Assembly: GCA_016125285.1 (NCBI GenBank)
Contig: WGMA01000028.1
Span: 1-64,000 of the forward strand
Direction: 5' to 3'
Length of the DNA stretch: 64,000 nt
Source of the DNA: Phycisphaera sp.
GTDB lineage: Bacteria > Planctomycetota > Phycisphaerae > Phycisphaerales > Zrk34
The notes below the pieces were generated by a model. That model saw only the letters and a list, made by a program, of their open reading frames with translations, did no database searches and was not told where the DNA came from. Both the position numbers and the translations under genes were made by a program. Positions within the stretch are counted from its first letter, which is position 1. Each line of letters opens with the position of its first letter. Shown here one piece after another: positions 1 through 64,000 of the stretch.

Positions 1-78
1 CAACTGCTCGACCCGACGCTCCAACGCCTCGACCCGTCGCAGCAATGCCTCGATCTGTGCCGGACTCCATTCCGTCAT
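1..78 (-). CDS. N-terminal fragment of a coiled-coil protein, possibly IS66-type transposase
   Basis: An ATG at 78 opens a minus-strand frame that runs off the left edge after 26 residues. The residues start MTEWSPAQIEALL and continue as Leu/Glu/Arg heptads (LRRVEALERRVEQL), which predicts a coiled coil. IS66-family transposases often begin with such a leucine-zipper segment, and a transposase at the border of a mobile island would fit. The fragment is too short to confirm this, and other coiled-coil starts are equally compatible. Confidence 0.4.
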   Translation of the reverse strand, partial: MTEWSPAQIEALLRRVEALERRVEQL

Positions 79-450
79 GCAACCGAGCATAACCTGCCCG
101 CGCCGACTGCGCCAGCATTATTGCACCCGGTAAACAGATACCCGCGCCACAATGAAGCCGAGATACACGTAAGCATTATGACCAGCGACGGACATACACT
201 GCCGATTGTTCGCCCGATCGTGAAGTCCGGAAGCCGCAAGAAGAAGCGGCTTATGCGTCGTTTGGAGATGCCTCAGATTCGCGAACTATCGCGGCCACTG
301 GTGGTGGTGTTTGTGCGATTGCGGGGCTCCAAGCGCTTCGCATTCAAGTTGTTGCCACAAGGAACGCGCGGGCACCGCGCAGCGAGCAAACTTCTTGATC
401 AACATGGCCAACAAGGCGGTCGAGAAAGGCGCTACTACATTGGCAAGCGA
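79..450. other. Intergenic stretch without a supported gene
   Basis: No reading frame here shows a recognisable domain or a convincing ribosome binding site. A plus-strand frame (ATG at 178, ending at 492) encodes a basic 104-residue product, but it runs into the 3' end of the jetD-like gene on the opposite strand and resembles nothing I know. The stretch probably separates a left-hand insertion sequence from the Muk/Jet operon. Confidence 0.4.
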
Positions 451-1473
451 TCAGACGCTGTCTGGAAAGGGATCAGTTCGTTCATGCCGTGAATCAGCGG
501 CACCTGCCAGCTGTGCGATTGCAGTGGCGATGCGAGGATCAAGCGTAACAGCTTCTTGCTCCAACCAGACGCCTTGTCGGCGTAGTTCTTGGACAAGATA
601 CGGCGCATCATCAAGGTTGAGATCGGCTGGCCATGCCGCCTTCAGGCCCTTCGCTGTGACCTGATCAGACCAGAAATCTGGGACCAGCCATTCGATCGTC
701 GGCCGAAGTTCGCGGAGGTGGCGCACTATTCGCACGCCGTTGGGGTCCAGGTCACCAAAATGCACGCAGGGCACTGCGGGCAACAGATTGAAGACCATCC
801 GAATCGTTCGCGTGTCCCATCCAGGTACGTGCGCCACCAGGCACCCCGCCGGGACACTGATGTCGAGATAAGGCCCAAGGTTCTCGACGGTGAGAAGACA
901 CCGCGGCAATATGCCGCCGAAGCGCGTTCCGGCCAATAGCGCCCGCTCGGTGAGGATCACTTCACCGAGCAGCGCGGCGATAGTGTCGGCCTTGAGGGCA
1001 GCATCGCCGCAAGTGATCTCCAAGCCCAATGAGGGTCGAAGGCGAACAGTACCGTCGTGCGTCAGGTTTGTGGATGCCAAGCTTGCTTGGAGCGTTCGAG
1101 ACAACGTCGTCTTCGAGTGGGCACCGACCTGAGCCAATGCGGTCCTGCGGTTCAGGCGAGGCGGAAGGCCCGCTGCTACGCGTGCCCGATCCATATCCTG
1201 CAGTTGCCGCCAGCCACGTTCACTTACTGGCAAGTCGGCGGACTGAAGCTCGGCGAGAACATCGGGCCAGTCGGGCCAGACCTGGTCAAGCAGGCGTTTC
1301 CCCTCGGAAGCTCTGCCCTCGTCCAAAGCGATCTCCTCTCGCCGGCCAGACTCCCTTGTCCATGAAAGCTGGGCGAGCCATTCCCACGCGATCGTCTGGC
1401 TATGGCGCTTTCGCAGCTTGCCTGTAGCGATCAGTTCAAGCAGTGCCAGCTTGTGTTCCTGCCGGTCCCACAT
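451..1473 (-). CDS. jetD: JetD-like TOPRIM nuclease subunit of a MukBEF-type Wadjet system
   Basis: The 340-residue product is the last gene of a four-gene operon. The C-terminal half carries a TOPRIM signature: Glu197 in LTVENLG and the metal-binding Asp pair 241/243 in HFGDLDPNG, followed near residue 305 by WLEQEA, a pattern seen in DUF2220/JetD proteins. JetD subunits cleave DNA that a condensin-like partner has extruded, and so restrict plasmids. The N-terminal half is helical and probably contacts the SMC complex. The start ATG overlaps the mukB stop as TAATG, implying translational coupling. The size fits JetD (roughly 340-400 aa). The family call is strong. The partnership with MukB is inferred from the operon. 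Confidence 0.85.
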   Translation of the reverse strand: MWDRQEHKLALLELIATGKLRKRHSQTIAWEWLAQLSWTRESGRREEIALDEGRASEGKRLLDQVWPDWPDVLAELQSADLPVSERGWRQLQDMDRARVAAGLPPRLNRRTALAQVGAHSKTTLSRTLQASLASTNLTHDGTVRLRPSLGLEITCGDAALKADTIAALLGEVILTERALLAGTRFGGILPRCLLTVENLGPYLDISVPAGCLVAHVPGWDTRTIRMVFNLLPAVPCVHFGDLDPNGVRIVRHLRELRPTIEWLVPDFWSDQVTAKGLKAAWPADLNLDDAPYLVQELRRQGVWLEQEAVTLDPRIATAIAQLAGAADSRHERTDPFPDSV

Positions 1474-4400
1474 TAGCTCTGGCTCTCCACTGCCAATCGT
1501 CGGCCAGACACAATGACTTCCTCATGACCTGCCTCGTCAACGCGACGGACGAGTCGGTAGGTCGTGTTGCCTTCCGCCTGCGCGACTTCGGGTGCGGCGA
1601 TGATCAACTGCAGGTCGAGACTCTGGCACAGATCGAAGAGCACGCTCAGGTTGTCTTGAGACAGCCGATTTGCCTCGTCGAGAAACAGCATTCGAAGGGT
1701 TCCGAGCGATCGCTTGGGGCGTAGAAGGTTGGCGTCGCGCTCCCAGGCGGTCAAAACCACCATCATGAGCGCCGCACCGACCCCAATGGCCTCACCCGTG
1801 GACATTCTCATTGGGTTGGCGACTTCCCAGTGCTCGCTCGATTGCCGGCGAACCTCCACCTTCGGTTCGATGTACTCTCGGTAGTCGAGGAGGCGTTGAC
1901 CCGTAGTTCTGCCTCCACCGCCATACCGACGAAACAACTCGTCGAGGGCGGTTTCGATAGGCATGTCCGGCTGGAATAGCAGACTCTGCGCCTCTCCGTT
2001 CCGCAGTGCGTGAAGGATCTGATCCATTCGTTCGACACGCTCCAGACGCAGTCGGACGCCATGAATACTCCCGAAGCGAACATCGCCGAGGTCATGATTC
2101 AGCTTGCTGATTTGGCGTTGGGCTCGTCGGATATGGATGTCGATGTTTTTGGCCACGTCTGACGATTCACCACGAAGATCGGCTTCCTGCCGGCTCAGGC
2201 GCTCTTCCAGGCCATCGAGGTGACTGCGCAGTCGCTCGAGCGCTTCCACCGGTTCGGCGACTTCGGCGATCTGGGCGGGAATTCGGCGCTTCAGCCAGTC
2301 TCGCACCGTCAACCATGCCTCAAGGCATGACTCACCGGCAAGCTCCTGCGTGCCCAGCAACTCATTGACAGCACCTACGACGTCACTGCTGTCGCGGGCA
2401 TGCGAAAGGCGCTCCTTAAGTCGAGCGGCCGCTTCCTTTGCATCGCTCCGCACATTCGCACTGCCCCGGCCACCGAACATGTCCACGAAGCGCCGTGTCA
2501 TTGCCGACGACAGCACGCCGTGTTCGGTGGCCAATGTTTCGAGCTTGTCCCAACGCTCCTGGTTTGGACGCCAGCCCCGCTCGGCCTCACCCCGGTCGTT
2601 CCGTCGCTGAGTGGCACGTTCGGCGGCCGCTTTGCGGCGCTCATCTAACCGAGCGATCTCCTCGCCAATGGCTCGTGCTCTCGACTTCAGCTCTTTGTCG
2701 GTGTTCTCTGCTTCGTCGACGGTGTCGTTCGCAAGCTGAACATCTGCGTCAGTGGCGCTGTCGACCTCACACGTGTGCCATTCTTCTTCATCTCGTTTGA
2801 TCGCCTCGGCCAGCTGCTGGACCTGTGCGTCGACCTTGTTGAACGCTTGGGTCGCAGCGTCGAGTGCTGTGTCTGCTTCATCGACTGCAGCCTGCCTGCT
2901 CGTTGCCGCAGTGCGGGCCTGCTCCATTTGCTGCTCCAGTGCGGGTTCCAACGCGACCTCACGCTTGAGAGCCGCTGCGGCATCGCTCCATGTCAGCGCC
3001 ATCCGGTGCTCGTCGACGTACCGGAGACACTCAAGGGCCTCGAGTCGTGTCTCCTGTTCCTGATCCAAAGCGCCGACACGCTCCTGCATCGCCGCGATCT
3101 CCGCTGGCGACATAGGCGGCGTCCGCAGCACGTCCATCTGCGACTCGAGGACTGACCTGTGCTCGTCCACATCCTGCAGGCGCTCCGCGGCGGCCTTTGC
3201 CTCGTTCTGCCTCTCCTTGAGCTCGTTAAGCCTTTGCTGCTGATCGGGCTCGTCCAGCAACCAGGCAGCGGGCAGCAGTTCCTGTAAGGCGGTTCTTCGT
3301 GCCTTCGTCGACGCGACTTCCGTGGCTATCTGGGCGGCGGTCTGGCGATGCTCGTGCTCGACTTTGGCCGTCGTCGCGAGCGTCACGGTGACACGGTCCA
3401 GTTCGGAAGAGGGATCACCGCGCTCCAAGGCATCTGCCTCTGTCAGCAGGCCATTTATCGCATTTAGATGGTTGGCCACGTCCCGAAGATCGGCGTCGCA
3501 TTGGTCGATCTGCCGTGCGTGGGACTCCGCCTCCTCACGCAGGTCGCGTATCCTGCGGGTGCGGGCACGACGCCCCAAAGTGGGGCGTTCAGGTATCCGC
3601 GACACGCGCCAGCTGGTGCCGCCGTTGACGATGGCATGGCCATCGTGGACGGTCCCATCAGGCCGCCCATCTGCATCAATCACCGGCGACGCGTCACCGC
3701 CAACGAGCCAGACGGAGTCAGGCGCGTCATCCAGATTGCACAGCGCGTTGGCCGCTGTTGCTGGATCATCCACGACAAGGGCATGGGCGAGAGGTCCAAG
3801 CAATGCCTCGATCTCGCTTGCCTGCTCAACGGTCAGTTCTTCGAACTGTGTCGCCAGCAGCTCACCGTCTAATGCATCGCGGACACGCAGCAGCGACATT
3901 GGGAATGTCCCGCCAGATTGCTCGAGTTGGGCGGCTTCCGCTGTGAGCTCCTGTTGTCTCTCGCGAAGTCGACCAAGTTGGTCGCGATAGCCATCACGTG
4001 CCTGATTCAGCCTGGACCGAAGAGATTGCAGGTTGTCCCGAGTTCGCAAAGGCTGTTCATATTGCTCTTCGAGCGGCTCCACCCGGCTTAGAATTTCGCT
4101 CCAGACAACGACAGCACGCTCCAAACTGCCTTTCCGCTCTTCCAGGTTCGAACGCTCTCTGCTGGCGGCTTCAGCCTTGCCTTCTTCTGACCGTAGGCGC
4201 TGGTCCAGCGACTCGATGTCGGCCTCGGCCTGAGTCAACGCTGACCGTACCGTGCTGGCCGAATCGAGCGTGAATTCATCGGTACTGAGCTGCGAAGCCG
4301 ACTCATGGGCGCGTGCTTGCTGCTCGGCGAGCTTCTGCGTGTCATGGATCGTCTGGGCCAGATCATCTCGCTGAGCGGCCTTAGCTTCCAGCGACCTGAG

Positions 4401-5897
4401 TTCGCGGCTTATCGCCAAAGCGCGTCGAAACGCATCCGGTGGCGCGATGTCCTCTTCGGCTATCGTCAGCAACGCATCGTAGACGACTCCGAATTCTCTT
4501 CGGTGTTCTTCAGCGTTTCGCACCTGGTTGGACAGATGGCGGAACTCTCTTGATACATCAGCGTATTTGCGGTCGACGTCAGCCAACATCTTTGCCACCG
4601 TGTCGGCTTCGATCCGTTCGACGGGAAGGAGCTGGCGCGCACGGTCCATGCGACGTGTTGCCAAGCGGTGCTCAGCGGCCCGACGCTCAAGTTCCTCCAA
4701 GCCCTTCTGGTGATTGGCAAGACTCGCGCTGGCTGCTTCGAGATGGCGTTGCGCTTCATCGCGCTCTTTACGAGCTCTCGCACGATTCATTTCGGCTTGT
4801 TGCTTCGTCGAGATTGCCTCTTCATGCTCGCGATGCAGTTGGCCTAGCATCTCCTTTCGTTCGCCCATGCGCTGAGCGATGGCTTGTGCGCGCTTCAGTC
4901 GCTCCAGATATTGCCGAGCATCTGCGAGATGTCGTTCGGCGTCACGAAGGTCTTTGTCAAGACGGTCATTCTCCACCTTCTTCCCTTCCAGTTCCGTCGT
5001 AAGCTTCTGTTCCTCATTCTCCGCATCCTTGGCCATTCGGCTCGCGTCTTCGAATCGCCGACGCAGTTCCTCCGCGCGTTCGCGTGTGGCGTGAATTGCG
5101 GCCGCGAACATCTGCTGGCCAGCTTCGTAGACGCCGGCGATTTCCTGTTCCAGCTTTCGGGACTCTTCCACCTCAATGCGCGTACGCCGGCAGGCGTCAA
5201 GATTGGAACGCATCCGCTTGAGCGTGTCAGCCAGCCCTGCCTCCTCCTTGAGCAGGAAATCACGAAGCTCCGACGTCAGGGCCCGCGAGATACCTCCAGT
5301 CATGCTTGTGCGAAGCATCTCGTTGAGCTTGTTGCGATCGCTATCGCTGGCCAGACGCAGTGGCGTAATGCCTCGTTCGAACAGCGCGGCGAAGTATTCC
5401 TTGGCCGTCGAGTACACCTGCATCACCGCGCCCTGGGCGGCGACTTGATCACGGAGTTGGGCGAGTTCGGGTACGCCATCCATCTCTCCGCGTTCGAGAA
5501 GCAAGTCCTGGAGTCGGACCGAATCGTCGAGGCTGGTGATGATGAATGGGGTGAGTTCAACGGTCGGTTCGGCTTTGCGTTGAAGGTGGACACCGGCCAA
5601 CAATCGCTGCCCGTGCTCGAGGGCCAACTCCAGGACGGCATAGGCAGGCCGACTGCTCTCACCCAACCGTCCCCATAGTCCGCGGTCACCGCCGGAGGGA
5701 GAGTGTTCGCCGAGATTGGTAAACCGCAGTCGTGTCATGTCTGGCAACAGGACCACGTAGCAGCCAATGAGCACCGTGGTCTTGCCGGCACCATTGGCAC
5801 CTTCGAGGGCGGTCACGTGGGAATCCAGCAAGTAGCGCTCGTAGAAGACACCGCGCCAATTAACGAGAGCCAATGCTTTTGCGCGTGCTCGGTTCAT
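1473..5897 (-). CDS. mukB: MukB-type SMC condensin ATPase (JetC role)
   Basis: The 1474-residue length matches gammaproteobacterial MukB (about 1486 aa) rather than the shorter JetC/MksB proteins. The N-terminus (ALVNWRGVFYERYLLDSHVT, then Walker A GANGAGKTT at residues 33-41) tracks MukB closely. The middle consists of two very long Glu/Arg/Ala coiled coils around a hinge near residues 640-790. The C-terminal head has the signature MSTGEAIG near 1365 and Walker B LFLDEAN near 1404, followed by LQLIIAAPE as in MukB. It should form a dimeric loop-extruding motor with MukE and MukF in the cytoplasm. It overlaps mukE by four bases (ATGA) and the nuclease gene by one base. Confidence 0.93.
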   Translation of the reverse strand: MNRARAKALALVNWRGVFYERYLLDSHVTALEGANGAGKTTVLIGCYVVLLPDMTRLRFTNLGEHSPSGGDRGLWGRLGESSRPAYAVLELALEHGQRLLAGVHLQRKAEPTVELTPFIITSLDDSVRLQDLLLERGEMDGVPELAQLRDQVAAQGAVMQVYSTAKEYFAALFERGITPLRLASDSDRNKLNEMLRTSMTGGISRALTSELRDFLLKEEAGLADTLKRMRSNLDACRRTRIEVEESRKLEQEIAGVYEAGQQMFAAAIHATRERAEELRRRFEDASRMAKDAENEEQKLTTELEGKKVENDRLDKDLRDAERHLADARQYLERLKRAQAIAQRMGERKEMLGQLHREHEEAISTKQQAEMNRARARKERDEAQRHLEAASASLANHQKGLEELERRAAEHRLATRRMDRARQLLPVERIEADTVAKMLADVDRKYADVSREFRHLSNQVRNAEEHRREFGVVYDALLTIAEEDIAPPDAFRRALAISRELRSLEAKAAQRDDLAQTIHDTQKLAEQQARAHESASQLSTDEFTLDSASTVRSALTQAEADIESLDQRLRSEEGKAEAASRERSNLEERKGSLERAVVVWSEILSRVEPLEEQYEQPLRTRDNLQSLRSRLNQARDGYRDQLGRLRERQQELTAEAAQLEQSGGTFPMSLLRVRDALDGELLATQFEELTVEQASEIEALLGPLAHALVVDDPATAANALCNLDDAPDSVWLVGGDASPVIDADGRPDGTVHDGHAIVNGGTSWRVSRIPERPTLGRRARTRRIRDLREEAESHARQIDQCDADLRDVANHLNAINGLLTEADALERGDPSSELDRVTVTLATTAKVEHEHRQTAAQIATEVASTKARRTALQELLPAAWLLDEPDQQQRLNELKERQNEAKAAAERLQDVDEHRSVLESQMDVLRTPPMSPAEIAAMQERVGALDQEQETRLEALECLRYVDEHRMALTWSDAAAALKREVALEPALEQQMEQARTAATSRQAAVDEADTALDAATQAFNKVDAQVQQLAEAIKRDEEEWHTCEVDSATDADVQLANDTVDEAENTDKELKSRARAIGEEIARLDERRKAAAERATQRRNDRGEAERGWRPNQERWDKLETLATEHGVLSSAMTRRFVDMFGGRGSANVRSDAKEAAARLKERLSHARDSSDVVGAVNELLGTQELAGESCLEAWLTVRDWLKRRIPAQIAEVAEPVEALERLRSHLDGLEERLSRQEADLRGESSDVAKNIDIHIRRAQRQISKLNHDLGDVRFGSIHGVRLRLERVERMDQILHALRNGEAQSLLFQPDMPIETALDELFRRYGGGGRTTGQRLLDYREYIEPKVEVRRQSSEHWEVANPMRMSTGEAIGVGAALMMVVLTAWERDANLLRPKRSLGTLRMLFLDEANRLSQDNLSVLFDLCQSLDLQLIIAAPEVAQAEGNTTYRLVRRVDEAGHEEVIVSGRRLAVESQS

Positions 5898-6577
5898 GGT
5901 GCCTCCTCTGCCGATTCGTCGTCGCCGTCATAGTCTTCATCATCCTCCGAGCCATCCACCACCACGGCCTTGCCCTCCGCGACCAGCTTCGCCATCGCCT
6001 CACCAGGGTCGGCAAGACCCCTTACAGCATCCGCGAAGCGAAGCACCGAAGAACGCAGTCGGAGTTGTCCCTCATCGAGCAGGTCAACGAAACCCAAGCC
6101 CGATAGGCCGCGAATCGCCTTGAGGATTTCATCCCGAACGGTCCGCTGAGCAGTGCGCTCGTCATATCGACGACGGCGTGGATTGAGTGCTCGAATCAGC
6201 TCTTGCTGATTGATCAAGCCGGCCAACCGAGAGGCCACGACGTCCTGGCTCGTCACGCCACCGGCCTGCACGGTCGCGGGGTCGAGATACAACAATGCCA
6301 ATGTTTGCCCAACGAGCATCTCGCCGGCGCTCAGGTGCCGGCGTCCCATTGAATCGGTCTGGGGCAGCAAGTAGAAGAATCCATCGCTCGTGTGAACAAG
6401 CTCGCATCCGTAACGACGGTAGAACTCTTCAAGCACCAGTTGGGCGTCAGACAGAAACGCGTAACGGTCAGGTTCATCGCGGTCGATGTGACACCCACGA
6501 CGAAGAGCCAGGTCCACATCAGGGAACAAATCATCTTCGATGACGCTCTGAATGTCCTGAAAGCTTGAATCGTTCAT
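5894..6577 (-). CDS. mukE: MukE-type kite subunit (JetB role)
   Basis: The 227-residue product aligns by eye with MukE: FPDVDLALRRGCHIDRDE near the N-terminus, LEEFYRRYGCELVHTSDGFFYL, and RLRSSVLRFADAVRG near the C-terminus, which ends in an acidic Asp/Glu tail. MukE is a winged-helix KITE protein that binds MukF and the MukB head and regulates DNA capture. The ATG at 6577 was chosen because it overlaps the mukF stop as ATGA and gives the length of E. coli MukE (225-234 aa). An upstream in-frame ATG at 6670 would add 31 residues buried inside mukF. Confidence 0.92.
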   Translation of the reverse strand: MNDSSFQDIQSVIEDDLFPDVDLALRRGCHIDRDEPDRYAFLSDAQLVLEEFYRRYGCELVHTSDGFFYLLPQTDSMGRRHLSAGEMLVGQTLALLYLDPATVQAGGVTSQDVVASRLAGLINQQELIRALNPRRRRYDERTAQRTVRDEILKAIRGLSGLGFVDLLDEGQLRLRSSVLRFADAVRGLADPGEAMAKLVAEGKAVVVDGSEDDEDYDGDDESAEEAP

Positions 6578-7905
6578 GCTTGGCCCTCGGGCTGACCGCT
6601 CGAACGGTGCGGGCGACCGTTCCGAAGTTGCCAGTCTTCGATTTCGATGTCGTTCAAGATGGGCTTCCAATCACGCTCACGAGGTGATTGCGGTCGGGCT
6701 TCTTTGGCGACCTGCCAGGTCACGCGTCCGACGCTGACGTAGCGATGTACTGCTGCGACGTGCGGCAGCACTTCCTCAAGCACGTCAGCCAATCGCTCAG
6801 GGTCTTCAGCCAACGATTGCCGAACGCGATCTTCGAGCGTCACCAAGTCCGACTCGGGAATCACGTCCTCGATCTGTTGCTCGCGGTCTCGACTCGGCTG
6901 CCAGACCGGCGGACGTTCGACCCGATCTGTCGATTCGCGCAGCAACCGAATCGACGGGGTACGAGCGATCACCAGGGCAAACGGCTGACTCGGCCAGTCG
7001 GCCAGTCGGTTGCGAAGACGCTCGCTGATAGCGCGATCCGGGTCCAGCCGCACCACATCCCTGAGGAACCGATGGACGTACTGGTAGAAGTCAGACCATG
7101 CCCTTTGCCGCGCACCGCCCCAAGCAGCAACCCGATCCACTTGTTCGCCGACACGATGGACGGTCTGCTCCGCATCCGACATGTCGGCCATCGCCGCCAG
7201 TTGCTCGATGTCGCTGAGAATGGCCTGAATCTGGTTGGTGTCGCTGAGAAGCACCGTGTTGAGTTCGGCCAATGTGGATGCGGTCTCATCGAGGAGTGAC
7301 TGGCATTGGTCGATAGCGCCGAACCAGTCCTCCTGCAGCAACTCGCCGATTCGTTTCTGCACCTGCTCTTGCTGAAGGTCCAACCCGCGCTGGCGGCGTT
7401 CGATGCCGCCGACCAGATCGCCGACCGTCACGCGCAAAGGGCCGATCACGCCTTCCCGCCATTGCTCGGGGCTGGTGGCCTGCTTGGCGTTGGCCTTCGC
7501 CTCGGCAAGGCTCGCCAGCAGCGTCTTGGTCAGGAGTGTCAGGCTCTCGCGCGTCAATGCTTCATCGGCCTGGAAGAATCGAATGATCCCCAGGGCCAGC
7601 TGGGTCAGTGCGTACTCGCCGGCCCGGACGACACCGGCTCCGTCCACCCGTGCAAGCAGTCGCTGGTCGCGCAGCCGCTGGATCGCATGGGTAGCGCGCT
7701 TGGCCACGTTGTCGGCGTCCGCCTCGACCGCGTCGCAGACTTGTTCGAATACGTCGAGCAGGACGTCTTCCTCGAAGCAGGTCAGGCCGCTCTGGTCAGC
7801 CCGGGCATGCAGAGCGACCAGAAAGCAGATGTCCACCGTCTTCAGATCGAGGTTCACGCCGTCGCGGTGGAGCGAAGCGATGACCCGCAGGAAGTTGTCG
7901 TTCAT
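6574..7905 (-). CDS. mukF: MukF-type kleisin subunit (JetA role)
   Basis: The first gene of the operon encodes 443 residues, essentially the length of MukF (440). It has an N-terminal winged-helix region (LKTVDICFLVALHARAD), a helical linker, the segment QEQVQKRIGELLQEDWFGAIDQCQSLL that corresponds to the MukF four-helix bundle, and a C-terminal winged helix (RDWKPILNDIEIEDWQL). Kleisins bridge the SMC heads. The ATG at 7905 is preceded by a GGGGGTG stretch and gives a MukF-like N-terminus. A start at 7956 would add 17 unlikely residues. Confidence 0.9.
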   Translation of the reverse strand: MNDNFLRVIASLHRDGVNLDLKTVDICFLVALHARADQSGLTCFEEDVLLDVFEQVCDAVEADADNVAKRATHAIQRLRDQRLLARVDGAGVVRAGEYALTQLALGIIRFFQADEALTRESLTLLTKTLLASLAEAKANAKQATSPEQWREGVIGPLRVTVGDLVGGIERRQRGLDLQQEQVQKRIGELLQEDWFGAIDQCQSLLDETASTLAELNTVLLSDTNQIQAILSDIEQLAAMADMSDAEQTVHRVGEQVDRVAAWGGARQRAWSDFYQYVHRFLRDVVRLDPDRAISERLRNRLADWPSQPFALVIARTPSIRLLRESTDRVERPPVWQPSRDREQQIEDVIPESDLVTLEDRVRQSLAEDPERLADVLEEVLPHVAAVHRYVSVGRVTWQVAKEARPQSPRERDWKPILNDIEIEDWQLRNGRPHRSSGQPEGQA

Positions 7906-7946
7906 GGCTGCACCCCCGATTGGCCATCGACCAGGCAAGCAAGGGA

Positions 7947-7982
7947 TTGACACCACACAGTCGCATGTGTAGATTGTCCTAA
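7947..7982 (+). promoter_or_regulatory. Promoter with shared GTGTA-N7-CTAA operator, site 1
   Basis: TTGACA (7947-7952), 17 bases, then TAGATT (7970-7975) make a good sigma-70-type promoter facing the gene at 8031. The -10 is embedded in GTGTA-N7-CTAA (7967-7982). The same arrangement recurs at 8803-8818 and 9973-9988, suggesting one repressor, most simply the XRE protein encoded at 8862. The site lies in the 125-base divergent region and could also affect the muk operon. Confidence 0.65.
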
Positions 7983-8030
7983 ACGTTCGACGCCAGAATA
8001 TCGTGGACCCCGATCGGATGCAAGGATGAC

Positions 8031-8786
8031 ATGGCGCGTAATCTGAAGCCCGCCGCTCCGGTGCTCAAGCCCCTCGACACCCGCCTCGCGGGTGCTGTTG
8101 CCGTGGGCGAGCCGAACTTTCCGGTTTGGGACCGAGCGGTGGACGCTTACGTCCGCAGTTACGAAATGCCCGATGGCGACATCGAGCGGCAATTGGCGCG
8201 GGACGAGGTGATCGGGGCCGGCAATGTGCTGTGCGAATTGCTGACCGTGCTGTGTGAAGTGGACCCACCTCAAGATCAGTGGACCCGGCCAAAATACTGC
8301 CCGAATCTGTCGGGGCTGGATGCTTGGATGCGGTCCGAGAAGTTCGGAGTGGATTTCCATCTGGGAATCGACATCGGGCAAGGCATCTATCTGAGCACGG
8401 AGTTGGTGAGCCCGGCTCCACTTTGGCGCATGCGAGACGACTTCTGGTGGTTGCTTGCGAGTATGACGGAGTTTGGCGATCTGCGTTTCGAGCAGAGCGA
8501 GTGTCCCACACCGCCAATTGACCAGCACGTCACTCGGACACTGGAGCGATCGCGTTCGACCGTCTTCACACTGATCACCAACTACGTCATGTTCCAGGCC
8601 GAGGATGGCTCTGAGGAGCCGCATCTCGGAAGCGTCGACGTGTACTGGCCGGGCGACGTTGAGTGGTCAGAACTGATCCGCTGTGGAGCCGAATGCTTCC
8701 GGCGGCTGTACCGCATGAACTACCTGATCTACCGCCTGAACTACATCGGACAGAAGGCGGCCGAACGGCAAGCACAGGAAGATTGA
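8031..8786 (+). CDS. Unrecognised 251-aa protein of the XRE/ImmA island
   Basis: I do not recognise this family. The product is soluble and acidic with many aromatic residues (segments such as RDDFWWLLASM and YRMNYLIYRLNYIG), and has no signal peptide or membrane segment. AAGGATGAC precedes the ATG. The gene sits alone behind its own TTGACA/TAGATT promoter, which shares an operator-like motif with the XRE/immA genes and with the 10018-12115 pair. It is therefore probably co-regulated with them. A role as an effector or a sensor is possible but not shown. Confidence 0.7.
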   Translation: MARNLKPAAPVLKPLDTRLAGAVAVGEPNFPVWDRAVDAYVRSYEMPDGDIERQLARDEVIGAGNVLCELLTVLCEVDPPQDQWTRPKYCPNLSGLDAWMRSEKFGVDFHLGIDIGQGIYLSTELVSPAPLWRMRDDFWWLLASMTEFGDLRFEQSECPTPPIDQHVTRTLERSRSTVFTLITNYVMFQAEDGSEEPHLGSVDVYWPGDVEWSELIRCGAECFRRLYRMNYLIYRLNYIGQKAAERQAQED

Positions 8787-8818
8787 CACCGACAGGTCGA
8801 GCGTGTAGTCTTGCCTAA
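8783..8818 (+). promoter_or_regulatory. Promoter with shared GTGTA-N7-CTAA operator, site 2
   Basis: TTGACA (8783-8788) overlaps the stop codon of the preceding gene. It is followed after 17 bases by TAGTCT (8806-8811), and GTGTA-N7-CTAA occupies 8803-8818. The spacing between all elements is identical to site 1, and the following bases (AAAC) also match. It should drive the XRE and immA genes, so autoregulation by the XRE protein is the natural reading. Confidence 0.65.
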
Positions 8819-8861
8819 ACAGTTAGCGCCGCGTCATGTGGCGGATCAGACGAGGATACCC

Positions 8862-9224
8862 ATGGCCGGCAACCCGAAATTCGGCAAGCGCGTCCGCGAC
8901 CTGCGGGAGGCCAAGCTTCAGACGGACCCAAAGTTCACTCTACGGCAGTTTGCCGCAGCTGTGGGCATCAGCGCGACGTTCTTGAGCAAGGTCGAACGTG
9001 GCGAGTTCGACCCACCGGCGGCGGAGAAGATCATCAAGATGGCCGAACTGCTGGACGTCGATGCGGACGAGCTTCTGGCGCTGGCGAACAAGTTTGACCC
9101 GGAGCTGGAGAAGATCATCAAGGAGAAGCCGAGCATCCTACCCGATCTACTGCGCACGCTGCGGGGCCGGTCGGAAGAGCAGCTCCGCAAGCTGATGGAG
9201 CGGGAGCGGAGACGAAAGGACTGA
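8862..9224 (+). CDS. XRE-family helix-turn-helix repressor
   Basis: The 120-residue protein has an N-terminal XRE domain: RVRDLREAKL, then LRQFAAAVGISATFLSKVERGEFDPPAAEKIIKMAELL with the recognition helix around SATFLSKVE. The C-terminal half (FDPELEKIIKEKPSILPDLLRTLRG) is helical and followed by a very basic tail. Its partner immediately downstream is an ImmA-type protease, the classical pair in which damage or another cue triggers cleavage of the repressor. The ATG at 8862 is preceded by GAGGATACCC. An in-frame ATG at 8811 lies inside the operator and is unlikely. Confidence 0.9.
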   Translation: MAGNPKFGKRVRDLREAKLQTDPKFTLRQFAAAVGISATFLSKVERGEFDPPAAEKIIKMAELLDVDADELLALANKFDPELEKIIKEKPSILPDLLRTLRGRSEEQLRKLMERERRRKD

Positions 9225-9238
9225 CACGCGAGGGCGAC

Positions 9239-9940
9239 ATGGCCAAGGTGAAGTACCTGACACAATCCGCGATCGAGCGAGCCGCACTCTGCCTTCTGGC
9301 CGAGTATGGCGATAAGTACGGTGAGGTGGTCGATCCGCCCGTACCGGTCGAGGCGATTGTCGAAGGTCACCTGCGATTGGGGTTCGACTTCGACGACCTG
9401 CCGACAATGCTGGGGATCGACGGGGTGCTGGGCGCGATCTCGTTCCCGCAGCGACATGTCTTTGTGGATCAGTCACTCGATCCCGAAACCTTTCCCCACA
9501 AAGAGGGTCGGTGCCGGTTCACGATCGCGCACGAGGTTGGGCATTGGGAATTGCACCGACACCAGTTCACCGCCGACACCAACCAGTCTGCGCTTTTCGG
9601 CGATGACAGCAAGCCGTCGATCGTCTGCCGCGCTCGCTCGCGCAAGGAGCCGGCGGAGTGGCAGGCGGACATGTTCTCGGGATATCTGCTGATGCCCAAG
9701 GAGATGGTCCTGCGCGCCTGGCGGAGCCGGTTCGGCGAACTCGATCCATACGTCGCGCGCGATGAGATCGCCGATCTGTCTGCGCGATGGGGCTTGGGCG
9801 AAGACGAGCAACCCACCGTGGAGGTGGCGAAGGACATGGCCCGTGACTTCAAGGTGTCCGGGCAAGCGATGCAGATTCGATTGATTGGGCTTGGGCTGAT
9901 CCGGACCGAGGTGCCCGAGCCTGACTTGTTCACGCAATAG
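9239..9940 (+). CDS. ImmA/IrrE-family zinc metalloprotease
   Basis: The 233-residue protein contains the zinc-binding HEXXH motif HEVGH at residues 98-102 within FTIAHEVGHWELHRH, followed by the ADMFSGYLLMP segment typical of ImmA/IrrE (COG2856). These proteases cleave and inactivate the neighbouring XRE repressor, derepressing its targets. The gene starts 14 bases after the XRE stop with GAGGGCGAC before the ATG, so the two are co-transcribed. The C-terminal region could be the signal-sensing part. Confidence 0.9.
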   Translation: MAKVKYLTQSAIERAALCLLAEYGDKYGEVVDPPVPVEAIVEGHLRLGFDFDDLPTMLGIDGVLGAISFPQRHVFVDQSLDPETFPHKEGRCRFTIAHEVGHWELHRHQFTADTNQSALFGDDSKPSIVCRARSRKEPAEWQADMFSGYLLMPKEMVLRAWRSRFGELDPYVARDEIADLSARWGLGEDEQPTVEVAKDMARDFKVSGQAMQIRLIGLGLIRTEVPEPDLFTQ

Positions 9941-9957
9941 CCTCGGTCTTTTTATTT
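9906..9957 (+). terminator. Possible terminator after immA
   Basis: CCGAGG (9906-9911) can pair with CCTCGG (9941-9946), and the second arm is followed by a T-rich run (TCTTTTTATTTT). The loop is long (29 bases) and includes the immA stop codon, so efficiency is doubtful. Confidence 0.3.
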
Positions 9958-9969
9958 TGCGGCAATCGT

Positions 9970-9988
9970 TTAGTGTATAGGACACTAA
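9970..9988 (+). promoter_or_regulatory. Palindromic operator, site 3 of the GTGTA-N7-CTAA family
   Basis: The sequence TTAGTGT-ATAGG-ACACTAA is a perfect 7-base inverted repeat with a 5-base centre. It contains GTGTA-N7-CTAA (9973-9988) in the same register as sites 1 and 2, with TATAGG in the -10 position. No good -35 is visible 17 bases upstream, so transcription may need an activator or read-through. It lies 30 bases before the gene at 10018. Confidence 0.65.
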
Positions 9989-10017
9989 TGACGTTTGCCG
10001 AGAAAGGAACTTTCGTA

Positions 10018-11193
10018 ATGGCACAGCAGTTCAACCCCAAGTCCGTGCTCCGGCACATCTCCAACCCCCTGCTCCAAGCGTTCTTCGAGCGGCAAGGTCA
10101 TCGGTTGACCGTGCCGTGGGACGAACTGGCAAGCACGCAGGTGGACGACATCTTCGATGCGTGGCAGCGCCTCCCGGATGTGCCGCGCCAGAACATCGAG
10201 ATCGTCCTGCACGACGTCCACGCCATGGCCAACGAGGAAGGCGTGCGTGTGATCATCGAAGAGGGATTGCATCATGGTGAAGACCTGACCGACCTGCTCG
10301 AGCCGATGGAGAGCCGCCACGACAAGGCGGTGTGGACGTTCCTACATCGGCCGGCGGTCTGGGACGCAGCGGTGCGATTCGCCAAGGCGGACACACTCTG
10401 GGGTGGGCGGTCGTGGGTGAAGCGCGGCAACATGCCGGCGGCGCGCCCCAAGACCGACACGGAAGTGCTGCAGGCGTTTCAGCATGCCATGTCGGCGTTC
10501 TACCGCGATCGTCAGGGGCGTGGGCATTACTGCAAGGTCGAGCACTTCCCTCGCGGCAGCGATCACGACTACTACTTCGTCTACCTGAGCGATTACGCCG
10601 ACACGTACATCAACTTCGACGATGGCGGTCACTTCCAGCGGACACCCGAGCGGCGTGCGTTTGAAGTGGTGTTCGCGTACAACCAGGAATCGCGCACGCT
10701 GGAGATGTTCGCCAAGGGCGGCAAGAAGGTTGTCGAGCCGTTGCAGCGCGTGTTCTCGCGCATCATCCTCGGCGAGGGGCTGCCCGACGAAGACCCTGAT
10801 GCGCATCCGTATCACCTCGACGGCCTGATGGACAAGAGCTTCGTGTTCCCCACCGACCCGGAGGACGAGATCGAAGCGGTGGTGCCGCGCGTCCTGCGGC
10901 TGTCGATCCTCGGGCGCAAGCGCGGCCGGATCACGCTCGAAGCCGACCCCGAGGAAGGTCCTGATCACATTTACGAGATGCTGGAGCAGGACCTCAACCG
11001 CCGGCGTCTGCCCAAGTCGATCCTGCATGTGACCAAGGCGACGATCAATATCCGCCGCAACGGCGACAGCTCATGGCATTCGCTCACGTTCAACGTCACG
11101 TACCCAAACAACTGCGACCTGAAGAGCAAGCCGGAAGATCAGCGGGTGATTGGCGAGAAGTACCTCAAGAAGTGGGGCATCGATGTCGCGTGA
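10018..11193 (+). CDS. Unrecognised 391-aa protein, first of an XRE/ImmA-linked gene pair
   Basis: I cannot assign a family. The product is soluble and has an acidic and aromatic middle (SDHDYYFVYLSDYADTYINFDD). The ATG at 10018 follows GAGAAAGGAAC at good spacing. An upstream in-frame ATG at 9973 would begin inside the operator palindrome. The 3' end overlaps the next gene by 11 bases, suggesting obligatory co-translation. The shared operator motif links it to the XRE repressor. There is no nuclease, helicase or protease motif that I can point to. Confidence 0.7.
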   Translation: MAQQFNPKSVLRHISNPLLQAFFERQGHRLTVPWDELASTQVDDIFDAWQRLPDVPRQNIEIVLHDVHAMANEEGVRVIIEEGLHHGEDLTDLLEPMESRHDKAVWTFLHRPAVWDAAVRFAKADTLWGGRSWVKRGNMPAARPKTDTEVLQAFQHAMSAFYRDRQGRGHYCKVEHFPRGSDHDYYFVYLSDYADTYINFDDGGHFQRTPERRAFEVVFAYNQESRTLEMFAKGGKKVVEPLQRVFSRIILGEGLPDEDPDAHPYHLDGLMDKSFVFPTDPEDEIEAVVPRVLRLSILGRKRGRITLEADPEEGPDHIYEMLEQDLNRRRLPKSILHVTKATINIRRNGDSSWHSLTFNVTYPNNCDLKSKPEDQRVIGEKYLKKWGIDVA

Positions 11194-12115
11194 CCCATTC
11201 GATTTGATCTGGCGCGTTGCCGACAGCCCGCAGCCGACCTTCAGCAGGGACGATGTTGTGGCGCTGCACGGTGACAAGGTGGAGCGCCTCACTAAACTCG
11301 GCGTCCTGCGTGAAGGTAAGACGGTCAGGCATGTGCCGTGTGACGCTTGCGCCGACAGTCACACCGAAGCAGTCGCAACGATCAAGTATCCAGACGGTAA
11401 CACACGGTTCTTCATCAACTGTCCGGGCCAGGGCCGTGTTGAGGTGGAACGCCATCGGCTGATCCGATGGTCGGTTGACTTCGAGCCAATCTTGAGCGCT
11501 CTCGCGTCGGCGCTGTCGGTGCGTGTCGCGCCCACCGAAGTCGTGCCAACCCGCGTCTGGAACCTCGGCCGCGCATCGCTGGTAGGCAAGTCGAGGACTG
11601 TGTGGGTCGCACGCGGCTTGACGTGGCCGGACGCTGACCAGATCGCTGGAGCATTGCCCAAGGGCCGATCGCCCGTCTTGTTCTATCTGGGTCAAGCGGC
11701 GAATGATGGCTTCCTGGACATCCCGCGCGAGGCGATCATCGAACTGCGCACCGTGGTGCGATGCGATGATGAACTCGTGATCGACCGCGACGCCGTCGAA
11801 TCGCAGCTCGCGGAGATCGCCGATGCACCGGTGAAGAAGCGATCGAGCAAGCGCGCTCAACGCGATGCCACAGTCGGCAAGCTGAAGCGCGAACTACACC
11901 AGCGCATTATCTCATTCAAGAGCGCCGTCCGCCACGCCGACGACGGCGATTCGACGTTCACGCTCCCGCACCTAACACAGAAAGAACTCGCCGAGGCGAT
12001 CGAAGCCAACGAGTCGACCGTCTCCCGCGCGATCAATGAGAGTGGCGACCGCGAGTTGGCGATCCTGCTTCAGACCGTGGCGGACGAGGACCTGATCCGC
12101 CGCTACGGCCGCTGA
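11183..12115 (+). CDS. Unrecognised 310-aa protein with Cys cluster and C-terminal HTH
   Basis: The ATG at 11183 lies inside the end of the preceding gene. Residues near 55-85 include CDAC and a later Cys in FFINCPGQG, a possible zinc-ribbon-like fold. A central region (WNLGRASLVGKSRTVWVARGL, then SPVLFYLG) has no family I recognise. Near the C-terminus LTQKELAEAIEANESTVSRAINESG is a convincing helix-turn-helix resembling sigma-54 or XRE-like recognition helices, so the protein probably binds DNA. Together with the previous gene it looks like a two-component module under XRE/ImmA control. Confidence 0.72.
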   Translation: MSRDPFDLIWRVADSPQPTFSRDDVVALHGDKVERLTKLGVLREGKTVRHVPCDACADSHTEAVATIKYPDGNTRFFINCPGQGRVEVERHRLIRWSVDFEPILSALASALSVRVAPTEVVPTRVWNLGRASLVGKSRTVWVARGLTWPDADQIAGALPKGRSPVLFYLGQAANDGFLDIPREAIIELRTVVRCDDELVIDRDAVESQLAEIADAPVKKRSSKRAQRDATVGKLKRELHQRIISFKSAVRHADDGDSTFTLPHLTQKELAEAIEANESTVSRAINESGDRELAILLQTVADEDLIRRYGR

Positions 12116-12124
12116 CTACCACAT

Positions 12125-12244
12125 GGAATTGCAGTTACGGCGATTTGCTGCAACTGCAATTCCGAAATCTTTGCCCCGCAAGCCCATGCAATTGCATCGG
12201 TTACGAGCGGGCGAACATTTCTTGACACCGTTTCCTGCAATTCC
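12125..12244. repeat. Cluster of CTGCAATTCC repeats and palindromes
   Basis: GGAATTGCAGTT (12125-12136) and AACTGCAATTCC (12152-12163) are a perfect 12-base inverted repeat with a 15-base spacer. The palindrome ATGCAATTGCAT sits at 12186-12197, and another direct CTGCAATTCC at 12235-12244. The AT-rich word stands out in a GC-rich setting. There is no T-tract, so this is not a standard terminator. It looks like a set of protein binding sites upstream of the gene at 12308. Confidence 0.55.
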
Positions 12245-12307
12245 GCCGCAGGTTGACAGGTCGCGTGAGGACGCTGCCGCCAAGGTCAACCGCAACGGAG
12301 TCTTGCC

Positions 12308-12646
12308 ATGCAGGAGTACGGACACCCCCATCACAAGTCACACCTCTCCGCGCCGAAGGTTCGGCTCGTCGAGCTGATGCAGCGGATCAATTTCGGGCGC
12401 ATCGAACGCCTCACCGTTCGCCAAGGTGAGCCTGTCCTGGACCCGCCGCCTCGGGTCGTCCGCGAGATCAAGTTCGGCGGGGACAACGGGCCACGGCCCG
12501 AGTCGCTCAAAGGTGACTTCACGCTCAAAGCCCAGGTCCGCGACCTGTTCGCCCAGCTGGAGGCGCTGGGCGATGGCGTGATCCCCTGCATCGAGATTCA
12601 ACGCGGTCTTCCGTTCCGGATGACCGTCGAGGAGGTGTGCGCCTGA
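12308..12646 (+). CDS. Small protein of unknown function, 112 aa
   Basis: The ATG is preceded by ACGGAGTCTTGCC, a fair binding site. The product (for example VREIKFGGDNGPRPESLKGDFTLKAQVRDLFAQLEALGDGVI) has predicted beta and helical segments and no recognisable domain. It is the first gene after the repeat cluster and may be a phage early protein. A long frame on the opposite strand (12338-14887) is only an antisense shadow. Confidence 0.6.
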   Translation: MQEYGHPHHKSHLSAPKVRLVELMQRINFGRIERLTVRQGEPVLDPPPRVVREIKFGGDNGPRPESLKGDFTLKAQVRDLFAQLEALGDGVIPCIEIQRGLPFRMTVEEVCA

Positions 12647-12718
12647 ACGGTGGGGGTCGGCTCCCCTGATCGAATGTAATTCACGACTTGAAGACACAGC
12701 ACAACTAACCGGCCACGA

Positions 12719-12770
12719 AGTGGAGGCGTTGTGGGTGCCGCAGAAGCGGCAATCCTGCAACGCCTCCACT
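12719..12770 (+). other. Strong two-stage RNA hairpin upstream of the sigma-like gene
   Basis: AGTGGAGGCGTTG (12719-12731) pairs perfectly with CAACGCCTCCACT (12758-12770), and within the loop TGCCGC (12736-12741) pairs with GCGGCA (12746-12751) around AGAA. The element lies about 60 bases before the sigma-like start. It could be a terminator for the upstream gene (only GTTTG follows, a weak tract), a structured leader or a small RNA. Confidence 0.6.
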
Positions 12771-12832
12771 GTTTGTGGTCGCTGCCTCTGTCGGCATCCA
12801 CGCGACGCCTCCCGGCCAACGGGAGGTCCCAA

Positions 12833-13429
12833 GTGGACACCAACGAACGCATTCATGATTTCGACGATTTCGCACTGGACATGGTCAACATCAAGGCAAC
12901 GCAGCTCGTCGGCAAGGCGGGCTTCACCCTCGACGACATCGATGACATCAAGCAGGAGATGATTCTGGACCTGCTGGAGCGGCTGACGAAGTACGACTCG
13001 AGCAAGTCGAACTTCAAGCTGTTCGTGACCTGCGTCATTGATCGCAAGGGCCGCAATCTCATCAGGCATCGCCAGATGGAGATGCGCGACCACCGTCGTG
13101 AGGTCTGCTCGCTCAACGACGAGATCAACGTGGGGATCAATTCGGACCCGGTCCCGCGGTACAGCCTCATGGACCAGGACGATTCCGACATTCGCAGCGG
13201 CAAGTACCGCCGCCCGGCGGAAGAGCGCAACCACCTCCGCATCGACATGGTGGCGGTGCTTGACGAACTGCCACCGGAACTGCGTCGGGCAGTTGAGTTG
13301 CTGCAGTCCATGTCCGTCACACAGACGGCACGGGAGATGGGCATTCCTCGACGCACCTTCCGCGAGAAGCACCTGGCTCAACTGCGCGAGCTCTTCAAAG
13401 CCAAGGGCCTCGATCAGTACCTGTCGTGA
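12833..13429 (+). CDS. Phage-encoded sigma-70-like factor
   Basis: The 198-residue product resembles ECF/region 2-region 4 sigma factors. AGFTLDDIDDIKQEMILDLLERLTKYDSSKSNFKLFVTCVIDRKGRNLIRHRQ corresponds to region 2, and the C-terminal part (AVLDELPPELRRAVELLQSMSVTQTAREMGIPRRTFREKHLAQLRELF) is a region 4 helix-turn-helix. The GTG start at 12833 follows GGGAGGT at 7 bases. A repeated two-block motif at 13439 and 28811 may be its promoter. An alternative is a terminase-like or general DNA-binding regulator. Confidence 0.75.
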   Translation: MDTNERIHDFDDFALDMVNIKATQLVGKAGFTLDDIDDIKQEMILDLLERLTKYDSSKSNFKLFVTCVIDRKGRNLIRHRQMEMRDHRREVCSLNDEINVGINSDPVPRYSLMDQDDSDIRSGKYRRPAEERNHLRIDMVAVLDELPPELRRAVELLQSMSVTQTAREMGIPRRTFREKHLAQLRELFKAKGLDQYLS

Positions 13430-13438
13430 TGTTTGTCC

Positions 13439-13477
13439 CGCCCGTTTTCCCCTGCGCCGGGTAATTGACTTATGCCC
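13439..13477 (+). promoter_or_regulatory. Two-block motif, copy A (candidate phage promoter)
   Basis: CGCCCGTTTT (13439-13448), 8 bases, then CCGGGTAATTGACT (13457-13470). The same two blocks at the same spacing occur at 28811-28844, and a diverged copy lies at 56688-56726 on the other strand. All three lie just upstream of gene starts. A promoter for the phage sigma factor or a recombination site are the main readings. Confidence 0.6.
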
Positions 13478-13522
13478 CCCAGGGGGAAACGGCTGCGGGC
13501 AACACAGATGCGAGTGAAAACC

Positions 13523-14329
13523 ATGGATTTGAACATTGACCTGAACATCTTGGAAGTCGAGCCGGCGGAGCAGTATCACGCCAAGGCGAGCGAATACCTC
13601 TCCAGTCATCAACTCCTGGACTTCGTGAAGTGCCCGCTGCTGCATCGCCGTAAGGCGCTCGGGCTGATCAAAGACAAGGACTCGCCCACCTACCTCCTCG
13701 GACGCGCCGCGCACGCCCGTGTCCTTGAAGGCCGCGATGTCTACGAGACCCAGTTCGCGTTCGGTGGACCGATCAATCCCAAGACCAACAAGCCATTCGG
13801 ATCGAACACGAAGGCGTTTGCTGAGTGGTCCGAAGCCCAGGGCAAGCCGGTGCTCAGCCACGACCAGGTGGACCTGATCGAACAGATGGCCACCGGTGTC
13901 GCCAGCAACAACAAGGCCGTGGACTTGCTGTTGTATGGCCGGTCCGAGGGCGTTCTGCGGGCCAAGTACTGCGGCACGCCATGTCAGATTCGTATTGATT
14001 GGACGCATCCGCATCGCGGCATCGTTGACTTCAAGACCTGCGATGACTTGTGCTGGTTTGAGTCCGACGCGCGCCGCTACGGCTACCACCGGCAGATGGC
14101 GTTCTACCGGGCCGTTCTCGCTCAGGTGATCGACCAGTACGTGCCGGTGCATCTGGTTGCCGTCGAGAAGAAGCAACCGTTCCGCTGCGGCGTGTGGTTG
14201 GTCAGCGACGACACACTGGCCATCGCCCAACGCGAAAACGAAGCCGCCATCCGGTGGCTTCAGGTCTGCCACCAACGCGACCACTGGCCCACGGGATACG
14301 AGGAGGTGCGCGTGCTCGACGTGGCTTGA
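13523..14329 (+). CDS. PD-(D/E)XK exonuclease of the RecE/DUF3799 type
   Basis: The 268-residue product begins with LSSHQLLDFVKCPLLHRRKALG, the typical start of RecE-like/DUF3799 phage exonucleases, followed by YLLGRAAHARVLEG. The catalytic block is IRIDWTHPHRGIVDFKT, where Asp and the DFKT triplet supply metal ligands and the catalytic Lys. Further on, YHRQMAFYRAVL matches the conserved QxxxY helix. The enzyme would resect double-stranded ends for annealing recombination with the ATPase encoded downstream. An ATG at 13508 is an alternative start. Confidence 0.85.
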   Translation: MDLNIDLNILEVEPAEQYHAKASEYLSSHQLLDFVKCPLLHRRKALGLIKDKDSPTYLLGRAAHARVLEGRDVYETQFAFGGPINPKTNKPFGSNTKAFAEWSEAQGKPVLSHDQVDLIEQMATGVASNNKAVDLLLYGRSEGVLRAKYCGTPCQIRIDWTHPHRGIVDFKTCDDLCWFESDARRYGYHRQMAFYRAVLAQVIDQYVPVHLVAVEKKQPFRCGVWLVSDDTLAIAQRENEAAIRWLQVCHQRDHWPTGYEEVRVLDVA

Positions 14330-14417
14330 CCCACAGAAGTTCCCGGACACATCTCTCGCGCCCGTGCGGCTTGTGGCGAGTCCACCAAACGCGACGGCCA
14401 CCCCACGGGCGCACCTC

Positions 14418-14492
14418 GGCAGGCCCCGGAATGGGCTTCGGAAGTCTCTCACATGAGAACTTCCGGGTGCGGGTTCGACTCCCGCACCTGCC
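14418..14492 (+). tRNA. tRNA-like element, atypical anticodon arm
   Basis: A 75-base segment has a perfect T arm (GCGGG-TTCGACT-CCCGC at 14469-14485), an acceptor stem GGCAGGC/ACCTGCC with six of seven pairs, and a D-like arm CCGG/TCGG around GGG. The anticodon region does not fold normally. Instead CGGAAGT pairs with ACTTCCG over 7 bases, enclosing TCTC/GAGA. It may be a degenerate phage tRNA, a tRNA mimic or a remnant of an attachment site. No amino acid can be assigned. Confidence 0.4.
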
Positions 14493-14563
14493 TTTCCCTT
14501 GGAAGTTGCTGGCCAGCGACTGAGTACGTGAACCATGAGCCCAAGACAGTCAGGAGTACCGAC

Positions 14564-14878
14564 ATGAATCGGAACTACCGAACAAGCGACCCGCCGACCT
14601 CGGCGCTGGCTGGGCGAGAAATGGAGGTCGGCGGCGCTGCGAAACAACAACGCGCGATGTGCCTGGCGGCGCTCGTGAAGACGCCCGGCGCAACCGCCCG
14701 CGAGATCGAAGACTGCATCGGTATCAAGGCCCACAAGCGCCTGCCGGAACTGCGGGCTGACGGGCTGGTCTGCAACGGCCCGGCGCGCACCTGCCGCGTC
14801 AGCGGACGGCAAGCGATCACCTGGTACGCCCACATCTGCGGCGCAACCCCGAACAACGGAGAACTGCAATGCCACTGA
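14564..14878 (+). CDS. Small winged-helix-like phage protein, 104 aa
   Basis: CAGGAGTACCGAC precedes the ATG. The product opens with NYRTSDPPTSALAGREMEV, a segment common in phage early proteins, followed by a helix-turn-helix-like stretch (PGATAREIEDCIGIKAHKRLPELRADGLV) typical of small winged helices. It probably binds DNA. The 3' end overlaps the next gene by ten bases. Confidence 0.65.
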   Translation: MNRNYRTSDPPTSALAGREMEVGGAAKQQRAMCLAALVKTPGATAREIEDCIGIKAHKRLPELRADGLVCNGPARTCRVSGRQAITWYAHICGATPNNGELQCH

Positions 14879-15666
14879 TGGACTCACTGATCAACACGAC
14901 CACGCCCTCGCCGCCGAAGATGATCGTCTACGGCCAGCCGGGCGTCGGCAAGACCACCTTCGCCGCATCGGCCGACGCGATCCTGATCGACTGCGAGAAC
15001 GGGGCCGGTGCCGTGCGCGGGCTGAAGCGCACGCCGTACCTGCAGTCATGGCCGCAGATGCGCCAGTGGCTGGTCGAACTGGCCTCGTCGCCGCCCCCGG
15101 ACGATGACGCCTCGGCGCTGGCCATCGACACTATCGACTGGATGGTGCAGCGCATCGTCGAGCACGTCGTGCTGGACCTCGACGGCAAGGCCAAGGGAGA
15201 CATCACCAACACGCTCGGCACCGCTCACGGCGGGTACTTCAAGGCCCGTGAGATCGTGCAGAACATCGTCTACCGCGACCTGCTGCCGATGCTCAACGCC
15301 GTGGCCGACAACGGCATGGCCATCATCCTGCTGGCCCACGCCGCCAACACCCGCATGACCGCGCCGGAAGGGTTCGACCTGCGACTGGCCGCGCCCGATC
15401 TGCCGCAATGGATCGCGCCGCCATTCATCGAGTGGGCCGACGCGGTGTTGTACGCCTCGCGCGACGGCGACCGGCGCACGCTTCTGACCCAGGGCACCAA
15501 CGTGATCCTGGCGAAGAATCGCTACAGCCTGCCCGCCGAGCTTCCCCTCTCATGGTCAGCGCTGATGCAGGCGCTCACCGCCAGTCCTTCGCCCGCGCAC
15601 GGCCTGCGCGTGGCGGGCAATGACACGTCCGCAAACACCACCCCTGCAAACCCCACGGAGAACTGA
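14869..15666 (+). CDS. Phage AAA ATPase, Sak4-like recombination protein
   Basis: The 265-residue product has Walker A GQPGVGKTT around residues 22-30, a Walker B-like strand ending ALAIDTIDW, and IILLAHA as a later core strand. This is the arrangement of phage AAA_24/Sak4-type RecA-fold ATPases found beside exonucleases and DUF669 proteins. It probably promotes strand annealing. The C-terminal tail is Ala/Thr/Pro-rich and disordered. Confidence 0.8.
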   Translation: MPLMDSLINTTTPSPPKMIVYGQPGVGKTTFAASADAILIDCENGAGAVRGLKRTPYLQSWPQMRQWLVELASSPPPDDDASALAIDTIDWMVQRIVEHVVLDLDGKAKGDITNTLGTAHGGYFKAREIVQNIVYRDLLPMLNAVADNGMAIILLAHAANTRMTAPEGFDLRLAAPDLPQWIAPPFIEWADAVLYASRDGDRRTLLTQGTNVILAKNRYSLPAELPLSWSALMQALTASPSPAHGLRVAGNDTSANTTPANPTEN

Positions 15667-15669
15667 CCC

Positions 15670-16134
15670 ATGGCGAATCTCAACGGATTCAACGCGACCG
15701 AAGTCGAACCGACCACCAGTTTCGAGCCGCTCCCGGCGGGCAAGTACCTCGCCGCCATCACCGAAAGCGAGATGAAGCCCACCAAGAGCGGAACGGGCAG
15801 CTACCTCCAGCTGACGTTCACAATCTTGGAGGGTGAGTACAAGAACCGCATCCTCTGGGCGCGGCTGAACCTCAACAACCCCAACGCCACGGCGGTGAAG
15901 ATCTCGCGCAGCGAACTGTCGGCCATCTGCCACGCGGTCGGCGTCATGCAGCCGCGCGACAGCGTGGACCTGCACAACCTGCCCCTGGTGATCACCGTCA
16001 AGCTCAAGAAGCGCGACGACACCGGGGAACTGACCAACGAGATCAAAGGCTACGCCCGCAAGGACGCCGCCGGTGCCAACGGCCAGCAGCGACAAGCGCC
16101 GGTGGCCGACAACACCCCGCCCTGGAAGCGATAA
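15670..16134 (+). CDS. DUF669-family phage protein, probable ssDNA-binding
   Basis: The 154-residue product matches the DUF669 pattern: FEPLPAGKYLAAITESEMKPTKSGTGSYLQLTFTILEGEYKNRILWARLNL, then a helical part and a disordered tail ending PPWKR. DUF669 proteins lie next to Sak4-type ATPases in many phages, and an OB-fold SSB-like role has been suggested for them. It starts three bases after the ATPase stop. Confidence 0.8.
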   Translation: MANLNGFNATEVEPTTSFEPLPAGKYLAAITESEMKPTKSGTGSYLQLTFTILEGEYKNRILWARLNLNNPNATAVKISRSELSAICHAVGVMQPRDSVDLHNLPLVITVKLKKRDDTGELTNEIKGYARKDAAGANGQQRQAPVADNTPPWKR

Positions 16135-16147
16135 GGAGGCGAGCATC

Positions 16148-16438
16148 ATGAACAACGACGACAAGTCCTTCAATGAGCGCGTCGTGAAGATCGTCGAGAC
16201 CTGCGACGGCTCGGTGGCTCGCACCTTCTACTGCATCCACGATCCCGACTTCGGACACTGGATGAGCCGCGAACCGTTCGACGGCCTGATCTGGACGAAG
16301 GACGTCAGATGCAGGCAGGAGTTCGCCAGTCGCGCCGCTGCCGAGGTGGAACTGGAGGACTTTCTGGACTGGCGGCGCGAGCAGGAAGCCGGTGACGACC
16401 TGCTAGCCGAGATTCCATGGGATCGGGAGGCGGCATGA
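16148..16438 (+). CDS. Small hypothetical phage protein, 96 aa
   Basis: AAGGAGGCGAGCATC precedes the ATG, a strong site. The acidic product contains VARTFYCIHDPDFGHWMSREPFDGLIW and a Glu-rich C-terminal helix. No family is recognised. It overlaps the RusA gene by four bases (ATGA). Confidence 0.65.
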   Translation: MNNDDKSFNERVVKIVETCDGSVARTFYCIHDPDFGHWMSREPFDGLIWTKDVRCRQEFASRAAAEVELEDFLDWRREQEAGDDLLAEIPWDREAA

Positions 16439-16842
16439 CACTGACGCTTCCTTATCCGCCAAGCGTCAACCATTATTGGCGGCACTACCGGGGCCGGACG
16501 GTGATCAGCCGGGAGGGCCGGGCGTTTCGTGCGAGCATCTGCGCCCTCCTGGCCCGTGGCGCTGGTCACGGCCCGCGCAAGCCGCCGTCCGGCGGGCGCA
16601 TCGCGCTGGACATGGATGCGTTCCCTCCCGACCGACGCCGGCGCGACCTGGACAACATCCAGAAGGCCGTGCTCGATTCGCTTGAGCATGCCGGCGTCTA
16701 TGAGGACGACAGTCAGATCGACCTGTTGCTCACGCGGCGCTGCGAGGTCACGCCCGGCGGCCGGATCGAGGTGGGCGTTCACGACATGCCGCTGCGGCGC
16801 TGCCCACTCTGCGGCGGTGCGATCAACCCGGAGAACAACTGA
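16435..16842 (+). CDS. RusA-family Holliday junction resolvase
   Basis: The 135-residue product starts with TLPYPPSVNHYWRHYRG, the hallmark of RusA, and has the catalytic Asp block RRRRDLDNIQKAVLDSLEHAGVYEDDSQI. It would cut four-way junctions during phage replication and recombination. The C-terminus adds a short CPLCGG motif, a possible half zinc site not needed in RusA. The start overlaps the previous stop (ATGA). Confidence 0.88.
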   Translation: MTLTLPYPPSVNHYWRHYRGRTVISREGRAFRASICALLARGAGHGPRKPPSGGRIALDMDAFPPDRRRRDLDNIQKAVLDSLEHAGVYEDDSQIDLLLTRRCEVTPGGRIEVGVHDMPLRRCPLCGGAINPENN

Positions 16843-16845
16843 CCG

Positions 16846-17499
16846 ATGACCAGCCAAGGACGCATCTATATCGCCGGCCCCATGACCGGTCTGCCCGAAC
16901 ACAACTTCCCGGCGTTCGACGCGGCGGCGCGCCGGTTGGAGAAGAACGGCTGGGAGGTCGTGAACCCGGCTGACAATTTTGGCGGCCTGACCAGCCTGCC
17001 GCGCGCCAGCTACCTCCGCATTGATATGGCGTTGCTGCTTCAGTGCGATGCGTTGGCGCTGCTGCCGTGTTGGGAAGATTCAATCGGGGCGCGGCTTGAG
17101 TATCTGCTCGCCCGCGAACTCGACCTGCCCATCTTCGACGCTTCGACCGGTGAGCCGGTTGCCGAGTTGCCGAGCGCCACAGTCAACGTCGACAGCGCCG
17201 TCAAGGTCGCGCCAGCGAACTCGCGCGAGGGCATTCTCGATGAGGCCACTCGCCTGACCACCGGCACGCGCCACAACGACTACGGCCATCCACGCGACGA
17301 CTTCGCCCGCACGGCTCAGATGTGGACCGGCATCCTGGCCGAGAAGCTGCGACCAAACTGCGAGGTCACGGCGATGGATGTTCCGCTGTGCATGATCGCG
17401 GTGAAGCTGGCCCGGCAGGCGCACCGCCACAAGCGCGACAACCTGGTCGATGTCGCCGGTTACGCGCGCACGGCTGCCATGATCGCGGGGGAGGAATGA
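16846..17499 (+). CDS. DUF4406 / DUF6378 two-domain nucleotide-metabolism-like protein
   Basis: Residues 1-105 match DUF4406 (RIYIAGPMTGLPEHNFPAFDAAARRL ... CDALALLPCWEDSIGARLEYLLAREL), a nucleoside deoxyribosyltransferase-like fold. Residues 120-217 match DUF6378 (EATRLTTGTRHNDYGHPRDDFARTAQMWTGIL ... MIAVKLARQAHRHKRDNLVDVAGYA), a small helical phage domain. The two usually occur separately, so this is a natural fusion. A role in modifying or salvaging nucleotides is inferred from the fold only. Confidence 0.8.
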   Translation: MTSQGRIYIAGPMTGLPEHNFPAFDAAARRLEKNGWEVVNPADNFGGLTSLPRASYLRIDMALLLQCDALALLPCWEDSIGARLEYLLARELDLPIFDASTGEPVAELPSATVNVDSAVKVAPANSREGILDEATRLTTGTRHNDYGHPRDDFARTAQMWTGILAEKLRPNCEVTAMDVPLCMIAVKLARQAHRHKRDNLVDVAGYARTAAMIAGEE

Positions 17500-18284
17500 T
17501 GGCCAAACGCAGCGGCAAGCCAACCAAAACCAAGACGATGCTCGCGTTTGGCGACGTGCATATACCGCACCAGAACGCACGGGCGGTGGAGGTGTTCTGC
17601 CGCGCCGCCGAGCGCATCAAGCCCGACCTGATCGTGTGCCTCGGCGACCTGCTCGACTGCGGGCAGTTCTCCAGTCATCCGCCGACGTATGGCGTGGCCG
17701 AAAGCGACTACCAGACGGACCTGATGACAGCCAACGCGCTGCTCGATCGTGTGCAGGCGACGTGCGATCGGTTGGTCATGGTCGAAGGCAATCACGAGTA
17801 CCGCATCGACCGTTGGGCGGCGCAGACCACCGAAGGCCGCGGCGCGTATTCGATGCTGGCACCTCGCATCCAATTGAGTCGTGGGCGCGCCGGCTTCAAG
17901 TACGTGCGCTACGGCTCGGCGGACAGCCGTTACCCGCACCATGTCATCAATTCGCGCATCATCGCCGTGCACGGTTGGTCGCACGCGCGGCACGCGACGA
18001 AGAACCACCTGCAGATCAGCCAAGGTAAGAGCGTCATCCACGGTCACACGCACCGGGCCGATTCGAGCATCATCCAGAACATTTGGTCGCCCGGCCAAGT
18101 CATCCAAGCCCGCAGCGGTGGGTGTCTCTGTAAGCCGATCCCCCTCTACGGAACCGGCCGGCCCGTCGAGTGGGTCAACGGCTTCATCCTCGGCTACCTC
18201 GGCCGTCGCAGCGACACGCTCTACACCATCCCGATCATGGACGACCGCTGCATCCTCCCCGATGGCACGGAGGTGGCGGCATGA
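17499..18284 (+). CDS. Calcineurin-like metallophosphoesterase
   Basis: The 261-residue product carries the metallophosphoesterase motifs in order: FGDVHIPH (DxH), LGDLLD (GDxxD), VEGNHEYR (GNHE), HGW and HGHTHRAD (GHxH). Such enzymes act on nucleotides or DNA ends, and phages often encode them between replication genes. The ATG at 17499 overlaps the previous stop and has GGGGAGG upstream. Confidence 0.85.
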   Translation: MAKRSGKPTKTKTMLAFGDVHIPHQNARAVEVFCRAAERIKPDLIVCLGDLLDCGQFSSHPPTYGVAESDYQTDLMTANALLDRVQATCDRLVMVEGNHEYRIDRWAAQTTEGRGAYSMLAPRIQLSRGRAGFKYVRYGSADSRYPHHVINSRIIAVHGWSHARHATKNHLQISQGKSVIHGHTHRADSSIIQNIWSPGQVIQARSGGCLCKPIPLYGTGRPVEWVNGFILGYLGRRSDTLYTIPIMDDRCILPDGTEVAA

Positions 18285-20005
18285 CGACGGCCGTTGCGCC
18301 CTCCAACGCGATCACGTTACGTCCGTACCAGGCCGAAGCGATCGGCGCGGTGTACGAGCACCTGCGCACGCGCGATGACAATCCCTGCGTGGTCATCCCC
18401 ACGGCCGGCGGCAAAACGCCGGTCATGGCGACGATCTGCCGCGACGCCGTGCAGCAGTGGGACGGCCGCGTGCTGATCCTGGCACACGTGAAGGAACTAC
18501 TCGAGCAGGCGGTGGACAAACTGCACGCAATGGCACCGGACTTGTGGCACCAGATCGGGGTCTACTCGGCCGGACTCAAGAGCCGAGACACCGACCACCC
18601 CATCATCGTCGCCGGCATTCAGAGCGTGTACCGTCGCGCCGCCGAACTCGATCGTTTCGATCTGATCCTGATCGATGAAGCGCACATGATCCCGCCGTCG
18701 GGCGACGGGATGTATCAGCAGTTCCTGCGCGACGCGAAGGTCGTCAACCCCAATGTGCGTCTGATCGGCCTGACCGCCACACCGTATCGCATGACCACCG
18801 GCACGATCTGCGCGCCGGCCCCGGACGGGCTGTTGAACCACGTCTGCTACGAGGTGGGCGTGCGCCAATTGATCGTGCAGGGTTACCTGTGCCCGCTGAA
18901 GACCAAGGCCGGTCGGCGCAAGGCGGACTTCGAGTCGCTGCACCTGCGGGGCGGCGAGTTCATCGCCGGCGAGGTCGAAGCCCTTATGGACGACGACTCG
19001 CTGGTGCGCTCAGCGTGCCGTGAGATCGTCGACCACACGCAGGACCGCCACAGCGTGCTGATCTTCGCCGCCGGTGTGCAGCACGCCCTGCACGTGCAAC
19101 GTGTGCTCGGCGAAATAGGGCACGACTGCGGGTTCGTCTGCGGTGACACGCTTCCGTTCGAGCGCGGTGAGACGTTGGAGCGGTTCAAGAACGGTGAGTT
19201 GCAATACCTCGTCAACGTCAACGTGCTTACGACCGGGTTCGACGCACCGAACATCGACTGCGTGGCGATGCTGCGCCCGACGAACTCACCGGGCCTCTAC
19301 TACCAGATGGTTGGTCGTGGCTTCCGCCTGCATCCGTCGAAGGAGAACTGCCTGGTCCTCGATTTCGGTGGCAACATCCTGCGACACGGCCCGGTCGATG
19401 CGCTGCAAGTCAAAGACCCCGGTTCGGGCAATGGCGAAGCGCCGGCCAAAGAATGCCCGCAGTGCAACGCCTTGATCCACGCTGCGTATGCGGTCTGCCC
19501 GGAATGCGGACACGAGTTCCCGCCGCCGAAGCGTGAGCAGCACGATCGGCAGGCGTCGACCGCCGGCATCATCTCCGGCGAGGTGACCGAGACCGAGCAC
19601 GAAGTCCAGGACATCTTCTATTCCGCGCACGTGAAGCGCGATGCGCCCGAGGGACATCCGCGCACGCTCCGCATCGACTACCGCGTCGGGTTCAACGACC
19701 ACCGCAGCGAGTGGGTCTGCGTCGAGCACCCACTTGGCAGTTACGCCAGGCAGAAGGCAGAGGTGTGGTGGCACGCTCGCTCGAACGACCCGTGCCCGAC
19801 AGACGCAGATGAAGCGGTCGAGTTGGCCGAGGCCGGTGCGCTTGCGCATGTTCACGGGATCACGGTGCGCCACGTGAGCGGCGAGAAGTACGACCGCATC
19901 GTGGACTACCAACTCGGTGACAGGCCGCCTGCCGTGACCGCCGGCGATTTGGCTGGCGGCGAACCCGACTACATGCCCATTCCCGATGACGAGGTTCCGT
20001 TCTGA
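18281..20005 (+). CDS. Superfamily 2 DNA helicase with C-terminal zinc finger
   Basis: The 574-residue product has the SF2 motifs: TLRPYQAEAI (Q-like), Walker A PTAGGKT, LILAHVKELL (Ia), DEAH in LILIDEAHMI, GLTATPYR (III), then the C-terminal RecA domain with VLTTGFDAPNIDCV and QMVGRGFRLH (VI). After it, CPQC ... CPECGHEF is a four-Cys zinc finger, followed by a C-terminal domain of about 150 residues. It would unwind DNA during phage replication. It overlaps the phosphoesterase by four bases and the primase by one. Confidence 0.88.
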   Translation: MTTAVAPSNAITLRPYQAEAIGAVYEHLRTRDDNPCVVIPTAGGKTPVMATICRDAVQQWDGRVLILAHVKELLEQAVDKLHAMAPDLWHQIGVYSAGLKSRDTDHPIIVAGIQSVYRRAAELDRFDLILIDEAHMIPPSGDGMYQQFLRDAKVVNPNVRLIGLTATPYRMTTGTICAPAPDGLLNHVCYEVGVRQLIVQGYLCPLKTKAGRRKADFESLHLRGGEFIAGEVEALMDDDSLVRSACREIVDHTQDRHSVLIFAAGVQHALHVQRVLGEIGHDCGFVCGDTLPFERGETLERFKNGELQYLVNVNVLTTGFDAPNIDCVAMLRPTNSPGLYYQMVGRGFRLHPSKENCLVLDFGGNILRHGPVDALQVKDPGSGNGEAPAKECPQCNALIHAAYAVCPECGHEFPPPKREQHDRQASTAGIISGEVTETEHEVQDIFYSAHVKRDAPEGHPRTLRIDYRVGFNDHRSEWVCVEHPLGSYARQKAEVWWHARSNDPCPTDADEAVELAEAGALAHVHGITVRHVSGEKYDRIVDYQLGDRPPAVTAGDLAGGEPDYMPIPDDEVPF

Positions 20006-22299
20006 TGCTGGCTGATGCCGCCATGTCATATCGAAGCGCGGGCCTCTGCGTTCTGCCAGCGAAGCGCGCCGAGAAGCGCCCGGCTGTCGGTGCGTGGAAG
20101 CGCTATCAGAAGCGCCTGCCGACCGAGACGGAGTTATCCGCCTGGATGGCGAATGGCGCGGACGCTCTCTGCATCCTCTGCGGCGGCGTGTCCGGCAACA
20201 CCGAAATCATCGACTTCGATGCCGGCGGTGAGCTGTTCGCCGCGTGGTGGGACCACGTGCCCGTTGACCTGCGCGAGCGGCTTGTCGTCGAGACCACGCC
20301 GTCGGGCGGCATGCACCTGATCTACCGGTGTGAGTCGGCGATCTGCGGTAATCTGAAGCTGGCGCAGCGAAAGACTGACGACCAGGTCGTCACGCTCATC
20401 GAGACGCGTGGCGAAGGTGGACTGTTCCTCTGCGCCCCGACGATGGGGTACATCCTCGCGCACGGCGACCTGGCTGATCTGCCCGTGCTGAGCGAGGCCG
20501 AGCGTGACGCGCTGCTCCAGGCAGCGTGGGAGCTCAACGAGTATTTGCCCCCGGTGATGAATGGTCCGGCAACGGCAACGGCAACAGGGCCAACACGTGG
20601 CCAGGTGTCGCGGCCCGTGGCGGGTGGCGTAGCCGATCGACCCGGCGACGACTTCAACGCACGTGGCGACGTGGGCGCACTGTTGGCCGAACACGGCTGG
20701 GTGCGGATCAAGGCCGCCGCCCCCGGAAGCGGCGGGAACGAATACTGGCGACGGCCCGGCAAGGCATCGGGCACATCTGCCACGCTCAAGGACGGCGTTT
20801 TCTACGTCTTCTCGTCGAACGCCGCGCCGTTCGAGCCGAATCGCGCTTACGCGCCGTTCGCTGTGTACGCGCTGCTCGAACACGGCGGGGACTTCGAACA
20901 GGCGGCGCGGGCATTGCGGATCGACGGCTACGGCTACGACGATGTGGTCGAGTCGTATCCCGGCGTCGACATCTCCGGCATCCTTGCGATGTCGTTCCCG
21001 TGCGATGACGATCATGACGCCGAGGGGCGTCTCGACATCGTTGACCCCGGCCCGATCCCCGAGCACCTATTCCGTGTGCCGGGCCTCGTGTCGGCGGTGA
21101 TGGACTTCACGCTCGCCAACGCGCCTTACCCGAACGTCGGCCTGGCGTTCTGCGGCGCGCTGGCGTTGCAGTCGTACCTCTGCGGGCGGAAGGTTTGTGA
21201 CCCCGGTGACCTGCGCCCCAACATCTATCTGCTCGCATTGGCCAGCAGCGGTACGGGCAAGGACTTTCCGCGCAAGGTCAACGCGCGAGCACTGTTCGAG
21301 ATCGGGCATGTCGCAGCGCTCGGCGACAAGTTCGCTTCCGGCGAGGGCATTCAGGACGCACTGGCCCGCACCAGCGCCATGCTGTTCCAGAACGACGAGA
21401 TGGACGGCGTGCTGCGGCAGATCAACCTCGACCGCGAGAACAAGCGCGAGTCGATTCCCAACATCCTGCTCACGCTCTACACGTCGGCCAACGACGTCTA
21501 TCCGATGCGCGTCAAGGCCGGGCAAAAGGAAGCGGCGCACATCGATCAGCCGCACCTGACGCTGTTCGGCACGGCGACGCCGCAGTACTTCTATGAGTCG
21601 CTCTCGCAGCGCATGCTCACCAACGGCTTCTTCGCCCGGCTGATCATCGTGGACATCGGCAAGCGCGGCGAAGGCCAGACCCCCGGAAGCGCCCGGAATC
21701 TGCCCGAAGAGATTCTGCAGATCGCGCGGTGGTGGGGTGAGTTTCAACCTGGCAGCCGTCGCGCGAACCTGCTTGAGATTCACCCCGAGCCGCGCGTCGT
21801 GCCGTGGACCACCGAAGCAGAGGAAGCGTTCACGGCGCTGCAACGTCAGACGGAGAAGGAGTACGACGACGCACACGAGCGCAACGACGAGGTGGCGCGT
21901 GTGGCGTGGTCGCGCACGCATGAGAACGCCAAGAAGCTGGCGCTGTTGCATGCATGCAGTGAGAACCACGAGGACCCGGTCATCGCTCTTTCGGCGGTTG
22001 AGTGGGCGACGGCGTTCGCCATGCACCAGACGCGCCGCCAGCTGTTCCTGGCCACGAGCTACGTGGCCGAGAACCCGTTTCACGCCGAGTGCCTGAAGGT
22101 CGTGCGGAAACTGCGCGACGCGCCCGGTCAGCGCCTGTCGCACAGCGTGTTGCTGAAGCGCATGAAGACGAAGGCGAAGGACTTCCGCGATCTGATCGAA
22201 ACGCTCGTCCAGCGAGGCGAAGTGCAGATCGCCACGACGCCACGCGCCGGCAGCCCGGTCGTCGAGTATCAGCTCGCCGAGGGGGCGAAAGGTGGGTGA
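20005..22299 (+). CDS. Bifunctional primase-polymerase with DUF3987 ATPase domain
   Basis: The 764-residue product begins with an AEP-type prim-pol domain: GLCVLPAKRAEKRPAVGAWKRYQKRLPT, then TEIIDFDAGGE with the catalytic acid pair, and TTPSGGMHLIYR. From about residue 360 a DUF3987 domain follows, with a P-loop-like SSGTGKD and FQNDEMDG. This architecture is typical of replication proteins in phages and plasmids. It directly precedes an iteron-like non-coding region, consistent with initiation close by. The start overlaps the helicase stop (TGATG). Confidence 0.85.
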   Translation: MLADAAMSYRSAGLCVLPAKRAEKRPAVGAWKRYQKRLPTETELSAWMANGADALCILCGGVSGNTEIIDFDAGGELFAAWWDHVPVDLRERLVVETTPSGGMHLIYRCESAICGNLKLAQRKTDDQVVTLIETRGEGGLFLCAPTMGYILAHGDLADLPVLSEAERDALLQAAWELNEYLPPVMNGPATATATGPTRGQVSRPVAGGVADRPGDDFNARGDVGALLAEHGWVRIKAAAPGSGGNEYWRRPGKASGTSATLKDGVFYVFSSNAAPFEPNRAYAPFAVYALLEHGGDFEQAARALRIDGYGYDDVVESYPGVDISGILAMSFPCDDDHDAEGRLDIVDPGPIPEHLFRVPGLVSAVMDFTLANAPYPNVGLAFCGALALQSYLCGRKVCDPGDLRPNIYLLALASSGTGKDFPRKVNARALFEIGHVAALGDKFASGEGIQDALARTSAMLFQNDEMDGVLRQINLDRENKRESIPNILLTLYTSANDVYPMRVKAGQKEAAHIDQPHLTLFGTATPQYFYESLSQRMLTNGFFARLIIVDIGKRGEGQTPGSARNLPEEILQIARWWGEFQPGSRRANLLEIHPEPRVVPWTTEAEEAFTALQRQTEKEYDDAHERNDEVARVAWSRTHENAKKLALLHACSENHEDPVIALSAVEWATAFAMHQTRRQLFLATSYVAENPFHAECLKVVRKLRDAPGQRLSHSVLLKRMKTKAKDFRDLIETLVQRGEVQIATTPRAGSPVVEYQLAEGAKGG

Positions 22300-22509
22300 A
22301 ACGAGGGTGAAACGTGGGGAAACCAGCCCTCGAAAAGGCGGTCAGGTTTCTCAGGATTCACCCTGGTTTCACCCCCAAAGGGTGAAACGTGAAACAGGCG
22401 TATGTATATGAAAAACAACAACTTCTTCTCTCCATTCACTCTTTCACCCCCACGTCCTCGCGCGACGGTATTTGGGCCGTCTGCGCGCACGCGCGGGTGG
22501 GGTGAAACG
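22294..22509. repeat. Iteron-like GGGTGAAACG repeats, candidate replication origin
   Basis: GGGTGAAACG occurs directly at 22294, 22305 (11 bases apart), 22380 and 22500. Inverted copies GTTTCACCC (22366) and CTTTCACCC (22441) and a partial GATTCACCC (22355) are also present. 22366-22374 and 22380-22388 form a perfect 9-base inverted repeat. The stretch 22400-22440 is AT-rich in a GC-rich phage, like a DNA-unwinding element. The whole 510-base gap between primase and methyltransferase has no supported gene. Confidence 0.6.
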
Positions 22510-22648
22510 AAACGAGAGAAACCAGACCCAGCCACACCCGTGTCGCCGACGTTGGCCCCTGTCGCGGCCGGCGCGCTGGGTGGTAGGACGCTACCACTGC
22601 CGCCACTCGCCAACAGGGGCGAACGTGGGCGAGACTCCCGGAATTCAC

Positions 22649-22685
22649 AGTTCCCCACAATCTGCCAGTGTGGCAGTGGGGAACT
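22649..22685. other. Long stem-loop in the origin-like region
   Basis: AGTTCCCCAC (22649-22658) is the exact inverse of GTGGGGAACT (22676-22685). Inside, CTGCCA (22662-22667) pairs with TGGCAG (22671-22676) around GTG. It lies about 130 bases before the methyltransferase start, without a T-tract. A single-strand initiation site or a binding site fits better than a terminator. Confidence 0.55.
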
Positions 22686-22812
22686 TGGGCGGCATGGTTC
22701 CTTCCGGGGCCCAAGCGCAGGAGAGGGCCGCGGGAACAGTCGCCAGCATAGGCAGAGTTTGTTTTGCGTGTCCGGTATTTCCACACGAACCCCAGCACAT
22801 GGAGGTGCAACC

Positions 22813-24219
22813 ATGACCCCAGGAAATTCGACCAAGACATTTGACGTAGAACTGCGGCCCATCGACGCCATCAAGCCCTACGAGGCCAACCCTCGCATCA
22901 ACGACGACGCGGTGGCCGCCGTGGCGGCCAGCCTGACCGAGTTCGGGTTCCGCCAGCCGATCGTCGTGGATGCCGAGGGTGTGATCATCGTCGGCCACAC
23001 CCGTTGGAAGGCGGCGAAGAAGCTGGGCCTGGTCAAGGTGCCGGTCCACGTTGCCACCGACCTGCCGCCGGAGAAGGTCAAGGCGTATCGCATCGCGGAT
23101 AACCAGACCGCGACGCTGGCCGAATGGGACATGGACCTGCTGCCCATCGAGCTGAAGGACCTGCAGCAGGCCGAGTACGACCTGGGCCTGCTGGGTTTCG
23201 ACGAGACCGAACTGGCCAAGATGCTCGACGGCGACGTTGCCGAGGGACTGACCGACCCGGATTCGGTGCCCGAGCCGCCGGACGATCCGATCACGCAACG
23301 CGGCGACATCTGGGTGCTGGGTGATCACCGCCTCATGTGCGGCGACAGCGGCAGCGTGGCCGATCTGGACCGCCTGCTCGATTCCGGGGGCGGTGCGACC
23401 ATTGATCTGGTTTCGATGGACCCCCCATATAACGTCCGCGTGGAACCGCGCAGCAGCACGGCCATCGCCGCAGGGCTGTCGAGCTTTCAGAACAAGAAGA
23501 CTCAACTCCACCACCAGGGCTTCGACCAGGCGCGAGGCGTGACCGATCCGAAGAAGGCCCGCAAGAAGATGCGGGCCAAGGACCGGCCGCTGGAGAACGA
23601 CTTCGTCACGGCCGAGGCGTTCGACGAGATGCTTCTGGCGTGGTTCGGTAACGCCTCGCGCGTGCTCAAGCCGGGCGGCTCGTTCTACATCTGGGGCGGG
23701 TACGCCAACCTCGGCAACTACCCCGCGCCGCTCAAGGTCGCAGGGCTGTACTTCTCGCAGGGCATCGTCTGGGACAAACAGCACCCGGTGCTGACGCGCA
23801 AGGATTTCATGGGCGCGTTTGAGATCTGCTTCTACGGCTGGAAGGAAGGCGCGGGCCACAAGTTCTATGGGCCCAACAACGCGACCGACCTCTGGCACGT
23901 GAAGAAGGTTAACCCGCAGGCGATGGTCCACCTGACCGAGAAGCCCGTCGAACTGGCGGTGCGATCGATTCAGTATTCCTCGCTGCCGGGCCAGAACGTG
24001 CTGGACCTGTTCGGCGGCAGCGGTTCGACGCTGGTCGGATGTGAGCAGACGGGGCGTCGGGCGTTCCTGATGGAATTCGACCAAGCCTACTGCGATGTGA
24101 TTGTTGAGCGGTGGGAGAAGTTCACAGGGCGCAAAGCCGAACGCATTCCCGCGCCCGAAACTGACATGCCGGACAAAACCTCGGCCGACGTGGCCGAGGT
24201 GGAGGAGGTGGTGAGTTGA
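22813..24219 (+). CDS. ParB-like nuclease domain fused to DNA methyltransferase
   Basis: The 468-residue product starts with a ParB/Srx domain (ELRPIDAIKPYEANPRINDDAVAAVAASLTEFGFRQPIVVD ... VGHTRWKAAKKLG). From about residue 160 follows a beta-class amino-methyltransferase with catalytic DPPY at 203-206 and the SAM-binding block VLDLFGGSGSTLVGCEQTGR near the C-terminus. Such fusions are common in phages and mark DNA for protection or regulation as N6-adenine or N4-cytosine methylation. The start has GGAGGTGCAACC upstream. The open frame reaches back to 22402 but lacks coding character there. Confidence 0.88.
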   Translation: MTPGNSTKTFDVELRPIDAIKPYEANPRINDDAVAAVAASLTEFGFRQPIVVDAEGVIIVGHTRWKAAKKLGLVKVPVHVATDLPPEKVKAYRIADNQTATLAEWDMDLLPIELKDLQQAEYDLGLLGFDETELAKMLDGDVAEGLTDPDSVPEPPDDPITQRGDIWVLGDHRLMCGDSGSVADLDRLLDSGGGATIDLVSMDPPYNVRVEPRSSTAIAAGLSSFQNKKTQLHHQGFDQARGVTDPKKARKKMRAKDRPLENDFVTAEAFDEMLLAWFGNASRVLKPGGSFYIWGGYANLGNYPAPLKVAGLYFSQGIVWDKQHPVLTRKDFMGAFEICFYGWKEGAGHKFYGPNNATDLWHVKKVNPQAMVHLTEKPVELAVRSIQYSSLPGQNVLDLFGGSGSTLVGCEQTGRRAFLMEFDQAYCDVIVERWEKFTGRKAERIPAPETDMPDKTSADVAEVEEVVS

Positions 24220-24224
24220 TGATC

Positions 24225-24569
24225 TCAGTACGGCAATTCAGCCAGGAACGTGAACTCGATCATCGCGTCCTCGTAGAGGAAGTTCGATGCGGGGTAGTTG
24301 CGCCGCCCACGCGTCACAACACATCCGCGCTCCTTCATGAATTCGAGCGCGACGTTGACCTGCGTGAAGGGCAGGTCGAGCGCCTTGGCGAGCGGGTCGA
24401 GCGTGACGCCTTGCGCGCCGCGCTCCTCGATCGCGTGGGCGACCTCCTCGAAAACCTGCCGCGTGCAGCGGTGCGTGTAGGTGCGCCCATCGGGGAAGAT
24501 CACCTTCCGCTCAAGGACTCCATCGACGACGTCGAAGATCACGTTGCGTTGCCGGTGACGGGTCCCCAT
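24225..24569 (-). CDS. Small winged-helix-like protein, 114 aa
   Basis: The distal gene of a minus-strand block inside the phage. The sequence holds FPDGRTYTHRCTRQVFEEVAHAI and a helix-turn-helix-like region (GVTLDPLAKALDLPFTQVNVALEFMKERGCVV) followed by a beta-hairpin, consistent with a winged helix. No family is recognised. It starts three bases after the end of the HARE-HTH-like gene. Confidence 0.65.
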   Translation of the reverse strand: MGTRHRQRNVIFDVVDGVLERKVIFPDGRTYTHRCTRQVFEEVAHAIEERGAQGVTLDPLAKALDLPFTQVNVALEFMKERGCVVTRGRRNYPASNFLYEDAMIEFTFLAELPY

Positions 24570-24572
24570 CGC

Positions 24573-25232
24573 TCACGCTCCCTTCTTGTTTCCGGGGGCG
24601 GCGGCGCTGAGCGTGAAGCGGCCGCGCTCGACCTTGGTGAAGCGTGCTTCGTCGCCCTTGGTTTTCATCTCACGCAAAATGGAGGCGTACAGCGTGCTGG
24701 CCGGTGTCTTGCCCGCGCGCGGCGACCAAAGACCTCGCTCGGTGGCCTGGGCGACCATCTCACGCGTGTTGAGCGGCTCGGTCGATTCGGCCAGGATCTG
24801 CGCCGCTGCGTTGAGAAGGCTCAGCGGCTTGGCCTCGACACCGTCACGTTTGCCAACCTTGGCGCGACGTTCGCCCGTGTTGCGTTTCTTTCCGCGCTTG
24901 GCGTCCTTGGTCGCCCCGGCGGGTTCGGGCAACGTGTCGGGAACGTCGTCGGCCTTGCCGCTACGCTTCGCGACCAGTTCCTTGCGCTCGGCGGCCGTGA
25001 GCTTCTTCTTTACGGGCTTCTTTGCGGGCGTCGGCTCGTTGTCGTTTGGCGGCACGGTGATGCGGCTGCGAAGTTTCTGGGCGCTCTTGATGCGCACCTT
25101 TCGGTTCGTGTGGAGGTTGGTCGCGTCCCACCCGCCGCCCTCGGAACGTTCCGCGTCGATGCGGACGGGCACGACCTTGTCCGTGATCTTGGCGCTGTAG
25201 ACGCCTCCGATCTTGACCTGCTGCTTTTTCAT
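24573..25232 (-). CDS. HARE-HTH-like DNA-binding protein with basic linker
   Basis: The 219-residue product has an N-terminal beta-rich region (KIGGVYSAKITDKVVPVRIDAERSEGGGWDATNLHTNRKVRIKSAQKLR), a long Lys/Arg-rich linker (residues 70-130) and a C-terminal winged helix of the HARE-HTH kind: LSLLNAAAQILAESTEPLNTREMVAQATERGLW then ASTLYASILREMKTKG. HARE-HTH domains are found in chromatin and restriction proteins and are thought to sense modified DNA, so proximity to a methyltransferase is notable. It is the largest gene of the minus-strand block. Confidence 0.75.
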   Translation of the reverse strand: MKKQQVKIGGVYSAKITDKVVPVRIDAERSEGGGWDATNLHTNRKVRIKSAQKLRSRITVPPNDNEPTPAKKPVKKKLTAAERKELVAKRSGKADDVPDTLPEPAGATKDAKRGKKRNTGERRAKVGKRDGVEAKPLSLLNAAAQILAESTEPLNTREMVAQATERGLWSPRAGKTPASTLYASILREMKTKGDEARFTKVERGRFTLSAAAPGNKKGA

Positions 25233-25277
25233 GATGCTGCTCCTTGTGAAAAGGTGTGGAAAGAAAAAGAGCCGGGG

Positions 25278-25496
25278 TCACAGTCCCAGCTCTTCACACA
25301 GTGCGTTGTACTGGTCGGTGCCGAGCATCTCGACGAGCTGCTCGATGAACCATTGAATCTGCCGGTCAACCTCGGGGTTGTTCGTGCTCGCGGGCTGGAG
25401 CCAGGCGGCGATCGCGGCGACGGCCTCGGGGCTGAACTGCTCGCGGATGTGCTCAAAGAGTTCCGATTCGTCGTGGCCTTGAGGTTGCTTGGTCAT
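25278..25496 (-). CDS. Small acidic phage protein, 72 aa
   Basis: An acidic helical protein (ELFEHIREQFSPEAVAAIAAWLQPA ... QIQWFIEQLVEMLG). The ATG follows AAAGGACCACACC on the minus strand. It lies in a run of five minus-strand genes with short gaps. No family is recognised. Confidence 0.6.
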   Translation of the reverse strand: MTKQPQGHDESELFEHIREQFSPEAVAAIAAWLQPASTNNPEVDRQIQWFIEQLVEMLGTDQYNALCEELGL

Positions 25497-25514
25497 GGTG
25501 TGGTCCTTTCGTGG

Positions 25515-25709
25515 TTAGCGGGCGGCGTTCATCAACTCGATGAAGTCGCCGATCAGCGTGTCGATGTTGTCGATGCCCTGGGCCTTGAGCATCGCTTCGA
25601 ACTTCTCGCGGCGCTCGCCGTCGGGGATGTGGCCGTCGGCAGTCTGGTATGCGCGAAGCATCAGGAGCATCGTGGTCTTCGCGTCGTCGTTTCGTGTGGA
25701 GGTCGTCAT
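25515..25709 (-). CDS. Small phage protein, 64 aa
   Basis: A helical protein (TTMLLMLRAYQTADGHIPDGERREKFEAMLKAQGIDNIDTLIGDFIELM) starting 18 bases upstream of the next small gene, with AAGGAGAACACG before the ATG. No family is recognised. It is probably co-transcribed with its neighbours. Confidence 0.6.
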   Translation of the reverse strand: MTTSTRNDDAKTTMLLMLRAYQTADGHIPDGERREKFEAMLKAQGIDNIDTLIGDFIELMNAAR

Positions 25710-25745
25710 CGTGTTCTCCTTGGTCGGGGGTTCTTGGTGCTGGTT

Positions 25746-25964
25746 TCAGGCGCGGCAGGTGGCCTTGCCGCCGCTGGTTCGGACCCGATACGTCTCGATG
25801 TGGCCGTCGACGGTCAGCTTGACCGTGACCGTGTCGTAGTTGCTGGCGTAGGCGTCGAAGACTTCGAACCAGCCTTTGGCGAACCAGATCACGTCGCCGG
25901 GTTTGAGGTCATGCCAGTCGCGTTGGATGGTGCTCTCGTCGTTGTTTCGTGGGGCGTTCCGCAT
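25746..25964 (-). CDS. Small beta-rich phage protein, 72 aa
   Basis: First gene of the minus-strand block, with AAGGAGATACGCC before the ATG at 25964. The sequence WHDLKPGDVIWFAKGWFEVFDAYASNYDTVTVKLTVDGHIETYRV predicts a small SH3-like beta barrel. No family is recognised. Upstream, at 26025-26042 on this strand, GGTTAATTGCCTTGATG loosely resembles the two-block phage motif. Confidence 0.6.
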   Translation of the reverse strand: MRNAPRNNDESTIQRDWHDLKPGDVIWFAKGWFEVFDAYASNYDTVTVKLTVDGHIETYRVRTSGGKATCRA

Positions 25965-26094
25965 GGCGTATCTCCTTGTTGCGGTTTGCGTTACACACAC
26001 ATTGAGCCAGCATTCCGCCAGGACATCAAGGCAATTAACCGCCTGTGGTGAAAGAACTTACAGAATCTTCCAAGCTCGCACGGGGGCTAGAGAT

Positions 26095-26295
26095 ATGACC
26101 GCCGAAACACCGAAAATCACGGCCCTGACGCCTGCCCAGGCGGCGAAAATCCTCGCCACCGCAGGCAGTCGCCGCATTACCGAGGCGATGGTCCGCGCCG
26201 ACATCGAGGCCGGTGCGCCGACCAACGCCGACGGCACGGTGAACTTGATGCACTACACCGCCTGGCTGGTGCGGGAGGCGGCACATGGCGATTGA
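26095..26295 (+). CDS. Small HTH-like protein, possible small terminase
   Basis: A 66-residue protein directly before the large terminase and overlapping it by 11 bases. Its second half (ITEAMVRADIEAGAPTNADGTVNLMHYTAWLVREA) resembles the first 60 residues of TerL itself (ISERQLRRHRNRAGYRIG ... YVDLLRYAAWLVWQR). Position and small helical DNA-binding character suggest TerS, but it is shorter than most TerS proteins. Confidence 0.55.
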   Translation: MTAETPKITALTPAQAAKILATAGSRRITEAMVRADIEAGAPTNADGTVNLMHYTAWLVREAAHGD

Positions 26296-28558
26296 CCCGC
26301 GCAAACTGCGCCCGTCGGTACTGACGCGAATGCTGAACTCCACGCCGCTGGGCGAGGTGATCAGCGAGCGCCAGCTGCGCCGTCACCGCAATCGCGCGGG
26401 CTACCGCATCGGCGACGAGAAGTACGTCGATCTGCTGCGTTACGCCGCGTGGCTGGTGTGGCAGCGCCACGACCCATCCGGGCGCGGACCGGACAAACAG
26501 CTCGCCGATTACGAGGCGTTGAAGGAAGCCGCTCGCGCTCGCAACGCAGAGTTGTCGGCCATTGGCCGGGACATCGGCGATATCCCCGAGGTGGTCGATC
26601 CACAACGCAAGGCGCGGGCGCGCGATGACTTTCGTTTCTTCTGCGAAACCTACTTCCCCGAAACCTTCAACCTGCCCTGGTCGGACGACCACCTGAAGGT
26701 GATCGCCAAGATCGAGACGGCGGTATTGCGCGGCGGGCTGTTCGCCATGGCCATGCCGCGCGGCAGCGGCAAGACCACGCTGGCCGAGACGGCTTGCATC
26801 TGGGCGATGCTCACCGGCGCGCGCGAGTTCGTCTGCCTGATCGGCTCCGACGCCGGGCACGCCCGCAACATGCTCGAGAGCATCAAGGTCGAGTTCGAGA
26901 CCAACGAGCACCTGCTGGAAGACTACCCCGAGGCGGTCTACCCGATCCACGCACTCGAGCGCATCCACAACCGCGCCAAAGGGCAACTCTGCAACGGCAA
27001 GCACACCCGCATCGTCTGGACGGCCGACGAGATCGTCCTGCCGACGACCCCCGGAAGTGACTCCTCCGGGGCTATCGTCCGAGTCGCAGGTATCGAGAGC
27101 CGGATTCGTGGTATGAAGTACAAGCGGGCTGACGGGCGTGCGCTGCGCCCCTCGCTCGTTGTGCTCGACGACCCGCAGACCGACGAATCGGCGCGGAGCG
27201 ATCAGCAGGTACGCTCCCGGATGGAAACGCTCAACGGCGCGATCCTAAACCTGGCCGGTCCTGGGCAGAAGATCAGCGGCATCATGCCCTGCACAGTAAT
27301 CCGGCCCGGCGACATGGCGGATCAGATTCTCGACCGAGACAAGCACCCGGCCTGGCAAGGCCAGCGCACGAAGTTGATCTACGTCTTCCCTGACAACGAG
27401 AAGCTCTGGGACACCTACGCACAGATTCGATCCGACAGCTTCCGCAACGACGGCGATGGCCACGAGGCCACCGAGTTCTACGGCAAGCATCGCAAGGAGA
27501 TGGACGCGGGCGCGGTGATCGCCTGGCCGCAGCGCCACAACGAGGATGAACTGTCGGCCATCCAGCACGCGATGAACTTGCGTTTGCAGGATGAACGAGC
27601 GTTCTGGGCCGAGTATCAGAACGAACCGCTGCCCGAGGATGAAGGCGACGGCGATCAACTCTCCGCCGAGACCATCGCCGCCAAGACCAATGGCCATCCG
27701 CGCGGCAGCGTCCCCATCGGGGCCAGTCATCTGACCATGTTCATCGACGTGCAGGGCAAGATGCTCTTTCACACCGTGGTCGCGTGGGACGACGACTTCA
27801 CCGGTTACGTGCTCGATTATGGAACCTACCCCGATCAGCAGCGTTCATATTTCACGCTGCGGGAAGCGCAGAAGACACTTGCTCGAGCCGCTCCGGGCGC
27901 GGGGTTGGAAGGCTCGATCTACGCCGGGCTGGAGAAACTCACCGAGGATTACCTGTCTCGAAGGTGGCGGCGTGACGACGGGGCCGAGCTGCGCATCGAA
28001 CGCTGCCTGATCGACGCCAACTGGGGCCAATCCACCGACGTGGTGTATCAGTTCTGCCGTCAAAGCGCCCACGCCAGCCTGGTCATGCCCAGTCACGGGC
28101 GCTACGTCGGCGCTTCGAGCATCCCGTTCAGCGAATACAAGCGGAAGCGCGGCGAGCGCGTCGGCCACCACTGGCGCATCCCGAATGTGCAGGGACGCCG
28201 CCAGGTGCGCCACGTGTTGATCGACACCAACTACTGGAAGAGCTTCATTCACGCCCGCCTGTCGGTGGCGATGGGCGATCCGGGCTGTTTGTCGCTGTTC
28301 GGCCGCAAGCCCGCCGAACATCAGCTCATCGCCGAGCACATCACCGCCGAGTACCGCGTGCGAACCGAAGCCCGGGGCCGAGTGGTGGATGAATGGAAGC
28401 TCCGAGCGGGCGGCCCGGACAACCACTGGTTCGATTGCCTGGTCGGCTGCGCGACGGCGGCGTCCATTCAGGGCGCGGTGTTGCCCGGCACCGAAGCCAA
28501 AGCGGCTGTTTCAAGGCAACGGCTTCGGTTGTCGGAGATTCAAAGGACCAGACGGTAG
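26285..28558 (+). CDS. Phage terminase large subunit
   Basis: The 757-residue product contains Walker A PRGSGKT (158-164) and Walker B LVVLDDPQTDE around residue 300. The C-terminal nuclease half includes TMFIDVQGKMLFHTVVAW and LIDANWG, consistent with acidic metal ligands. It packages phage DNA into the procapsid. The first 65 residues form an extra helical domain like the preceding 66-aa protein. It is longer than typical TerL (400-600 aa), similar to planctomycete and GpA-like forms. Confidence 0.88.
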   Translation: MAIDPRKLRPSVLTRMLNSTPLGEVISERQLRRHRNRAGYRIGDEKYVDLLRYAAWLVWQRHDPSGRGPDKQLADYEALKEAARARNAELSAIGRDIGDIPEVVDPQRKARARDDFRFFCETYFPETFNLPWSDDHLKVIAKIETAVLRGGLFAMAMPRGSGKTTLAETACIWAMLTGAREFVCLIGSDAGHARNMLESIKVEFETNEHLLEDYPEAVYPIHALERIHNRAKGQLCNGKHTRIVWTADEIVLPTTPGSDSSGAIVRVAGIESRIRGMKYKRADGRALRPSLVVLDDPQTDESARSDQQVRSRMETLNGAILNLAGPGQKISGIMPCTVIRPGDMADQILDRDKHPAWQGQRTKLIYVFPDNEKLWDTYAQIRSDSFRNDGDGHEATEFYGKHRKEMDAGAVIAWPQRHNEDELSAIQHAMNLRLQDERAFWAEYQNEPLPEDEGDGDQLSAETIAAKTNGHPRGSVPIGASHLTMFIDVQGKMLFHTVVAWDDDFTGYVLDYGTYPDQQRSYFTLREAQKTLARAAPGAGLEGSIYAGLEKLTEDYLSRRWRRDDGAELRIERCLIDANWGQSTDVVYQFCRQSAHASLVMPSHGRYVGASSIPFSEYKRKRGERVGHHWRIPNVQGRRQVRHVLIDTNYWKSFIHARLSVAMGDPGCLSLFGRKPAEHQLIAEHITAEYRVRTEARGRVVDEWKLRAGGPDNHWFDCLVGCATAASIQGAVLPGTEAKAAVSRQRLRLSEIQRTRR

Positions 28559-28750
28559 ATGGCTCAGGCAACCGACGAATCCTCGCCGCAGCAGAAGCGC
28601 GGGCTCGAATGCCCCAAGTGCGGCTGCGCTCACTTCCGCGTGCTCTACACACGCCGCGCGTTGGGCGGTCGATCGCTGCGTCGGCGTGAATGCCGCTACT
28701 GCGGGCGGCGCATCACGACGTATGAGACGAGCGCCGCGACAACTTCGTAG
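28559..28750 (+). CDS. Zinc-ribbon protein resembling the NrdR N-terminus, 63 aa
   Basis: The ATG follows the TerL stop directly. The product holds a four-Cys zinc ribbon, CPKCGC ... RRECRYCGRRITTYET, very like the N-terminal domain of NrdR but without the ATP-cone. Similar ribbons follow terminase genes in other phages. Its role is unknown. DNA or protein binding during packaging is an inference. Confidence 0.7.
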   Translation: MAQATDESSPQQKRGLECPKCGCAHFRVLYTRRALGGRSLRRRECRYCGRRITTYETSAATTS

Positions 28751-28810
28751 CCACGAGTCACACCTCAAGTTCTACATGCGGAACATTCTCCGCCTTCCAC
28801 AACTATCTCA

Positions 28811-28849
28811 CGCCCGTTTTTGTCTCGGCCGGGTAATTGACTAATGCCC
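28811..28849 (+). promoter_or_regulatory. Two-block motif, copy B (candidate phage late promoter)
   Basis: CGCCCGTTTT (28811-28820), 8 bases, then CCGGGTAATTGACT (28829-28842) followed by AATGCCCACCA, against TATGCCCCCCA in copy A. It stands in the only gap before the portal/head genes, 32 bases upstream of the next start. A late promoter for the whole structural operon is the simplest reading. Confidence 0.6.
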
Positions 28850-28880
28850 ACCACGCTTGGGTCGGCAGCAGGAGCGCCTT

Positions 28881-29087
28881 TTGGCTGAATCCCCAGACAA
28901 CCTCGACAACACCATCCGTGAGAACGCCGGCGGTCCCAAGAAGGCCAGCGGGGACAGCGGCGCTGTCGAGCAGCACGACCTGCAGGACCAGATCGAAGCC
29001 GACAAGTATCTGGAGTCGAAGAAGGCCAGCCGCGCGAAGGGACTCGGCATCAAGCTGGCCAAGATTTCGCCGGGAGGGACCGTCTGA
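28881..29087 (+). CDS. Small protein preceding the portal gene, 68 aa
   Basis: A TTG start at 28881 is preceded by AGGAG at seven bases. The hydrophilic product (NLDNTIRENAGGPKKASGDSG ... QIEADKYLESKKASRAKGLGIKLAKISPGG) has a helical Lys-rich C-terminus. It ends on the portal start (TGATG). The position between TerL and portal is where lambda W-like joining proteins lie, but no homology is evident. Confidence 0.6.
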   Translation: MAESPDNLDNTIRENAGGPKKASGDSGAVEQHDLQDQIEADKYLESKKASRAKGLGIKLAKISPGGTV

Positions 29088-30559
29088 TGTGGCCGTTCCG
29101 CAACAGGTCAAGGAAGACCCCACGGTCCCTCCCGGCTTCTCCGGTAGTGGTTCGGGCACGCTACGACGCGGCCCAGACCACGGCCGAGAACGCCCGGCAC
29201 TGGGCAATGGCCGATGCGCTGTCGGCCGACAGCGCCGCGTCGGCGGATGTTCGCAAGAAGCTGCGCGAGCGCGCCCGCTACGAGGTCGCCAACAACAGTT
29301 ATGCCAAGGGGATCGTGCTGACATTGGCCAACGACTGCATCGGCACCGGGCCGAGGCTGCAACTGTTGACGGCGGACACCACGATCAACAACCGCGTCGA
29401 GTCCGCATTCGCACGCTGGGCCAAGGCCGTCAACCTCGCCGCGAAACTCCGTGCGATGCGCATGGCGAAGGCGACTGACGGCGAAGTCTTCGCAGTCCTC
29501 ACCTTGAACCCCCGACACCCGCGCATCGACTCGCCGGTGATGCTGGATGTGCAACTCGTCGAGGCCGATCGTGTGGCGTCGCCGGTCGCATCGCTGCTTC
29601 CAAGCGTCGATGCAGTCGACGGCATCACGCTCGACCCATTCGGCAATCCGCAGACATACACGATCCTGCGCCAGCATCCGGGTGACCTCAGTGCATGGCG
29701 GAATCAGTTCGATGTCGTGCCCGCCGACTCGGTGATTCATTGGTTCCGAGTCGATCGCCCCGATCAGCATCGGGGCGTGCCGGAGATCACGCCGGCATTG
29801 CCGCTGTTCGCCCAGTTGCGGCGCTACACGCTGGCGGTGATCGCGGCGGCGGAGACAGCGGCCGACTTCGCTGCGGTGCTGTTCACCGACGCGCCGGCCA
29901 ATGGTGAGGCGCAAGCGCTGGAGCCGATGGACATCGTCGAACTCGAGAAGCGCATGGCGACGGTGCTCCCCGACGGTTGGAAACTCGGGCAGATCGAAGC
30001 CCAGCAGCCGGCGACAGGTTACGGCGAGTTCAAGCGCGAGATTCTCAACGAGATCGCACGCTGCCTGAACCTGCCATTCAACGTCGCCGCCGGCAACAGC
30101 GCCGGCTACAACTACGCCTCCGGTCGCCTGGATCACCAGACCTACTTCAAGTCGATCCGAGTCGAGCAGGCGCATTTGGCCGAGGCCGTGCTCGACCGCA
30201 TCTTCGCGGCGTGGCTTGAGGAGGCGATGCTCCTCCCGGAGTTCGCATTCCTGCGCAGTGCTGGCGATGTCGTCCCGCGCATCCGGGGGCAATGGTTCTT
30301 CGACGGGACTGAGCACGTCGATCCGGCCAAGGAAGCCAACGCACAAGCGACGCGCCTTACGAGCAACACCACGACGCTCGCCGCCGAGTACGCCCGCCAA
30401 GGCAAAGACTGGGAGGTCGAACTGCGCCAGCGCGCCAAGGAACGGCAACTGATGCGCGAACTCGGTCTCGACGCGGCCGACACACCACCCACTTCACCCG
30501 ACGACGATGAGGAGTCCGACACGGATGTCGATCCCGCAGACACAAGACAAGCAGCCTGA
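29087..30559 (+). CDS. Phage portal protein, lambda family
   Basis: The 490-residue product matches the lambda-type portal family: ARYDAAQTTAENARHWAMADALSADSAASADVRKKLRERARYEVANNSYAKGIVLTLANDCIGTGPRLQL at the N-terminus and the conserved core FKREILNEIARCLNLPFNVAAGNSAGYNYASGRLDHQTYFKSI. It forms the dodecameric ring at the capsid vertex through which DNA passes. The C-terminus is acidic. It overlaps the following gene by 35 bases. Confidence 0.9.
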   Translation: MWPFRNRSRKTPRSLPASPVVVRARYDAAQTTAENARHWAMADALSADSAASADVRKKLRERARYEVANNSYAKGIVLTLANDCIGTGPRLQLLTADTTINNRVESAFARWAKAVNLAAKLRAMRMAKATDGEVFAVLTLNPRHPRIDSPVMLDVQLVEADRVASPVASLLPSVDAVDGITLDPFGNPQTYTILRQHPGDLSAWRNQFDVVPADSVIHWFRVDRPDQHRGVPEITPALPLFAQLRRYTLAVIAAAETAADFAAVLFTDAPANGEAQALEPMDIVELEKRMATVLPDGWKLGQIEAQQPATGYGEFKREILNEIARCLNLPFNVAAGNSAGYNYASGRLDHQTYFKSIRVEQAHLAEAVLDRIFAAWLEEAMLLPEFAFLRSAGDVVPRIRGQWFFDGTEHVDPAKEANAQATRLTSNTTTLAAEYARQGKDWEVELRQRAKERQLMRELGLDAADTPPTSPDDDEESDTDVDPADTRQAA

Positions 30560-32609
30560 CTACCTGACCTTCCGGTGCCCCCTGACCATCGAGGCGGCGG
30601 GCGACGCCGAGAAGAAGACTCCGGTCTTCCACATGGTCGCCTACACCGGCGGCGTGATGCGGATCGCCGGCTTCCCGCACCCGGTCGTGGTCGATCTCGA
30701 AGGCTTGGCCATTGATCGCCAGGACATCCCGGTTCGCCTTGACCACAACCCGCGCCAGGGAGTTGGGCATACCCAGCGCGTCGCGATCGAGAACGGAACC
30801 GTCGTCGCCGAGGGCCTGATCAGCCGCGACACCTCTTGGGCGCGTGACGTTTCCAAGTCCGCGACCAACGGCTTTCCCTGGCAGGCAAGCATCGGCGCTG
30901 CGGTCATCGACGCCGAGTTTGTACCCAACGGTCAGCAGGTGACCGTCAACGGCAGAACGTTCAACGGCCCGCTGCACGTGGTGCGCCGAGCCATCCTCAA
31001 GGAAATCTCGTTCGTCGACAGCGGCGCGGACACGAACACCAGCGCACGCATCGCCGCCACCAGCAAGGAGCAACAGTCCATGGAAGACACCGCCCCCGAC
31101 ACCGCCACGAAGGACACGGACGTCCAGACCACGACCGCAACCACGATTCCGGACAATGTCGACGCGCCCGACGGCAACACCTCCACCACCGAGCCGAAAG
31201 CGCCGGCGAACACCGCCCCCAATTCGAATGCGACACCAGCCGACGCGCCCGCGACGCCGACCACGCTCGCCGCGTCGACGGCGGATGCCGGTGGTGACGC
31301 GGTGGCGCAGATGCGGCAGCGCATCGCGGCCGAGACCCGCCGCGTCGAGGCGATCCACAAGATCTGCGATGGGAAGTTTCCGGGGGTCGAGGCCAAGGCC
31401 ATCGAGGAGGGCTGGGACGTGACCAAGACCGAACTGCACATCCTGCGCGCCTCGCGCCCGCAGGTGCCCGCTGGCGCGTCGTCTCGGCCGCGCAACACGA
31501 GCCCGCAGATGTTCGAGGCGGTGGCGTTGATGGCGTCGGGTCTGCCCAACTCGCGCATCGAGGCGCTGTACGACGAGCCTGTGCTCGAAGCCGCCGACAA
31601 GCTGCGCGGTGTGGGCATCCAGGAGTTCTGCGAGCTGGCGTACGGCCAGCAGCTGCCTCGCTTCCGGCGCGACGCGACCGGCTGGCTGCAGGCGGCCTTC
31701 AGCACCGCGTCGCTGCCGGGCATCCTTTCCAACATCGCCAACAAGATGTTGCTGGAGGGGTACAACTACATTGAGGACGCCTGGCGTCGGGTCGCGAAGA
31801 TCGCCAGCGTCAACGACTTCAAGGAGCACAGCCGCTACCGCATGACCGGCGCGTTCAAGTTCGAGCAGGTCAGCGCGGACGGCGAGCTGAAGCACGGCAA
31901 ACTCGACGAGCAGAAGTTCGGTCAGAAGGCCGACACGCACGGGATCATGTTCGCGCTGACGCGCCAGATGATCATCAACGATGACATGGGCGCGTTCACC
32001 GACATCCCGCGCCAGATCGGCATGGGCGCAGCCGAGTCGATCGCCGATGCGGTGTGGGGACTGTGGCTCAAGAACCCCGTGCAGTCCGACGGCAAGACGT
32101 TCTTCCATGCCGACCATGGCAACTACGCCGACGGTGCGGACACGGCGCTGAGCGTTGACGGTCTGACCGACGCCGAGGTGCTGTTCGGCGAGCAGACCAA
32201 GCCCAACGGCCGACCGCTGGGCATCCCGGCCAGCGTCCTGCTGGTACCCACGGCGCTGAAGGTGCCGGCGGCTCAGCTGATGAACTCGATGCAGCTGAAC
32301 GAGACGACCACGGCGAACAAGCCCAAGCCCGTGAACAACCCGCACGTGGGCAAGTTCGATGTCGTCTCCAGCGTGTACCTGTCCAACGCCAGCTTCACCG
32401 GCTCGTCGGGCAAGGCGTGGTATCTGCTGGCCGACCCCAACCGCCTGCCGGCCATCGAGATCGCCTTCCTCAACGGCGTGGACCGGCCGACCGTCGAGAA
32501 GACCGACGCGGACTTCAACACGCTGGGCGTGCAGTTCCGCGGATACATCGACTTCGGCGTCCGCGAGCAGGACCACCGTGGGGCTTTGAAGATGAAGGGT
32601 GAGGCGTAA
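30525..32609 (+). CDS. Prohead protease fused to Mu gpT-like major capsid protein
   Basis: Residues 1-185 are a S78-like prohead protease (VRLDHNPRQGVGHT with the catalytic His, FPWQASIGA with the catalytic Ser, then VRRAILKEISFVDSGADT). A Thr/Ala/Pro-rich linker (186-265) leads to a helical scaffold-like segment and, from about residue 395, a Mu gpT-like capsid domain (NIANKMLLEGYNYIEDAWRRVAKIASVNDFKEHSRYRMTG ... FFHADHGNYADG). An internal ATG at 31080 behind AAGGAG (31065-31070) could give a 509-residue scaffold-capsid product. The start at 30525 has GAGGAGTCC upstream. Confidence 0.85.
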   Translation: MSIPQTQDKQPDYLTFRCPLTIEAAGDAEKKTPVFHMVAYTGGVMRIAGFPHPVVVDLEGLAIDRQDIPVRLDHNPRQGVGHTQRVAIENGTVVAEGLISRDTSWARDVSKSATNGFPWQASIGAAVIDAEFVPNGQQVTVNGRTFNGPLHVVRRAILKEISFVDSGADTNTSARIAATSKEQQSMEDTAPDTATKDTDVQTTTATTIPDNVDAPDGNTSTTEPKAPANTAPNSNATPADAPATPTTLAASTADAGGDAVAQMRQRIAAETRRVEAIHKICDGKFPGVEAKAIEEGWDVTKTELHILRASRPQVPAGASSRPRNTSPQMFEAVALMASGLPNSRIEALYDEPVLEAADKLRGVGIQEFCELAYGQQLPRFRRDATGWLQAAFSTASLPGILSNIANKMLLEGYNYIEDAWRRVAKIASVNDFKEHSRYRMTGAFKFEQVSADGELKHGKLDEQKFGQKADTHGIMFALTRQMIINDDMGAFTDIPRQIGMGAAESIADAVWGLWLKNPVQSDGKTFFHADHGNYADGADTALSVDGLTDAEVLFGEQTKPNGRPLGIPASVLLVPTALKVPAAQLMNSMQLNETTTANKPKPVNNPHVGKFDVVSSVYLSNASFTGSSGKAWYLLADPNRLPAIEIAFLNGVDRPTVEKTDADFNTLGVQFRGYIDFGVREQDHRGALKMKGEA

Positions 32610-32670
32610 GCCAGCATCTCGCGCCCTTTGTCGCACCTGATCTACTCAAGCATTCAAGGAGCAACGACTC

Positions 32671-33018
32671 ATGACGGCACGATTCATTCATGACGGCGAC
32701 GCGATCGATTACACCCCCACGGCCGACGTGGCCGCCGGCGACGTGGTGGTCCAGGACGACCTGATCGGCGTGGCGAAACTCGACATCCCGGCCGACACGC
32801 TCGGCGCGCTGCACGTGACCGGCGTGTTCGACTTCCCCAAGGCGACCGGCAGCGGCCAGTCGATTCCCGCCGGCGTGAAGGTGTACTGGGACGAGGTCGC
32901 CAAGCAGGCGTTCGCTGCCGGCGGCGGCTCAAGCTCCGGCGGCGAAAAGCTGCTCGGCAAGTCGGTTCTCGCTGCCGGCGAGGACGACGAGTTGGTGCGC
33001 GTGCGCCTGACACAGTGA
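32671..33018 (+). CDS. DUF2190-like capsid decoration protein
   Basis: The 115-residue product (FIHDGDAIDYTPTADVAAGDVVVQDDLIGVAKLDIPADTLGALHVTGVFDFPKATG) matches the DUF2190 pattern of capsid cement or head-fibre proteins encoded directly after capsid genes. AAGGAGCAACGACTC precedes the ATG. A Gly/Ser-rich loop near residue 85 is probably flexible. Confidence 0.8.
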   Translation: MTARFIHDGDAIDYTPTADVAAGDVVVQDDLIGVAKLDIPADTLGALHVTGVFDFPKATGSGQSIPAGVKVYWDEVAKQAFAAGGGSSSGGEKLLGKSVLAAGEDDELVRVRLTQ

Positions 33019-33257
33019 CCCCCGGCCCCCGGACCCGCATGTGCCCCCTCTGCTGCCATCACGCCCCCGGAACGCACCTCGTCTGGTGGCGTAACGATCG
33101 CGAGCGCCGGCGTTGCGACCGGTGCGGCTACGAATGGGAACGACAGTCATGGCCGACAACATGCTCGAACGCGGATCGGATTGGCTCGAAGGCATGCGCA
33201 CCACGCACATGTCCAGCCCCGTCGAGTACCGCAGGCCGCCAGCGACCGAGCCAATGA
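33015..33257 (+). CDS. Small zinc-ribbon protein overlapping its neighbours
   Basis: A GTG at 33015 overlaps the previous stop (GTGA), and an ATG lies at 33039. The segment CPLCCHHAPGTHLVWWRNDRERRRCDRCGYEWER is a plausible zinc ribbon. After residue 45 the frame runs inside the next gene, and its composition no longer looks coding. It could be a genuine short protein with an overlapping tail or a chance ribbon. Confidence 0.45.
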   Translation: MTPGPRTRMCPLCCHHAPGTHLVWWRNDRERRRCDRCGYEWERQSWPTTCSNADRIGSKACAPRTCPAPSSTAGRQRPSQ

Positions 33258-33517
33258 CGGTCAACGCCACGTTCGGCCGCACTGACATCGAGATCGCGGA
33301 CGAAGGGGGGACCACGATCGAGTCGCACGTGTGGGACTTCCTGATCCTCGCCGAAGAACTGACCGTCGGCGAGCCGGAACCGGGTGACGTGATTGGGGCC
33401 AACGGACGGCAGTACGAGGTGATGGCGCTCGGCGACGACATCAAGGGCTGGCGATGGAGCGATCCGTACCGGCAGACCTACCGGATTCACACCAAGGACA
33501 TCGGAGCGGCGACGTGA
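33149..33517 (+). CDS. Phage head-tail joining-like protein, 122 aa
   Basis: The product begins MADNMLERGSDWLEGMR and continues with beta-rich sequence (VNATFGRTDIEIADEGGTTIESHVWDFLILAEEL ... PGDVIGANGRQYEVMALG), a common layout of head-closure proteins (lambda FII/HK97 gp7-like fold). It follows the capsid genes in the usual place. The assignment rests on position and predicted fold. Confidence 0.65.
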   Translation: MADNMLERGSDWLEGMRTTHMSSPVEYRRPPATEPMTVNATFGRTDIEIADEGGTTIESHVWDFLILAEELTVGEPEPGDVIGANGRQYEVMALGDDIKGWRWSDPYRQTYRIHTKDIGAAT

Positions 33518-33738
33518 GTGATACGACGATCGACACAACGCAGAAGCAACTCGAAGCGATCAATCGCAAGCTCGATCGCCTCGACGAAGCGATCCGTGGG
33601 AACGGAAAGCCCGGCATCCTGATCCGCCTCGATCGGTTGGAGCAGGACGCCAAGCGACAGAGCAAGCTGATCTGGCTGATCGTCGGTGCGCTGCTCACCG
33701 GACTGTCGTCGGCCCTCGTGGTCTGGATTGGAGGTTGA
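33514..33738 (+). CDS. Coiled-coil membrane protein, XhlA/holin-like
   Basis: A GTG start overlaps the previous stop (GTGA). The 74-residue product has an N-terminal coiled coil (KQLEAINRKLDRLDEAIRG ... IRLDRLEQDAKRQSK) and one C-terminal membrane helix (LIWLIVGALLTGLSSALVVWIGG). This is the layout of XhlA/hemolysin-type proteins that act with holins. Its place among head-tail genes is unusual for lysis genes. Confidence 0.6.
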   Translation: MSDTTIDTTQKQLEAINRKLDRLDEAIRGNGKPGILIRLDRLEQDAKRQSKLIWLIVGALLTGLSSALVVWIGG

Positions 33739-33741
33739 CGC

Positions 33742-34179
33742 ATGAGCCTGGTCATTGACATCGCCGACGCCGTCGCCACGGAATTGAACAACGCCGCGCC
33801 GGGCACGTTCAGCCAAGCGTTCACCGCCGAGCGTCAGGTCCTGCCCATCTTCGAGCTGGCCGACCTAGCGGAACTGAAGGTAACCGTCGTGCCACGGTCG
33901 GTGCAGATCACCGGCAGCACGCGCGCCGCCAGCCAGTATGAGATCGCCATCGATGTCGGTGTGCAGAAGCGCATCGGCAAACAGGTGGACGACGACGTCG
34001 AAACGCTGAGCACGCTGGTTGACGAGATCGGCGACTACCTGCGGCGACGCCAACTCAGCCAGGCCACGTATGCGGCTTGGGTGTCGATCGACAACGAACC
34101 GGTCTACGCCCGCGAGCACTTGGCCGAGCAGCGTGTGTTCACCAGCGTCCTGACCGTGACCTACCGAGCGTTGAAATGA
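33742..34179 (+). CDS. Tail terminator / tail-completion-like protein, 145 aa
   Basis: The product (SLVIDIADAVATELNNAAPGTFSQAFTAER ... LKVTVVPRSVQITGSTRAASQYEIAIDVGVQKR ... DYLRRRQLSQATY) has the alternating helix and strand pattern of minor tail proteins of the lambda U/gpZ region. It starts 3 bases after the previous stop. Function is inferred from gene order. Confidence 0.65.
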   Translation: MSLVIDIADAVATELNNAAPGTFSQAFTAERQVLPIFELADLAELKVTVVPRSVQITGSTRAASQYEIAIDVGVQKRIGKQVDDDVETLSTLVDEIGDYLRRRQLSQATYAAWVSIDNEPVYAREHLAEQRVFTSVLTVTYRALK

Positions 34180-34200
34180 CCCCGTGCGGATGTGAACAGC

Positions 34201-34617
34201 ATGTTCGGCTTCGAGATCACCAAGCTGTTCTTCGACAAGAAGGCGGTCACGAGCAGGACCGACCGCACGACGCGGCGTGTGCTCAGCCGCTTCGGTGCGT
34301 TCGTGCGGCGCACGGCGCGGCAGAGCATCCGCAAGCGCAAGAAGCCCGCGCCGCCCGGCAAGCCGCCGAGCAGCCACATCGGTCTGCTGAAGAAGTTCAT
34401 CTTCTTCGGCTACGAGCCGCAGAAGCGATCGGTGGTCATCGGCCCGGTACGGCTGAGTCAGAAGGGACGCGGTGAAGCGCCAAGCCTGCTCGAACACGGC
34501 GGGACCGGGAAGGTGCAGAAGAAGCGTGTGCGATACAAGCCGCGCCCGTACATGGGGCCGGCGTTCGAGAAGGAACAACCGAAGCTGCCGGCCATGTGGC
34601 GCGACAGCGTGAAATAG
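34201..34617 (+). CDS. HK97 gp10-like tail completion protein
   Basis: The 138-residue basic product contains SRFGAFVRRTARQSIRKRKKPAPPGKPPSSHIG, then a strand-rich part ending RPYMGPAFEKEQPKLPAMWRDSV. The pattern of an N-terminal helix, a Pro/Gly-rich loop and a C-terminal RPFMxPAxxE is characteristic of the HK97 gp10/minor tail family. A GTG at 34192 is an alternative start. Confidence 0.72.
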   Translation: MFGFEITKLFFDKKAVTSRTDRTTRRVLSRFGAFVRRTARQSIRKRKKPAPPGKPPSSHIGLLKKFIFFGYEPQKRSVVIGPVRLSQKGRGEAPSLLEHGGTGKVQKKRVRYKPRPYMGPAFEKEQPKLPAMWRDSVK

Positions 34618-34632
34618 CAAGGAGGCCCGACA

Positions 34633-35070
34633 ATGCCGCAGACATTTCTCCTTGGCATGAACGCCAAGATTTACCAGGGCCCGGCGGGCACCGCGCTCGG
34701 TTCGCTGACCGAGATGGACAACGTCAAGGACGTGTCGCTGACGCTCGAAGCCGGCGAGGCGGACGTGAGTACCCGCGCCAACCAGGGCTGGCGCGCAACC
34801 GCGCCAACGCTGCGCGAATGCTCCGCCGAGTTCGAGATGCTCTGGAAGCCGGGCGACGCCGGCTTCGAGGCGATCAAGACGGCGTTCCTCAGTTCCACGC
34901 CTCTGCGCCTCGCGGTGCTTACCGGTGAAAGCGCCACGAGCGGTACCGAAGGCCCGCTCGGCGACTTCTCCATCACCAACTTCAGCCGCAACGAGCCGCT
35001 CGAAGAGGCGGTGATGGTCAGCGTGACCGCCAAGCTCGCCGAGTTCGAGGAGTGGGTCGAGGTGGCGTAA
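34633..35070 (+). CDS. Major tail tube protein
   Basis: AAGGAGGCCCGACA precedes the ATG, the strongest ribosome binding site of the late operon, as expected for an abundant structural protein. The 145-residue product (MNAKIYQGPAGTALGSLTEMDNVKDVSLTLEAGEADVSTRANQGWRATAPTLRECSAEFEMLWKPGDAGFEAIKTAF) has the beta-rich pattern of siphovirus tail tubes. Confidence 0.8.
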   Translation: MPQTFLLGMNAKIYQGPAGTALGSLTEMDNVKDVSLTLEAGEADVSTRANQGWRATAPTLRECSAEFEMLWKPGDAGFEAIKTAFLSSTPLRLAVLTGESATSGTEGPLGDFSITNFSRNEPLEEAVMVSVTAKLAEFEEWVEVA

Positions 35071-35131
35071 GCCCCCCGGAAGCCCTCGGTCATCGTCTCA
35101 CTAACGCATCCTCATAAGAAGGACTCACCAC

Positions 35132-35611
35132 ATGAAGACATTCACCGACGCGGGCGGGCGCACTTGGACGATCACGTTGACGCTCGGCACCGCCATGCAC
35201 GTCAAGGCCAAGCTCGGAGTTGACCTGCTCCAACCCGAAACCGGCGATCCGCCGCTTCTCACGAGATTGGGCACCGACGAAATGCTGCTGGGCGAGGTCC
35301 TGTGCGCCATGCTCGAGTCGCAGTTCGAGAAGAACAACGTCTCCGCCGAGGACGTGCAGGCGTCGTTCGACGGCCAGACGCTGCTGGCGGCTCAGAAGGC
35401 GTTCTACGAGGAGATGATCGATTTTTTCCGCTCGCGCGGCCGCAACGATCGGGCCAAGGCGGTCGCCAAGCAGATGGCCATGATCGACGCGGCGATCGAA
35501 GCGATCGAGACGCGCATCGACGGGATCGACATCGACAAGACGATCGCTGGGGTGATGTCTGGCGAATCGCCGGAAGCCTCGGCATCGGACCCGACGGACT
35601 CCGCGGGCTGA
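35132..35611 (+). CDS. Tail assembly chaperone G
   Basis: The 159-residue protein follows the tail tube gene and precedes the tape measure region, where the G chaperone lies. It starts KTFTDAGGRTWTITLTLGTAMHVKAKLGVDLLQPETG and ends in a disordered Ser/Pro/Asp tail. The frame contains a perfect slippery heptamer T-TTT-TTC at 35422-35428, and the -1 frame stays open into a T-like domain. AGAAGGACTCACC precedes the ATG. Confidence 0.75.
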   Translation: MKTFTDAGGRTWTITLTLGTAMHVKAKLGVDLLQPETGDPPLLTRLGTDEMLLGEVLCAMLESQFEKNNVSAEDVQASFDGQTLLAAQKAFYEEMIDFFRSRGRNDRAKAVAKQMAMIDAAIEAIETRIDGIDIDKTIAGVMSGESPEASASDPTDSAG

Positions 35612-35868
35612 CGCTCCGGCAGCTGCTCTGGATGGCCGAGGGCCTCGGACGCGAGCGGTGGGCGCACACATCGCTGATCTGCACGTTGATCGCCAACGCC
35701 CACCGCGACCCGAAGAAGCGCCGGCCGTTCACGCCCGATGACTTCAACCCGTACACGGGTCGGCACCACCGGCAGGTCGCCGGAAAGCCGGACCTGACCC
35801 TTCTACGCGAGACGCTTGAAGCCCGCCCCCGGAATCAAACCCGGCCCCCTCAACCGAAAGGCAACTGA
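35429..35868 (+). CDS. Frameshift-accessed T domain of the tail assembly chaperone (GT)
   Basis: The -1 frame relative to G is open to 35868. Its last part, LTLRQLLWMAEGLGRERWAHTSLICTLIANAHRDPKKRRPFTPDDFNPYTG, has the pattern of tail assembly T domains (surface helix, IANxxR, then KPFxPxDF). The frame has no good start of its own before this domain except ATG at 35632, which would remove its first helix. A GT fusion by slippage at 35422-35428 is therefore likely. The slip site is about 60 codons before the G stop, farther than usual, so the residues between would be read in a non-native composition. Confidence 0.6.
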
Positions 35869-35870
35869 CT

Positions 35871-36245
35871 ATGGACAACACCACTCTCATCGATTCGCTC
35901 TCCGACCTGTTCAACTCCGGTCTCGGCTTCGCCCTGATCTGGGCGCTGCTGGTCGGTCTGTTCATCTGGCTGTCGAGCGCCTTCAACCCGTTCGAAGAGA
36001 AGTGGAAGCAATGGGAAGGCTCGATCATCACCGGTATCAAGCTGGCTGAGAAGCAGATTCCCGACGACACGCCCAATGCCGGGCTGGCCAAGTTGGATGC
36101 TGCGCTGCGGTTCGTACTCAAGGCCTACGCCGATGCGAACAACGGCAAGCAGCCGCCGACCAAGCTCATCGGGCAGATCAAGCAGGGCATCCAGATCAAG
36201 CACGCGGACCTCGACCGCTACGGCGGTCTCTCAAGCAAGTCCTGA
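35871..36245 (+). CDS. Membrane protein of the late operon, holin-like
   Basis: The 124-residue product has one clear membrane helix (FALIWALLVGLFIWLSSAF, about residues 20-38) and a soluble helical remainder (WEGSIITGIKLAEKQIPDDTPNAGLAKLDAALRFVLKAYADA). Its position beside a lipoprotein gene suggests a lysis function, but no holin family is clearly matched. Confidence 0.6.
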   Translation: MDNTTLIDSLSDLFNSGLGFALIWALLVGLFIWLSSAFNPFEEKWKQWEGSIITGIKLAEKQIPDDTPNAGLAKLDAALRFVLKAYADANNGKQPPTKLIGQIKQGIQIKHADLDRYGGLSSKS

Positions 36246-36282
36246 TTCTCGAACCCCCAAGCCTCCACGGAAGGAGCCCATC

Positions 36283-36672
36283 ATGAAAACCACCCGTTCA
36301 CTGCTGTTCATCGCCGTCGTTCTGGCGCTCACCGCCGCCGCCGGATGCGCCGCCACGCCCGAGGACCGCTGGTTCCAGCAGCGTGACGCGCTCAACACCG
36401 CCAACCGCATCTACCTGGCCCACGTGCCGGTCATGAACGACGAGCAGGTCGTGCATTACGGCGAACTGCTGCGTGCGGCCCGAGCGGAACTGGACAAAGC
36501 CAAGGCCCAGTTGCCTCGCGGCGGGTCCACGTTCGACACAACGCTGAACGTCGTCGAATCGATTCTCGCCCGCGTCGCGGCGCTCGAAGTCGCTGAAAGC
36601 ACCAGCGTTCCCGGACATGACGCACCGGTTCAACCACCCCACACGGAGGACACACCCGATGACACCCGTTGA
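36283..36672 (+). CDS. Small lipoprotein, spanin-like candidate
   Basis: AAGGAGCCCATC precedes the ATG. The N-terminus is a lipoprotein signal (MKTTRSLLFIAVVLALTAAAGC) with the acylated Cys at about residue 22. The mature part is helical (RDALNTANRIYLAHVPVMNDEQVVHYGELLRAARAELDKAKAQL) with a Pro-rich C-terminus. Phage lipoproteins next to small membrane proteins are often outer-membrane spanins. The assignment is by context only. Confidence 0.6.
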   Translation: MKTTRSLLFIAVVLALTAAAGCAATPEDRWFQQRDALNTANRIYLAHVPVMNDEQVVHYGELLRAARAELDKAKAQLPRGGSTFDTTLNVVESILARVAALEVAESTSVPGHDAPVQPPHTEDTPDDTR

Positions 36673-36862
36673 AATCCTCACCCTCGTTCAAGCCGCCCGG
36701 TCGCTTCTCGAACTGGGCATCACGCAGTATCGCCTCGCCGAGCAGGAAGGCCGGCTCACCGACGAGCAGAAGACCGCGATCCTCGCCGCTGCCGATCTTA
36801 CGGACGACCAGGTGGACGCCGTCGTCGCCGCCGCCCGTCAGCGCCTTGAAAACCGGAGGTAA
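36659..36862 (+). CDS. Small helical phage protein, 67 aa
   Basis: The gene overlaps the lipoprotein stop by 14 bases and ends three bases before the tape measure gene. GGAGGACACACCCG precedes the ATG. The product (VEILTLVQAARSLLELGITQYRLAEQEGRLTDEQKTAILAAADLTDDQVDAVVAAARQRLE) is entirely helical. No family is recognised. Confidence 0.62.
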   Translation: MTPVEILTLVQAARSLLELGITQYRLAEQEGRLTDEQKTAILAAADLTDDQVDAVVAAARQRLENRR

Positions 36863-36865
36863 TCG

Positions 36866-38878
36866 TTGCCGTCGACCCAGGGCATCCGAGCAGGCCGCGC
36901 GTTCGTCGAGCTGTTCGCCGACGACAGCAAGCTGGTGCGGGGACTCCGCGCCGCCGAGAAGAAGCTCAAGGCCTTCGGCCAGGGTATCCGCAACCTTGGC
37001 CTGAAGGTCGTGGGCCTCGGTGCCGCGATCCTCGCGCCGCTTGCCGCGTCGGCGAAGCTGTTCAGCGGCTACGGCGACCAGGTCGCCAAGATGGCCAAGC
37101 GCACGGGCCTGAGCGTCGAGACGCTCAGCGAGTTGCGCTTCGTCGCGTCGCAGACCGGCACGGAGTTCGAGTCGCTGGAGATGGCGTTCCGCAAGATGCA
37201 GCGGTCGATCTTCGACGCCGGGCGCGGGCTATCGACGCAGACCGACGCGCTGGATGAACTGGGTCTGAAGTTCGAAGACCTCGACGGCCTGTCGCCCGAA
37301 CAGCAGTTCAAGTTGCTGGCCGACCACATCGGAAAGGTCGAGGACCCGACCCGGCGTGCGGCGATCGCCATGAGTCTGTTCGGCCGCACCGGCACGAATC
37401 TGCTGCCGATGTTCGCCGCCGGGGCCAAGGGTATTGAACAACTGCAGGCCGAAGCCCGGCGGCTGGGCCTGACTATGAGCAAAGAGGACGCCGAAGCCGC
37501 TGAAGAGTTCACCGACGCGCTCGACTCGCTGTGGAAGGTGATCAAGATGGGCGTGTTCAACGTCGGCGCGGCCCTCGCACCGGCGCTGCAGATGATCGCC
37601 GAGAAGATCACGGCCGTCGCGATCCGAATCAGCGAGTGGATCAAGCAGAACCGTCAGGTGATCGTCACCGTGCTCAAGATCGGCGCGATCGTCATGGCCG
37701 CCGGTGTGGCGCTGGTCGTACTCGGGACGCTCATCTCCGGCCTCGGTTCGGCGATCGGCGTGCTGATCACCGTCGTCACGGCAGTCGTGAGTGTGTTCAA
37801 ACTCCTGGCCGGCGTGATCGCGTTCCTCGTCTCGCCCATCGGGTTGGTGATCGCGGCGCTTGGAGCGCTCGGCGGCTACCTCGTCTACGTGACCGGCGCT
37901 GGCGGCAAGGCGCTGACCTGGCTGGGCGACCGTTTCAACTCGCTGAAGGACACGGCGCTCGCCGCGTGGCGCGGCATCGGCGATGCGCTCGCTGCCGGCG
38001 ACATCGGCCTGGCGGCGAAGATTCTCTGGCTGACGCTCAAGATGGAGTTCCAGAAGGGAATCAACGTCCTCAAAGCCGCGTGGCTGAAGTTCAAGCACTT
38101 CTTCATCGAGATCGGCAACAAGGCGTTCTTCGGCCTGCTCGCGGCGGGTGAGATCGCATGGCACGGGCTCCAGGTCGCGTGGATCGAAACCGTCGCCTTC
38201 TTCAAGAAACTCTGGCACAATTTTGCATCGAGCGTGGCCAGTGTCTGGCGCAGTGTCGTCGGCTGGGTCGAGCGCCGCATCCACGATGTGCATGGGGCGG
38301 TCGACAGTGACTTCGACGCCGAGGAGGCCAAGCGTCTGTCCGAGCAGCAGGAGCGTGCCGACCTCAACCGCATCCAGAACGAGAAGGACGCGGCGATCTC
38401 ACAGGTCGATCGCGACCGCGACGCCAAGCGCCGACAGGAAGCGGCGCTGCACGAGCAGACGCTGGGCCTGATCGGCCGGCAATACGAGGACGCCCGAAAC
38501 CGCCTCGACGACGAAGCCGAGAACCAGCGAAAGCAGTCCGAAGCGGCGCTGGAGCAGGCCCGCCAGGAATGGCTCGACGCGCTTGAAGCGGCGAGGCAGA
38601 AACGCGAGCAAGCCGAGGCCGACGGCGGCCCCGAGGGCATTGAAGGTCCCGGCGACATCATCGAGAAGGCACGCCGCGCGCTGGACGGCCTCGGCGACGT
38701 GGTCGAGCAGGAGGCCGAAAAGATCGGCGTGCGCGGGACGTTCAACGCCGCCGCAGTTCAGAGTCTGCAGTCCGGCGGCAAGACCGAAGAGCGCATCGCC
38801 AAGGCCGCCGAGGAGACCGCGAAGAACACGCGCCGCATCGAGCAGGCGATCAACGACCACGCGATCGCCTTCGCGTAA
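36866..38878 (+). CDS. Tail tape measure protein
   Basis: A TTG start follows GGAGGTAATCG. The 670-residue product starts with the TP901-like tape measure domain (RAGRAFVELFADDSKLVRGLRAAEKKLKAFGQGIRNLGLKVVGLG ... GLSVETLSELRFVASQTGTEFESLEMAFRKMQRSI). It has four hydrophobic helices between residues about 265 and 345 and ends in a long charged coiled coil (QEQADLNRIQN-like, residues 490-590). Its length predicts a short tail of roughly 100 nm. Confidence 0.9.
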   Translation: MPSTQGIRAGRAFVELFADDSKLVRGLRAAEKKLKAFGQGIRNLGLKVVGLGAAILAPLAASAKLFSGYGDQVAKMAKRTGLSVETLSELRFVASQTGTEFESLEMAFRKMQRSIFDAGRGLSTQTDALDELGLKFEDLDGLSPEQQFKLLADHIGKVEDPTRRAAIAMSLFGRTGTNLLPMFAAGAKGIEQLQAEARRLGLTMSKEDAEAAEEFTDALDSLWKVIKMGVFNVGAALAPALQMIAEKITAVAIRISEWIKQNRQVIVTVLKIGAIVMAAGVALVVLGTLISGLGSAIGVLITVVTAVVSVFKLLAGVIAFLVSPIGLVIAALGALGGYLVYVTGAGGKALTWLGDRFNSLKDTALAAWRGIGDALAAGDIGLAAKILWLTLKMEFQKGINVLKAAWLKFKHFFIEIGNKAFFGLLAAGEIAWHGLQVAWIETVAFFKKLWHNFASSVASVWRSVVGWVERRIHDVHGAVDSDFDAEEAKRLSEQQERADLNRIQNEKDAAISQVDRDRDAKRRQEAALHEQTLGLIGRQYEDARNRLDDEAENQRKQSEAALEQARQEWLDALEAARQKREQAEADGGPEGIEGPGDIIEKARRALDGLGDVVEQEAEKIGVRGTFNAAAVQSLQSGGKTEERIAKAAEETAKNTRRIEQAINDHAIAFA

Positions 38879-38908
38879 GCACACGCCCCCCGGAATCGAA
38901 GTGCGTCA

Positions 38909-39709
38909 ATGGCAGTCACGGTTCAAGAGCGATACGGCAGGCGACTCAGCGACGAAAGCGCTGAACTGCTGTACCTCATCCGTGGCACAACCGACGACGC
39001 CACGGCGCGGGCTGCGCTGCTGGGCAACTCACCCAGCTTCCACGATGGCCTTCCGCGTGACGATACCGAGGTCGAAGAACTCGAAGGCCTCGACGCCTAC
39101 CTCGGTACGGTGCGGTACGTCTCACCAGACGGCCAGCCGCCGGACACCGGCGAGTCGTCGTTCTCGTTCGATACGTCGGGCGGCACGCAGCACATCACGC
39201 AGTCATTGTCCACCGTCGGCACCTACGCATCGCCCGCTATTCCCGCCGCCCCCGACTTCGGCGGTGCGATCGGCGTCACGCAGGACAACGTCGAGGGCGT
39301 GGACATCACCGTCCCGGTCTACACCTTCTCCGAAACGCACTACTTGTCCGCGGGCACTGTGACCAACGCCTACAAGGGCACGCTGTTCAACCTGACCGGC
39401 AAGGTCAACAGCGGCGGCTTCAAGGGACTGGCCGCCGGCGAGTGCCTGTTCCTTGGCGCGTCGGGTTCGCGCCGTGAATCCGAGGACGACTGGGAGATCA
39501 CGTTCCGCTTCGCCGGCAGCCCCAACAAGACGGGCCTGACCGTCGGCGACATTGCCGGCATCAGCAAGAAGGGCTGGGAGTACCTCTGGGTGCGCTACCA
39601 GGACACCGAAGACGACAACGCCAAGATGCTGATCAAAAAACCCATCGCGGCTTACGTCGAGATGGTCTACGACGAAGGCAACTTCGCGGCGCTGGGGATT
39701 GGAACCTGA
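38909..39709 (+). CDS. Phage structural protein after the tape measure, 266 aa
   Basis: A soluble, beta-rich protein: HITQSLSTVGTYASPAIPAAPDFGGAIGVTQDNVEGVDITVPVYTFSETHYLSAGTVTNAYKGTLFNLTGKVNSGGFKGLAAGECLFLGASGSRR. This central segment resembles proteins encoded next to tape measures in planctomycete and proteobacterial prophages, but I cannot name a family. It may be a distal tail or baseplate-hub component. Confidence 0.65.
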   Translation: MAVTVQERYGRRLSDESAELLYLIRGTTDDATARAALLGNSPSFHDGLPRDDTEVEELEGLDAYLGTVRYVSPDGQPPDTGESSFSFDTSGGTQHITQSLSTVGTYASPAIPAAPDFGGAIGVTQDNVEGVDITVPVYTFSETHYLSAGTVTNAYKGTLFNLTGKVNSGGFKGLAAGECLFLGASGSRRESEDDWEITFRFAGSPNKTGLTVGDIAGISKKGWEYLWVRYQDTEDDNAKMLIKKPIAAYVEMVYDEGNFAALGIGT

Positions 39710-39750
39710 GCCGCGTCCTCGCCCCCCGACACCGGAACTGAACTCGAACC

Positions 39751-40593
39751 ATGAGCGAATATCCGAGAACACTTCACGTGATGTCGACGGGGCCGGGGTT
39801 TGGCAACTGGATCGCCGCCGAGGGCGTCCGCCGCTATTTGCCCGCTGGTATCCCGTCGATCGACTTCCGCCGGGTCGATCCGGCCGGCATCGACGTGCTG
39901 ATCATCGGCGGCGGCGGATTTCTGCACAGCGGCGCGGAATCGTTCTGGCGTCGGGTTGCCGAGGCGCGCTGCCGGGTCATCCTCTGGGGCTTGGGCGCAT
40001 GCCAGCCCCTGCCCGGCACACCCGATCGCGGCAGGATTCGACCGCTGGACCCGAGCGTCATGGCGAGGATCAGACCCCGGATCGCCCTTGCGGCGGTCCG
40101 GGATGAGTGGACAAGGGACCTCTACAGCCTCGACGCCGAAATCCTCTTCTGCCCCTCGATCAAGGCTCTCGAAGGCGTCCCGGTTCGCCCGTCTACACGA
40201 TCCCTTTACGCCCACCATCCGGGACTGGTCGGCAAGACCGAAGCGCAGCGACTGGCTGGCCTTTGCGATCAGACGACGGACCACGTGCGAAGCCCGGGGG
40301 CGGCGACACCTCAAGCTGTCGTCGCCCTTCACGCATCGGTGGGGTTCTGCGTCACCTCGCGCCTCCACGGGGCGGTGGTGTCCAAGGCGCTGGGTGTGCC
40401 GTACGTCGCTCTTGCCAGGGACCGCAAGATCGTTGAGTTCGTGCGCCGATGGGGAGGCGGCCTGCTGATGCATGGGGAAATCGCGCGCGTGCTGGCCCCG
40501 GGGGCGGGGGCGATCCCCTCAGCCCCGCCGATCGACATCCTCGGCAATGACCGCTTCGCCGCGGAGGTCCGTCGTCTGGTGGAGGCAATCTGA
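39751..40593 (+). CDS. Polysaccharide pyruvyl transferase-like protein
   Basis: The 280-residue product shows the two-Rossmann layout of the family: GFGNWIAAEGVRRYLP near the start, DVLIIGGGGFLHS, VILWGLGACQP, and the C-terminal hallmark VTSRLHGAVVSKALGVPYVALA. These enzymes transfer pyruvate or act as GT-B glycosyltransferases on surface glycans. It is the first gene of a glycan cassette at the end of the phage late operon and overlaps the next glycosyltransferase (TGATG). Confidence 0.8.
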   Translation: MSEYPRTLHVMSTGPGFGNWIAAEGVRRYLPAGIPSIDFRRVDPAGIDVLIIGGGGFLHSGAESFWRRVAEARCRVILWGLGACQPLPGTPDRGRIRPLDPSVMARIRPRIALAAVRDEWTRDLYSLDAEILFCPSIKALEGVPVRPSTRSLYAHHPGLVGKTEAQRLAGLCDQTTDHVRSPGAATPQAVVALHASVGFCVTSRLHGAVVSKALGVPYVALARDRKIVEFVRRWGGGLLMHGEIARVLAPGAGAIPSAPPIDILGNDRFAAEVRRLVEAI

Positions 40594-41177
40594 TGAACAC
40601 GCCACTCCACGAAACACACCCAGTCATCCCGCGCATCATCCACCAGATTTGGCTCGGACCGCCGATGCCGGACCGCGTGCGCGCCTGGATCGACGGCTGG
40701 CACGCGAAGCACGGCGACTGGGAACATCGCTTGTGGACCGAGCAGAACCTGCCGGCGCTGGTGAACCAAGTATGGTTCGACGCGACGGACATCCCGGCGC
40801 AGAAAGCCGACATCGCGCGCTACGAGATCGTACATCGCTTTGGCGGCCTTTATGTCGATGCTGACTACGAGTGCCTGGGGCGTATCGATGGGGTGGTCGC
40901 CGGGTCCGAACACCTACTGATCGAGGGCGTCGAGCCGCACCTGTTGCACAACGGTCTGTTCGCCGCCGTCGCCGGCTCGCCGCTGCTGGCGCGAGCGGTC
41001 GAACTGATCCCACAGCGAATGCGCAAGCGGCCGGGCGTCGTCGGGCAAACCGGTCCCAGACTGTTCGCCGAGGCCGCGCAGGAGGTCGGGTTGTCGTGGC
41101 AGCCGGCACGGATTCTTGACGGCGTCGCGCATCACCACGCGATGGGCTCGTGGCTCGGCAGGAGGTTTCGGCCATGA
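40593..41177 (+). CDS. OCH1-type (DXD) glycosyltransferase
   Basis: The 194-residue product starts IPRIIHQIWLGPPMPDRVRAWIDGW, the signature of the OCH1/Gly_transf_sug family, with KADIARYEIVHRFGGLYVDADYECLG carrying the DXD metal-binding motif (DAD). It should transfer a sugar from a nucleotide donor. It overlaps the Ser-rich gene by four bases (ATGA), so the acceptor may be that protein. Confidence 0.87.
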   Translation: MNTPLHETHPVIPRIIHQIWLGPPMPDRVRAWIDGWHAKHGDWEHRLWTEQNLPALVNQVWFDATDIPAQKADIARYEIVHRFGGLYVDADYECLGRIDGVVAGSEHLLIEGVEPHLLHNGLFAAVAGSPLLARAVELIPQRMRKRPGVVGQTGPRLFAEAAQEVGLSWQPARILDGVAHHHAMGSWLGRRFRP

Positions 41178-43036
41178 GCGATCACCTCAAGAAAGTCCAG
41201 TCGGGCGACCCGTTGGTCATCCCGGCGGCGACGTTCAATGCGTTTGTCGATGCTGCGTTCGACTTCAGTCGCCGTCAGCGTGGTCTGGGTCGTGACAGCC
41301 AGGCGGTGTTCCGTCAGCTCGACATCATTCCCGTGCGCAACGACACGGGCGAGGACCTTGATCGGTTCAGCGCCGTCGGCATCGCCGCACCGATCATCGG
41401 CCCCGATGTCAACGCCGACGAGTTCAAGAACCGAGCCACCGCGATCGGCGTCAAGCCGATCGTGCCCGACCATCGCGGGCGCTTCGCGGTCTATCTCGAG
41501 CCGGTCAAGGACGGCAAGATCGCCCCGGCGTGCGTCAGCGGCGTGATTCCCTGCCAGATCAACGTTGAGGAAGAGACGCACCTGCGTGCCGACATCGAGC
41601 ACGACGAGACGATCCTGCTGACCGGTCACCACGGCGGCGCAGAGATTCTCTGGAAGGAGTCGGGCAAGGGCGTCAAGTGGGCGCTGGTCAAGGTCGGCAT
41701 CGCCGAGCCGCTGGCGATCACATTCGACGTGAAGCTCGTGAAGGCCGACGGTGAGTCGGGCGAGAATTGCGAGGAAGACTGCTCGTTCAAGTACGACATC
41801 TTCGACATCCACACCGGCGAGAAGCTCAACGAGGACGACGAGCCGCAGGGACCGATCCAGTCCGACATCCGCCCGAAGAAGACGCAGATGATCGCCGCCA
41901 CGCGCGGCACGGCCTACTGGACGGTCAAAGAGGTCGACGGCAAACCGAAGATCGCCGTGCAACTGGAGGAGGCGTTCGAAGAGCCAACGCCCCGCGCCCA
42001 GCAGTATGTCGTCACCGGCATCAGTTGCGATGAAGGCAGCGGGTCGGCCTCCGGGGACGGGGGCGGCGGCACGCTCGGCCACGGTTCGGGCGACTGCTGC
42101 GACTTCACGCTCAAGTACCACACGTCGAAGGTGTGCTACCCGCCCGGCGTGAAACTTGAAGACGGCCCGACGTACACCGTGCGCTGCGGCAGTTCGTCCA
42201 GCGGCTCATCGTCAGGATCGAGCTTCGAGTCGTCGGACGGATCGCCAAGCGGATCGGGCAGTTCGTCGGGGTCACCGTCTTCCAGCGGTAGCTCTGGTTC
42301 GAGCAGTTCGAGTCCGCCGAGCAGTTCGAGCGGCAGTTCCCAAGGTTCGTCATCGCCCAGCAGCGGTTCACCGCCGTCTGGCAGTTCGGGTCCGCCGGAG
42401 TTGCCGCCGCCGCCAAGCGAGCCGGGCTACTACCAGCTCTGCGTCTGCTACGACGGGACCGTTCACTGGACCCGCACCGGCGACACCAGTTGCGGATCGT
42501 CTGATTCGAGCGGCAGCACACCGCCACCGCCACCACCTCCGCCGCCGTCCGGGTCGAGCGGCGTCGACTCGTCGTCGGGCAGCGATTCATCATCCAGTGG
42601 GTCCGCGAGTGGATCGTCGGACAGTTCCAGCGACAGCAGCGGTTCCGAGTCCTCGTCGTCATCATCGGTACCCGATTCTTCGGACTCGTCAGGCTCGAAT
42701 GGTTCATCGGCCAGCGGCAGCCCGTCGGGTTCGTCTTCACCGTCGTCCGCAACGCCGTCGTCCGGCGCGTCCGGCTCGACGAGCAGCGATGGCGGCGACG
42801 GTTCAGCGTCGTCGGGGTCGGATGGATCAACCGCGAGCGACGGTTCTACATCATCGGGTTCGCCATCGGGTGGCGAATCGTCAGGCGATTCAAACACCAG
42901 CAGCGAATCGGGATCACCGTCGCCACCGTCGTCGGCACCATCCGGCTCGTCATCCCAGGGCGGCGACGGATCAACAACCAGCAGCGCGTCCGGTCAGTCC
43001 GGCAGCGCATCAAGTGGGAGCACGTCATCATCATGA
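41174..43036 (+). CDS. Ser/Gly-rich phage surface protein
   Basis: The 620-residue product has two parts. Residues 1-330 are a structured domain (VQSGDPLVIPAATFNAFVDAAFDFSRRQ ... FSAVGIAAPIIGPDVNADEFKNRATAIGVKPIVPDHRGRFAVYLEPVKDGKIAPACVSGVIPCQINV) that resembles planctomycete phage tail proteins. From about residue 335 to the end the sequence is almost only Ser, Gly, Pro and Asp, interrupted once by YYQLCVCYDGTVHWTRTGD and a Pro7 run. Mucin-like Ser density beside three glycan genes suggests O-glycosylation. Coding is supported by TCG/AGC codon use with no stops over 850 bases. Confidence 0.75.
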   Translation: MSDHLKKVQSGDPLVIPAATFNAFVDAAFDFSRRQRGLGRDSQAVFRQLDIIPVRNDTGEDLDRFSAVGIAAPIIGPDVNADEFKNRATAIGVKPIVPDHRGRFAVYLEPVKDGKIAPACVSGVIPCQINVEEETHLRADIEHDETILLTGHHGGAEILWKESGKGVKWALVKVGIAEPLAITFDVKLVKADGESGENCEEDCSFKYDIFDIHTGEKLNEDDEPQGPIQSDIRPKKTQMIAATRGTAYWTVKEVDGKPKIAVQLEEAFEEPTPRAQQYVVTGISCDEGSGSASGDGGGGTLGHGSGDCCDFTLKYHTSKVCYPPGVKLEDGPTYTVRCGSSSSGSSSGSSFESSDGSPSGSGSSSGSPSSSGSSGSSSSSPPSSSSGSSQGSSSPSSGSPPSGSSGPPELPPPPSEPGYYQLCVCYDGTVHWTRTGDTSCGSSDSSGSTPPPPPPPPPSGSSGVDSSSGSDSSSSGSASGSSDSSSDSSGSESSSSSSVPDSSDSSGSNGSSASGSPSGSSSPSSATPSSGASGSTSSDGGDGSASSGSDGSTASDGSTSSGSPSGGESSGDSNTSSESGSPSPPSSAPSGSSSQGGDGSTTSSASGQSGSASSGSTSSS

Positions 43037-44355
43037 ATCTGAAGAACTACTTCGACAAGGTCGTCTGCATCAACCTCGACCGCCGTGCCGATCGCTGGCA
43101 GCGTTTCCAAGATAACGTCGCCAGCGCCAGTTGGCCGTTCCGCGAGATCGAACGGTTCACCGCTGTGGACGGGCACAACGTGCCGGCCCCGGGCTGGTGG
43201 CGCGCCGGCGGCGGCGCGTGGGGTTGCCATCAATCCCACGTCCGCATCCTCCAGCAAGCGATTCAGGAAGGCGCGGAGTCGGTGCTGATCCTCGAAGACG
43301 ACGCTGTGCTTCCCCAGCGCTTCCCCGAGGTCGTCGAGACGTTCCTCGCCAAGGTGCCCGGTGAATGGGAGGGCATCATGCTCGGCGGACAGCACCTCCG
43401 CCCGCCCGACATCGTGGACAACGGCGTGGTCAAGGTCCGCAACGGCAACCGCACGCACGCCCACGCCCTGCGCGGCAACTATATTAAGGATGCATACCGG
43501 CACCTGTGCGACTACCCCAACCACGCCCAGCGGCCGCGTTTCCACGTCGACCATCGCCTGGGCATGCTGCACGAGAGCGGCAAGTACAAGGTCTACGCCC
43601 CCTCGCCCTGGCTGATCGGCCAGGACAGCGGCCGCAGCGACATCGCGGGGAACAACTTCAGCCTTCGCTTCTGGTCCGACGGCCCGTGGCAGCAGAACCA
43701 GCCCGACGAGCTGCCCCCGTTCGTCGCCGTCATCGGCCTGCACCGCTCCGGCTCCAGCGCCCTGGCCGGCGTCCTGCACAAACTCGGCGTCCACCTCGGC
43801 AACCAACTCGGCGGCTACGAGCCGCAGGGCGGATTCGAGGCGATCACCCTAGCCCACCTCTGCGAGCGGGCCTATCCATTCCCGTCGACCGAACTGGCCA
43901 TGCCGCGCGAGCAACTGGTCAATGAACTACGATCGTTCATCGATGAGAAGCGCCGCGAGGCGTTCCACAAGAATACCATCGCCGGCGGCAAGTACCCGCA
44001 CCTCTGTGCCATGGGCGACGAGTTGCGTGAAGCATGTGGCGACGCTCTGCGCGTGATCCACATCAACCGCCCGCTCGACGAATCGATCGCCTCGATCAAG
44101 GAGCGATCCGCCAAGGAGAAGGGCTGGCTGCGCATCACCGATGCCCAAGCCGAAGCCGTCCAGCGATGGCTTTGGGAGCGCAAGGCCGGGTTCCTCGCCG
44201 AGGTCGAGCACCTGACCGTCGAGTTCGACGATCTGCGGACCGATCCGACCGGGCAGATCGAACGGATCATCGACTACCTCGGCATCAAACCTACCGACGC
44301 ACAGGTCGCCGCCGCGTTTGGGCACGTGCGCACTGATACACCCGTTACGACCTGA
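43033..44355 (+). CDS. GT25 glycosyltransferase fused to a sulfotransferase domain
   Basis: Residues 1-205 match the GT25/LPS glycosyltransferase family: FDKVVCINLDRRADRWQRF, ERFTAVDGHNV, AWGCHQSHVRILQQAIQEGAESVLILEDDAVL (the EDD metal motif) and WEGIMLGGQHL. From about residue 230 FVAVIGLHRSGSSALAGVLHKLGVHLG is a sulfotransferase PAPS-binding loop, and RVIHINRPLDESIASIKERS a 3'-phosphate site. The second half would add sulfate to a glycan or protein. The gene overlaps the Ser-rich gene by four bases and ends the late operon. Confidence 0.85.
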   Translation: MNLKNYFDKVVCINLDRRADRWQRFQDNVASASWPFREIERFTAVDGHNVPAPGWWRAGGGAWGCHQSHVRILQQAIQEGAESVLILEDDAVLPQRFPEVVETFLAKVPGEWEGIMLGGQHLRPPDIVDNGVVKVRNGNRTHAHALRGNYIKDAYRHLCDYPNHAQRPRFHVDHRLGMLHESGKYKVYAPSPWLIGQDSGRSDIAGNNFSLRFWSDGPWQQNQPDELPPFVAVIGLHRSGSSALAGVLHKLGVHLGNQLGGYEPQGGFEAITLAHLCERAYPFPSTELAMPREQLVNELRSFIDEKRREAFHKNTIAGGKYPHLCAMGDELREACGDALRVIHINRPLDESIASIKERSAKEKGWLRITDAQAEAVQRWLWERKAGFLAEVEHLTVEFDDLRTDPTGQIERIIDYLGIKPTDAQVAAAFGHVRTDTPVTT

Positions 44356-44429
44356 GAACATTTCCGACAGCATGATTGAGGCGGTCTTCCCGCCCGATAC
44401 GATCTGAAGTAATCAATCAGCCCCCGGAA

Positions 44430-44464
44430 GCGCCCAGTTCGGCCCTCGGTCGGCCGGGCGTTTT
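44430..44464 (+). terminator. Rho-independent terminator of the phage late operon
   Basis: GCGCCC (44430-44435) pairs with GGGCG (44456-44460) with further pairing of CGGCC/GGCCG inside, and TTTT follows at 44461-44464. It lies 75 bases after the last phage gene and just before a convergent gene. Confidence 0.65.
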
Positions 44465-44475
44465 GATGCGCGGGC

Positions 44476-44781
44476 TCAAAAGGTGAACAACTCCCTGACC
44501 CGTGCTGCGCGGTAATAGATCGTGGACATCGTCACGCCCATCAATTGTTCAAATTCGCTGTTGAGCACGCCCGGGACACCGACGGGAATCTTTCCATCGT
44601 TGAACACAGCGTAAATGGCCCCAGCAGCCCAGCCTTCGGGCTTTCCTTTTGGTGGCGGCTCAATCGTCCGAAGAAGACGCAACGCCTTGTGCGCCCGCTT
44701 CTGCATGGCCGGATCGGGGTGGGCGGCAAAGAAGCGATCGATGTGCTCACGGCAGGCGAGCTCGAATTCAGCGTTACTCAC
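44476..44781 (-). CDS. DUF6398-like protein, 101 aa
   Basis: A GTG at 44781 is preceded by GGGAGGTCAATA on the minus strand. The product has KALRLLRTIEPPPKGKPEGWAAGAIYAVFND, then a helix-turn-helix-like end (LNSEFEQLMGVTMSTIYYRAARVRELF). This fits the DUF6398 pattern (KPxxWAAGxIYA, then a small HTH). Function unknown. It faces the phage late operon and shares its terminator region. Confidence 0.6.
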   Translation of the reverse strand: MSNAEFELACREHIDRFFAAHPDPAMQKRAHKALRLLRTIEPPPKGKPEGWAAGAIYAVFNDGKIPVGVPGVLNSEFEQLMGVTMSTIYYRAARVRELFTF

Positions 44782-45038
44782 TATTGACCTCCCGTAGAGT
44801 TTGCAGCCTACCACAAACGTTACATCAATATAACCGCAACACTACGAGGGCGATCGGGCACGTGTGGGCGGAATCAACGGTGACGCATGACGATGTGGTG
44901 GCCGGCGTGCCGACGCGGTACGTGGCGGTAGACAGGCTGATCGTGACGTCCACAGTTGGTATAACCACCGCTAATGATGGTCGACCCGCGGGCGTGTTCG
45001 CATGACAGTTTCTGCTCGGTCACGCCGTTTCCACGCGG

Positions 45039-45315
45039 TCAATGCGCTGCCAAGTAGGCCAGCATGGCGCACCACTGGCCGGCGGTGATTTGCTCGTAGC
45101 GGGTGTGGGCGGCGCGGAACACATGCGGGTCTACCGTCACGCCATTGCCCGCATCGACCATTGCGGACAGCCGCGTGTACATGACAAACAAACCCACGTG
45201 GGCCGTTGTCACGATGAGCCACAGCATGAGCAGGATCACGGTGTGTTTCCGGGAAGCGCGCGTGGCCAGCAGGTTCCACAACATCAACCCGAGCGCGACG
45301 ACGCCGACCTCGCCC
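45039..45315 (-). pseudogene. C-terminal remnant of a membrane protein
   Basis: The minus-strand frame ends at 45039 and reads VVALGLMLWNLLATRASRKHTVILLMLWLIVTTAHVGLFVMYTRLSAMVDAG ... AAHTRYEQITAGQWCAMLAYLAAH, with two membrane helices as in DUF4149-like or unnamed planctomycete membrane proteins. Upstream of about 45315 the sequence becomes an ABC ATPase on the opposite strand, so the N-terminus is missing. Confidence 0.6.
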
Positions 45316-45725
45316 GGCGCAAGCCGGGCGAACTGTCCGGCGGCCAGCAGCAACGCATCGCCCTGGCCCGCGCCATTGTCGCCAAGCCCGACTTCCTGCT
45401 GCTCGACGAACCCTTCGCCGGCCTCGACCTTCTGACCAGGGATTACATCCTCGACCACATCCGTAACCTGACCGACACGGTCGGCTACGCCGTTGTGCTG
45501 GTGACCCACGACCCGGCGGATGCAGCCCGCTTGTGCAGCCACGCGATCGCATTGGAAAACGCTCGCGTGATCGAGCACAGTGAACTGTCGGCGCTGTTGC
45601 AGCAACGCTCAGTCACAGTTGCTCAAGCGTTTCCAGCGGCACCAGCCCCGCCAATTGCGATTCGAACACATAATCTGCTTGGGCCCTTGACTCCGTACCA
45701 AGGTACGGCGTCTATGCTGAGATGA
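45316..45725 (+). pseudogene. C-terminal fragment of an ABC transporter ATPase
   Basis: The plus-strand frame reads RRKPGELSGGQQQRIALARAIVAKPDFLLLDEPFAGLDLLTRDYILDHIRNLTDTVGYAVVLVTHDPADAARLCSHAIALENARVIEHSELSALLQQ, i.e. ABC signature, Walker B and H-loop, but no Walker A or Q-loop. The 5' part is replaced by the inverted membrane-protein remnant, and the 3' end runs into the mer-type promoter. It is a scar of rearrangement, not a working gene. Confidence 0.8.
45687..45718 (+). promoter_or_regulatory. MerR-type promoter/operator of mercury unit A
   Basis: TTGACT (45687-45692) and TATGCT (45713-45718) are separated by 20 bases, the over-long spacing typical of MerR-activated promoters. The spacer holds the dyad CCGTACC-AA-GGTACGG (45693-45708), which matches the classical mer operator half-site. 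Transcription proceeds into merR itself, so the first regulator controls its own operon. Confidence 0.85.
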
Positions 45726-45742
45726 ATGCCAGGAGTACCGCC

Positions 45743-46147
45743 ATGCAGATGACCATCGGAAAGGTCGCCGAACGAGCCGGAGTGGGTGTGGAGACCGTGC
45801 GATTCTACGAGCGCAAGGGCCTGATCGATCGTCCACGACGACAGGGCTCGGCGTTCCGCCATTATCCGACGGAAGCCGTGCAGCGGATCCGCTTCATCAA
45901 GAGGGCGCAGGACTTGGGTTTCACGCTCAGCGAAATCGCCGAACTACTCGACCTGCGGCTTGAGCCAGGATGCACCTGTGGCGACATCAAGAACCGAGCC
46001 GAACAAAAGGCCCAAGACATTGATCGAAAAGTGCGAGACCTGCGTCGGATGAAGCGATCGCTGAACGAGTTGATCTCGGCATGTGACGGCAAGGGAAATG
46101 TGGACGGATGCCCCATACTCAACAGCCTGGGGGTCGAAGATCTGTGA
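45743..46147 (+). CDS. merR: MerR mercury-responsive regulator, unit A
   Basis: A MerR-family winged helix (MTIGKVAERAGVGVETVRFYERKGLIDRP) is followed by a dimerisation helix. Cys79, Cys114 and Cys123 stand at spacings 35 and 9, exactly those of the Hg(II)-binding triad of Tn501 MerR (82/117/126). An extra Cys77 is present. The ATG at 45743 has CAGGAGTACCGCC upstream. An upstream ATG at 45722 lies next to the -10. The 134-residue length is normal. Confidence 0.92.
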   Translation: MQMTIGKVAERAGVGVETVRFYERKGLIDRPRRQGSAFRHYPTEAVQRIRFIKRAQDLGFTLSEIAELLDLRLEPGCTCGDIKNRAEQKAQDIDRKVRDLRRMKRSLNELISACDGKGNVDGCPILNSLGVEDL

Positions 46148-46185
46148 CGTGTTGAAACCCTAACTCCCAAGAAAGGAGCCTTGTC

Positions 46186-46341
46186 ATGGCTGAACCACTG
46201 AAAAAAGGCGAACGGTACCGCTGTCCGAAAGATGAGTGCGGCTGTGAGATCGAAGTGACCAAGGGCGCGGACAACTGTCCGGCCGAGCACCCGCAACCAC
46301 CGAAGTGCTGCTGCGGCTGCGATATGGTCAAGGTCTCCTGA
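46186..46341 (+). CDS. Cys-rich metallothionein-like peptide, 51 aa
   Basis: AAAGGAGCCTTGTC precedes the ATG. The peptide MAEPLKKGERYRCPKDEC continues with GCEIEVTKGADNCPAEH and ends PPKCCCGCDMVKVS. Eight Cys are arranged as CxxxxCxC, C, and CCCxC. This suits binding of a soft metal such as Hg(II), Cd(II) or Cu(I). It is the first gene after merR in the operon. I know no named family with certainty. Confidence 0.75.
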   Translation: MAEPLKKGERYRCPKDECGCEIEVTKGADNCPAEHPQPPKCCCGCDMVKVS

Positions 46342-46408
46342 CGCCGTTGTCATGACCAGCGGCGCGCCGGCTTCGCGGCCGGCACGTCCTTTCACCTGCG
46401 GAGCCGAC

Positions 46409-47416
46409 ATGACCTCACGTCGTCGAAAGACACTGCGCTGGATTGCTGTGACCCTTACCCTGGTGGTCGGGCTGCCGCTTATCGCCTACCTGCTGTTCGG
46501 GTGGGGTTTGAATGTATCCGACCGCGTCGCCTCCTATCAGCGAGTCGAATCGTGGACGCAGGCGGACGGCATTCCATTTAATGACCCCTTTGCGATCGCT
46601 GTCGATCCGCGCAACGGCAATGTGTGCGTGACGGATGCGCGGAATCAGCGCGTGGTCGTGTTCGACGGCGATGGGACGTTTCTGCGACAGTTCGGCTCGG
46701 AGGGCAACGGCCCCGGCGAGTTCGAGCGGCCGACAGGCATCGCCGTTGGATCGGATGGATCGATCTACGTCGCCGACTACGACCTTGATCGGATTCAGAA
46801 GTTCGACGACACCGGCCGATTCATCCTTGAATGGGGAACGTCGGGCAGTGGGCCAAGGCGGTTTCAAGCGCCCAACGGGCTGGCCGTCGACGCCAACGGC
46901 AACGTGTATGTGGCCGACTTTCAGAACAAGGTTGTCAAGAGCTTCACGGACGAGGGCGAACCGATCGGAACCGTCGGCGAACCGGGCCAGTGGGGCGCAG
47001 GCAAGCTGGACTATCCGACCGACGTGGCGGCACTGCCAGATGGCGGCGTCATTGTGGCCGATGCGTACAACCACCGTTTGCAGCACTTCGGTCACGGTGG
47101 TGAACACCGGGCGAGTTGGGGCTGGCACCTGTTCTGGCTGGTGCCCCGGCCGGCGGCCGGGCGCGATGGGTTTCATGTACCGACCAGTGTCGCGTTCGAT
47201 CCCACTCATCGACTGATCCACGTCGCCGACAGCGCCAACCAGCGGGTGGTCATGCTCAACGCCGACGGCGCGTTTGTCGCGGATTGGGCGCTGCCCGAGT
47301 CGAGCCAACAGTACAGCCCAACCATGGTCACGGTATCGCCGGACGGCAAGCATGTGTACGCCACTGACACAGAGAACAACCGCGTGATCGTTCTCGAAGT
47401 CCGGTTCGATGAATGA
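46409..47416 (+). CDS. Membrane-anchored NHL-repeat beta-propeller protein
   Basis: The 335-residue product starts with a basic stretch and one membrane helix (LRWIAVTLTLVVGLPLIAYLLFGW), then repeats of NHL type: DPFAIAVDPRNGNVCVTDARNQRVVVFDGDGTFLRQFGSEG, RPTGIAVGSDGSIYVADYDLDRIQKFD, APNGLAVDANGNVYVADFQNKVVKSF, DVAALPDGGVIVADAYNHRLQHF, SVAFDPTHRLIHVADSANQRVVML. About six blades. NHL propellers bind proteins or glycans. The presence in a mercury operon is unexpected. The ATG at 46409 follows CGGAGCCGAC. Confidence 0.82.
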   Translation: MTSRRRKTLRWIAVTLTLVVGLPLIAYLLFGWGLNVSDRVASYQRVESWTQADGIPFNDPFAIAVDPRNGNVCVTDARNQRVVVFDGDGTFLRQFGSEGNGPGEFERPTGIAVGSDGSIYVADYDLDRIQKFDDTGRFILEWGTSGSGPRRFQAPNGLAVDANGNVYVADFQNKVVKSFTDEGEPIGTVGEPGQWGAGKLDYPTDVAALPDGGVIVADAYNHRLQHFGHGGEHRASWGWHLFWLVPRPAAGRDGFHVPTSVAFDPTHRLIHVADSANQRVVMLNADGAFVADWALPESSQQYSPTMVTVSPDGKHVYATDTENNRVIVLEVRFDE

Positions 47417-47455
47417 AGCACGCATCAATCAACATCATGCACAAGGAGCTGTTCC

Positions 47456-48313
47456 ATGTTATGCAAACTACCGACCATCCTCTTGCTGCTGACCCTCATG
47501 ACCGCTCCGGCACTGGCCGGTGAAAAACGTGTCACGGTTCATGTCAAAGGGCTGGCCTGTCCCTTCTGCACCTACAACCTCGAAAAACGCATCAAGACGC
47601 TCGACGGCGTGCCCGACAAGCCCAACTGGCGGGCCAGTGTCGAGAAAGGCACCGCCAGCTTTGACTGGAAGGCGGATGTGCCGTTCGACGAAGATGCGGT
47701 GCGAGAGCAAATCCGCAAGGCTGGCTTCACTCCCGGCAAGATGGAAGTCGCGGACGCGGACTCCCGCGCCAAGGAGCAGGCGTACCAGGGTAAGGCTCAT
47801 CTGATCGAAGTCTCCAACGATCAGGACAAGAAGCAAACCGTAATCGCGTTACAGGTTGGCGCTGGGGAGAACAGGCGCACGCTCACCCTCCGGCCGGCCG
47901 AACGGGCTGATCGTCAAGAGAGCTACGCGACGCTCAAGGCACGCCTGAAGGATGCGGCGACAAACGATTCAGTGCTCGTCACGGTGTATGGATTGCCTGC
48001 CGACAAGCCGAAAGGCGACATCATCCTGCATCGCTGGTCACCGCAGCGCTTCGGAGCCGAGGTCATCCTGAATGTTGACGAGTTGGCCTGCGAGCGCTGC
48101 TCGACCGGCGTCATGCGAACCGTGCGAGAGGTCAAAGGCGTGCTGCATGTCGAATCCGATCACGACGAGGACCGCGTGCATATCTGGACGCAATCACACG
48201 AACCCGACACCGCACCGCTCCGCAAGGCGATCGAGGATGCGGGTTTCAAGGTGACGCATGTACACGTCAAGTCAGTGAAGGACGAGGATGCAAACAAGCA
48301 TAAAGCCAAGTGA
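47456..48313 (+). CDS. Periplasmic protein with two heavy-metal-associated domains
   Basis: A signal peptide (MLCKLPTILLLLTLMTAPALA) precedes the first HMA-like domain (RVTVHVKGLACPFCTYNLEKRIKTLDGV with CxxC as CPFC). A middle region of mixed strands and helices follows, then a second HMA-like domain (AEVILNVDELACERCSTGVMRTVREVKGVLHVE, with CERC). Each CxxC can bind one soft metal ion, as in MerP. AAGGAGCTGTTCC precedes the ATG. A 285-residue two-HMA periplasmic protein is larger than any MerP. Confidence 0.82.
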   Translation: MLCKLPTILLLLTLMTAPALAGEKRVTVHVKGLACPFCTYNLEKRIKTLDGVPDKPNWRASVEKGTASFDWKADVPFDEDAVREQIRKAGFTPGKMEVADADSRAKEQAYQGKAHLIEVSNDQDKKQTVIALQVGAGENRRTLTLRPAERADRQESYATLKARLKDAATNDSVLVTVYGLPADKPKGDIILHRWSPQRFGAEVILNVDELACERCSTGVMRTVREVKGVLHVESDHDEDRVHIWTQSHEPDTAPLRKAIEDAGFKVTHVHVKSVKDEDANKHKAK

Positions 48314-48347
48314 ATGGGTGCACCAACGCATGAAAGGACAAATGAAC

Positions 48348-49178
48348 ATGACTCGATCCAACATTGCCACACTGCTGATGGCCGGGCTGTACTTGGCAAT
48401 CATCGCCGCCTACCCAACGGACCTTTACGCCGCGGGCCTGAACACGGATGTCGCCCTCACACCGCCCGAAGGCGGCACGATCATCCGTGTGCAATCACGC
48501 TACCTCGAACTGTCGGACGACCCCACACCGATGGGCCGTGAGGCCTCCGTTCTGGTTCATCCGGTGACGATCGTTCACGGCCTCACGTCGGACTTCACCG
48601 TGCTGGGAACCGTGCCGCTGGTGTACCAGGATGTCGAGTTCGCATCCGGCACGGAGGTTGACGAGTTCGGCGTCGGCGATGTCACGCTGCTGGCCAAGTA
48701 CCGCTTCTACCAGGACGACCAGCCGGGCATCACCACCCGTTGGGCTGCCATCGGCGGCCTGGAAGCACCCACCTACGATGAACCGTTCTCCAGCGAGAGC
48801 GTCGATCCAATCATCGGCACAGTCTGGACGCATCAGCGCCGCGACTGGTGGCTCGACTGGGACGTGCTCTACAAGTTCAACACCGGCGGCGGTCTCGACA
48901 GCGACGACGAGCTTCGCGGCGACGTGGCGCTTTCCTACAGATTACTTGGCGGCGAGAGCGGCGCAATCGGCCCTTGGGGCCTGTACGCCATCGGGGAAAT
49001 CAACGCAAAGTACATCACCGACGGCAGCACGCAACTGTTCGGCTCCCCCGGCTTGCAGTTCATCACGCCGCGCTGGATCCTCGAAGCTGGCGTGCAGCTA
49101 CCCATCCACCAGCACATGAAGTCACCGCGTCTGGAGACGGACTTCGTGTTCGTGTTCAGTCTGCGGTTTCAGTTTTGA
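48348..49178 (+). CDS. Outer-membrane beta-barrel protein
   Basis: After a signal peptide (NIATLLMAGLYLAIIAAYPTDLYAAG) come amphipathic strands such as TIIRVQSRYLELSD, DFTVLGTVPLVYQDVEF, DVTLLAKYRFYQDD and TRWAAIGGLEAPT, ending ETDFVFVFSLRFQF with a terminal Phe as required for barrel insertion. It resembles the phenol-degradation MetA-like/transporter OMP family. It could let a metal species or its ligand cross the outer membrane. The start at 48348 has AAAGGACAA upstream. Confidence 0.75.
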   Translation: MTRSNIATLLMAGLYLAIIAAYPTDLYAAGLNTDVALTPPEGGTIIRVQSRYLELSDDPTPMGREASVLVHPVTIVHGLTSDFTVLGTVPLVYQDVEFASGTEVDEFGVGDVTLLAKYRFYQDDQPGITTRWAAIGGLEAPTYDEPFSSESVDPIIGTVWTHQRRDWWLDWDVLYKFNTGGGLDSDDELRGDVALSYRLLGGESGAIGPWGLYAIGEINAKYITDGSTQLFGSPGLQFITPRWILEAGVQLPIHQHMKSPRLETDFVFVFSLRFQF

Positions 49179-49248
49179 GAGTTTCAACTGACTTTGGCCG
49201 GTCATGCTTTTTGTCCAGCGCGGCTGAGCGTATGAGTATCATGTCACT

Positions 49249-49701
49249 ATGAAATCGCACTACACGATCGGTGAGTTGGCCAAGGCGGCAGACGTCCCGA
49301 CTACCACTGTGCGCTATTACGAGCGTGCTGGCTTATTGCCGCCGGCGGGGCGGTCCAAGGCGAACTACCGGCTATACGACAACGCATCCCTGGAGCGGCT
49401 TCGATTCATTCGTGCCGCCCAGATGAGCGGGTTTTCGCTGGATGACATTTCCGTGATGCTGGAACTGAATGAGCAGCCGCGAGGCGCATGCGACAGCGTT
49501 CAGGAGTTGATCGAGCATCGGCTGGCTGGCGTGCGCAAGAAACTGGATGACCTGCAACACGTCGAGACCGTGTTGAAGTCGGCGCTTCGCTCTTGCCGCA
49601 AGGGCGAAGGACAGAAGGCGTGCGCCGTTCTCAGTCGCCTGCGGAAAGAGATACAGTCGGCGCGGAGCAAACGGACGTCCTCGCGGAAGGGTAAGAAATG
49701 A
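49249..49701 (+). CDS. merR: MerR mercury-responsive regulator, unit B
   Basis: A MerR winged helix ([39 protein letters not shown]) with Cys81, Cys116 and Cys125, spacings 35 and 9, identical to the Hg(II) triad of MerR proteins. The 150-residue product ends in a basic tail. It overlaps the YnfA-like gene by four bases. It probably acts on the promoter at 50067. It is only distantly similar to the unit A regulator, so the two have separate histories. Confidence 0.88.
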
Positions 49702-50033
49702 TCGTCGTGTTGAAGACCACCGCACTCTTTGTGGTCACGGCACTGGCCGAGATCGTCGGTTGCTACCTCGTTTTCCGATGGCTTCGCAACGACGGTCCGA
49801 TGTGGCTGGCTGCGCCGGCCATGGCGAGCCTCGCCGTGTTCGCCTGGCTGCTGACGCTTCACCCGGGCGCTGCTGGGCGGACCTACGCCGCCTATGGAGC
49901 GGTGTACGTGGCCTCGGCGCTACTTTGGCTTTGGTGGGTCGAGGGGCAGCGCCCTACAACAACTGATTTGATCGGTGCGGGGCTGGCCGTAACGGGCATG
50001 ATGATCATGGTTGCCGGCCGACCGGCCGTCTGA
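49698..50033 (+). CDS. YnfA/UPF0060-family small membrane protein
   Basis: The 111-residue protein has four membrane helices ([24 protein letters not shown] ... [22 protein letters not shown] ... [27 protein letters not shown] ... [18 protein letters not shown]), the YnfA pattern including AEIxGCYLxxxW and AAYGGxYV. The family is related to small multidrug-resistance proteins. YnfA-like genes occur in mer clusters of several bacteria. A direct role in mercury handling is unproven. Confidence 0.88.
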
Positions 50034-50066
50034 TTGACTCTCTCCAAGAAAAACTAGCGGTTGGAC

Positions 50067-50098
50067 TTGACCTTATACCTAAGTGCATGGTGTAAGCT
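50067..50098 (+). promoter_or_regulatory. MerR-type promoter/operator of mercury unit B
   Basis: TTGACC (50067-50072), 20 bases, TAAGCT (50093-50098). The spacer region holds CTTATACC (50072-50079) and GGTGTAAG (50089-50096), a dyad with one mismatch. The over-long spacing and central dyad are the marks of a MerR-regulated promoter. The half-site differs from the CCGTACC of unit A, implying that each MerR has its own operator. Confidence 0.75.
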
Positions 50099-50169
50099 TT
50101 AGTGTGGCGATCTGGTCCTGGCCCCGAATGGGGGCTTGGTCGACGGATCGCCCGCACGGAGATTCAACC

Positions 50170-51597
50170 ATGAACTCAATGCAGACCAATCCTTCAGTTG
50201 CGGAGACGAACAACAACGCTTGTCCCAGTTGCGGTGAGAAAGGCAAGGCCGTCAAACCCGTCACGCTCAAGTCGCTATTGACGGACGAAGCGCAGCGACG
50301 GGCGGATGACCTGGACGGCTTTCGCTTCTGCCCGACACCCGGCTGCGACGTAGCGTACTACCGCGCCGGCGGCGACCGCTTCGTGGTCGGCGACGTGCGT
50401 GTACCGATTGGTCAGAAACAGACCGACGCCTCGCGGTTGGTCTGCTACTGCTTCGACCACACCGCGTCCGAGATCGAGGCTGACGTCGAGGCGTCGGGCA
50501 CGTCCACAATCCCGGACGACATTGCGGCCAAATGCAAACAGGGCCTGGACCGCTGCCCCGAAACCAATCCGCAGGGCTCGTGCTGTCTGGCCAACGTGAA
50601 GGCGGCGCTGAAGGACGCACAGGTGAAGCACGGCGTCACGGCTGACCCATCAATTGGGGCAGCTGGGGCGGCGGCGGCGGCGAGTTGCTGCGACGCGTCC
50701 GCGCAGGATACCGCCGCACAGCAAGGAGTTGATTGCTGCGGGAAACCCGAATCGACGAAGGCGACCAAGAGCAGTTCCGGTAAAGGCGGCCTGTTTGCCA
50801 CGGGCGGCGCAGTGGTCGCGGCCATTCTTTCGTCCGCGTGCTGCTGGCTGCCGCTGCTGCTGATCGCGTTCGGCGCATCCGCCGCCGGCGTGTCGGGATT
50901 CTTCGAGCAGTACCGGTTTGTCTTCCTCGGTGCGACGGCCGTGCTGCTGGCCGGGGCGTTCTACTTGGTCTATCGCAAGCCGCGATGCGGACCCGGCGAG
51001 GCGTGCGCCGTGCCCAACGTGCGACTGCAACGATTCAACAAGGGCATGCTCTGGGTCGCCACGATGATCGTCGTCGCCTTCGCCGCGTTCCCGAACTATG
51101 TGGGCGCGTTGATCGGCGGCGGCTCAAGTGGTGCTGACACGAACATCACTTCCACCGCTGCGCCCGACCGGACCTTCCAAATCGAAGGGATGACCTGCGA
51201 GGGCTGCGCCGCCAATCTCGGATCTCAGCTCACTCAACTACCTGGCGTGGCCCGCGCCGAGGTGTCGTATCCGGACAAGTCGGCCAAGGTGTACTTCAAG
51301 GCCGATGCGCCCGCACCGCCGACGGACGAGCAACTTCAATCGCAGATCGTGGCCGCGGGGTTCAAAGGTGTTCCTGCCTCTTCCAACCACACAGTGAATA
51401 TCAACATCAGTGGCATGACCTGCGAGGGTTGCGCCGCCGGCTTAGCGGAGCGCTTGAAAGCGATCCCCACCGTGAAAGCGGCAAGCGTCGATTACAAGGC
51501 GAAGCGGGCCGTCGTCATTGTGCCGGCCGACACGAGCATTGACCCGGTGCTTGAAGCGGTCCGCGCCGAAGGCTTTGAAGGCAAAGTCAGCCGCTGA
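50170..51597 (+). CDS. Fusion of CopZ-like Fe-S domain, MerT transporter and two MerP-like HMA domains
   Basis: Residues 1-165 resemble the N-terminal iron-sulfur/zinc domain of archaeal CopZ (ACPSCGEKGKAVKPVTLKSLL, FCPTPGCDVAYY, LVCYCFDHTASEIEADV). Residues about 195-310 are MerT: three membrane helices with the CC pair in AILSSACCWLPLLLIAFG, then CGPGEAC on the loop. Two HMA domains follow, each with GMTCEGCAA. One polypeptide would thus bind Hg(II), carry it through the inner membrane and hand it to MerA. GGAGATTCAACC precedes the ATG. Confidence 0.87.
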   Translation: MNSMQTNPSVAETNNNACPSCGEKGKAVKPVTLKSLLTDEAQRRADDLDGFRFCPTPGCDVAYYRAGGDRFVVGDVRVPIGQKQTDASRLVCYCFDHTASEIEADVEASGTSTIPDDIAAKCKQGLDRCPETNPQGSCCLANVKAALKDAQVKHGVTADPSIGAAGAAAAASCCDASAQDTAAQQGVDCCGKPESTKATKSSSGKGGLFATGGAVVAAILSSACCWLPLLLIAFGASAAGVSGFFEQYRFVFLGATAVLLAGAFYLVYRKPRCGPGEACAVPNVRLQRFNKGMLWVATMIVVAFAAFPNYVGALIGGGSSGADTNITSTAAPDRTFQIEGMTCEGCAANLGSQLTQLPGVARAEVSYPDKSAKVYFKADAPAPPTDEQLQSQIVAAGFKGVPASSNHTVNINISGMTCEGCAAGLAERLKAIPTVKAASVDYKAKRAVVIVPADTSIDPVLEAVRAEGFEGKVSR

Positions 51598-51687
51598 CTC
51601 GTCAGGATGTCCCCTCCGTGTGTCTGGGCGAGTGGAGCAGACGGGTGGGTGAGTCACCGGCCCACGGGTTGTTTTTTGGATCACACC

Positions 51688-52281
51688 ATGAAGAAACGAA
51701 CGAAAACCATTGCCCTTGTCGGTCTTCTCATTGTTGTGGTGCTGGGTGGACTTATCGCTTACCCATACGGTTCACGTTGGTTGCGTTGGCGGCATCTGGA
51801 CCAGACCTATCAGGAGCAGTTCCAGCCGCCCGTTGAGCTTGCACCGGCGATGGCCAGCCAACACATTGTCTTTCACGTCAAGACCGGGCTGGCCCAGGAC
51901 GACAGCCAGATTTGTGTGGGGTTCAACGTGATCTTTGCGGCGTTGGAGGCGGACGCCGATGTCACGATCATTTTCGACGCGGGGGCCATACTCGACCTGA
52001 ACGGGGAGTTGGCATCCACCGGCGTGCCGCTGCGTTTACGAAAAGTGATCGCCGCCCAGATGAACCTGCCGCTCGAACAGATGCCCACAAACTATGGCGA
52101 GTATCTGGGCCTGCTCCATGACCGAGGTGCGAAGGTCTACGCCAACACCGCGATGCTCATTGTCACCGGCGACGCCAGTCAGGTTCAGGAGAAACTATCA
52201 CGTTATCCCTACATTGAGCCCGCACCGTATGCACAGATCGCCCGGCTACTCTCACAAGCCGATTCCATGATCGTGTATTGA
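51688..52281 (+). CDS. Membrane-anchored DsrE-like protein
   Basis: The 197-residue product has an N-terminal membrane helix (TIALVGLLIVVVLGGLIAYPYG) and a DsrE/F-like fold (QHIVFHVKTGLAQDDSQICVGFNVIFAALEADADVTIIFDAGAILDLN ... YGEYLGLLHDRGAKVYANTAMLIVTGD). DsrE proteins take part in sulfur relay through Cys residues, though only one Cys (in SQICVG) is present here. It lies between the transporter and MerA. Its function in mercury detoxification is unclear. Confidence 0.72.
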   Translation: MKKRTKTIALVGLLIVVVLGGLIAYPYGSRWLRWRHLDQTYQEQFQPPVELAPAMASQHIVFHVKTGLAQDDSQICVGFNVIFAALEADADVTIIFDAGAILDLNGELASTGVPLRLRKVIAAQMNLPLEQMPTNYGEYLGLLHDRGAKVYANTAMLIVTGDASQVQEKLSRYPYIEPAPYAQIARLLSQADSMIVY

Positions 52282-52314
52282 TCCGAGACTGTACCGTGAA
52301 TCTGAACCGGCATC

Positions 52315-53751
52315 ATGATGAATGAGTTCGACTGCGATCTTCTGATCCTCGGCTCCGGCTCCACCGCCTTCGCCGCGGCGCTGCGCGCCCGTGATATGGG
52401 AAGGTCGGCCGTCATGGTGGAACACCGCACCATCGGCGGCACGTGTGTCAATCGCGGCTGCCTGCCGTCGAAGAATCTCATCGAGGCGGCGCGGATCGTA
52501 CACGACGCCAGACACCCACGTTATCCCGGCTTGACGAGCCGCGGCATGGAGATCGACTTCACCGATCTGGTTCGACAAAAAGATGAGGTTGTCCGCGCCT
52601 ATCGCCAGAAGAAATATGAAAGCCTCGTGGGTGATTCTATCCGCATCGAAAACGGTCATGCCCGATTTGTTGATCCCCACACGATCGACATCGAGGGCAA
52701 GACAATCGTTGGCCGGTCGGTCCTGATTGCCACGGGATCGCGGCCTGTCGTGCCTGCCATCAACGGCCTCGACGACGTGCCGCACCTCACCAGCGACCTG
52801 CTCGCCAGCGATGAGCACATGGAACTGACGACGCTGCCCGATTCATTGATCATTGTCGGCGGCGGGTACATCGCGCTGGAACTCGGCCAGATGTTTCAAC
52901 GCTTTGGTTCACAGGTTACCATCGTTGAACGAAGCGACCAACTGTTGACGCACGGCTACGAGCCGGAGGTGGGCAAGGCGATCGAATCCGTCATGCGCGA
53001 AGAAGGCGTCAACATCGCGTTGAACGCCGAAGTCACACAGGTGCGTGGCAACTCGGGCATGATCGCCGTCAGCATCGGCACGGGAGACGCGACGCGACAA
53101 ATCAAAGGCACACATTTGCTGATGGCAACAGGACGCCGTCCCGACACCGATCACATTGCGATCGAACGCGCAGGCGTCGACCTGAATGAGCACGGAGCGG
53201 TCAAGGTGGATCTGCACCTGCGCACCAGTGTTGAGCACATCTATGCCGCCGGTGACGTGATCGGCCGCGAGACGGACAGCCAGATGGCCACACCGGTCGG
53301 TAGCCGCGACGGCGGCATCGCGGCGCATAACGCCCTGGCCGACGAGCCGCCCCGTGCGGTGGATCATCGCGTGATCCCACGTGTTATTTTCACCGATCCG
53401 CAAATCGCGGTGGTCGGCATGACCGAAGAGCAAGCCACATCTGCCGGCCATTCATGCTGGTGCAATACCGTGCCTATGAGTCAGGTGCCGCGCGCCGGCG
53501 CGATCCGTGATACTCGTGGTTTGATCAAGATGGTCGCCGATGCGAACAGTCACCAAGTGCTGGGTGTCGTCATGGTCGGCCGCGATGCAGGCGAAGTGAT
53601 CCACGAGGCGGCAATGGCCCTGCGCTTCGGCGCGACATTACACGACTTCATCGACCTGATCCACGTCTACCCAACCATGGCCGAAGCATTGAAGATCGCC
53701 GCCATCTCGAGATTCAAGGACCCCGCGAAGCTCTCCTGTTGTGCCGACTGA
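52315..53751 (+). CDS. merA: Mercuric reductase
   Basis: The 478-residue flavoprotein has FAD-binding GSGSTAFAAA, the redox-active pair Cys44/Cys49 in GGTCVNRGCLPSKN, an NAD(P) site LIIVGGGYIALELGQ, and the C-terminal vicinal Cys pair LSCCAD that distinguishes MerA from other disulfide reductases. It reduces Hg(II) to volatile Hg(0) with NADPH in the cytoplasm. It lacks the N-terminal HMA domain often found in MerA. The HMA domains reside instead on the upstream fusion protein. Confidence 0.95.
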   Translation: MMNEFDCDLLILGSGSTAFAAALRARDMGRSAVMVEHRTIGGTCVNRGCLPSKNLIEAARIVHDARHPRYPGLTSRGMEIDFTDLVRQKDEVVRAYRQKKYESLVGDSIRIENGHARFVDPHTIDIEGKTIVGRSVLIATGSRPVVPAINGLDDVPHLTSDLLASDEHMELTTLPDSLIIVGGGYIALELGQMFQRFGSQVTIVERSDQLLTHGYEPEVGKAIESVMREEGVNIALNAEVTQVRGNSGMIAVSIGTGDATRQIKGTHLLMATGRRPDTDHIAIERAGVDLNEHGAVKVDLHLRTSVEHIYAAGDVIGRETDSQMATPVGSRDGGIAAHNALADEPPRAVDHRVIPRVIFTDPQIAVVGMTEEQATSAGHSCWCNTVPMSQVPRAGAIRDTRGLIKMVADANSHQVLGVVMVGRDAGEVIHEAAMALRFGATLHDFIDLIHVYPTMAEALKIAAISRFKDPAKLSCCAD

Positions 53752-53813
53752 CGTTGACGCTCTTCGAAGAGAATCTCGCTCAGGTCAGATTCCCTCAAAA
53801 AAGCGTGCATATG

Positions 53814-54257
53814 TCACCGATTTGAATTTCGGGTGTTCGAATGCGATGTGGACCGCACTCTGATGCCGCGCCAAGCGGTTCGCTGTTTCCCCCAATCCGG
53901 GATGGCCGTGATCGGCCGCACCATGACCTCGCGGATGGGGTCGCGTCCGTGACGTGTACGCGGCAGGAACAGAATCTCTTCCTGGATGTCGGGGGCCAAC
54001 AGCAGAAGGTTCATGACCTGCGTCACGCGGGCGCGGCTGACCTGACCGAGCCGGGCAAGTTCCGCCTGGTCGGTGATCTCGCCCTCTTTGATCAGCCGGT
54101 CGAAGCGTATCGCCAATGCCATCAGCTTCGAGATGCGCGGCACGCGGCCGGCGGGCGTTGGCTGCGGCGTTGCCGGGGACGGGCCTTCGCGCAGCACCTT
54201 GCGGCGCTTGCGGCCCTGTCCAAAATGCACCTGTCTTTGAATCGTCAGTCCCTTCAT
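53814..54257 (-). CDS. HTH protein of the serine recombinase cassette
   Basis: The 147-residue product contains ISKLMALAIRFDRLIKEGEITDQAELARLGQVSRARVTQVMNLLLLAPDIQEEILFLP, a helix-turn-helix typical of small proteins encoded directly after serine recombinases of this type. It may be a recombination directionality or regulatory factor. The start overlaps the recombinase stop (ATGA). A frame on the same strand (53785-54285) is a shadow. Confidence 0.8.
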   Translation of the reverse strand: MKGLTIQRQVHFGQGRKRRKVLREGPSPATPQPTPAGRVPRISKLMALAIRFDRLIKEGEITDQAELARLGQVSRARVTQVMNLLLLAPDIQEEILFLPRTRHGRDPIREVMVRPITAIPDWGKQRTAWRGIRVRSTSHSNTRNSNR

Positions 54258-55843
54258 GCGGCAGTTTCCTGTTGGGCCAGTTCATCGGCCAGAGTCTTGA
54301 TGCCCGTGGGGTGGAAGGTGATCGACACCGTGCCGTTCACCCCGTCGTAGTCGATCCGCTCGATGAGCAGGTGCAGGATGCGGGCCTGCTCGCGGGCGGT
54401 CAGCGTGTCCCAAAGCGGGTCGAACAGGGAGCACGCCTCGCCAACCTCGCGGGCGTCCACCAACTCGCGGGACAGCGCCACGATCTGCTCGCGCACCTCA
54501 GTCGTTTGCTGCTCGGCGATCTTGATGCGGTCCTGCACGTCGGCCATACGGTCGGTGGTGACGCCGTTGGTTCGCCCCTTCGCGGCCAGCTCCCGCAGTT
54601 CGGTGTTGTGGCGATGCAGTTCGCGTTCGAGCGTGCGCTTCTCATCCTCCAGTTTGCCGATGGTCTGCTCTCGGTGGCGGCGGCTTTCCTCAAGCGTCTC
54701 AGCCAGCAGGTCGGTGTCCTTGCCGATCGCCTTGACCTGCTCGACGACGAACCGTTCCAACTCGGGGGCGGGCACCGATGGCGACGGGCAGGTATGCCAG
54801 CCGCGACTCTGAGCGTTCTGGCAGACGTAGTAGCGATACCGCTTGTTGCCGCCGCCGGATGTCTTCTTCGTCGCATGTGTGGCCACCATGCCGCATTCGC
54901 AGGGCCCGCATCGCACCAGCCCCTTGAGCAACGCGCCGAATCGGTTCCGCCCGTATGGCCCGCCGCTGCGACCGTTGCGCTTGAGCAGGCGCTGCACACG
55001 CTCGAAGATATCGGTGTCCACGATAGCCGGGTGCTCGCCATCGTAGGCCTCGTCCTTGTAGGTGATCTTGCCCAGGTAGATGCGGTTGGTCAGCAGCTTG
55101 AACAGGCTGTTCTTGTTGAATGGCTTGCCGCCACGCTCGTGACCCTTCCGTGTGGTCCATCGCTTCGTGGTCCAACCGCGCCGGTCCAGTTCTTTGGCCG
55201 TCTCAATCAACGACTGGCGATCGAGGTACAGGTCGAAGATGCCCCGCACGCGAGTGGCCTCGTCGTCGTTGACGTGCAGCCGACCGCCACTCCCGGAAGT
55301 GACCACGTCGTATCCGAGCATCGGCATGCCGCCGGACCATTTGCCCTTGCGCCGTGTGGCAGCGATCTTGTCGCGGGTGCGTTCGGAGATCATCTCGCGT
55401 TCGAACTGGGCGAAACTCAACAGCACGTTGAGCATCAGCCTGCCCATCGACGTGCTCGTATTGAACTGCTGCGTCACCGAGACGAATGAGACCTTACGGC
55501 GCTCCAGCACGTCCATGATCTTCGAGAAGTCGATCAACGAGCGACTCAACCGGTCCACCTTGTAGACCACGATGCAGTCGACCTTGCCATCCTCGATGTC
55601 GGTCAGCAGCCGCTTCAGCGCGGGCCGTTCCATGTTGCCGCCGGTGAAGCCGCCATCGTCGTAGCGATCAGGCAGGCAGACCCAACCCTCGGACTTCTGA
55701 CTGGCGATGTACGCCTCGCCCGCGTCGCGTTGGGCGTCGAGGCTGTTGAACTCCTGCTCGAGGCCGTCCTCGGTGCTCTTGCGGGTGTAGATGGCGCATT
55801 GCAACCGCGGAATGGTTGGCGGACTGTCGTTGCGTTTACTCAT
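54254..55843 (-). CDS. Large serine recombinase
   Basis: The 529-residue product has a resolvase-type catalytic domain (CAIYTRKSTEDGLEQEFNSLDAQRDAGEAYI, with the nucleophilic Ser of YTRKST, and VYKVDRLSRSLIDF), a recombinase domain (MLGYDVVTSGSGGRLHVNDDEATRVRGIFDLYL), a zinc ribbon (VRCGPCECGMVATHA ... YYVCQNAQSRGWHTC) and a coiled coil near residues 385-450. It integrates or excises DNA by double-strand exchange. It probably moved this island or the cassette itself. Confidence 0.93.
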   Translation of the reverse strand: MSKRNDSPPTIPRLQCAIYTRKSTEDGLEQEFNSLDAQRDAGEAYIASQKSEGWVCLPDRYDDGGFTGGNMERPALKRLLTDIEDGKVDCIVVYKVDRLSRSLIDFSKIMDVLERRKVSFVSVTQQFNTSTSMGRLMLNVLLSFAQFEREMISERTRDKIAATRRKGKWSGGMPMLGYDVVTSGSGGRLHVNDDEATRVRGIFDLYLDRQSLIETAKELDRRGWTTKRWTTRKGHERGGKPFNKNSLFKLLTNRIYLGKITYKDEAYDGEHPAIVDTDIFERVQRLLKRNGRSGGPYGRNRFGALLKGLVRCGPCECGMVATHATKKTSGGGNKRYRYYVCQNAQSRGWHTCPSPSVPAPELERFVVEQVKAIGKDTDLLAETLEESRRHREQTIGKLEDEKRTLERELHRHNTELRELAAKGRTNGVTTDRMADVQDRIKIAEQQTTEVREQIVALSRELVDAREVGEACSLFDPLWDTLTAREQARILHLLIERIDYDGVNGTVSITFHPTGIKTLADELAQQETAA

Positions 55844-56351
55844 CAGTGTCTCCGTTGTTTCCGGGGGGCTGCAATTTGAAGAAGTGGTAACCGTTCCAGT
55901 GCTTGCCGGTCACGGCCTTGGCCACGGCCGAAAGGCTGCGGTACACCTCGCCCTCGTACTCAAAGCCCTTGGGCCTCACCTTCACCACGATTTCGCGGCC
56001 CTTGTAGCGGCGGGTTAACAGCGACCCCGGCAGCGGCAGGCGTGAGTCGTGGTCGGTCGGCGGAAGCGTCGCCGCTCTGGTCGTGATGCCCGGCGCGGTG
56101 TCGTCGGTCGGATGCTTCGGCGCGGTGGTGCGCAGGTCGGCGTCGTTGGCCAGTTGCTCGGCCCGCTTGCGGGCGCGTTCCGACAAGTCGCCCGACTCTT
56201 GGGCCTGCAGCCGCCAGGCGATACGCTTGACCAGGTAGTCCTTGTGACCCGAGCGGGTCGGTTCGCCGAAGGCCTCGATGTGCTTGCGGCGAAGCTCGGT
56301 CACCGTCATCCGCTTCAGTTCAGCGATCTGTCTACCTACGTTCATCGTCAT
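55836..56351 (-). CDS. DUF2924 protein
   Basis: The 171-residue product matches DUF2924 (VGRQIAELKRMTVTELRRKHIEAFGEPTRSGHKDYLVKRIAWRLQAQESGDLSERARKRAEQLANDADLR ... LPLPGSLLTRRYKGREIVVKVRPKGFEYEGEVYRSLSAVAKAVTGKHWNGYHFFKL). These proteins are regularly encoded before the same type of serine recombinase. It overlaps the recombinase start by eight bases, so expression is coupled. The biochemical role is unknown. Confidence 0.88.
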   Translation of the reverse strand: MTMNVGRQIAELKRMTVTELRRKHIEAFGEPTRSGHKDYLVKRIAWRLQAQESGDLSERARKRAEQLANDADLRTTAPKHPTDDTAPGITTRAATLPPTDHDSRLPLPGSLLTRRYKGREIVVKVRPKGFEYEGEVYRSLSAVAKAVTGKHWNGYHFFKLQPPGNNGDTDE

Positions 56352-56381
56352 GATTCGAGTTCCTTCATGTTCTCGTGGTCG

Positions 56382-56609
56382 TTAACCACCCCCGGAACAC
56401 GCGGGCACATGAGGGCTCGTTCTCGCCCCCTCATCAAGTCGATCTGGGCCGGATTCTGAAGATTTTTCGGTGGTGCGAGATGGATGCGAATCGGGCGAGT
56501 TCTCGCGGCATTGGCGAAGGCGGAGCACGCCTCGCGCGAGAATCGCCGCGATCTCGAGGCGGCGTTGGGAGGACGTCATCGTGGCCGGGTCATCCAGCAT
56601 GTCAGGCAT
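56382..56609 (-). CDS. Small ORF of the recombinase/DUF2924 cassette, 75 aa
   Basis: The sequence includes TSSQRRLEIAAILARGVLRLRQ, a motif I associate with small proteins at the head of recombinase/DUF2924 cassettes. The rest is low-complexity and charged. It starts about 80 bases downstream of the third copy of the two-block motif. Function unknown. Confidence 0.6.
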   Translation of the reverse strand: MPDMLDDPATMTSSQRRLEIAAILARGVLRLRQCRENSPDSHPSRTTEKSSESGPDRLDEGARTSPHVPACSGGG

Positions 56610-56687
56610 TGCGGGCTCCTTGCGGATGCGCCCACAACGGCCTTCGCTTGGCGACCGGCTCGCTGTCTGGCTCAGGTCAAAATGGTC

Positions 56688-56726
56688 GGGTAGTAATCAA
56701 TTACCCTGCGCGAGTTCGAAATGGCG
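56688..56726 (-). promoter_or_regulatory. Two-block motif, diverged copy C
   Basis: On the minus strand GGGTAATTGATTACTACCC (56706-56688) is preceded by GCGCA and, at the same distance as in copies A and B, by CGCC (56726-56723). It stands upstream of the recombinase cassette. The AT-rich block is also partly palindromic. It links the cassette to the phage sequences by shared non-coding DNA. Confidence 0.5.
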
Positions 56727-56923
56727 GTAGGTTCCGAAAGCAACGGTTCCGTTAACCCGGCTCAACCTGTTCAAGAGAGAGTCCGAGAGTTCGCGGCCGC
56801 TTTTTCGGCCAACGGGCGGAACCATATTGGTTGCCTTTGAACCCCAAAGTCTCGCCCGCGAAACGGAGAGCGCGGGGGCGGGTGGCCGGAACGCCGTAAC
56901 CCTTTGCCAGCGACGAGATATGA

Positions 56924-56955
56924 GAACGCCCGACCAGTTGCCTAGCCGGGCGTTC
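56924..56955 (-). terminator. Hairpin downstream of tRNA-Asn
   Basis: GAACGCCCG (56924-56932) and CGGGCGTTC (56947-56955) form a perfect 9-base stem with a 14-base loop. It lies about 45 bases after the tRNA in the direction of transcription. The T-tract is weak (CTCATATC). Confidence 0.45.
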
Positions 56956-56999
56956 GCGTTAACTGGATCACCGGCCGAAGTTCGGTCTGGTGATTTAAG

Positions 57000-57072
57000 C
57001 TCCCCGAACTGGACTCGAACCAGTAACCTGGCGGTTAACAGCCGCCCGCTCTACCAATTGAGCTATCGGGGA
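57000..57072 (-). tRNA. tRNA-Asn (anticodon GTT)
   Basis: On the minus strand the 73-base sequence folds as a standard tRNA: acceptor TCCCCGA/TCGGGGA with discriminator G, D arm with AATTGGTAGAGC, anticodon stem GGCGGC-type around CTGTTAACC with anticodon GTT, and T arm ACTGGTTCGAGTCCAGT. No CCA is encoded. It marks the border between the mobile island and the sugar-catabolic genes. Confidence 0.95.
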
Positions 57073-57194
57073 TCGATATGCCGGCCGGGCCGGCAACTCA
57101 TTGGTGACGGGAAACTCTAGCAAACGCGGCACGTGAGTCAAGTCCGCGGCGGGCGATACGCCGGCATCTGTTGGCTGGCGCGCGGCGCGATCCG

Positions 57195-58856
57195 CTATTC
57201 GCTCGGGGATTCCGGGCTCGCGTCGGCCAGGTCGAGCGGCGGGCGGCCGAGAAGGCGGGTGATCAGCAGGCCGCTCAGCAGGATCGTCAGCGTGCCGATC
57301 ACGATGATCATGAAGTCGTGGAACGGGCAGGCCAGGTCCTTCCATTCGTCGGGCCAGTTCTTGGTCTGCGAGAACACCATCCACGCGATGACGCCGAAGC
57401 CGAGCAGCACGGCGGTGACGGCTTCGGGATTGCGGGCGCGGTGGGAGATCATGCCGAGCAGGAACAGGCCGACCATGCCGCCGCTGAAGATGCTCGACAG
57501 CTTCCACCAGATGTCGAGCGCGCTGTCGGTCAGCTGCACGAGCGCCAGCGCCATGCCAACGCCGAGTATGCCCCACACCACGGTTCCGACGTGCAGGGCG
57601 AGCATCGACTGCTTCTCCGACGCGTCTGGGCGGAAGAACCGCTGGTAGTAGTCGCGCAGCAGCAGCGTGGCTGAGGAGTTCAGCGAGGTGGACACGGTGG
57701 ACATCGCGGCGGCGAACACGGCGGCGATGAGCAGGCCGGTCAGGCCCGGCGGCAGGTGACGCGCGATGAAGTGGGGGAACACGCGGTCGCCGATGTCCTT
57801 GTCGGTCAGCGTCGCGGCCTTTTCGTCGATCTGTTGTTGATACGCGGGCGCGAACGCCTCGCCGCCGTCGTCGGTGGTGACGTACTGCGGCGTGACGCCT
57901 TCCTGCATCAGCCGCTGGTGAGCGACGATCTGCCTGACCTGCGGGACGGCATTCGCGTCGGCGTGGTAGTACACAAACAGCGTTGTGCCGATGAGGAAGA
58001 ACAGCGCACTGATCGGCACGTACAGCAGCCCGCCGAGCCAGAGTCCGCGACGGGCCTCGCGGTCCGACTTCGACGCGATGTACCGCTGGATGTAGCTCTG
58101 GTCGATGCCGAAGTTCTGCAGGTTGATGAACAGGCCGTACACGAGCACGACCCAGAACGTCGGCTCCGCGACGCTGGGCCCGAACGACCCGAGCGAGAAC
58201 TTGTGCTGCTCGCTGGCGACACGCACAACCTCCGCGGGCCCACCCTCGACGCCGAACATCATCACGGCGAGACACACGATCGCGCCGACCATCAGCACGA
58301 TCGCCTGGATCGCGTCGGCCCAGATGACCGCGACGATGCCGCCGACGAACGAGTACACGATGACCGACACGCCGGTAACCACGATCACGAGCCGGATGTC
58401 CCAGCCGAAGATCACCGCCATCGGCAACGCCATCAGGTACATCACGACGCCCATGCGCGCGATCTGTGTGAGCAGGTAGAACGCGCTGGTGTAGAGGCGC
58501 GCCCACGCGCCGAATCGCCTTTCGAGCAACGCGTACGCCGAGACCTCGCCCGACGCGCGGTAGTACGGCAGGAACCATTTCGCGGCGATCCACGTGGCGA
58601 TCGGGATCGACAGGCTGAACACGAACGGGTTCCAGTTTGCGGCAAAGCTCTTGCCGGGCAGGGCGAGGTAGCTGATGCTCGACAGGTACGTCGCGAAGAT
58701 CGACAGGCCGCACACCCAGCCCGGCAGCGAGCGACCGGCCGCGGTGAAGCCCTCGGCGGACGTGCTGCGCCTGTGGAAGTAGAACCCGATCGACATCGTG
58801 CCGACGAAGTAGATCGCGAGCACGGCCCAGTCGATCGCCGTGAAGTGGCTGCTCAT
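57195..58856 (-). CDS. SLC5-family sodium:solute symporter
   Basis: The 553-residue protein has about 13 membrane helices. The N-terminal pattern AIDWAVLAIYFVGTMSIGFYFHRRSTSAEGFTAAGRSLPGWVCGLSIFATYLSSISYLALPGKSFA is that of SSF/SLC5 transporters, and the helix SFVGGIVAVIWADAIQAIVLMVGA is equally typical. It imports a sugar, sialic acid or similar solute with Na+. It overlaps the upstream sulfatase gene by four bases (ATGA), so the substrate is likely the desulfated product. Confidence 0.92.
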   Translation of the reverse strand: MSSHFTAIDWAVLAIYFVGTMSIGFYFHRRSTSAEGFTAAGRSLPGWVCGLSIFATYLSSISYLALPGKSFAANWNPFVFSLSIPIATWIAAKWFLPYYRASGEVSAYALLERRFGAWARLYTSAFYLLTQIARMGVVMYLMALPMAVIFGWDIRLVIVVTGVSVIVYSFVGGIVAVIWADAIQAIVLMVGAIVCLAVMMFGVEGGPAEVVRVASEQHKFSLGSFGPSVAEPTFWVVLVYGLFINLQNFGIDQSYIQRYIASKSDREARRGLWLGGLLYVPISALFFLIGTTLFVYYHADANAVPQVRQIVAHQRLMQEGVTPQYVTTDDGGEAFAPAYQQQIDEKAATLTDKDIGDRVFPHFIARHLPPGLTGLLIAAVFAAAMSTVSTSLNSSATLLLRDYYQRFFRPDASEKQSMLALHVGTVVWGILGVGMALALVQLTDSALDIWWKLSSIFSGGMVGLFLLGMISHRARNPEAVTAVLLGFGVIAWMVFSQTKNWPDEWKDLACPFHDFMIIVIGTLTILLSGLLITRLLGRPPLDLADASPESPSE

Positions 58857-61800
58857 TGGGCGGCGGCTCCGTCCAGCGGGGCGGGGGCGCGTCGGATGTG
58901 TTCGGCGAGCTCCTTTGCGAGCCGCTCGACCGTCGCGGACTGTTCGGCGTGCCCGGCGATGTTGACGGTCTCGCGCGGGTCGTCGCTATGGTCGTACAAC
59001 TCCCGTGCAATCACGTGACCGTCGTGCACGTCGCGCCACTCGGTGTAGCGATGACGCGCGGTGCGCATCGAGTAGCCGATCGCCTTGATCGGTTCGTTCG
59101 CGGAGGGATAAGCGGGGCGGCAGTGCCACGTGAACGCGGCGGGCTTGATCGTCGCGGCCGGATCGTCGAGCACGGGGCGGAGGCTCACGCCCTCGAGGTC
59201 GTCCGGCGGGGTCACGTCGCACAGGTCGGCCAGCGTAGGGTAGACGTCGAGCAGTTCGACGATCGCGTCGGTGCGACGTCCGCCCGCACGATCCGGCGTG
59301 ACGATGATCATCGGCACGCGTGCGTCGAGCTCGAAGTTCGACGTCTTGGCCCACAGCGTCTGCTCGCCGAGGTGGTAGCCGTGGTCCGACCAGAACACGA
59401 TGATCGTGTTGTCTGCCAGGCCCAGCCGGTCGAGCTCGCCGACGACCTTGCCGATCTGTGCGTCGACGTAGCTGATCGCGGCGTAGTAGCCGTGACGCAG
59501 CGCGAGGACCTCATCGTCGGTTGGCGGCTTGCCCTTGAACCCGCGCAGGATCTCGCGGCTGTCGTGCAACGCGATCGGCGGCACGTCGATCGGCGCGTCG
59601 GGATTGATCGGGGGTGTGACCTGCGAGCGGTCGTACAGGTCCCAGTACTTCTTCGGCGCGTTGAACGGCGCGTGCGGCTTCCAGAAACCCACCGCGAGAA
59701 AGAACGGCTGCCCCTTCGCCTTGATCTCGCGCAACGCGTCGACCGCCTTCGCCGCGATCCGCCCGTCGAAGTACGCCTCGTCGGGCACGTCGCGCATCTC
59801 CGTGCGCGGCACGCCGCTGAGGTCGGGGGGGACGTCGCCGTCGACGATCGGCTGGTCGTTGCCGTGGCTGTTGTAGTGCATCTCAGCGGGCACGGACCAC
59901 GACGCCGGATCGCCCTCGATCTTCTGCCGCCAGTTGTGAAAGATCTTGCCGATGTCGCGCGTGAAGTAGCCCTGCTGCATGAACGCCTGCGGCAGGGTGA
60001 CGACGTCGGGGCGGCGCTCGCGGAAATGCGTGGCGAGGTCCCAGATGCGCAGTGTCTCGGGGCGCAGGCCGGTCATGATCGACGCACGCGACGGGTTGCA
60101 CACGGCCTGCTGTGCGTACGCGTGAGTGAACAGCGTGCCGCGCTTCGCGAGGGCGTCGATGTTCGGCGATTTGGCGATCGTGTCGCCGTAACAGCCGAGC
60201 TCGACACGCATGTCGTCGACGGCGATGAACAGCACGTTGCGGCGGAGCTTGCCGTCGTCGGCGCGCGCGGCGGATGGCGGTGTCGGCTTGGGCGCGGCGG
60301 CGATGAGCGCGACGCCGCCGGTCCAGTTGCCCTGTGGGACATCGATGGATTCGCCCGCCTTCGCGCGGCGCTCGTAGACCTGCATGCGCGTGCGGCCGCC
60401 ATCGGTGTAGCCGAACGTCAGGCCGTCGACCTTCGTCCAGCCGGTCAGGTCGACGCCTTTGGCGCCGGTGGCGGTGGCGAAGTGCACCGTCGCGTCGGCG
60501 TCGGCGCGGAGGACGACGCGGGCGTTGACGCCACCGAGGTTCCGCACGAAGCGCCAGCCGCGTATCGCCTCCGGCACGTCGAACCACGTGTACTTGCGGT
60601 TGCCGTACGCCTGCTCGCCGTTGTCCAGTTTGCCGATCTCGTGATTGGCCGACATCTGAATGTGAAGATTGCCGATCGTCACGGCCTTCGTCGCTGGCGT
60701 AGCTGCATCCGCCGTTTGATCGTGCGGCAGGTAATACAGGTGGCCGTCCTCGGCGCCGACGAGAAGATCGGGCACGCCGTCACGGTTCCAGTCGACGGTG
60801 GCGGGGCTGGTGGTGTGACCGGCGAGGCGAGCGTCGGTCAGTTGGCCCTTGTCACGGAAGTTCCACGTCGCGCCGTCGCCGGTGGGTAGCCCCGTGGTTT
60901 CGTTGCGTAGCCAGTCGACGCTGGTGGAGTTGATCAGCAGGTCGCGTCGGCCGTCGCCGTCCCAGTCGACGACGCACAGCTTGCGCCGCCCGCTCTTGCC
61001 CGCCGCGCCGCCGCTCAGTTGCAGCGGCTTGCCCGACGGATCGACGAACGCGCGACGCCCCGGCAGCAGCGCGAGCCCGTCGCCTTGACGCACGCGCTTG
61101 AACAGCGACAGATAGCCCTCGTGATCGAGGACGATCAGGTCGTTGAGCCCGTCGCCGTCCCAGTCGACAACCAGCGGCGTCGTGCGCCACTGCGTGACCA
61201 GCTCACTCTTGCCGGGTTTCCACCAGTTCCACGCTGGTTTAGGCCCAACGCCGTCGCCGGGCCACTTCACCTCGATCGGCTGCGCCGCCGCGAGCTTCGG
61301 CGCGGTCTTCGTGCCGGTGTTGCGGTACCAGTGAATGCGTCCCCAGATGTCGTTGACGATCAGGTCGAGCCGCCCGTCGTGATCCCAGTCCGCCACGCTC
61401 AGCGTCGTGTAACCCCACTTTGCCTCGGCGGGGCCCTGGATCGAACCGTTGCCGCCGGCCTGCGAGCGGATCACCTCGCCGTCGGCCTCGAGCCGCACCG
61501 GCTCGGCCCAGCGGGGCGGGTTGCCGCCGTCGAGGTTCTCGATGAACCCGATGTACCCCGCGCTGTTGCCCGCGATGATGTCGTCGTCGCCGTCGCCGTC
61601 CCAGTCGACGCTCGCCGGCGTGACCAGCGCGCCGAACTTCACGTCCGCGGCCTGCTGACGGAAGTACACCGGATCGTCGAACACCGGCATGCCATCGACG
61701 ACGCGCCCCGTGTGCTCGATCAGCGCCACGCGTCCGTCCTCGTCGCCGCACACGAGGTCGACATCGCCGTCACGGTCCCAATCGAGCGCCACCGGCGTGA

Positions 61801-62647
61801 TCATCTGCAGGTCCATGTGCACCGGCTTGCCGTCGCGCGTCAGCTTGCGTCCCGCGGCGTAGCGCGGCTTGGTGCGTGTGCCGACGTTGGCGAAATACGT
61901 GAACCCGTCGAGGAACTCGCCGCAGATCAGGTCGAGATCGCCGTCGCTGTCGAAGTCGGCGAAGCTCGGGCTCGGCATGCCGAACACGTCGATCGGCTTG
62001 CCGTCGGCGTCGATCTTGACCGCGTCGGCGTAGGTGGGGTTGGCGTTGTCGCCGGTGTTGGTCAGCAGGTAGACGTAGCCGTGCAGCGGTTCGCGTGTCC
62101 AGCGCCCGGCGTCGTCGTACGCGTTGTCCCAGCCGTAGCCCGCCCAGTCACCGACGCCGACGATCAGGTCGAGGTCGCCGTCGCCGTCGTAGTCGACGTA
62201 CCGCCACTGATTCGCGCGGACCTTACCGCCGTGCACGTTCGAGGATTTGTGAATGCGGTGAGACTTGGTGAAGTCCTTGCCGAGAAAGTCGTCGTACTCA
62301 ACGCCCGGCGCGAGCACGCGCGGCTTGCCATCGACGTAGCTGATCTGCGCGTTGCGCACCGCCGAGCCGATCCGCACGCCGGGCTTGAACACGGGCAGCT
62401 TGTCGCCGTTCGCCTTGCCGGGGTTCTCGAACAGGTACGTCCCGTTGTACGGCGTGTCGGGGCACGCGACGACCAGGTCGAGGTCGCCGTCACCGTCCCA
62501 GTCCATCGGCATCGGCCACGCCCAGAGCCCGACGCCGAGGTCGACGGTCAGGCCGGGGTTGTTGTAGGTGACGCGCGTGGGTGGGTCGGCGTGCGCGGCG
62601 GCGGTGAGGGCGAGCAACGTGATCGCGAGACTGATCGTGCGTGTCAT
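58853..62647 (-). CDS. Secreted FG-GAP-repeat protein fused to a sulfatase
   Basis: A signal peptide (MTRTISLAITLLALTAAAHA) is followed by about nine FG-GAP/VCBS-like repeats with the calcium motif DxDxDG (for example DWDGDGDLDLVVA, DYDGDGDLDLIVG, DFDSDGDLDLICG, DWDRDGDVDLVCG). From about residue 730 comes a sulfatase of the iduronate-2-sulfatase-like group: RNVLFIAVDDMRVELGCYGD (metal site) and CNPSRASIMTGLRP, where Cys850 is the residue converted to formylglycine. It desulfates a glycan outside the cytoplasm. The 1264-residue size is about 2.5 times a normal sulfatase. The ATG at 62647 begins the signal peptide; an upstream frame to 63034 is a shadow. Confidence 0.88.
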   Translation of the reverse strand: MTRTISLAITLLALTAAAHADPPTRVTYNNPGLTVDLGVGLWAWPMPMDWDGDGDLDLVVACPDTPYNGTYLFENPGKANGDKLPVFKPGVRIGSAVRNAQISYVDGKPRVLAPGVEYDDFLGKDFTKSHRIHKSSNVHGGKVRANQWRYVDYDGDGDLDLIVGVGDWAGYGWDNAYDDAGRWTREPLHGYVYLLTNTGDNANPTYADAVKIDADGKPIDVFGMPSPSFADFDSDGDLDLICGEFLDGFTYFANVGTRTKPRYAAGRKLTRDGKPVHMDLQMITPVALDWDRDGDVDLVCGDEDGRVALIEHTGRVVDGMPVFDDPVYFRQQAADVKFGALVTPASVDWDGDGDDDIIAGNSAGYIGFIENLDGGNPPRWAEPVRLEADGEVIRSQAGGNGSIQGPAEAKWGYTTLSVADWDHDGRLDLIVNDIWGRIHWYRNTGTKTAPKLAAAQPIEVKWPGDGVGPKPAWNWWKPGKSELVTQWRTTPLVVDWDGDGLNDLIVLDHEGYLSLFKRVRQGDGLALLPGRRAFVDPSGKPLQLSGGAAGKSGRRKLCVVDWDGDGRRDLLINSTSVDWLRNETTGLPTGDGATWNFRDKGQLTDARLAGHTTSPATVDWNRDGVPDLLVGAEDGHLYYLPHDQTADAATPATKAVTIGNLHIQMSANHEIGKLDNGEQAYGNRKYTWFDVPEAIRGWRFVRNLGGVNARVVLRADADATVHFATATGAKGVDLTGWTKVDGLTFGYTDGGRTRMQVYERRAKAGESIDVPQGNWTGGVALIAAAPKPTPPSAARADDGKLRRNVLFIAVDDMRVELGCYGDTIAKSPNIDALAKRGTLFTHAYAQQAVCNPSRASIMTGLRPETLRIWDLATHFRERRPDVVTLPQAFMQQGYFTRDIGKIFHNWRQKIEGDPASWSVPAEMHYNSHGNDQPIVDGDVPPDLSGVPRTEMRDVPDEAYFDGRIAAKAVDALREIKAKGQPFFLAVGFWKPHAPFNAPKKYWDLYDRSQVTPPINPDAPIDVPPIALHDSREILRGFKGKPPTDDEVLALRHGYYAAISYVDAQIGKVVGELDRLGLADNTIIVFWSDHGYHLGEQTLWAKTSNFELDARVPMIIVTPDRAGGRRTDAIVELLDVYPTLADLCDVTPPDDLEGVSLRPVLDDPAATIKPAAFTWHCRPAYPSANEPIKAIGYSMRTARHRYTEWRDVHDGHVIARELYDHSDDPRETVNIAGHAEQSATVERLAKELAEHIRRAPAPLDGAAAQ

Positions 62648-62694
62648 GGCGTGTTCCCGAAGAGGCGATGTCGTTGTCGTGTGTCGTGCGAGGG

Positions 62695-63618
62695 TCAGCG
62701 GTCGAAGCTCAACGCGGCCAGCCGATCCTGGGTCGTCGCGGTCGGCGGTACGTCGAAAGGCGCGGTCATGGCGTCGGCGCAGATGCCGCGTGTCGCCAGG
62801 GCAGCCTTGAGGTTCCTGATCGATTCGCCGAGCCTGCCCGGGATATAGATCGCCCGGCCGAGTTGCAGCACGCGATCGTGCAGCTCGCGCACGCGTTGGT
62901 GGTCCGCCGCGGCGGCCGCTTCGTACAGATGGACGAGCAGCTTCGGATAGAGATTGGCGCCGCCGTTGACGCCGCCGTGTGCGCCGAACATCACGGCCTC
63001 GGCGGTCAGCGTTTCCGGCCCGATCAGCACGCACCAGTCGGCCCGGCCGCGTGCCAGCGTCATGAGTTCGTGAACGTATCGCATGTCGCCGGAGCTGTCC
63101 CTGATGCCGATGATGCGATCGGATTCCATGAGTCGCCGAACGGTGGTCGGCTCGTAGGTCACCTTCGTCAGCGCGGGCATGTTGTAGAGCACGACCGGCA
63201 GCGTGACCGCGCCTGCGAAGCTGTCGACGTAGCGCAGCAACTCGGTTTGATCCATCGGGAAGTAGCAGGGCGGCGCGAGGACCACGGCGTCGGCGCCCGC
63301 TTCTGCGGCGTACGCGGCGAGCCGAACCGACTCGGTGAGTGACGTGTGGGTGACGCCGACCAGCAAGGGCATCCGCCCGGCGACCGCACGCGCCGTACGG
63401 TCAATCAGGTCGCGCTGCAGGTCGTGACCGAGCAACGGCCCCTCGCCGGTGGTGCCGAGGATGAACAGCCCGTGTACGCCGCCTTCGACGAGGTGCTCGA
63501 CGAGTCGCTCGACCCCCTCGACGTCGAGCGCGTCCGGCGTGCGTAGCGGCGTGACCATCGGCACGACGATGCCGCGCAGCGGCCTTGAGATCGAATGTTG
63601 GGGCGTTGTGTACGTCAT
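62695..63618 (-). CDS. DapA-family lyase-like protein, catalytic Lys replaced by Arg
   Basis: The 307-residue product is a TIM-barrel of the dihydrodipicolinate synthase/N-acetylneuraminate lyase family: GIVVPMVTPL, GLFILGTTGEGPLL, VVLAPPCYFP, VVLYNMPALT with the catalytic Tyr, and IIGIRDSSGD. In active members the Ile-Lys-Asp (GIKDSSGD) Lys forms a Schiff base with pyruvate; here codon AGG gives Arg173. The protein may have lost aldolase activity or use another mechanism. It lies 47 bases upstream of the sulfatase and probably belongs to the same pathway. Confidence 0.87.
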   Translation of the reverse strand: MTYTTPQHSISRPLRGIVVPMVTPLRTPDALDVEGVERLVEHLVEGGVHGLFILGTTGEGPLLGHDLQRDLIDRTARAVAGRMPLLVGVTHTSLTESVRLAAYAAEAGADAVVLAPPCYFPMDQTELLRYVDSFAGAVTLPVVLYNMPALTKVTYEPTTVRRLMESDRIIGIRDSSGDMRYVHELMTLARGRADWCVLIGPETLTAEAVMFGAHGGVNGGANLYPKLLVHLYEAAAAADHQRVRELHDRVLQLGRAIYIPGRLGESIRNLKAALATRGICADAMTAPFDVPPTATTQDRLAALSFDR

Positions 63619-63633
63619 GTTTGTGGTAAGTGG

Positions 63634-64000
63634 CTAGGCCTGCGACAGCAGATCATCGGGGACCGCCGGCGCCATCGCGTCGCGCGTGCGGTTGTAGTTG
63701 AGGTGATCCATCGCGCGCTTGAGGCTGCTTCGGATGTGGTCGGCCATAGCTGCGCCGGCCTGCTCGCTCTCGCCGGCCGACACGTGATGCAGGATCTGCG
63801 TGTGTTGCCGGTGCGCCTCGGTGAGCACGTCCAGGTCGTGTTCCTGCCGCGGTGACCACAGCACGCGCATCAGCACGCGGGAGTCGGAGACGATCTTGAA
63901 GATGCGCCGGTTGCCCGCGGCCTGGATCAGCACCATGTGATACGCGGTGTCCAACGCCAGGTATCGCCGCATGGCGTCGGCGGTGAGCGTGTCGGCGCCG
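63634..64000 (-). CDS. GntR-family regulator, C-terminal FCD domain (partial)
   Basis: The frame enters at the right edge and reads GADTLTADAMRRYLALDTAYHMVLIQAAGNRRIFKIVSDSRVLMRVLW ... VLTEAHRQHTQILHHVSAGESEQAGAAMADHIRSSLKRAMDHLN. This is the FCD ligand-binding domain, with His residues at the metal-site positions (YH, EAHRQH, DHIRSS). The N-terminal HTH lies outside the window. It probably controls the downstream DapA-like/sulfatase/symporter operon in response to a sugar acid. Confidence 0.82.
   Translation of the reverse strand, partial: GADTLTADAMRRYLALDTAYHMVLIQAAGNRRIFKIVSDSRVLMRVLWSPRQEHDLDVLTEAHRQHTQILHHVSAGESEQAGAAMADHIRSSLKRAMDHLNYNRTRDAMAPAVPDDLLSQA

Follow-up and report, generated by a model that had tools for sequence, protein, structure and literature searches.

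The locus described here raises the question of whether a condensin motor of the MukB kind can form part of a Wadjet-like system with a nuclease of its own, as it carries mukF, mukE, and mukB followed by a jetD gene. In Wadjet, according to the available portions of PMC12647877 and PMC10586767, JetABC extrudes a DNA circle and JetD is activated once extrusion is complete, and the TOPRIM dimer cuts bent DNA (excerpted text of PMC13040014). MukBEF is assigned to the Wadjet group by reviews and by a 2025 Cell paper, and as published it is without MksG/JetD and confined to enterobacteria and their relatives (both points from the accessible parts of PMC7617805 and PMC10586767); a 2023 review speculates that MukBEF arose from Wadjet and calls the relationship unresolved (PMC10586767, same part). 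In the literature accessible in this form we came across no account of operons that pair a MukB-clade SMC with JetD, and Data S1 of PMC7617805, a list of Wadjet operons drawn from ~257,000 genomes, may well include them. The module is not categorically new, since both its four-subunit layout and its nuclease family had been described already; it is best seen as a Wadjet-like system whose motor genuinely belongs to the MukB clade.

The window, i.e., the whole stretch of 64,000 nucleotides that we analysed, is the first 64 kb of a 211-kb contig (C64) from a 6.1-Mb Phycisphaera sp. genome. The mukF-mukE-mukB-jetD operon lies on its minus strand at 451-7905, and all four genes are open and intact:

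6574-7905, minus strand: mukF (kleisin), 443 aa; Pfam MukF_M and KicB, NCBIfam MukF under cut-off
5894-6577, minus strand: mukE (KITE), 227 aa; Pfam MukE
1473-5897, minus strand: mukB (SMC ATPase), 1474 aa; NF003422, Pfam MukB N-terminal domain and hinge
451-1473, minus strand: jetD (TOPRIM nuclease), 340 aa; TOPRIM at about residues 140-326; PF09983
883-885, minus strand: codon of the JetD catalytic Glu197, identical in 20/20 aligned JetDs
745-753, minus strand: JetD codons 241-243, the DxD motif (D241, D243), with the Asp pair identical in 20/20

The genes are coupled through overlaps at every junction (ATGA at mukF/mukE and at mukE/mukB, TAATG at mukB/jetD), and overlapping genes are also seen in the related operons L002, L005, and L013. 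The complete MukFEB operon with JetD proposed in the initial annotation is confirmed at this place by its intact reading frames, Pfam and NCBIfam matches, and overlapping genes, and a chance arrangement is excluded because eight genomes or plasmids have the same gene order.

MukB passes the cut-off of the NCBIfam equivalog NF003422 (979 bits; cut-off 699), matches the Pfam MukB N-terminal domain (7.6e-75) and hinge (6.4e-38), and carries the ATPase motifs Walker A (residue 33), signature STGE (1366), and Walker B LFLDEA (1404). MukE matches Pfam MukE (2.4e-39), and MukF matches the MukF middle domain MukF_M (2.2e-25) and KicB, the MukF winged helix (9.7e-13); both fall under their NCBIfam equivalog cut-offs (134 vs. 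250 bits for MukE, 331 vs. 407 bits for MukF), though the matches are nearly full-length. Identity to the E. coli proteins is 27.9% for MukB (BLASTP 2e-95), 27% for MukF (408 aligned columns), and 35% for MukE (E=2e-35). The Muk assignment made from the sequence alone is therefore borne out by the MukB equivalog and the domains, but its qualifier “gammaproteobacterial” is too strong at 27-35% identity to E. coli.

No significant JetA or JetB relative of MukF or MukE was found by BLASTP (MukF against JetA gave nothing except a match at E=3.9), and PADLOC models match neither protein, so that surveys based on PADLOC would probably miss the module. The PADLOC JetC1 score of the window's MukB (62.6 bits) is hardly above that of E. 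coli MukB (57.6 bits), and two JetC3 models give weak coiled-coil matches (23.6 and 18.3 bits) that leave the head unmatched.

The fourth subunit belongs to the JetD family (Pfam JetD_C, PF09983, 1.6e-7; 31 bits vs. a cut-off of 22). A five-sequence AlphaFold model (mean pLDDT 78) resembles in its C-terminal half MksG of Corynebacterium glutamicum (8b7f_A; Z 16.6, rmsd 2.5, 164 residues), topoisomerase VI A (Z 15.3, rmsd 2.8, 179 residues), and Pseudomonas aeruginosa JetD (7til_B; Z 14.4, rmsd 2.9, 166 residues). The N-terminal part, the place of the CAP domain in Wadjet JetDs, is short (~115 aa) and weakly winged-helix-like in the model, with a best Z of 6.1 and no clear match. A dead nuclease is ruled out by the retention of E197, D241, and D243 in all 20 aligned JetDs, which comprise eight encoded beside MukB, an orphan from Aeromonas, eight of type I, and three of the TIGR02679 kind; the TOPRIM domain thus keeps its catalytic E and DxD residues.

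A tree of 24 SMC head sequences (471 columns) unites the MukBs accompanied by JetD (JetD+) and four housekeeping MukBs in one clade with support 100/100. Within it the nine JetD+ rows group together (96.7/99; 92.4/94 in a 21-row tree), as do the four housekeeping rows (100/100), so that the JetD+ MukBs are sister to housekeeping MukB and far from type I and TIGR02680-type JetC, the latter being JetC2 in PADLOC naming. The C10 mixture model, an unfinished topology without support values, shows the same two MukB clades. Among the JetD+ rows, L036 carries that label though its contig ends inside mukB and represents the N-head only, L004 joins the N-head of contig C339 (L039) to the C-head of contig C542 from one genome, and L003 and L038 supplied just the C-head. 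For L054, the motif at which the C-head was trimmed is doubtful. Excluded were L056 (signature pattern unmatched), L044, L040 (partial), and L049 (jetC interrupted by an insertion sequence).

Forcing the JetD+ MukBs together with TIGR02680 JetC (two such sequences) is rejected by the AU test (p 3.5e-4), and so is forcing them together with type I JetC (p 3.3e-4). The latter result, together with BLASTP, which brings type I JetC no closer than 1e-5 and in a single head (2e-95 for E. coli MukB), also rules out a type I Wadjet of the usual sort whose SMC had been misnamed MukB. JetC3, the PADLOC type III protein, was compared by HMM alone and is outside the tree; sequence searches for JetC3 found none, the control genomes likewise giving no match. 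With the type I and TIGR02680 groupings rejected and the catalytic residues kept, the proposal of a branch of Wadjet that uses a true MukB as its motor is supported, the comparison with JetC3 being by HMM only. The initial annotation had also suggested an ancestral form linking defence and chromosome condensins; this is supported in part, as the head tree makes the module a sister of housekeeping MukB but not its direct ancestor. Topologies in which housekeeping MukB arises from within the JetD+ group fare poorly in the AU test (p 0.037 and 0.0024), although the one with p 0.037 is not rejected by the SH test (0.395). In the full table of AU comparisons, the third and fourth trees share one likelihood and are effectively a single tree.

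The module shares with the MukBEF of Enterobacterales and relatives (E. coli, Klebsiella, Proteus, Aeromonas) its MukB N-terminal domain, hinge, length, and motifs, as well as the gene order mukF-mukE-mukB and a sister position in the head tree. It differs by its 27-35% identity, by jetD after mukB, and by its accessory, mobile nature in a host that retains Smc, with no replacement of Smc. With type I Wadjet/MksBEFG (JetABCD, DUF3375-DUF4194-JetC-DUF3322) it has in common the four-gene plan of kleisin, KITE, SMC, and nuclease, and the JetD TOPRIM fold with its E/DxD residues. The type I SMC is, however, ~1100 aa long against the module's 1474 aa, the type I JetD is ~390-400 aa against 340 aa with a different N-terminal part, and grouping of the two SMCs is rejected by the tree. 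The TIGR02677-02680 Wadjet (PADLOC type II) likewise has a long SMC (~1380-1410 aa) and a TOPRIM JetD, but its subunits are without significant BLASTP similarity to those of the module and stand apart in both trees. Wadjet-II and MukBEF are both described as lacking a hinge channel (available text of PMC12647877), and by this analogy the module may behave like Wadjet-II towards roadblocks.

We find jetD directly 3′ of mukB in all eight loci whose sequence includes the 3′ end of mukB, the window among them: six from Planctomycetota, one from a Bryobacterales metagenome-assembled genome (MAG), and one from a Burkholderia pyrrocinia plasmid. A JetD scan of genome contigs returned four loci, every one with MukB upstream (L002 from Phycisphaerales, L003 and L004 from Planctomycetota, and L005 from Bryobacterales). 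The plasmid search added the 880-kb pBPJTT of B. pyrrocinia (L013), which carries the same four genes, and a phylum search added two operons, L035 (genome G086) and L038 (G228). Two MukB pieces that end at contig ends (L036 and L039) are outside the count of eight, and the majority of relatives are MAG contigs. Upstream of the intact mukF of L036, a degenerate second mukF fragment (5163-6452, 60 residues matching MukF) is the relic of a second copy.

The module occurs in 6/392 genomes of Planctomycetota, its own included, and in 1/396 genomes of the phylum of the Bryobacterales MAG, which is that MAG itself. MukB above cut-off is absent from 40/40 related genomes, the module's own genome being alone among the 41. 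We found no relative in viral_contigs scanned with JetD, MukB, and the Aeromonas JetD, or in the phage collection searched with the Aeromonas JetD, and a near-identity search of E. coli genomes with the B. pyrrocinia jetD gave no match. Searching phages with MukB returned two phage-named records of ~1.7 kb (OR845762.1 and OR851549.1) that are probably host DNA. The host genome encodes an ordinary full-length Smc (968 bits vs. a cut-off of 567); the module is therefore accessory, and its being the host's only condensin is ruled out.

The operon occupies one end of ~57 kb of DNA in which phage genes, a large serine integrase, and a tRNA-Asn are also found. The positions of three plus-strand genes on its mukF side, of the integrase, and of the tRNA are:

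8031-8786, plus strand: gene of unassigned family beyond mukF
8811-9224, plus strand: HTH gene divergent from mukF; PADLOC CapH 2e-8, Pfam HTH_31
9239-9940, plus strand: M78 peptidase gene; PADLOC CapP 2.9e-20, Pfam Peptidase_M78
54254-55843: large serine integrase, adjoining the tRNA-Asn
56999-57072: tRNA-Asn, near the serine integrase

The CapH/CapP-like HTH and M78 pair is a possible damage-responsive regulator of the operon or of the neighbouring prophage, whose switch it would then be. Phage-type genes at 14869-44000 encode a Sak4-like protein, SSB, helicase, primase-polymerase, TerL, portal, head protease, and tape measure. Just past the phage tail genes, a polysaccharide pyruvyl transferase and a glycosyltransferase-25/sulfotransferase protein (39751-44355) are unusual cargo, and mercury-type genes (a MerT/HMA/CopZ-like fusion and a pyridine nucleotide-disulphide oxidoreductase; 50083-53751) separate the phage genes from the integrase.

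Past jetD the contig continues for only 450 bp and terminates in a 140-nt repeat (window 1-141) that is identical at the start of contig C22 and at C59:58299-58436 and is probably the edge of a multicopy insertion element. On its minus strand the repeat reads as an ORF start, perhaps that of an IS66-like insertion-sequence transposase. Because the contig ends in this shared repeat, the left boundary of the element is lost and the operon may lie inside the prophage or just beside it; we conclude that it adjoins a prophage-like element and is perhaps inside. The mobile island of the initial annotation corresponds to a ~57-kb stretch with phage genes, integrase, and tRNA-Asn, and the operon's place within the prophage stays at “perhaps.” A search for an empty site led to a related genome's contig that has the symporter neighbouring the tRNA-Asn here and carries no tRNA.

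Among the relatives, the B. pyrrocinia operon adjoins CBASS genes and IS21, WYL regulators are found at L002 (where the operon lies behind one) and L013, and L035 has nearby an SNF2 helicase resembling many PADLOC helicases; the L005 neighbours that were tested are not defence genes.

We consider it likely that the module is a mobile SMC-plus-nuclease defence module in which a MukBEF motor with a dedicated JetD would carry out Wadjet-like restriction of circular DNA; it probably acts in defence by destroying plasmids, and is probably a near relative of the ancestor that gave rise to housekeeping MukBEF. The MukB equivalog and domains, the fold and catalytic residues of JetD, the conserved gene order and overlaps, the two trees, the rare, patchy, accessory spread, and the defence surroundings of some relatives (CBASS, WYL, SNF2 helicase) count in its support, and against it we count the sub-cut-off scores of MukF and MukE, the weak PADLOC JetC1 score, the unmatched N terminus of JetD, the nondefence neighbours of L005, and the preponderance of MAGs among the relatives. 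By analogy with Wadjet, we infer that the four proteins would form a complex that extrudes and cleaves DNA and restricts plasmids. MukB dimers, linked by MukF and MukE, would make up a loop-extruding complex; a small DNA circle would be extruded to completion, and the stalled complex would present bent DNA to the JetD TOPRIM dimer, which would cut it. The module would thereby be expected to measure and cut small circles, and the chromosome would be spared because extrusion never finishes there.

The closeness of MukB, MukE, and MukF to housekeeping MukBEF rather than to any Jet subunit compared also fits a chromosome-organizing MukBEF gained by transfer, with JetD serving as a decatenase or repair nuclease and not as a weapon, but we regard this as improbable given a host Smc above its curated cut-off and a module that is rare, patchy, carried on a plasmid, and found beside phage genes. 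A less distant competitor keeps the same biochemistry and changes the beneficiary: as cargo of the adjacent prophage or element, the module would remove competing circular replicons for the element rather than for the cell. The window's own genes for phage structure and replication, its serine integrase and tRNA-Asn, the CapH/CapP-like pair next to the operon, and the plasmid carrier in Burkholderia all speak for such a role; set against them are the left boundary lost in the contig-end repeat, an operon GC of 0.60-0.61 vs. 0.63-0.66 in the phage core, and the lack of relatives in viral_contigs, and we hold it to be a tenable but minority reading beside that of a cellular defence module.

How the nuclease came to the motor bears on the origin of MukBEF itself. 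The grouping of all JetD+ MukBs in a single clade next to housekeeping MukB (96.7/99) leaves room for one late gain, in which MukBEF acquired its JetD a single time from a different Wadjet instead of keeping it from a common ancestor. A tree of the 20 JetDs, on the other hand, places the Muk-type JetDs and an Aeromonas caviae orphan in a clade of their own (99.9/99); as the type I and TIGR02679 JetDs sampled fall outside it, none of the sampled types is the donor, and recruitment appears rather unlikely to us. The split between orphan and operon JetDs inside the clade is weakly supported (60.8/72). The orphan comes from a 4.94-Mb record of A. caviae KAM479, filed as a plasmid, that carries housekeeping mukFEB with a MukB ~50% identical to the E. 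coli and Klebsiella MukBs:

L014 13737-14762 (record 2393864-2394886), same strand as mukFEB: Aeromonas orphan jetD, 341 aa, catalytic residues intact

It sits 7.2 kb downstream of the housekeeping mukB, with an IS605-type transposase and unrelated genes in between, and the E. coli, Klebsiella, and Proteus records have no JetD within ~9 kb downstream of mukB; a JetD near housekeeping mukFEB is thus seen in one of four loci, the Aeromonas case being one genome. Tentatively, housekeeping MukBEF could be a domesticated Wadjet, MukFEB-JetD the surviving defence branch, and Aeromonas a lineage that retains the nuclease, although we would sooner bet against this scenario than for it; if it is true, the Aeromonas JetD may work with MukBEF in trans against circular DNA. 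The module is compatible with the published proposal of a defence-system origin for MukBEF but does not prove it. With a JetD+ sister of housekeeping MukB, a matching JetD clade, and a relic-like Aeromonas JetD, the origin of MukBEF, on which the finding bears directly, becomes directly testable, and one motor with and without a nuclease provides a natural pair for studying how a folder of chromosomes becomes a cutter of plasmids.

Plasmid-borne Wadjet loci gave three further observations. On a Vibrio nigripulchritudo plasmid (L049 4797-9519) a type I jetC is interrupted by an IS3-family element with jetD intact downstream, and an Arthrobacter plasmid (L050 3789-9261) has a jetABC-type operon with jetD absent downstream. 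On an Alicyclobacillus dauci plasmid (L055 9301-12665), cas12b is annotated in two pieces and adjoins a TIGR02680-type Wadjet and a MazF-like gene.

What the first reader, a model, noticed from the sequence alone, without database searches (positions are those of the whole stretch)
39751..44355. Phage glycan-modification cassette around a mucin-like protein
A pyruvyl-transferase-like enzyme, an OCH1-type glycosyltransferase and a GT25-sulfotransferase fusion overlap each other and a 620-aa Ser/Gly/Pro-rich protein by 1-4 bases, at the place where tail fibres and lysis genes normally lie. This suggests a phage that decorates its own tail or surface protein with sulfated glycans, or one that remodels the host coat. 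I know of no described system with this set of genes.
Basis: partly seen in the sequence, partly recalled or inferred. Interest (0 to 1): 0.8.

Follow-up and report, generated by a model that had tools for sequence, protein, structure and literature searches.

The report
Phage enzymes for a serine-rich tail protein
A virus dormant in a planctomycete bacterium, and dozens of its relatives, carry an extremely serine-rich tail protein next to their own sugar-adding and sulfate-adding enzymes, so these phages probably build a sulfated sugar coat on their tails, which has not been described in phages before as far as the searches here show.

Summary
Four overlapping genes (39751-44355) at the end of a prophage tail operon encode a pyruvyltransferase-like enzyme, a GT32/OCH1-like glycosyltransferase, a 620-aa Ser-rich protein and a GT25-sulfotransferase fusion. 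Narrower: only the pair "Ser-rich tail protein + GT25-sulfotransferase" is conserved; pyruvyltransferase and GT32 are swappable. Wider: the fusion or its GT25 part was found in 44 viral and 9 genome contigs, nearly always within a few genes of a Ser-rich (up to 95% Ser) protein, in tail modules with different backbones. In 113 loci chosen only by a neighbouring tail protein, Ser-rich proteins and carbohydrate enzymes co-occur (75 both, 35 neither, 3 mismatched). The fusion is under purifying selection, keeps its catalytic motifs, and folds like a protein galactosyltransferase (COLGALT1) joined to a tyrosylprotein sulfotransferase. Most likely the phage glycosylates and sulfates its own tail appendage in the host cytoplasm. 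Not shown: activity, acceptor, or presence in the virion. Host-coat remodelling is less likely. No deposited phage record (50,697) has the fusion or the tail-protein domain, and no paper found describes it. Filed as a new variant of phage virion glycosylation.

The parts
34657..35070 (+). tail tube protein
   Evidence: PF06199 E=3.2e-7, phrog_1407 E=1e-12 (there with the upstream start 34633)
36866..38878 (+). tail length tape measure protein
   Evidence: phrog_8462 E=7.4e-48
38909..39709 (+). conserved 266-aa tail protein ('DTP266'), immediately after the tape measure; used as a neutral bait for the association test
   Evidence: no Pfam/PHROG match; found in 76 of 400 genomes of the order and in 581 or more viral stretches, with TMP upstream and the N-domain protein downstream where checked
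39751..40593 (+). polysaccharide pyruvyltransferase-like enzyme (accessory, variable)
   Evidence: PF04230 E=6.8e-10, 39.7 bits, cut-off 25.3; absent from the sister prophage L004
40593..41177 (+). GT32/OCH1-like glycosyltransferase with DXD motif (YVDADYE) (accessory, recurrent)
   Evidence: PF04488 E=8.6e-9; 71% identical gene at the same place in L004, also in L101 and L051; dN/dS 0.10 against L101
41174..42187 (+). N-terminal anchor part (about residues 1-338) of the Ser-rich tail protein; the widely conserved domain ('NDOM') is residues 1-189
   Evidence: homologues in 21 of 61 relatives' genomes, directly after DTP266 in nearly all loci checked; AF2 model only fair (pLDDT 64.5), weak matches to viral fibre-like proteins
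42188..43033 (+). Ser/Gly/Pro-rich region (about residues 339-620), presumed glycosylated stalk
   Evidence: 48% Ser, 17% Gly, 11% Pro, 0.4% Lys+Arg; mixed Ser codons
43033..43707 (+). GT25 glycosyltransferase half (residues 1-225) of the fusion
   Evidence: PF01755 E=9.3e-10; invariant E88-D89-D90 in 34 relatives; structural match to COLGALT1 Z=21.6, 2.5 A over 196 residues
43708..44352 (+). sulfotransferase half (residues 226-440) of the fusion
   Evidence: PF13469 E=2.4e-10; PAPS-loop GLHRSGSS and R346/S351 conserved in 34 relatives; structural match to TPST1 Z=14.9
44437..44459 (+). terminator-like hairpin ending the operon
   Evidence: 8-bp stem followed by GTTTT

Best explanation
The cassette is the last part of the phage's late tail operon. 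It encodes a tail appendage with a conserved N-terminal anchor and a Ser-rich stalk, together with soluble enzymes that modify that stalk in the host cytoplasm before or during tail assembly. GT25 adds a sugar to the protein or to a first sugar; GT32 and pyruvyltransferase vary the chain; the fused sulfotransferase uses host PAPS to sulfate the product. The result would be a bottle-brush-like, negatively charged glycan coat on the tail tip or fibre. Shown: gene order, homology, co-occurrence, conservation of catalytic motifs, purifying selection, predicted fold. Inferred: that the protein is in the virion, that it is the acceptor, that the sulfate sits on a sugar, and the biological role (adsorption, spacing, protection).
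For: (1) 53 database loci with a relative of the fusion: in 42 of 52 scored loci a Ser-rich gene lies within two genes, against 18 expected at random positions; more than three genes away only 2 of 465 genes are Ser-rich. (2) 113 loci selected by DTP266 alone: Ser-rich and enzyme 75, Ser-rich without enzyme 2, enzyme without Ser-rich 1, neither 35 (Fisher p about 1e-25). One mismatch, L146, carries other glycosyltransferases. (3) A second, different enzyme set (methyltransferase plus a protein weakly like sialyltransferase/MptE) sits beside a different Ser-rich HINT protein in the same position. (4) The fusion's Ser-rich partners occur in different tail contexts, including a 187-kb phage contig (L087). 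(5) dN/dS 0.13 for the fusion and 0.13 for the N-terminal part, like the tail protein's 0.15. (6) Nearest solved enzymes act on proteins: COLGALT1 and tyrosylprotein sulfotransferase. (7) No transmembrane-like segment in the three enzymes; host has APS kinase for PAPS. (8) Gene overlaps of 1-4 bases and a terminator after the last gene.
Against: No proteomics, no activity data. The loci are related; the test of phylogenetically independent pairs has too little power (about 2 concordant, 0 discordant pairs), so the raw counts overstate independence. Fold similarity does not fix the acceptor. Residues 1-340 model only moderately (pLDDT 64.5), so the virion location rests on synteny. A few Ser-poor tail modules also carry transferases (L176; one protein with a putative mannosyltransferase domain among those scanned).
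Confidence: 0.68

Rival explanations
1. The enzymes modify the host's surface glycans during lysogeny (serotype conversion or superinfection exclusion), and the Ser-rich protein is an unrelated neighbour.
For: Phage glycosyltransferases that change host serotype are well known (review cited in PMC12619734). GT32, GT25 and PS_pyruv_trans families are common in cell-surface polysaccharide synthesis. The element is a prophage.
Against: No flippase, bactoprenol-linked or membrane component in the cassette and no hydrophobic segment in the enzymes; they are embedded in and overlap late tail genes; presence follows the Ser-rich tail protein; the fusion in other genomes lies in tail modules.
Confidence: 0.1
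2. The enzymes modify a different virion component (capsid, tail tube or another tail protein) and the link to the Ser-rich gene reflects only shared position at the end of the tail operon.
For: In mycobacteriophages the modified proteins are capsid and tail tube subunits (described in PMC12619734). Several loci hold further small proteins between the Ser-rich gene and the fusion.
Against: Tail modules with homologous tape measure and DTP266 proteins but no Ser-rich protein lack the enzymes.
Confidence: 0.1
3. The sulfotransferase half sulfates the tail protein directly (for example on Tyr) and the GT25 half acts separately; there is no sulfated glycan.
For: The nearest solved sulfotransferases by structure include tyrosylprotein sulfotransferases.
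Against: The Ser-rich region of the window protein has only 3 Tyr in 282 residues. Heparan-sulfate and mycobacterial sulfotransferases also match. Fusion to a glycosyltransferase points to the same product (inference).
Confidence: 0.08

Closest known systems
Virion glycosylation of mycobacteriophages by phage-encoded glycosyltransferases (Freeman et al. 2023, as described in PMC12619734)
   Same: Phage-encoded glycosyltransferases; structural proteins as targets (the latter inferred here).
   Different: There the glycans sit at the C-termini of capsid and tail tube subunits. Here the likely acceptor is a dedicated Ser-rich tail protein and the enzyme carries a fused sulfotransferase. No sequence link was tested.
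COLGALT1 (GT25 collagen hydroxylysine galactosyltransferase) and mimivirus R655
   Same: GT25 fold of the N-terminal half, Z 21.6 and 18.6; COLGALT1 acts on a repetitive protein, as presumed for the phage enzyme.
   Different: No collagen repeat here; a sulfotransferase is fused at the C-terminus.
Tyrosylprotein sulfotransferases TPST1/2 and the Sulfotransfer_3 family
   Same: Fold and PAPS-binding motifs of the C-terminal half.
   Different: Phage-encoded, fused to a glycosyltransferase; acceptor unknown.
Gtr-type serotype-conversion cassettes of temperate phages
   Same: Prophage-borne glycosyltransferases.
   Different: No membrane proteins or flippase; inside the tail operon; tied to a Ser-rich tail protein.

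Membership tests
Glycosyltransferase family 25 (PF01755) | profile score above the curated cut-off | tested here: met
   39.1 bits, cut-off 24
Glycosyltransferase family 25 (PF01755) | acidic metal/donor-binding motif (EDD) conserved | tested here: met
   E88, D89, D90 invariant in 34 sequences
Glycosyltransferase family 25 (PF01755) | GT25 fold | tested here: met
   COLGALT1 Z=21.6, rmsd 2.5 over 196 residues, predicted model
Glycosyltransferase family 25 (PF01755) | sugar transfer activity | not testable with these tools
   needs an assay
Sulfotransfer_3 (PF13469) | profile score and PAPS-binding motifs | tested here: met
   41.5 bits, cut-off 27; G235, H237, R238, G240, S242 and R346, S351 invariant
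Sulfotransfer_3 (PF13469) | sulfate transfer from PAPS | not testable with these tools
   needs an assay; host APS kinase present
GT32/OCH1-like (PF04488) | profile score and DXD motif | tested here: met
   36.4 bits, cut-off 23; YVDADYE in the sequence
Polysaccharide pyruvyltransferase (PF04230) | profile score above cut-off | tested here: met
   39.7 bits, cut-off 25.3, but the first 59 profile positions are unmatched
Phage virion glycosylation systems | glycosyltransferase encoded by the phage among its structural genes | tested here: met
Phage virion glycosylation systems | glycan demonstrated on a virion protein | not testable with these tools
   needs mass spectrometry of particles
Gtr-type serotype conversion cassette | membrane flippase / bactoprenol-linked transferase in the cassette | tested here: not met
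   no such Pfam match in the four genes; maximum 19-residue hydropathy of the enzymes 1.5
Mucin-like protein | long Ser/Thr/Pro-rich repetitive region | tested here: inconclusive
   Ser/Gly/Pro-rich, Thr only 5%, no tandem DNA repeat

The most novel reading that the evidence does not exclude
A large, so far unrecognised class of phages, above all of Planctomycetota, builds glycan-coated tail appendages: a Ser-rich stalk (up to 95% Ser in 60 residues) on a conserved tail anchor, coated by an exchangeable phage-encoded enzyme set (GT25-sulfotransferase fusion, GT32, GT2, GT4, pyruvyl-, methyl- and sialyltransferase-like enzymes). It would be the first case known to me of sulfated glycans on a phage particle.
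Probability: 0.45. Interest if true: 0.85.

Novelty: new variant of a known kind. Interest (0 to 1): 0.7.

Why it matters
Post-translational modification of phage tails is almost unexplored. A phage-encoded bifunctional GT25-sulfotransferase tied to a Ser-rich tail protein would be a cytoplasmic, self-contained glycosylation and sulfation system acting on low-complexity protein, could explain how phages of polysaccharide-covered bacteria present their tails, and gives a simple genomic signature (Ser-rich tail gene plus transferases) to find more. It makes a direct test possible by co-expressing two genes.

Tried and rejected
Host capsule cluster: rejected as main reading (no membrane parts, tail-operon context). 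DNA hypermodification: considered, not pursued; nothing in the tail-operon context or the Ser-rich link points to it. Ser-rich region as a wrong-frame or DNA-repeat artefact: rejected by the conserved N-terminal frame, mixed Ser codons and absence of tandem repeats. 'Four-gene cassette' as the conserved unit: rejected. Independent-pairs test on the DTP266 tree: underpowered; part of its discordance came from miscalled genes, seen. Counting families of Ser-rich partners by single linkage failed, because low-complexity pieces join them. PDB sequence search with the N-terminal part and DTP266 gave nothing. tblastn against 50,697 phage records gave only partial, distant GT25 matches and no N-domain. 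Literature: no paper holds all of bacteriophage, sulfotransferase, glycosyltransferase and tail fiber; other phage 'sulfotransferase' mentions checked were a bare domain or auxiliary-gene note, or PAPS reductase annotations. Freeman et al. 2023 itself is not held.

Full report
Observation. The four overlapping genes are present as described. Pfam gives PS_pyruv_trans, Gly_transf_sug (GT32/OCH1 type), no match for the Ser-rich protein, and Glyco_transf_25 plus Sulfotransfer_3 in one 440-aa protein. Overlaps are 1, 4 and 4 bases. Upstream lies a tailed-phage late region: large terminase 26285, lambda-type portal 29147, capsid-protease fusion 30525, connectors, tail tube 34657, tape measure 36866, and a conserved 266-aa protein at 38909 that I call DTP266. 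A terminator-like hairpin follows the last gene.

Same genome. The window's genome (6.1 Mb, 90 contigs) holds a second prophage tail module (contig C68, locus L004) with 72% GT32, a Ser-rich protein (54% identity over the N-terminal part) and 66% GT25-ST in the same order, but without the pyruvyltransferase. A third (C84, L026) has an 83% N-domain, two Ser-rich ORFs and a truncated GT25-ST; its tape measure is not found and DTP266 is partial. A fourth fusion copy (C45, L278) is a Capsule_synth-GT25-sulfotransferase triple fusion next to a pyruvyltransferase, a PLOD-type glycosyltransferase, a protein with a sub-threshold Mtd-like match, and a protein that starts with about 200 residues of PSPSVN repeats before an RHS-type part. 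Two genomes that the tools place in the same order as the window have contigs of the same lengths as named records (G055:C6 and JACTNA010000016, Planctomycetota, 207,787 bp; G488:C2 and JAHBXD010000002, Phycisphaeraceae, 684,669 bp), so the host is very probably a planctomycete (inference).

Distribution of the fusion. A scan with the fusion found 44 IMG/VR contigs and 9 contigs of the genome collection (one genome for each of 84,980 species). In 42 of 52 scored loci a Ser-rich gene (at least 30% Ser in a 60-residue window) is within two genes of the fusion; random placement would give 18. Among genes more than three away only 2 of 465 are Ser-rich. The Ser-rich partners reach 95% Ser in 60 residues (L078, L089). 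They differ in the non-Ser part: the N-domain family, at least one other tail-protein type, and singletons such as L084 and L087, the latter on a 187-kb contig. Single-linkage clustering joined the two main types, so I do not count families exactly. The fusion tree has several deep clades and the N-domain context needs 2-3 changes on it. Deposited phage genomes (50,697) have neither the fusion nor the N-domain.

Unbiased test. To avoid choosing loci by the trait, I selected by DTP266: 80 viral loci plus prophages from genomes of the order and some earlier loci that had been picked by the N-domain. In 113 loci with at least 3.5 kb downstream, with Ser-rich defined on all + strand ORFs at 40% Ser, the counts are 75 both, 2 Ser only, 1 enzyme only, 35 neither (Fisher p about 1e-25; first version with called genes 70/1/6/36). 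L146, counted as Ser only, has GT4- and GT2-type enzymes by Pfam. Ser-poor loci have mostly other genes downstream, with isolated exceptions (only 25 of 54 families are listed there). The loci are related to each other; the test of independent pairs has about 2 informative pairs, both concordant, and cannot reach significance.

Two enzyme solutions. In one arrangement the N-domain protein itself carries the Ser-rich region and the GT25-ST fusion follows, with GT32, a GT2-type enzyme (L104) or pyruvyltransferase as extras. In the other, commoner in prophages of the order, a short N-domain protein is followed by a methyltransferase, a protein with weak similarity to sialyltransferase CST-I / MptE-like, and a separate Ser-rich protein with a HINT domain, often with one or two GT32 genes. 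That different transferases recur beside Ser-rich tail proteins is the best argument that the Ser-rich protein is the substrate.

Enzymes. In 34 relatives the GT25 EDD motif, the sulfotransferase GLHRSGSS loop and R346/S351 are conserved. AlphaFold2 gives pLDDT 90, pTM 0.73. VIA-align: residues 3-207 match COLGALT1 (Z 21.6, 2.5 A) and mimivirus R655 (18.6); residues 223-440 match TPST1 (14.9), mycobacterial sulfotransferases and, lower, heparan sulfate sulfotransferases (Foldseek; sequence). dN/dS against L046: GT25 half 0.07, sulfotransferase half 0.20, N-terminal part 0.13; DTP266 0.15; GT32 against L101 0.10. The enzymes have no membrane segment and the host can make PAPS (APS kinase).

Mechanism. 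From these facts I infer cytoplasmic glycosylation and sulfation of the Ser-rich stalk during late gene expression, then incorporation into the tail. Shown are genes, linkage, constraint and predicted fold. Inferred are acceptor, linkage, sulfate position, virion location and purpose. The anchor model (pLDDT 64.5) has weak structural matches to viral fibre-like proteins, consistent with but not proof of an appendage.

Comparison. Phage-encoded virion glycosylation is known in mycobacteriophages, on capsid and tail tube C-termini (PMC12619734). The present system differs by its dedicated Ser-rich candidate target and fused sulfotransferase. I therefore call it a new variant of a known kind, with the reservation that function is untested.

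Noticed in passing
L120-L177, L219-L276 (e.g. L154:8814-12763): Planctomycete prophages carry a second cassette: N-domain protein, SAM methyltransferase, CST-I/MptE-like putative transferase, Ser-rich protein with a HINT domain, often followed by one or two GT32 genes.
   Followed up: partly
L038:6298-7611, L154:11345-12763, L028:9637-10782: HINT (pretoxin-HINT/Hint_2-like) domains lie inside Ser-rich tail proteins; they could splice or cleave the protein after synthesis. Unexplained.
   Followed up: no
L278:11381-19901 (own genome, contig C45): 873-aa Capsule_synth + GT25 + sulfotransferase triple fusion, pyruvyltransferase, PLOD-type glycosyltransferase and a protein with about 200 aa of PSPSVN repeats before an RHS-type region.
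   Followed up: partly
L026:4212-5816, L046:6207-7814, L098:4831-8457: A shared C-terminal domain (about 120 aa, containing 'FEANERF') follows the Ser region in otherwise different tail proteins, like a head on a stalk.
   Followed up: no
window 44476-44814 (-): Small ORF opposite to the cassette; a similar protein is beside the transferases in L280 (8558-8869).
   Followed up: no
window 45722-52281: MerR-like regulators, heavy-metal-associated domains and a CopZ/MerT fusion (50170-51597) lie between the tail operon and a large serine recombinase (54254-55843, -): probably a metal-resistance segment next to or in the prophage.
   Followed up: no
window 35871-36672: Holin-like small membrane protein and a lipoprotein with a weak Rz-spanin match lie upstream of the tape measure, an unusual place for lysis genes.
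   Followed up: no
window 30525-32609 and 22813-24219: Fused capsid protein and maturation protease (694 aa), and a ParB-domain/DNA methyltransferase fusion.
   Followed up: no
genome G033, contig C1: One 7.4-Mb genome has 15 matches to the tail N-domain, suggesting many related prophages in one chromosome.
   Followed up: no
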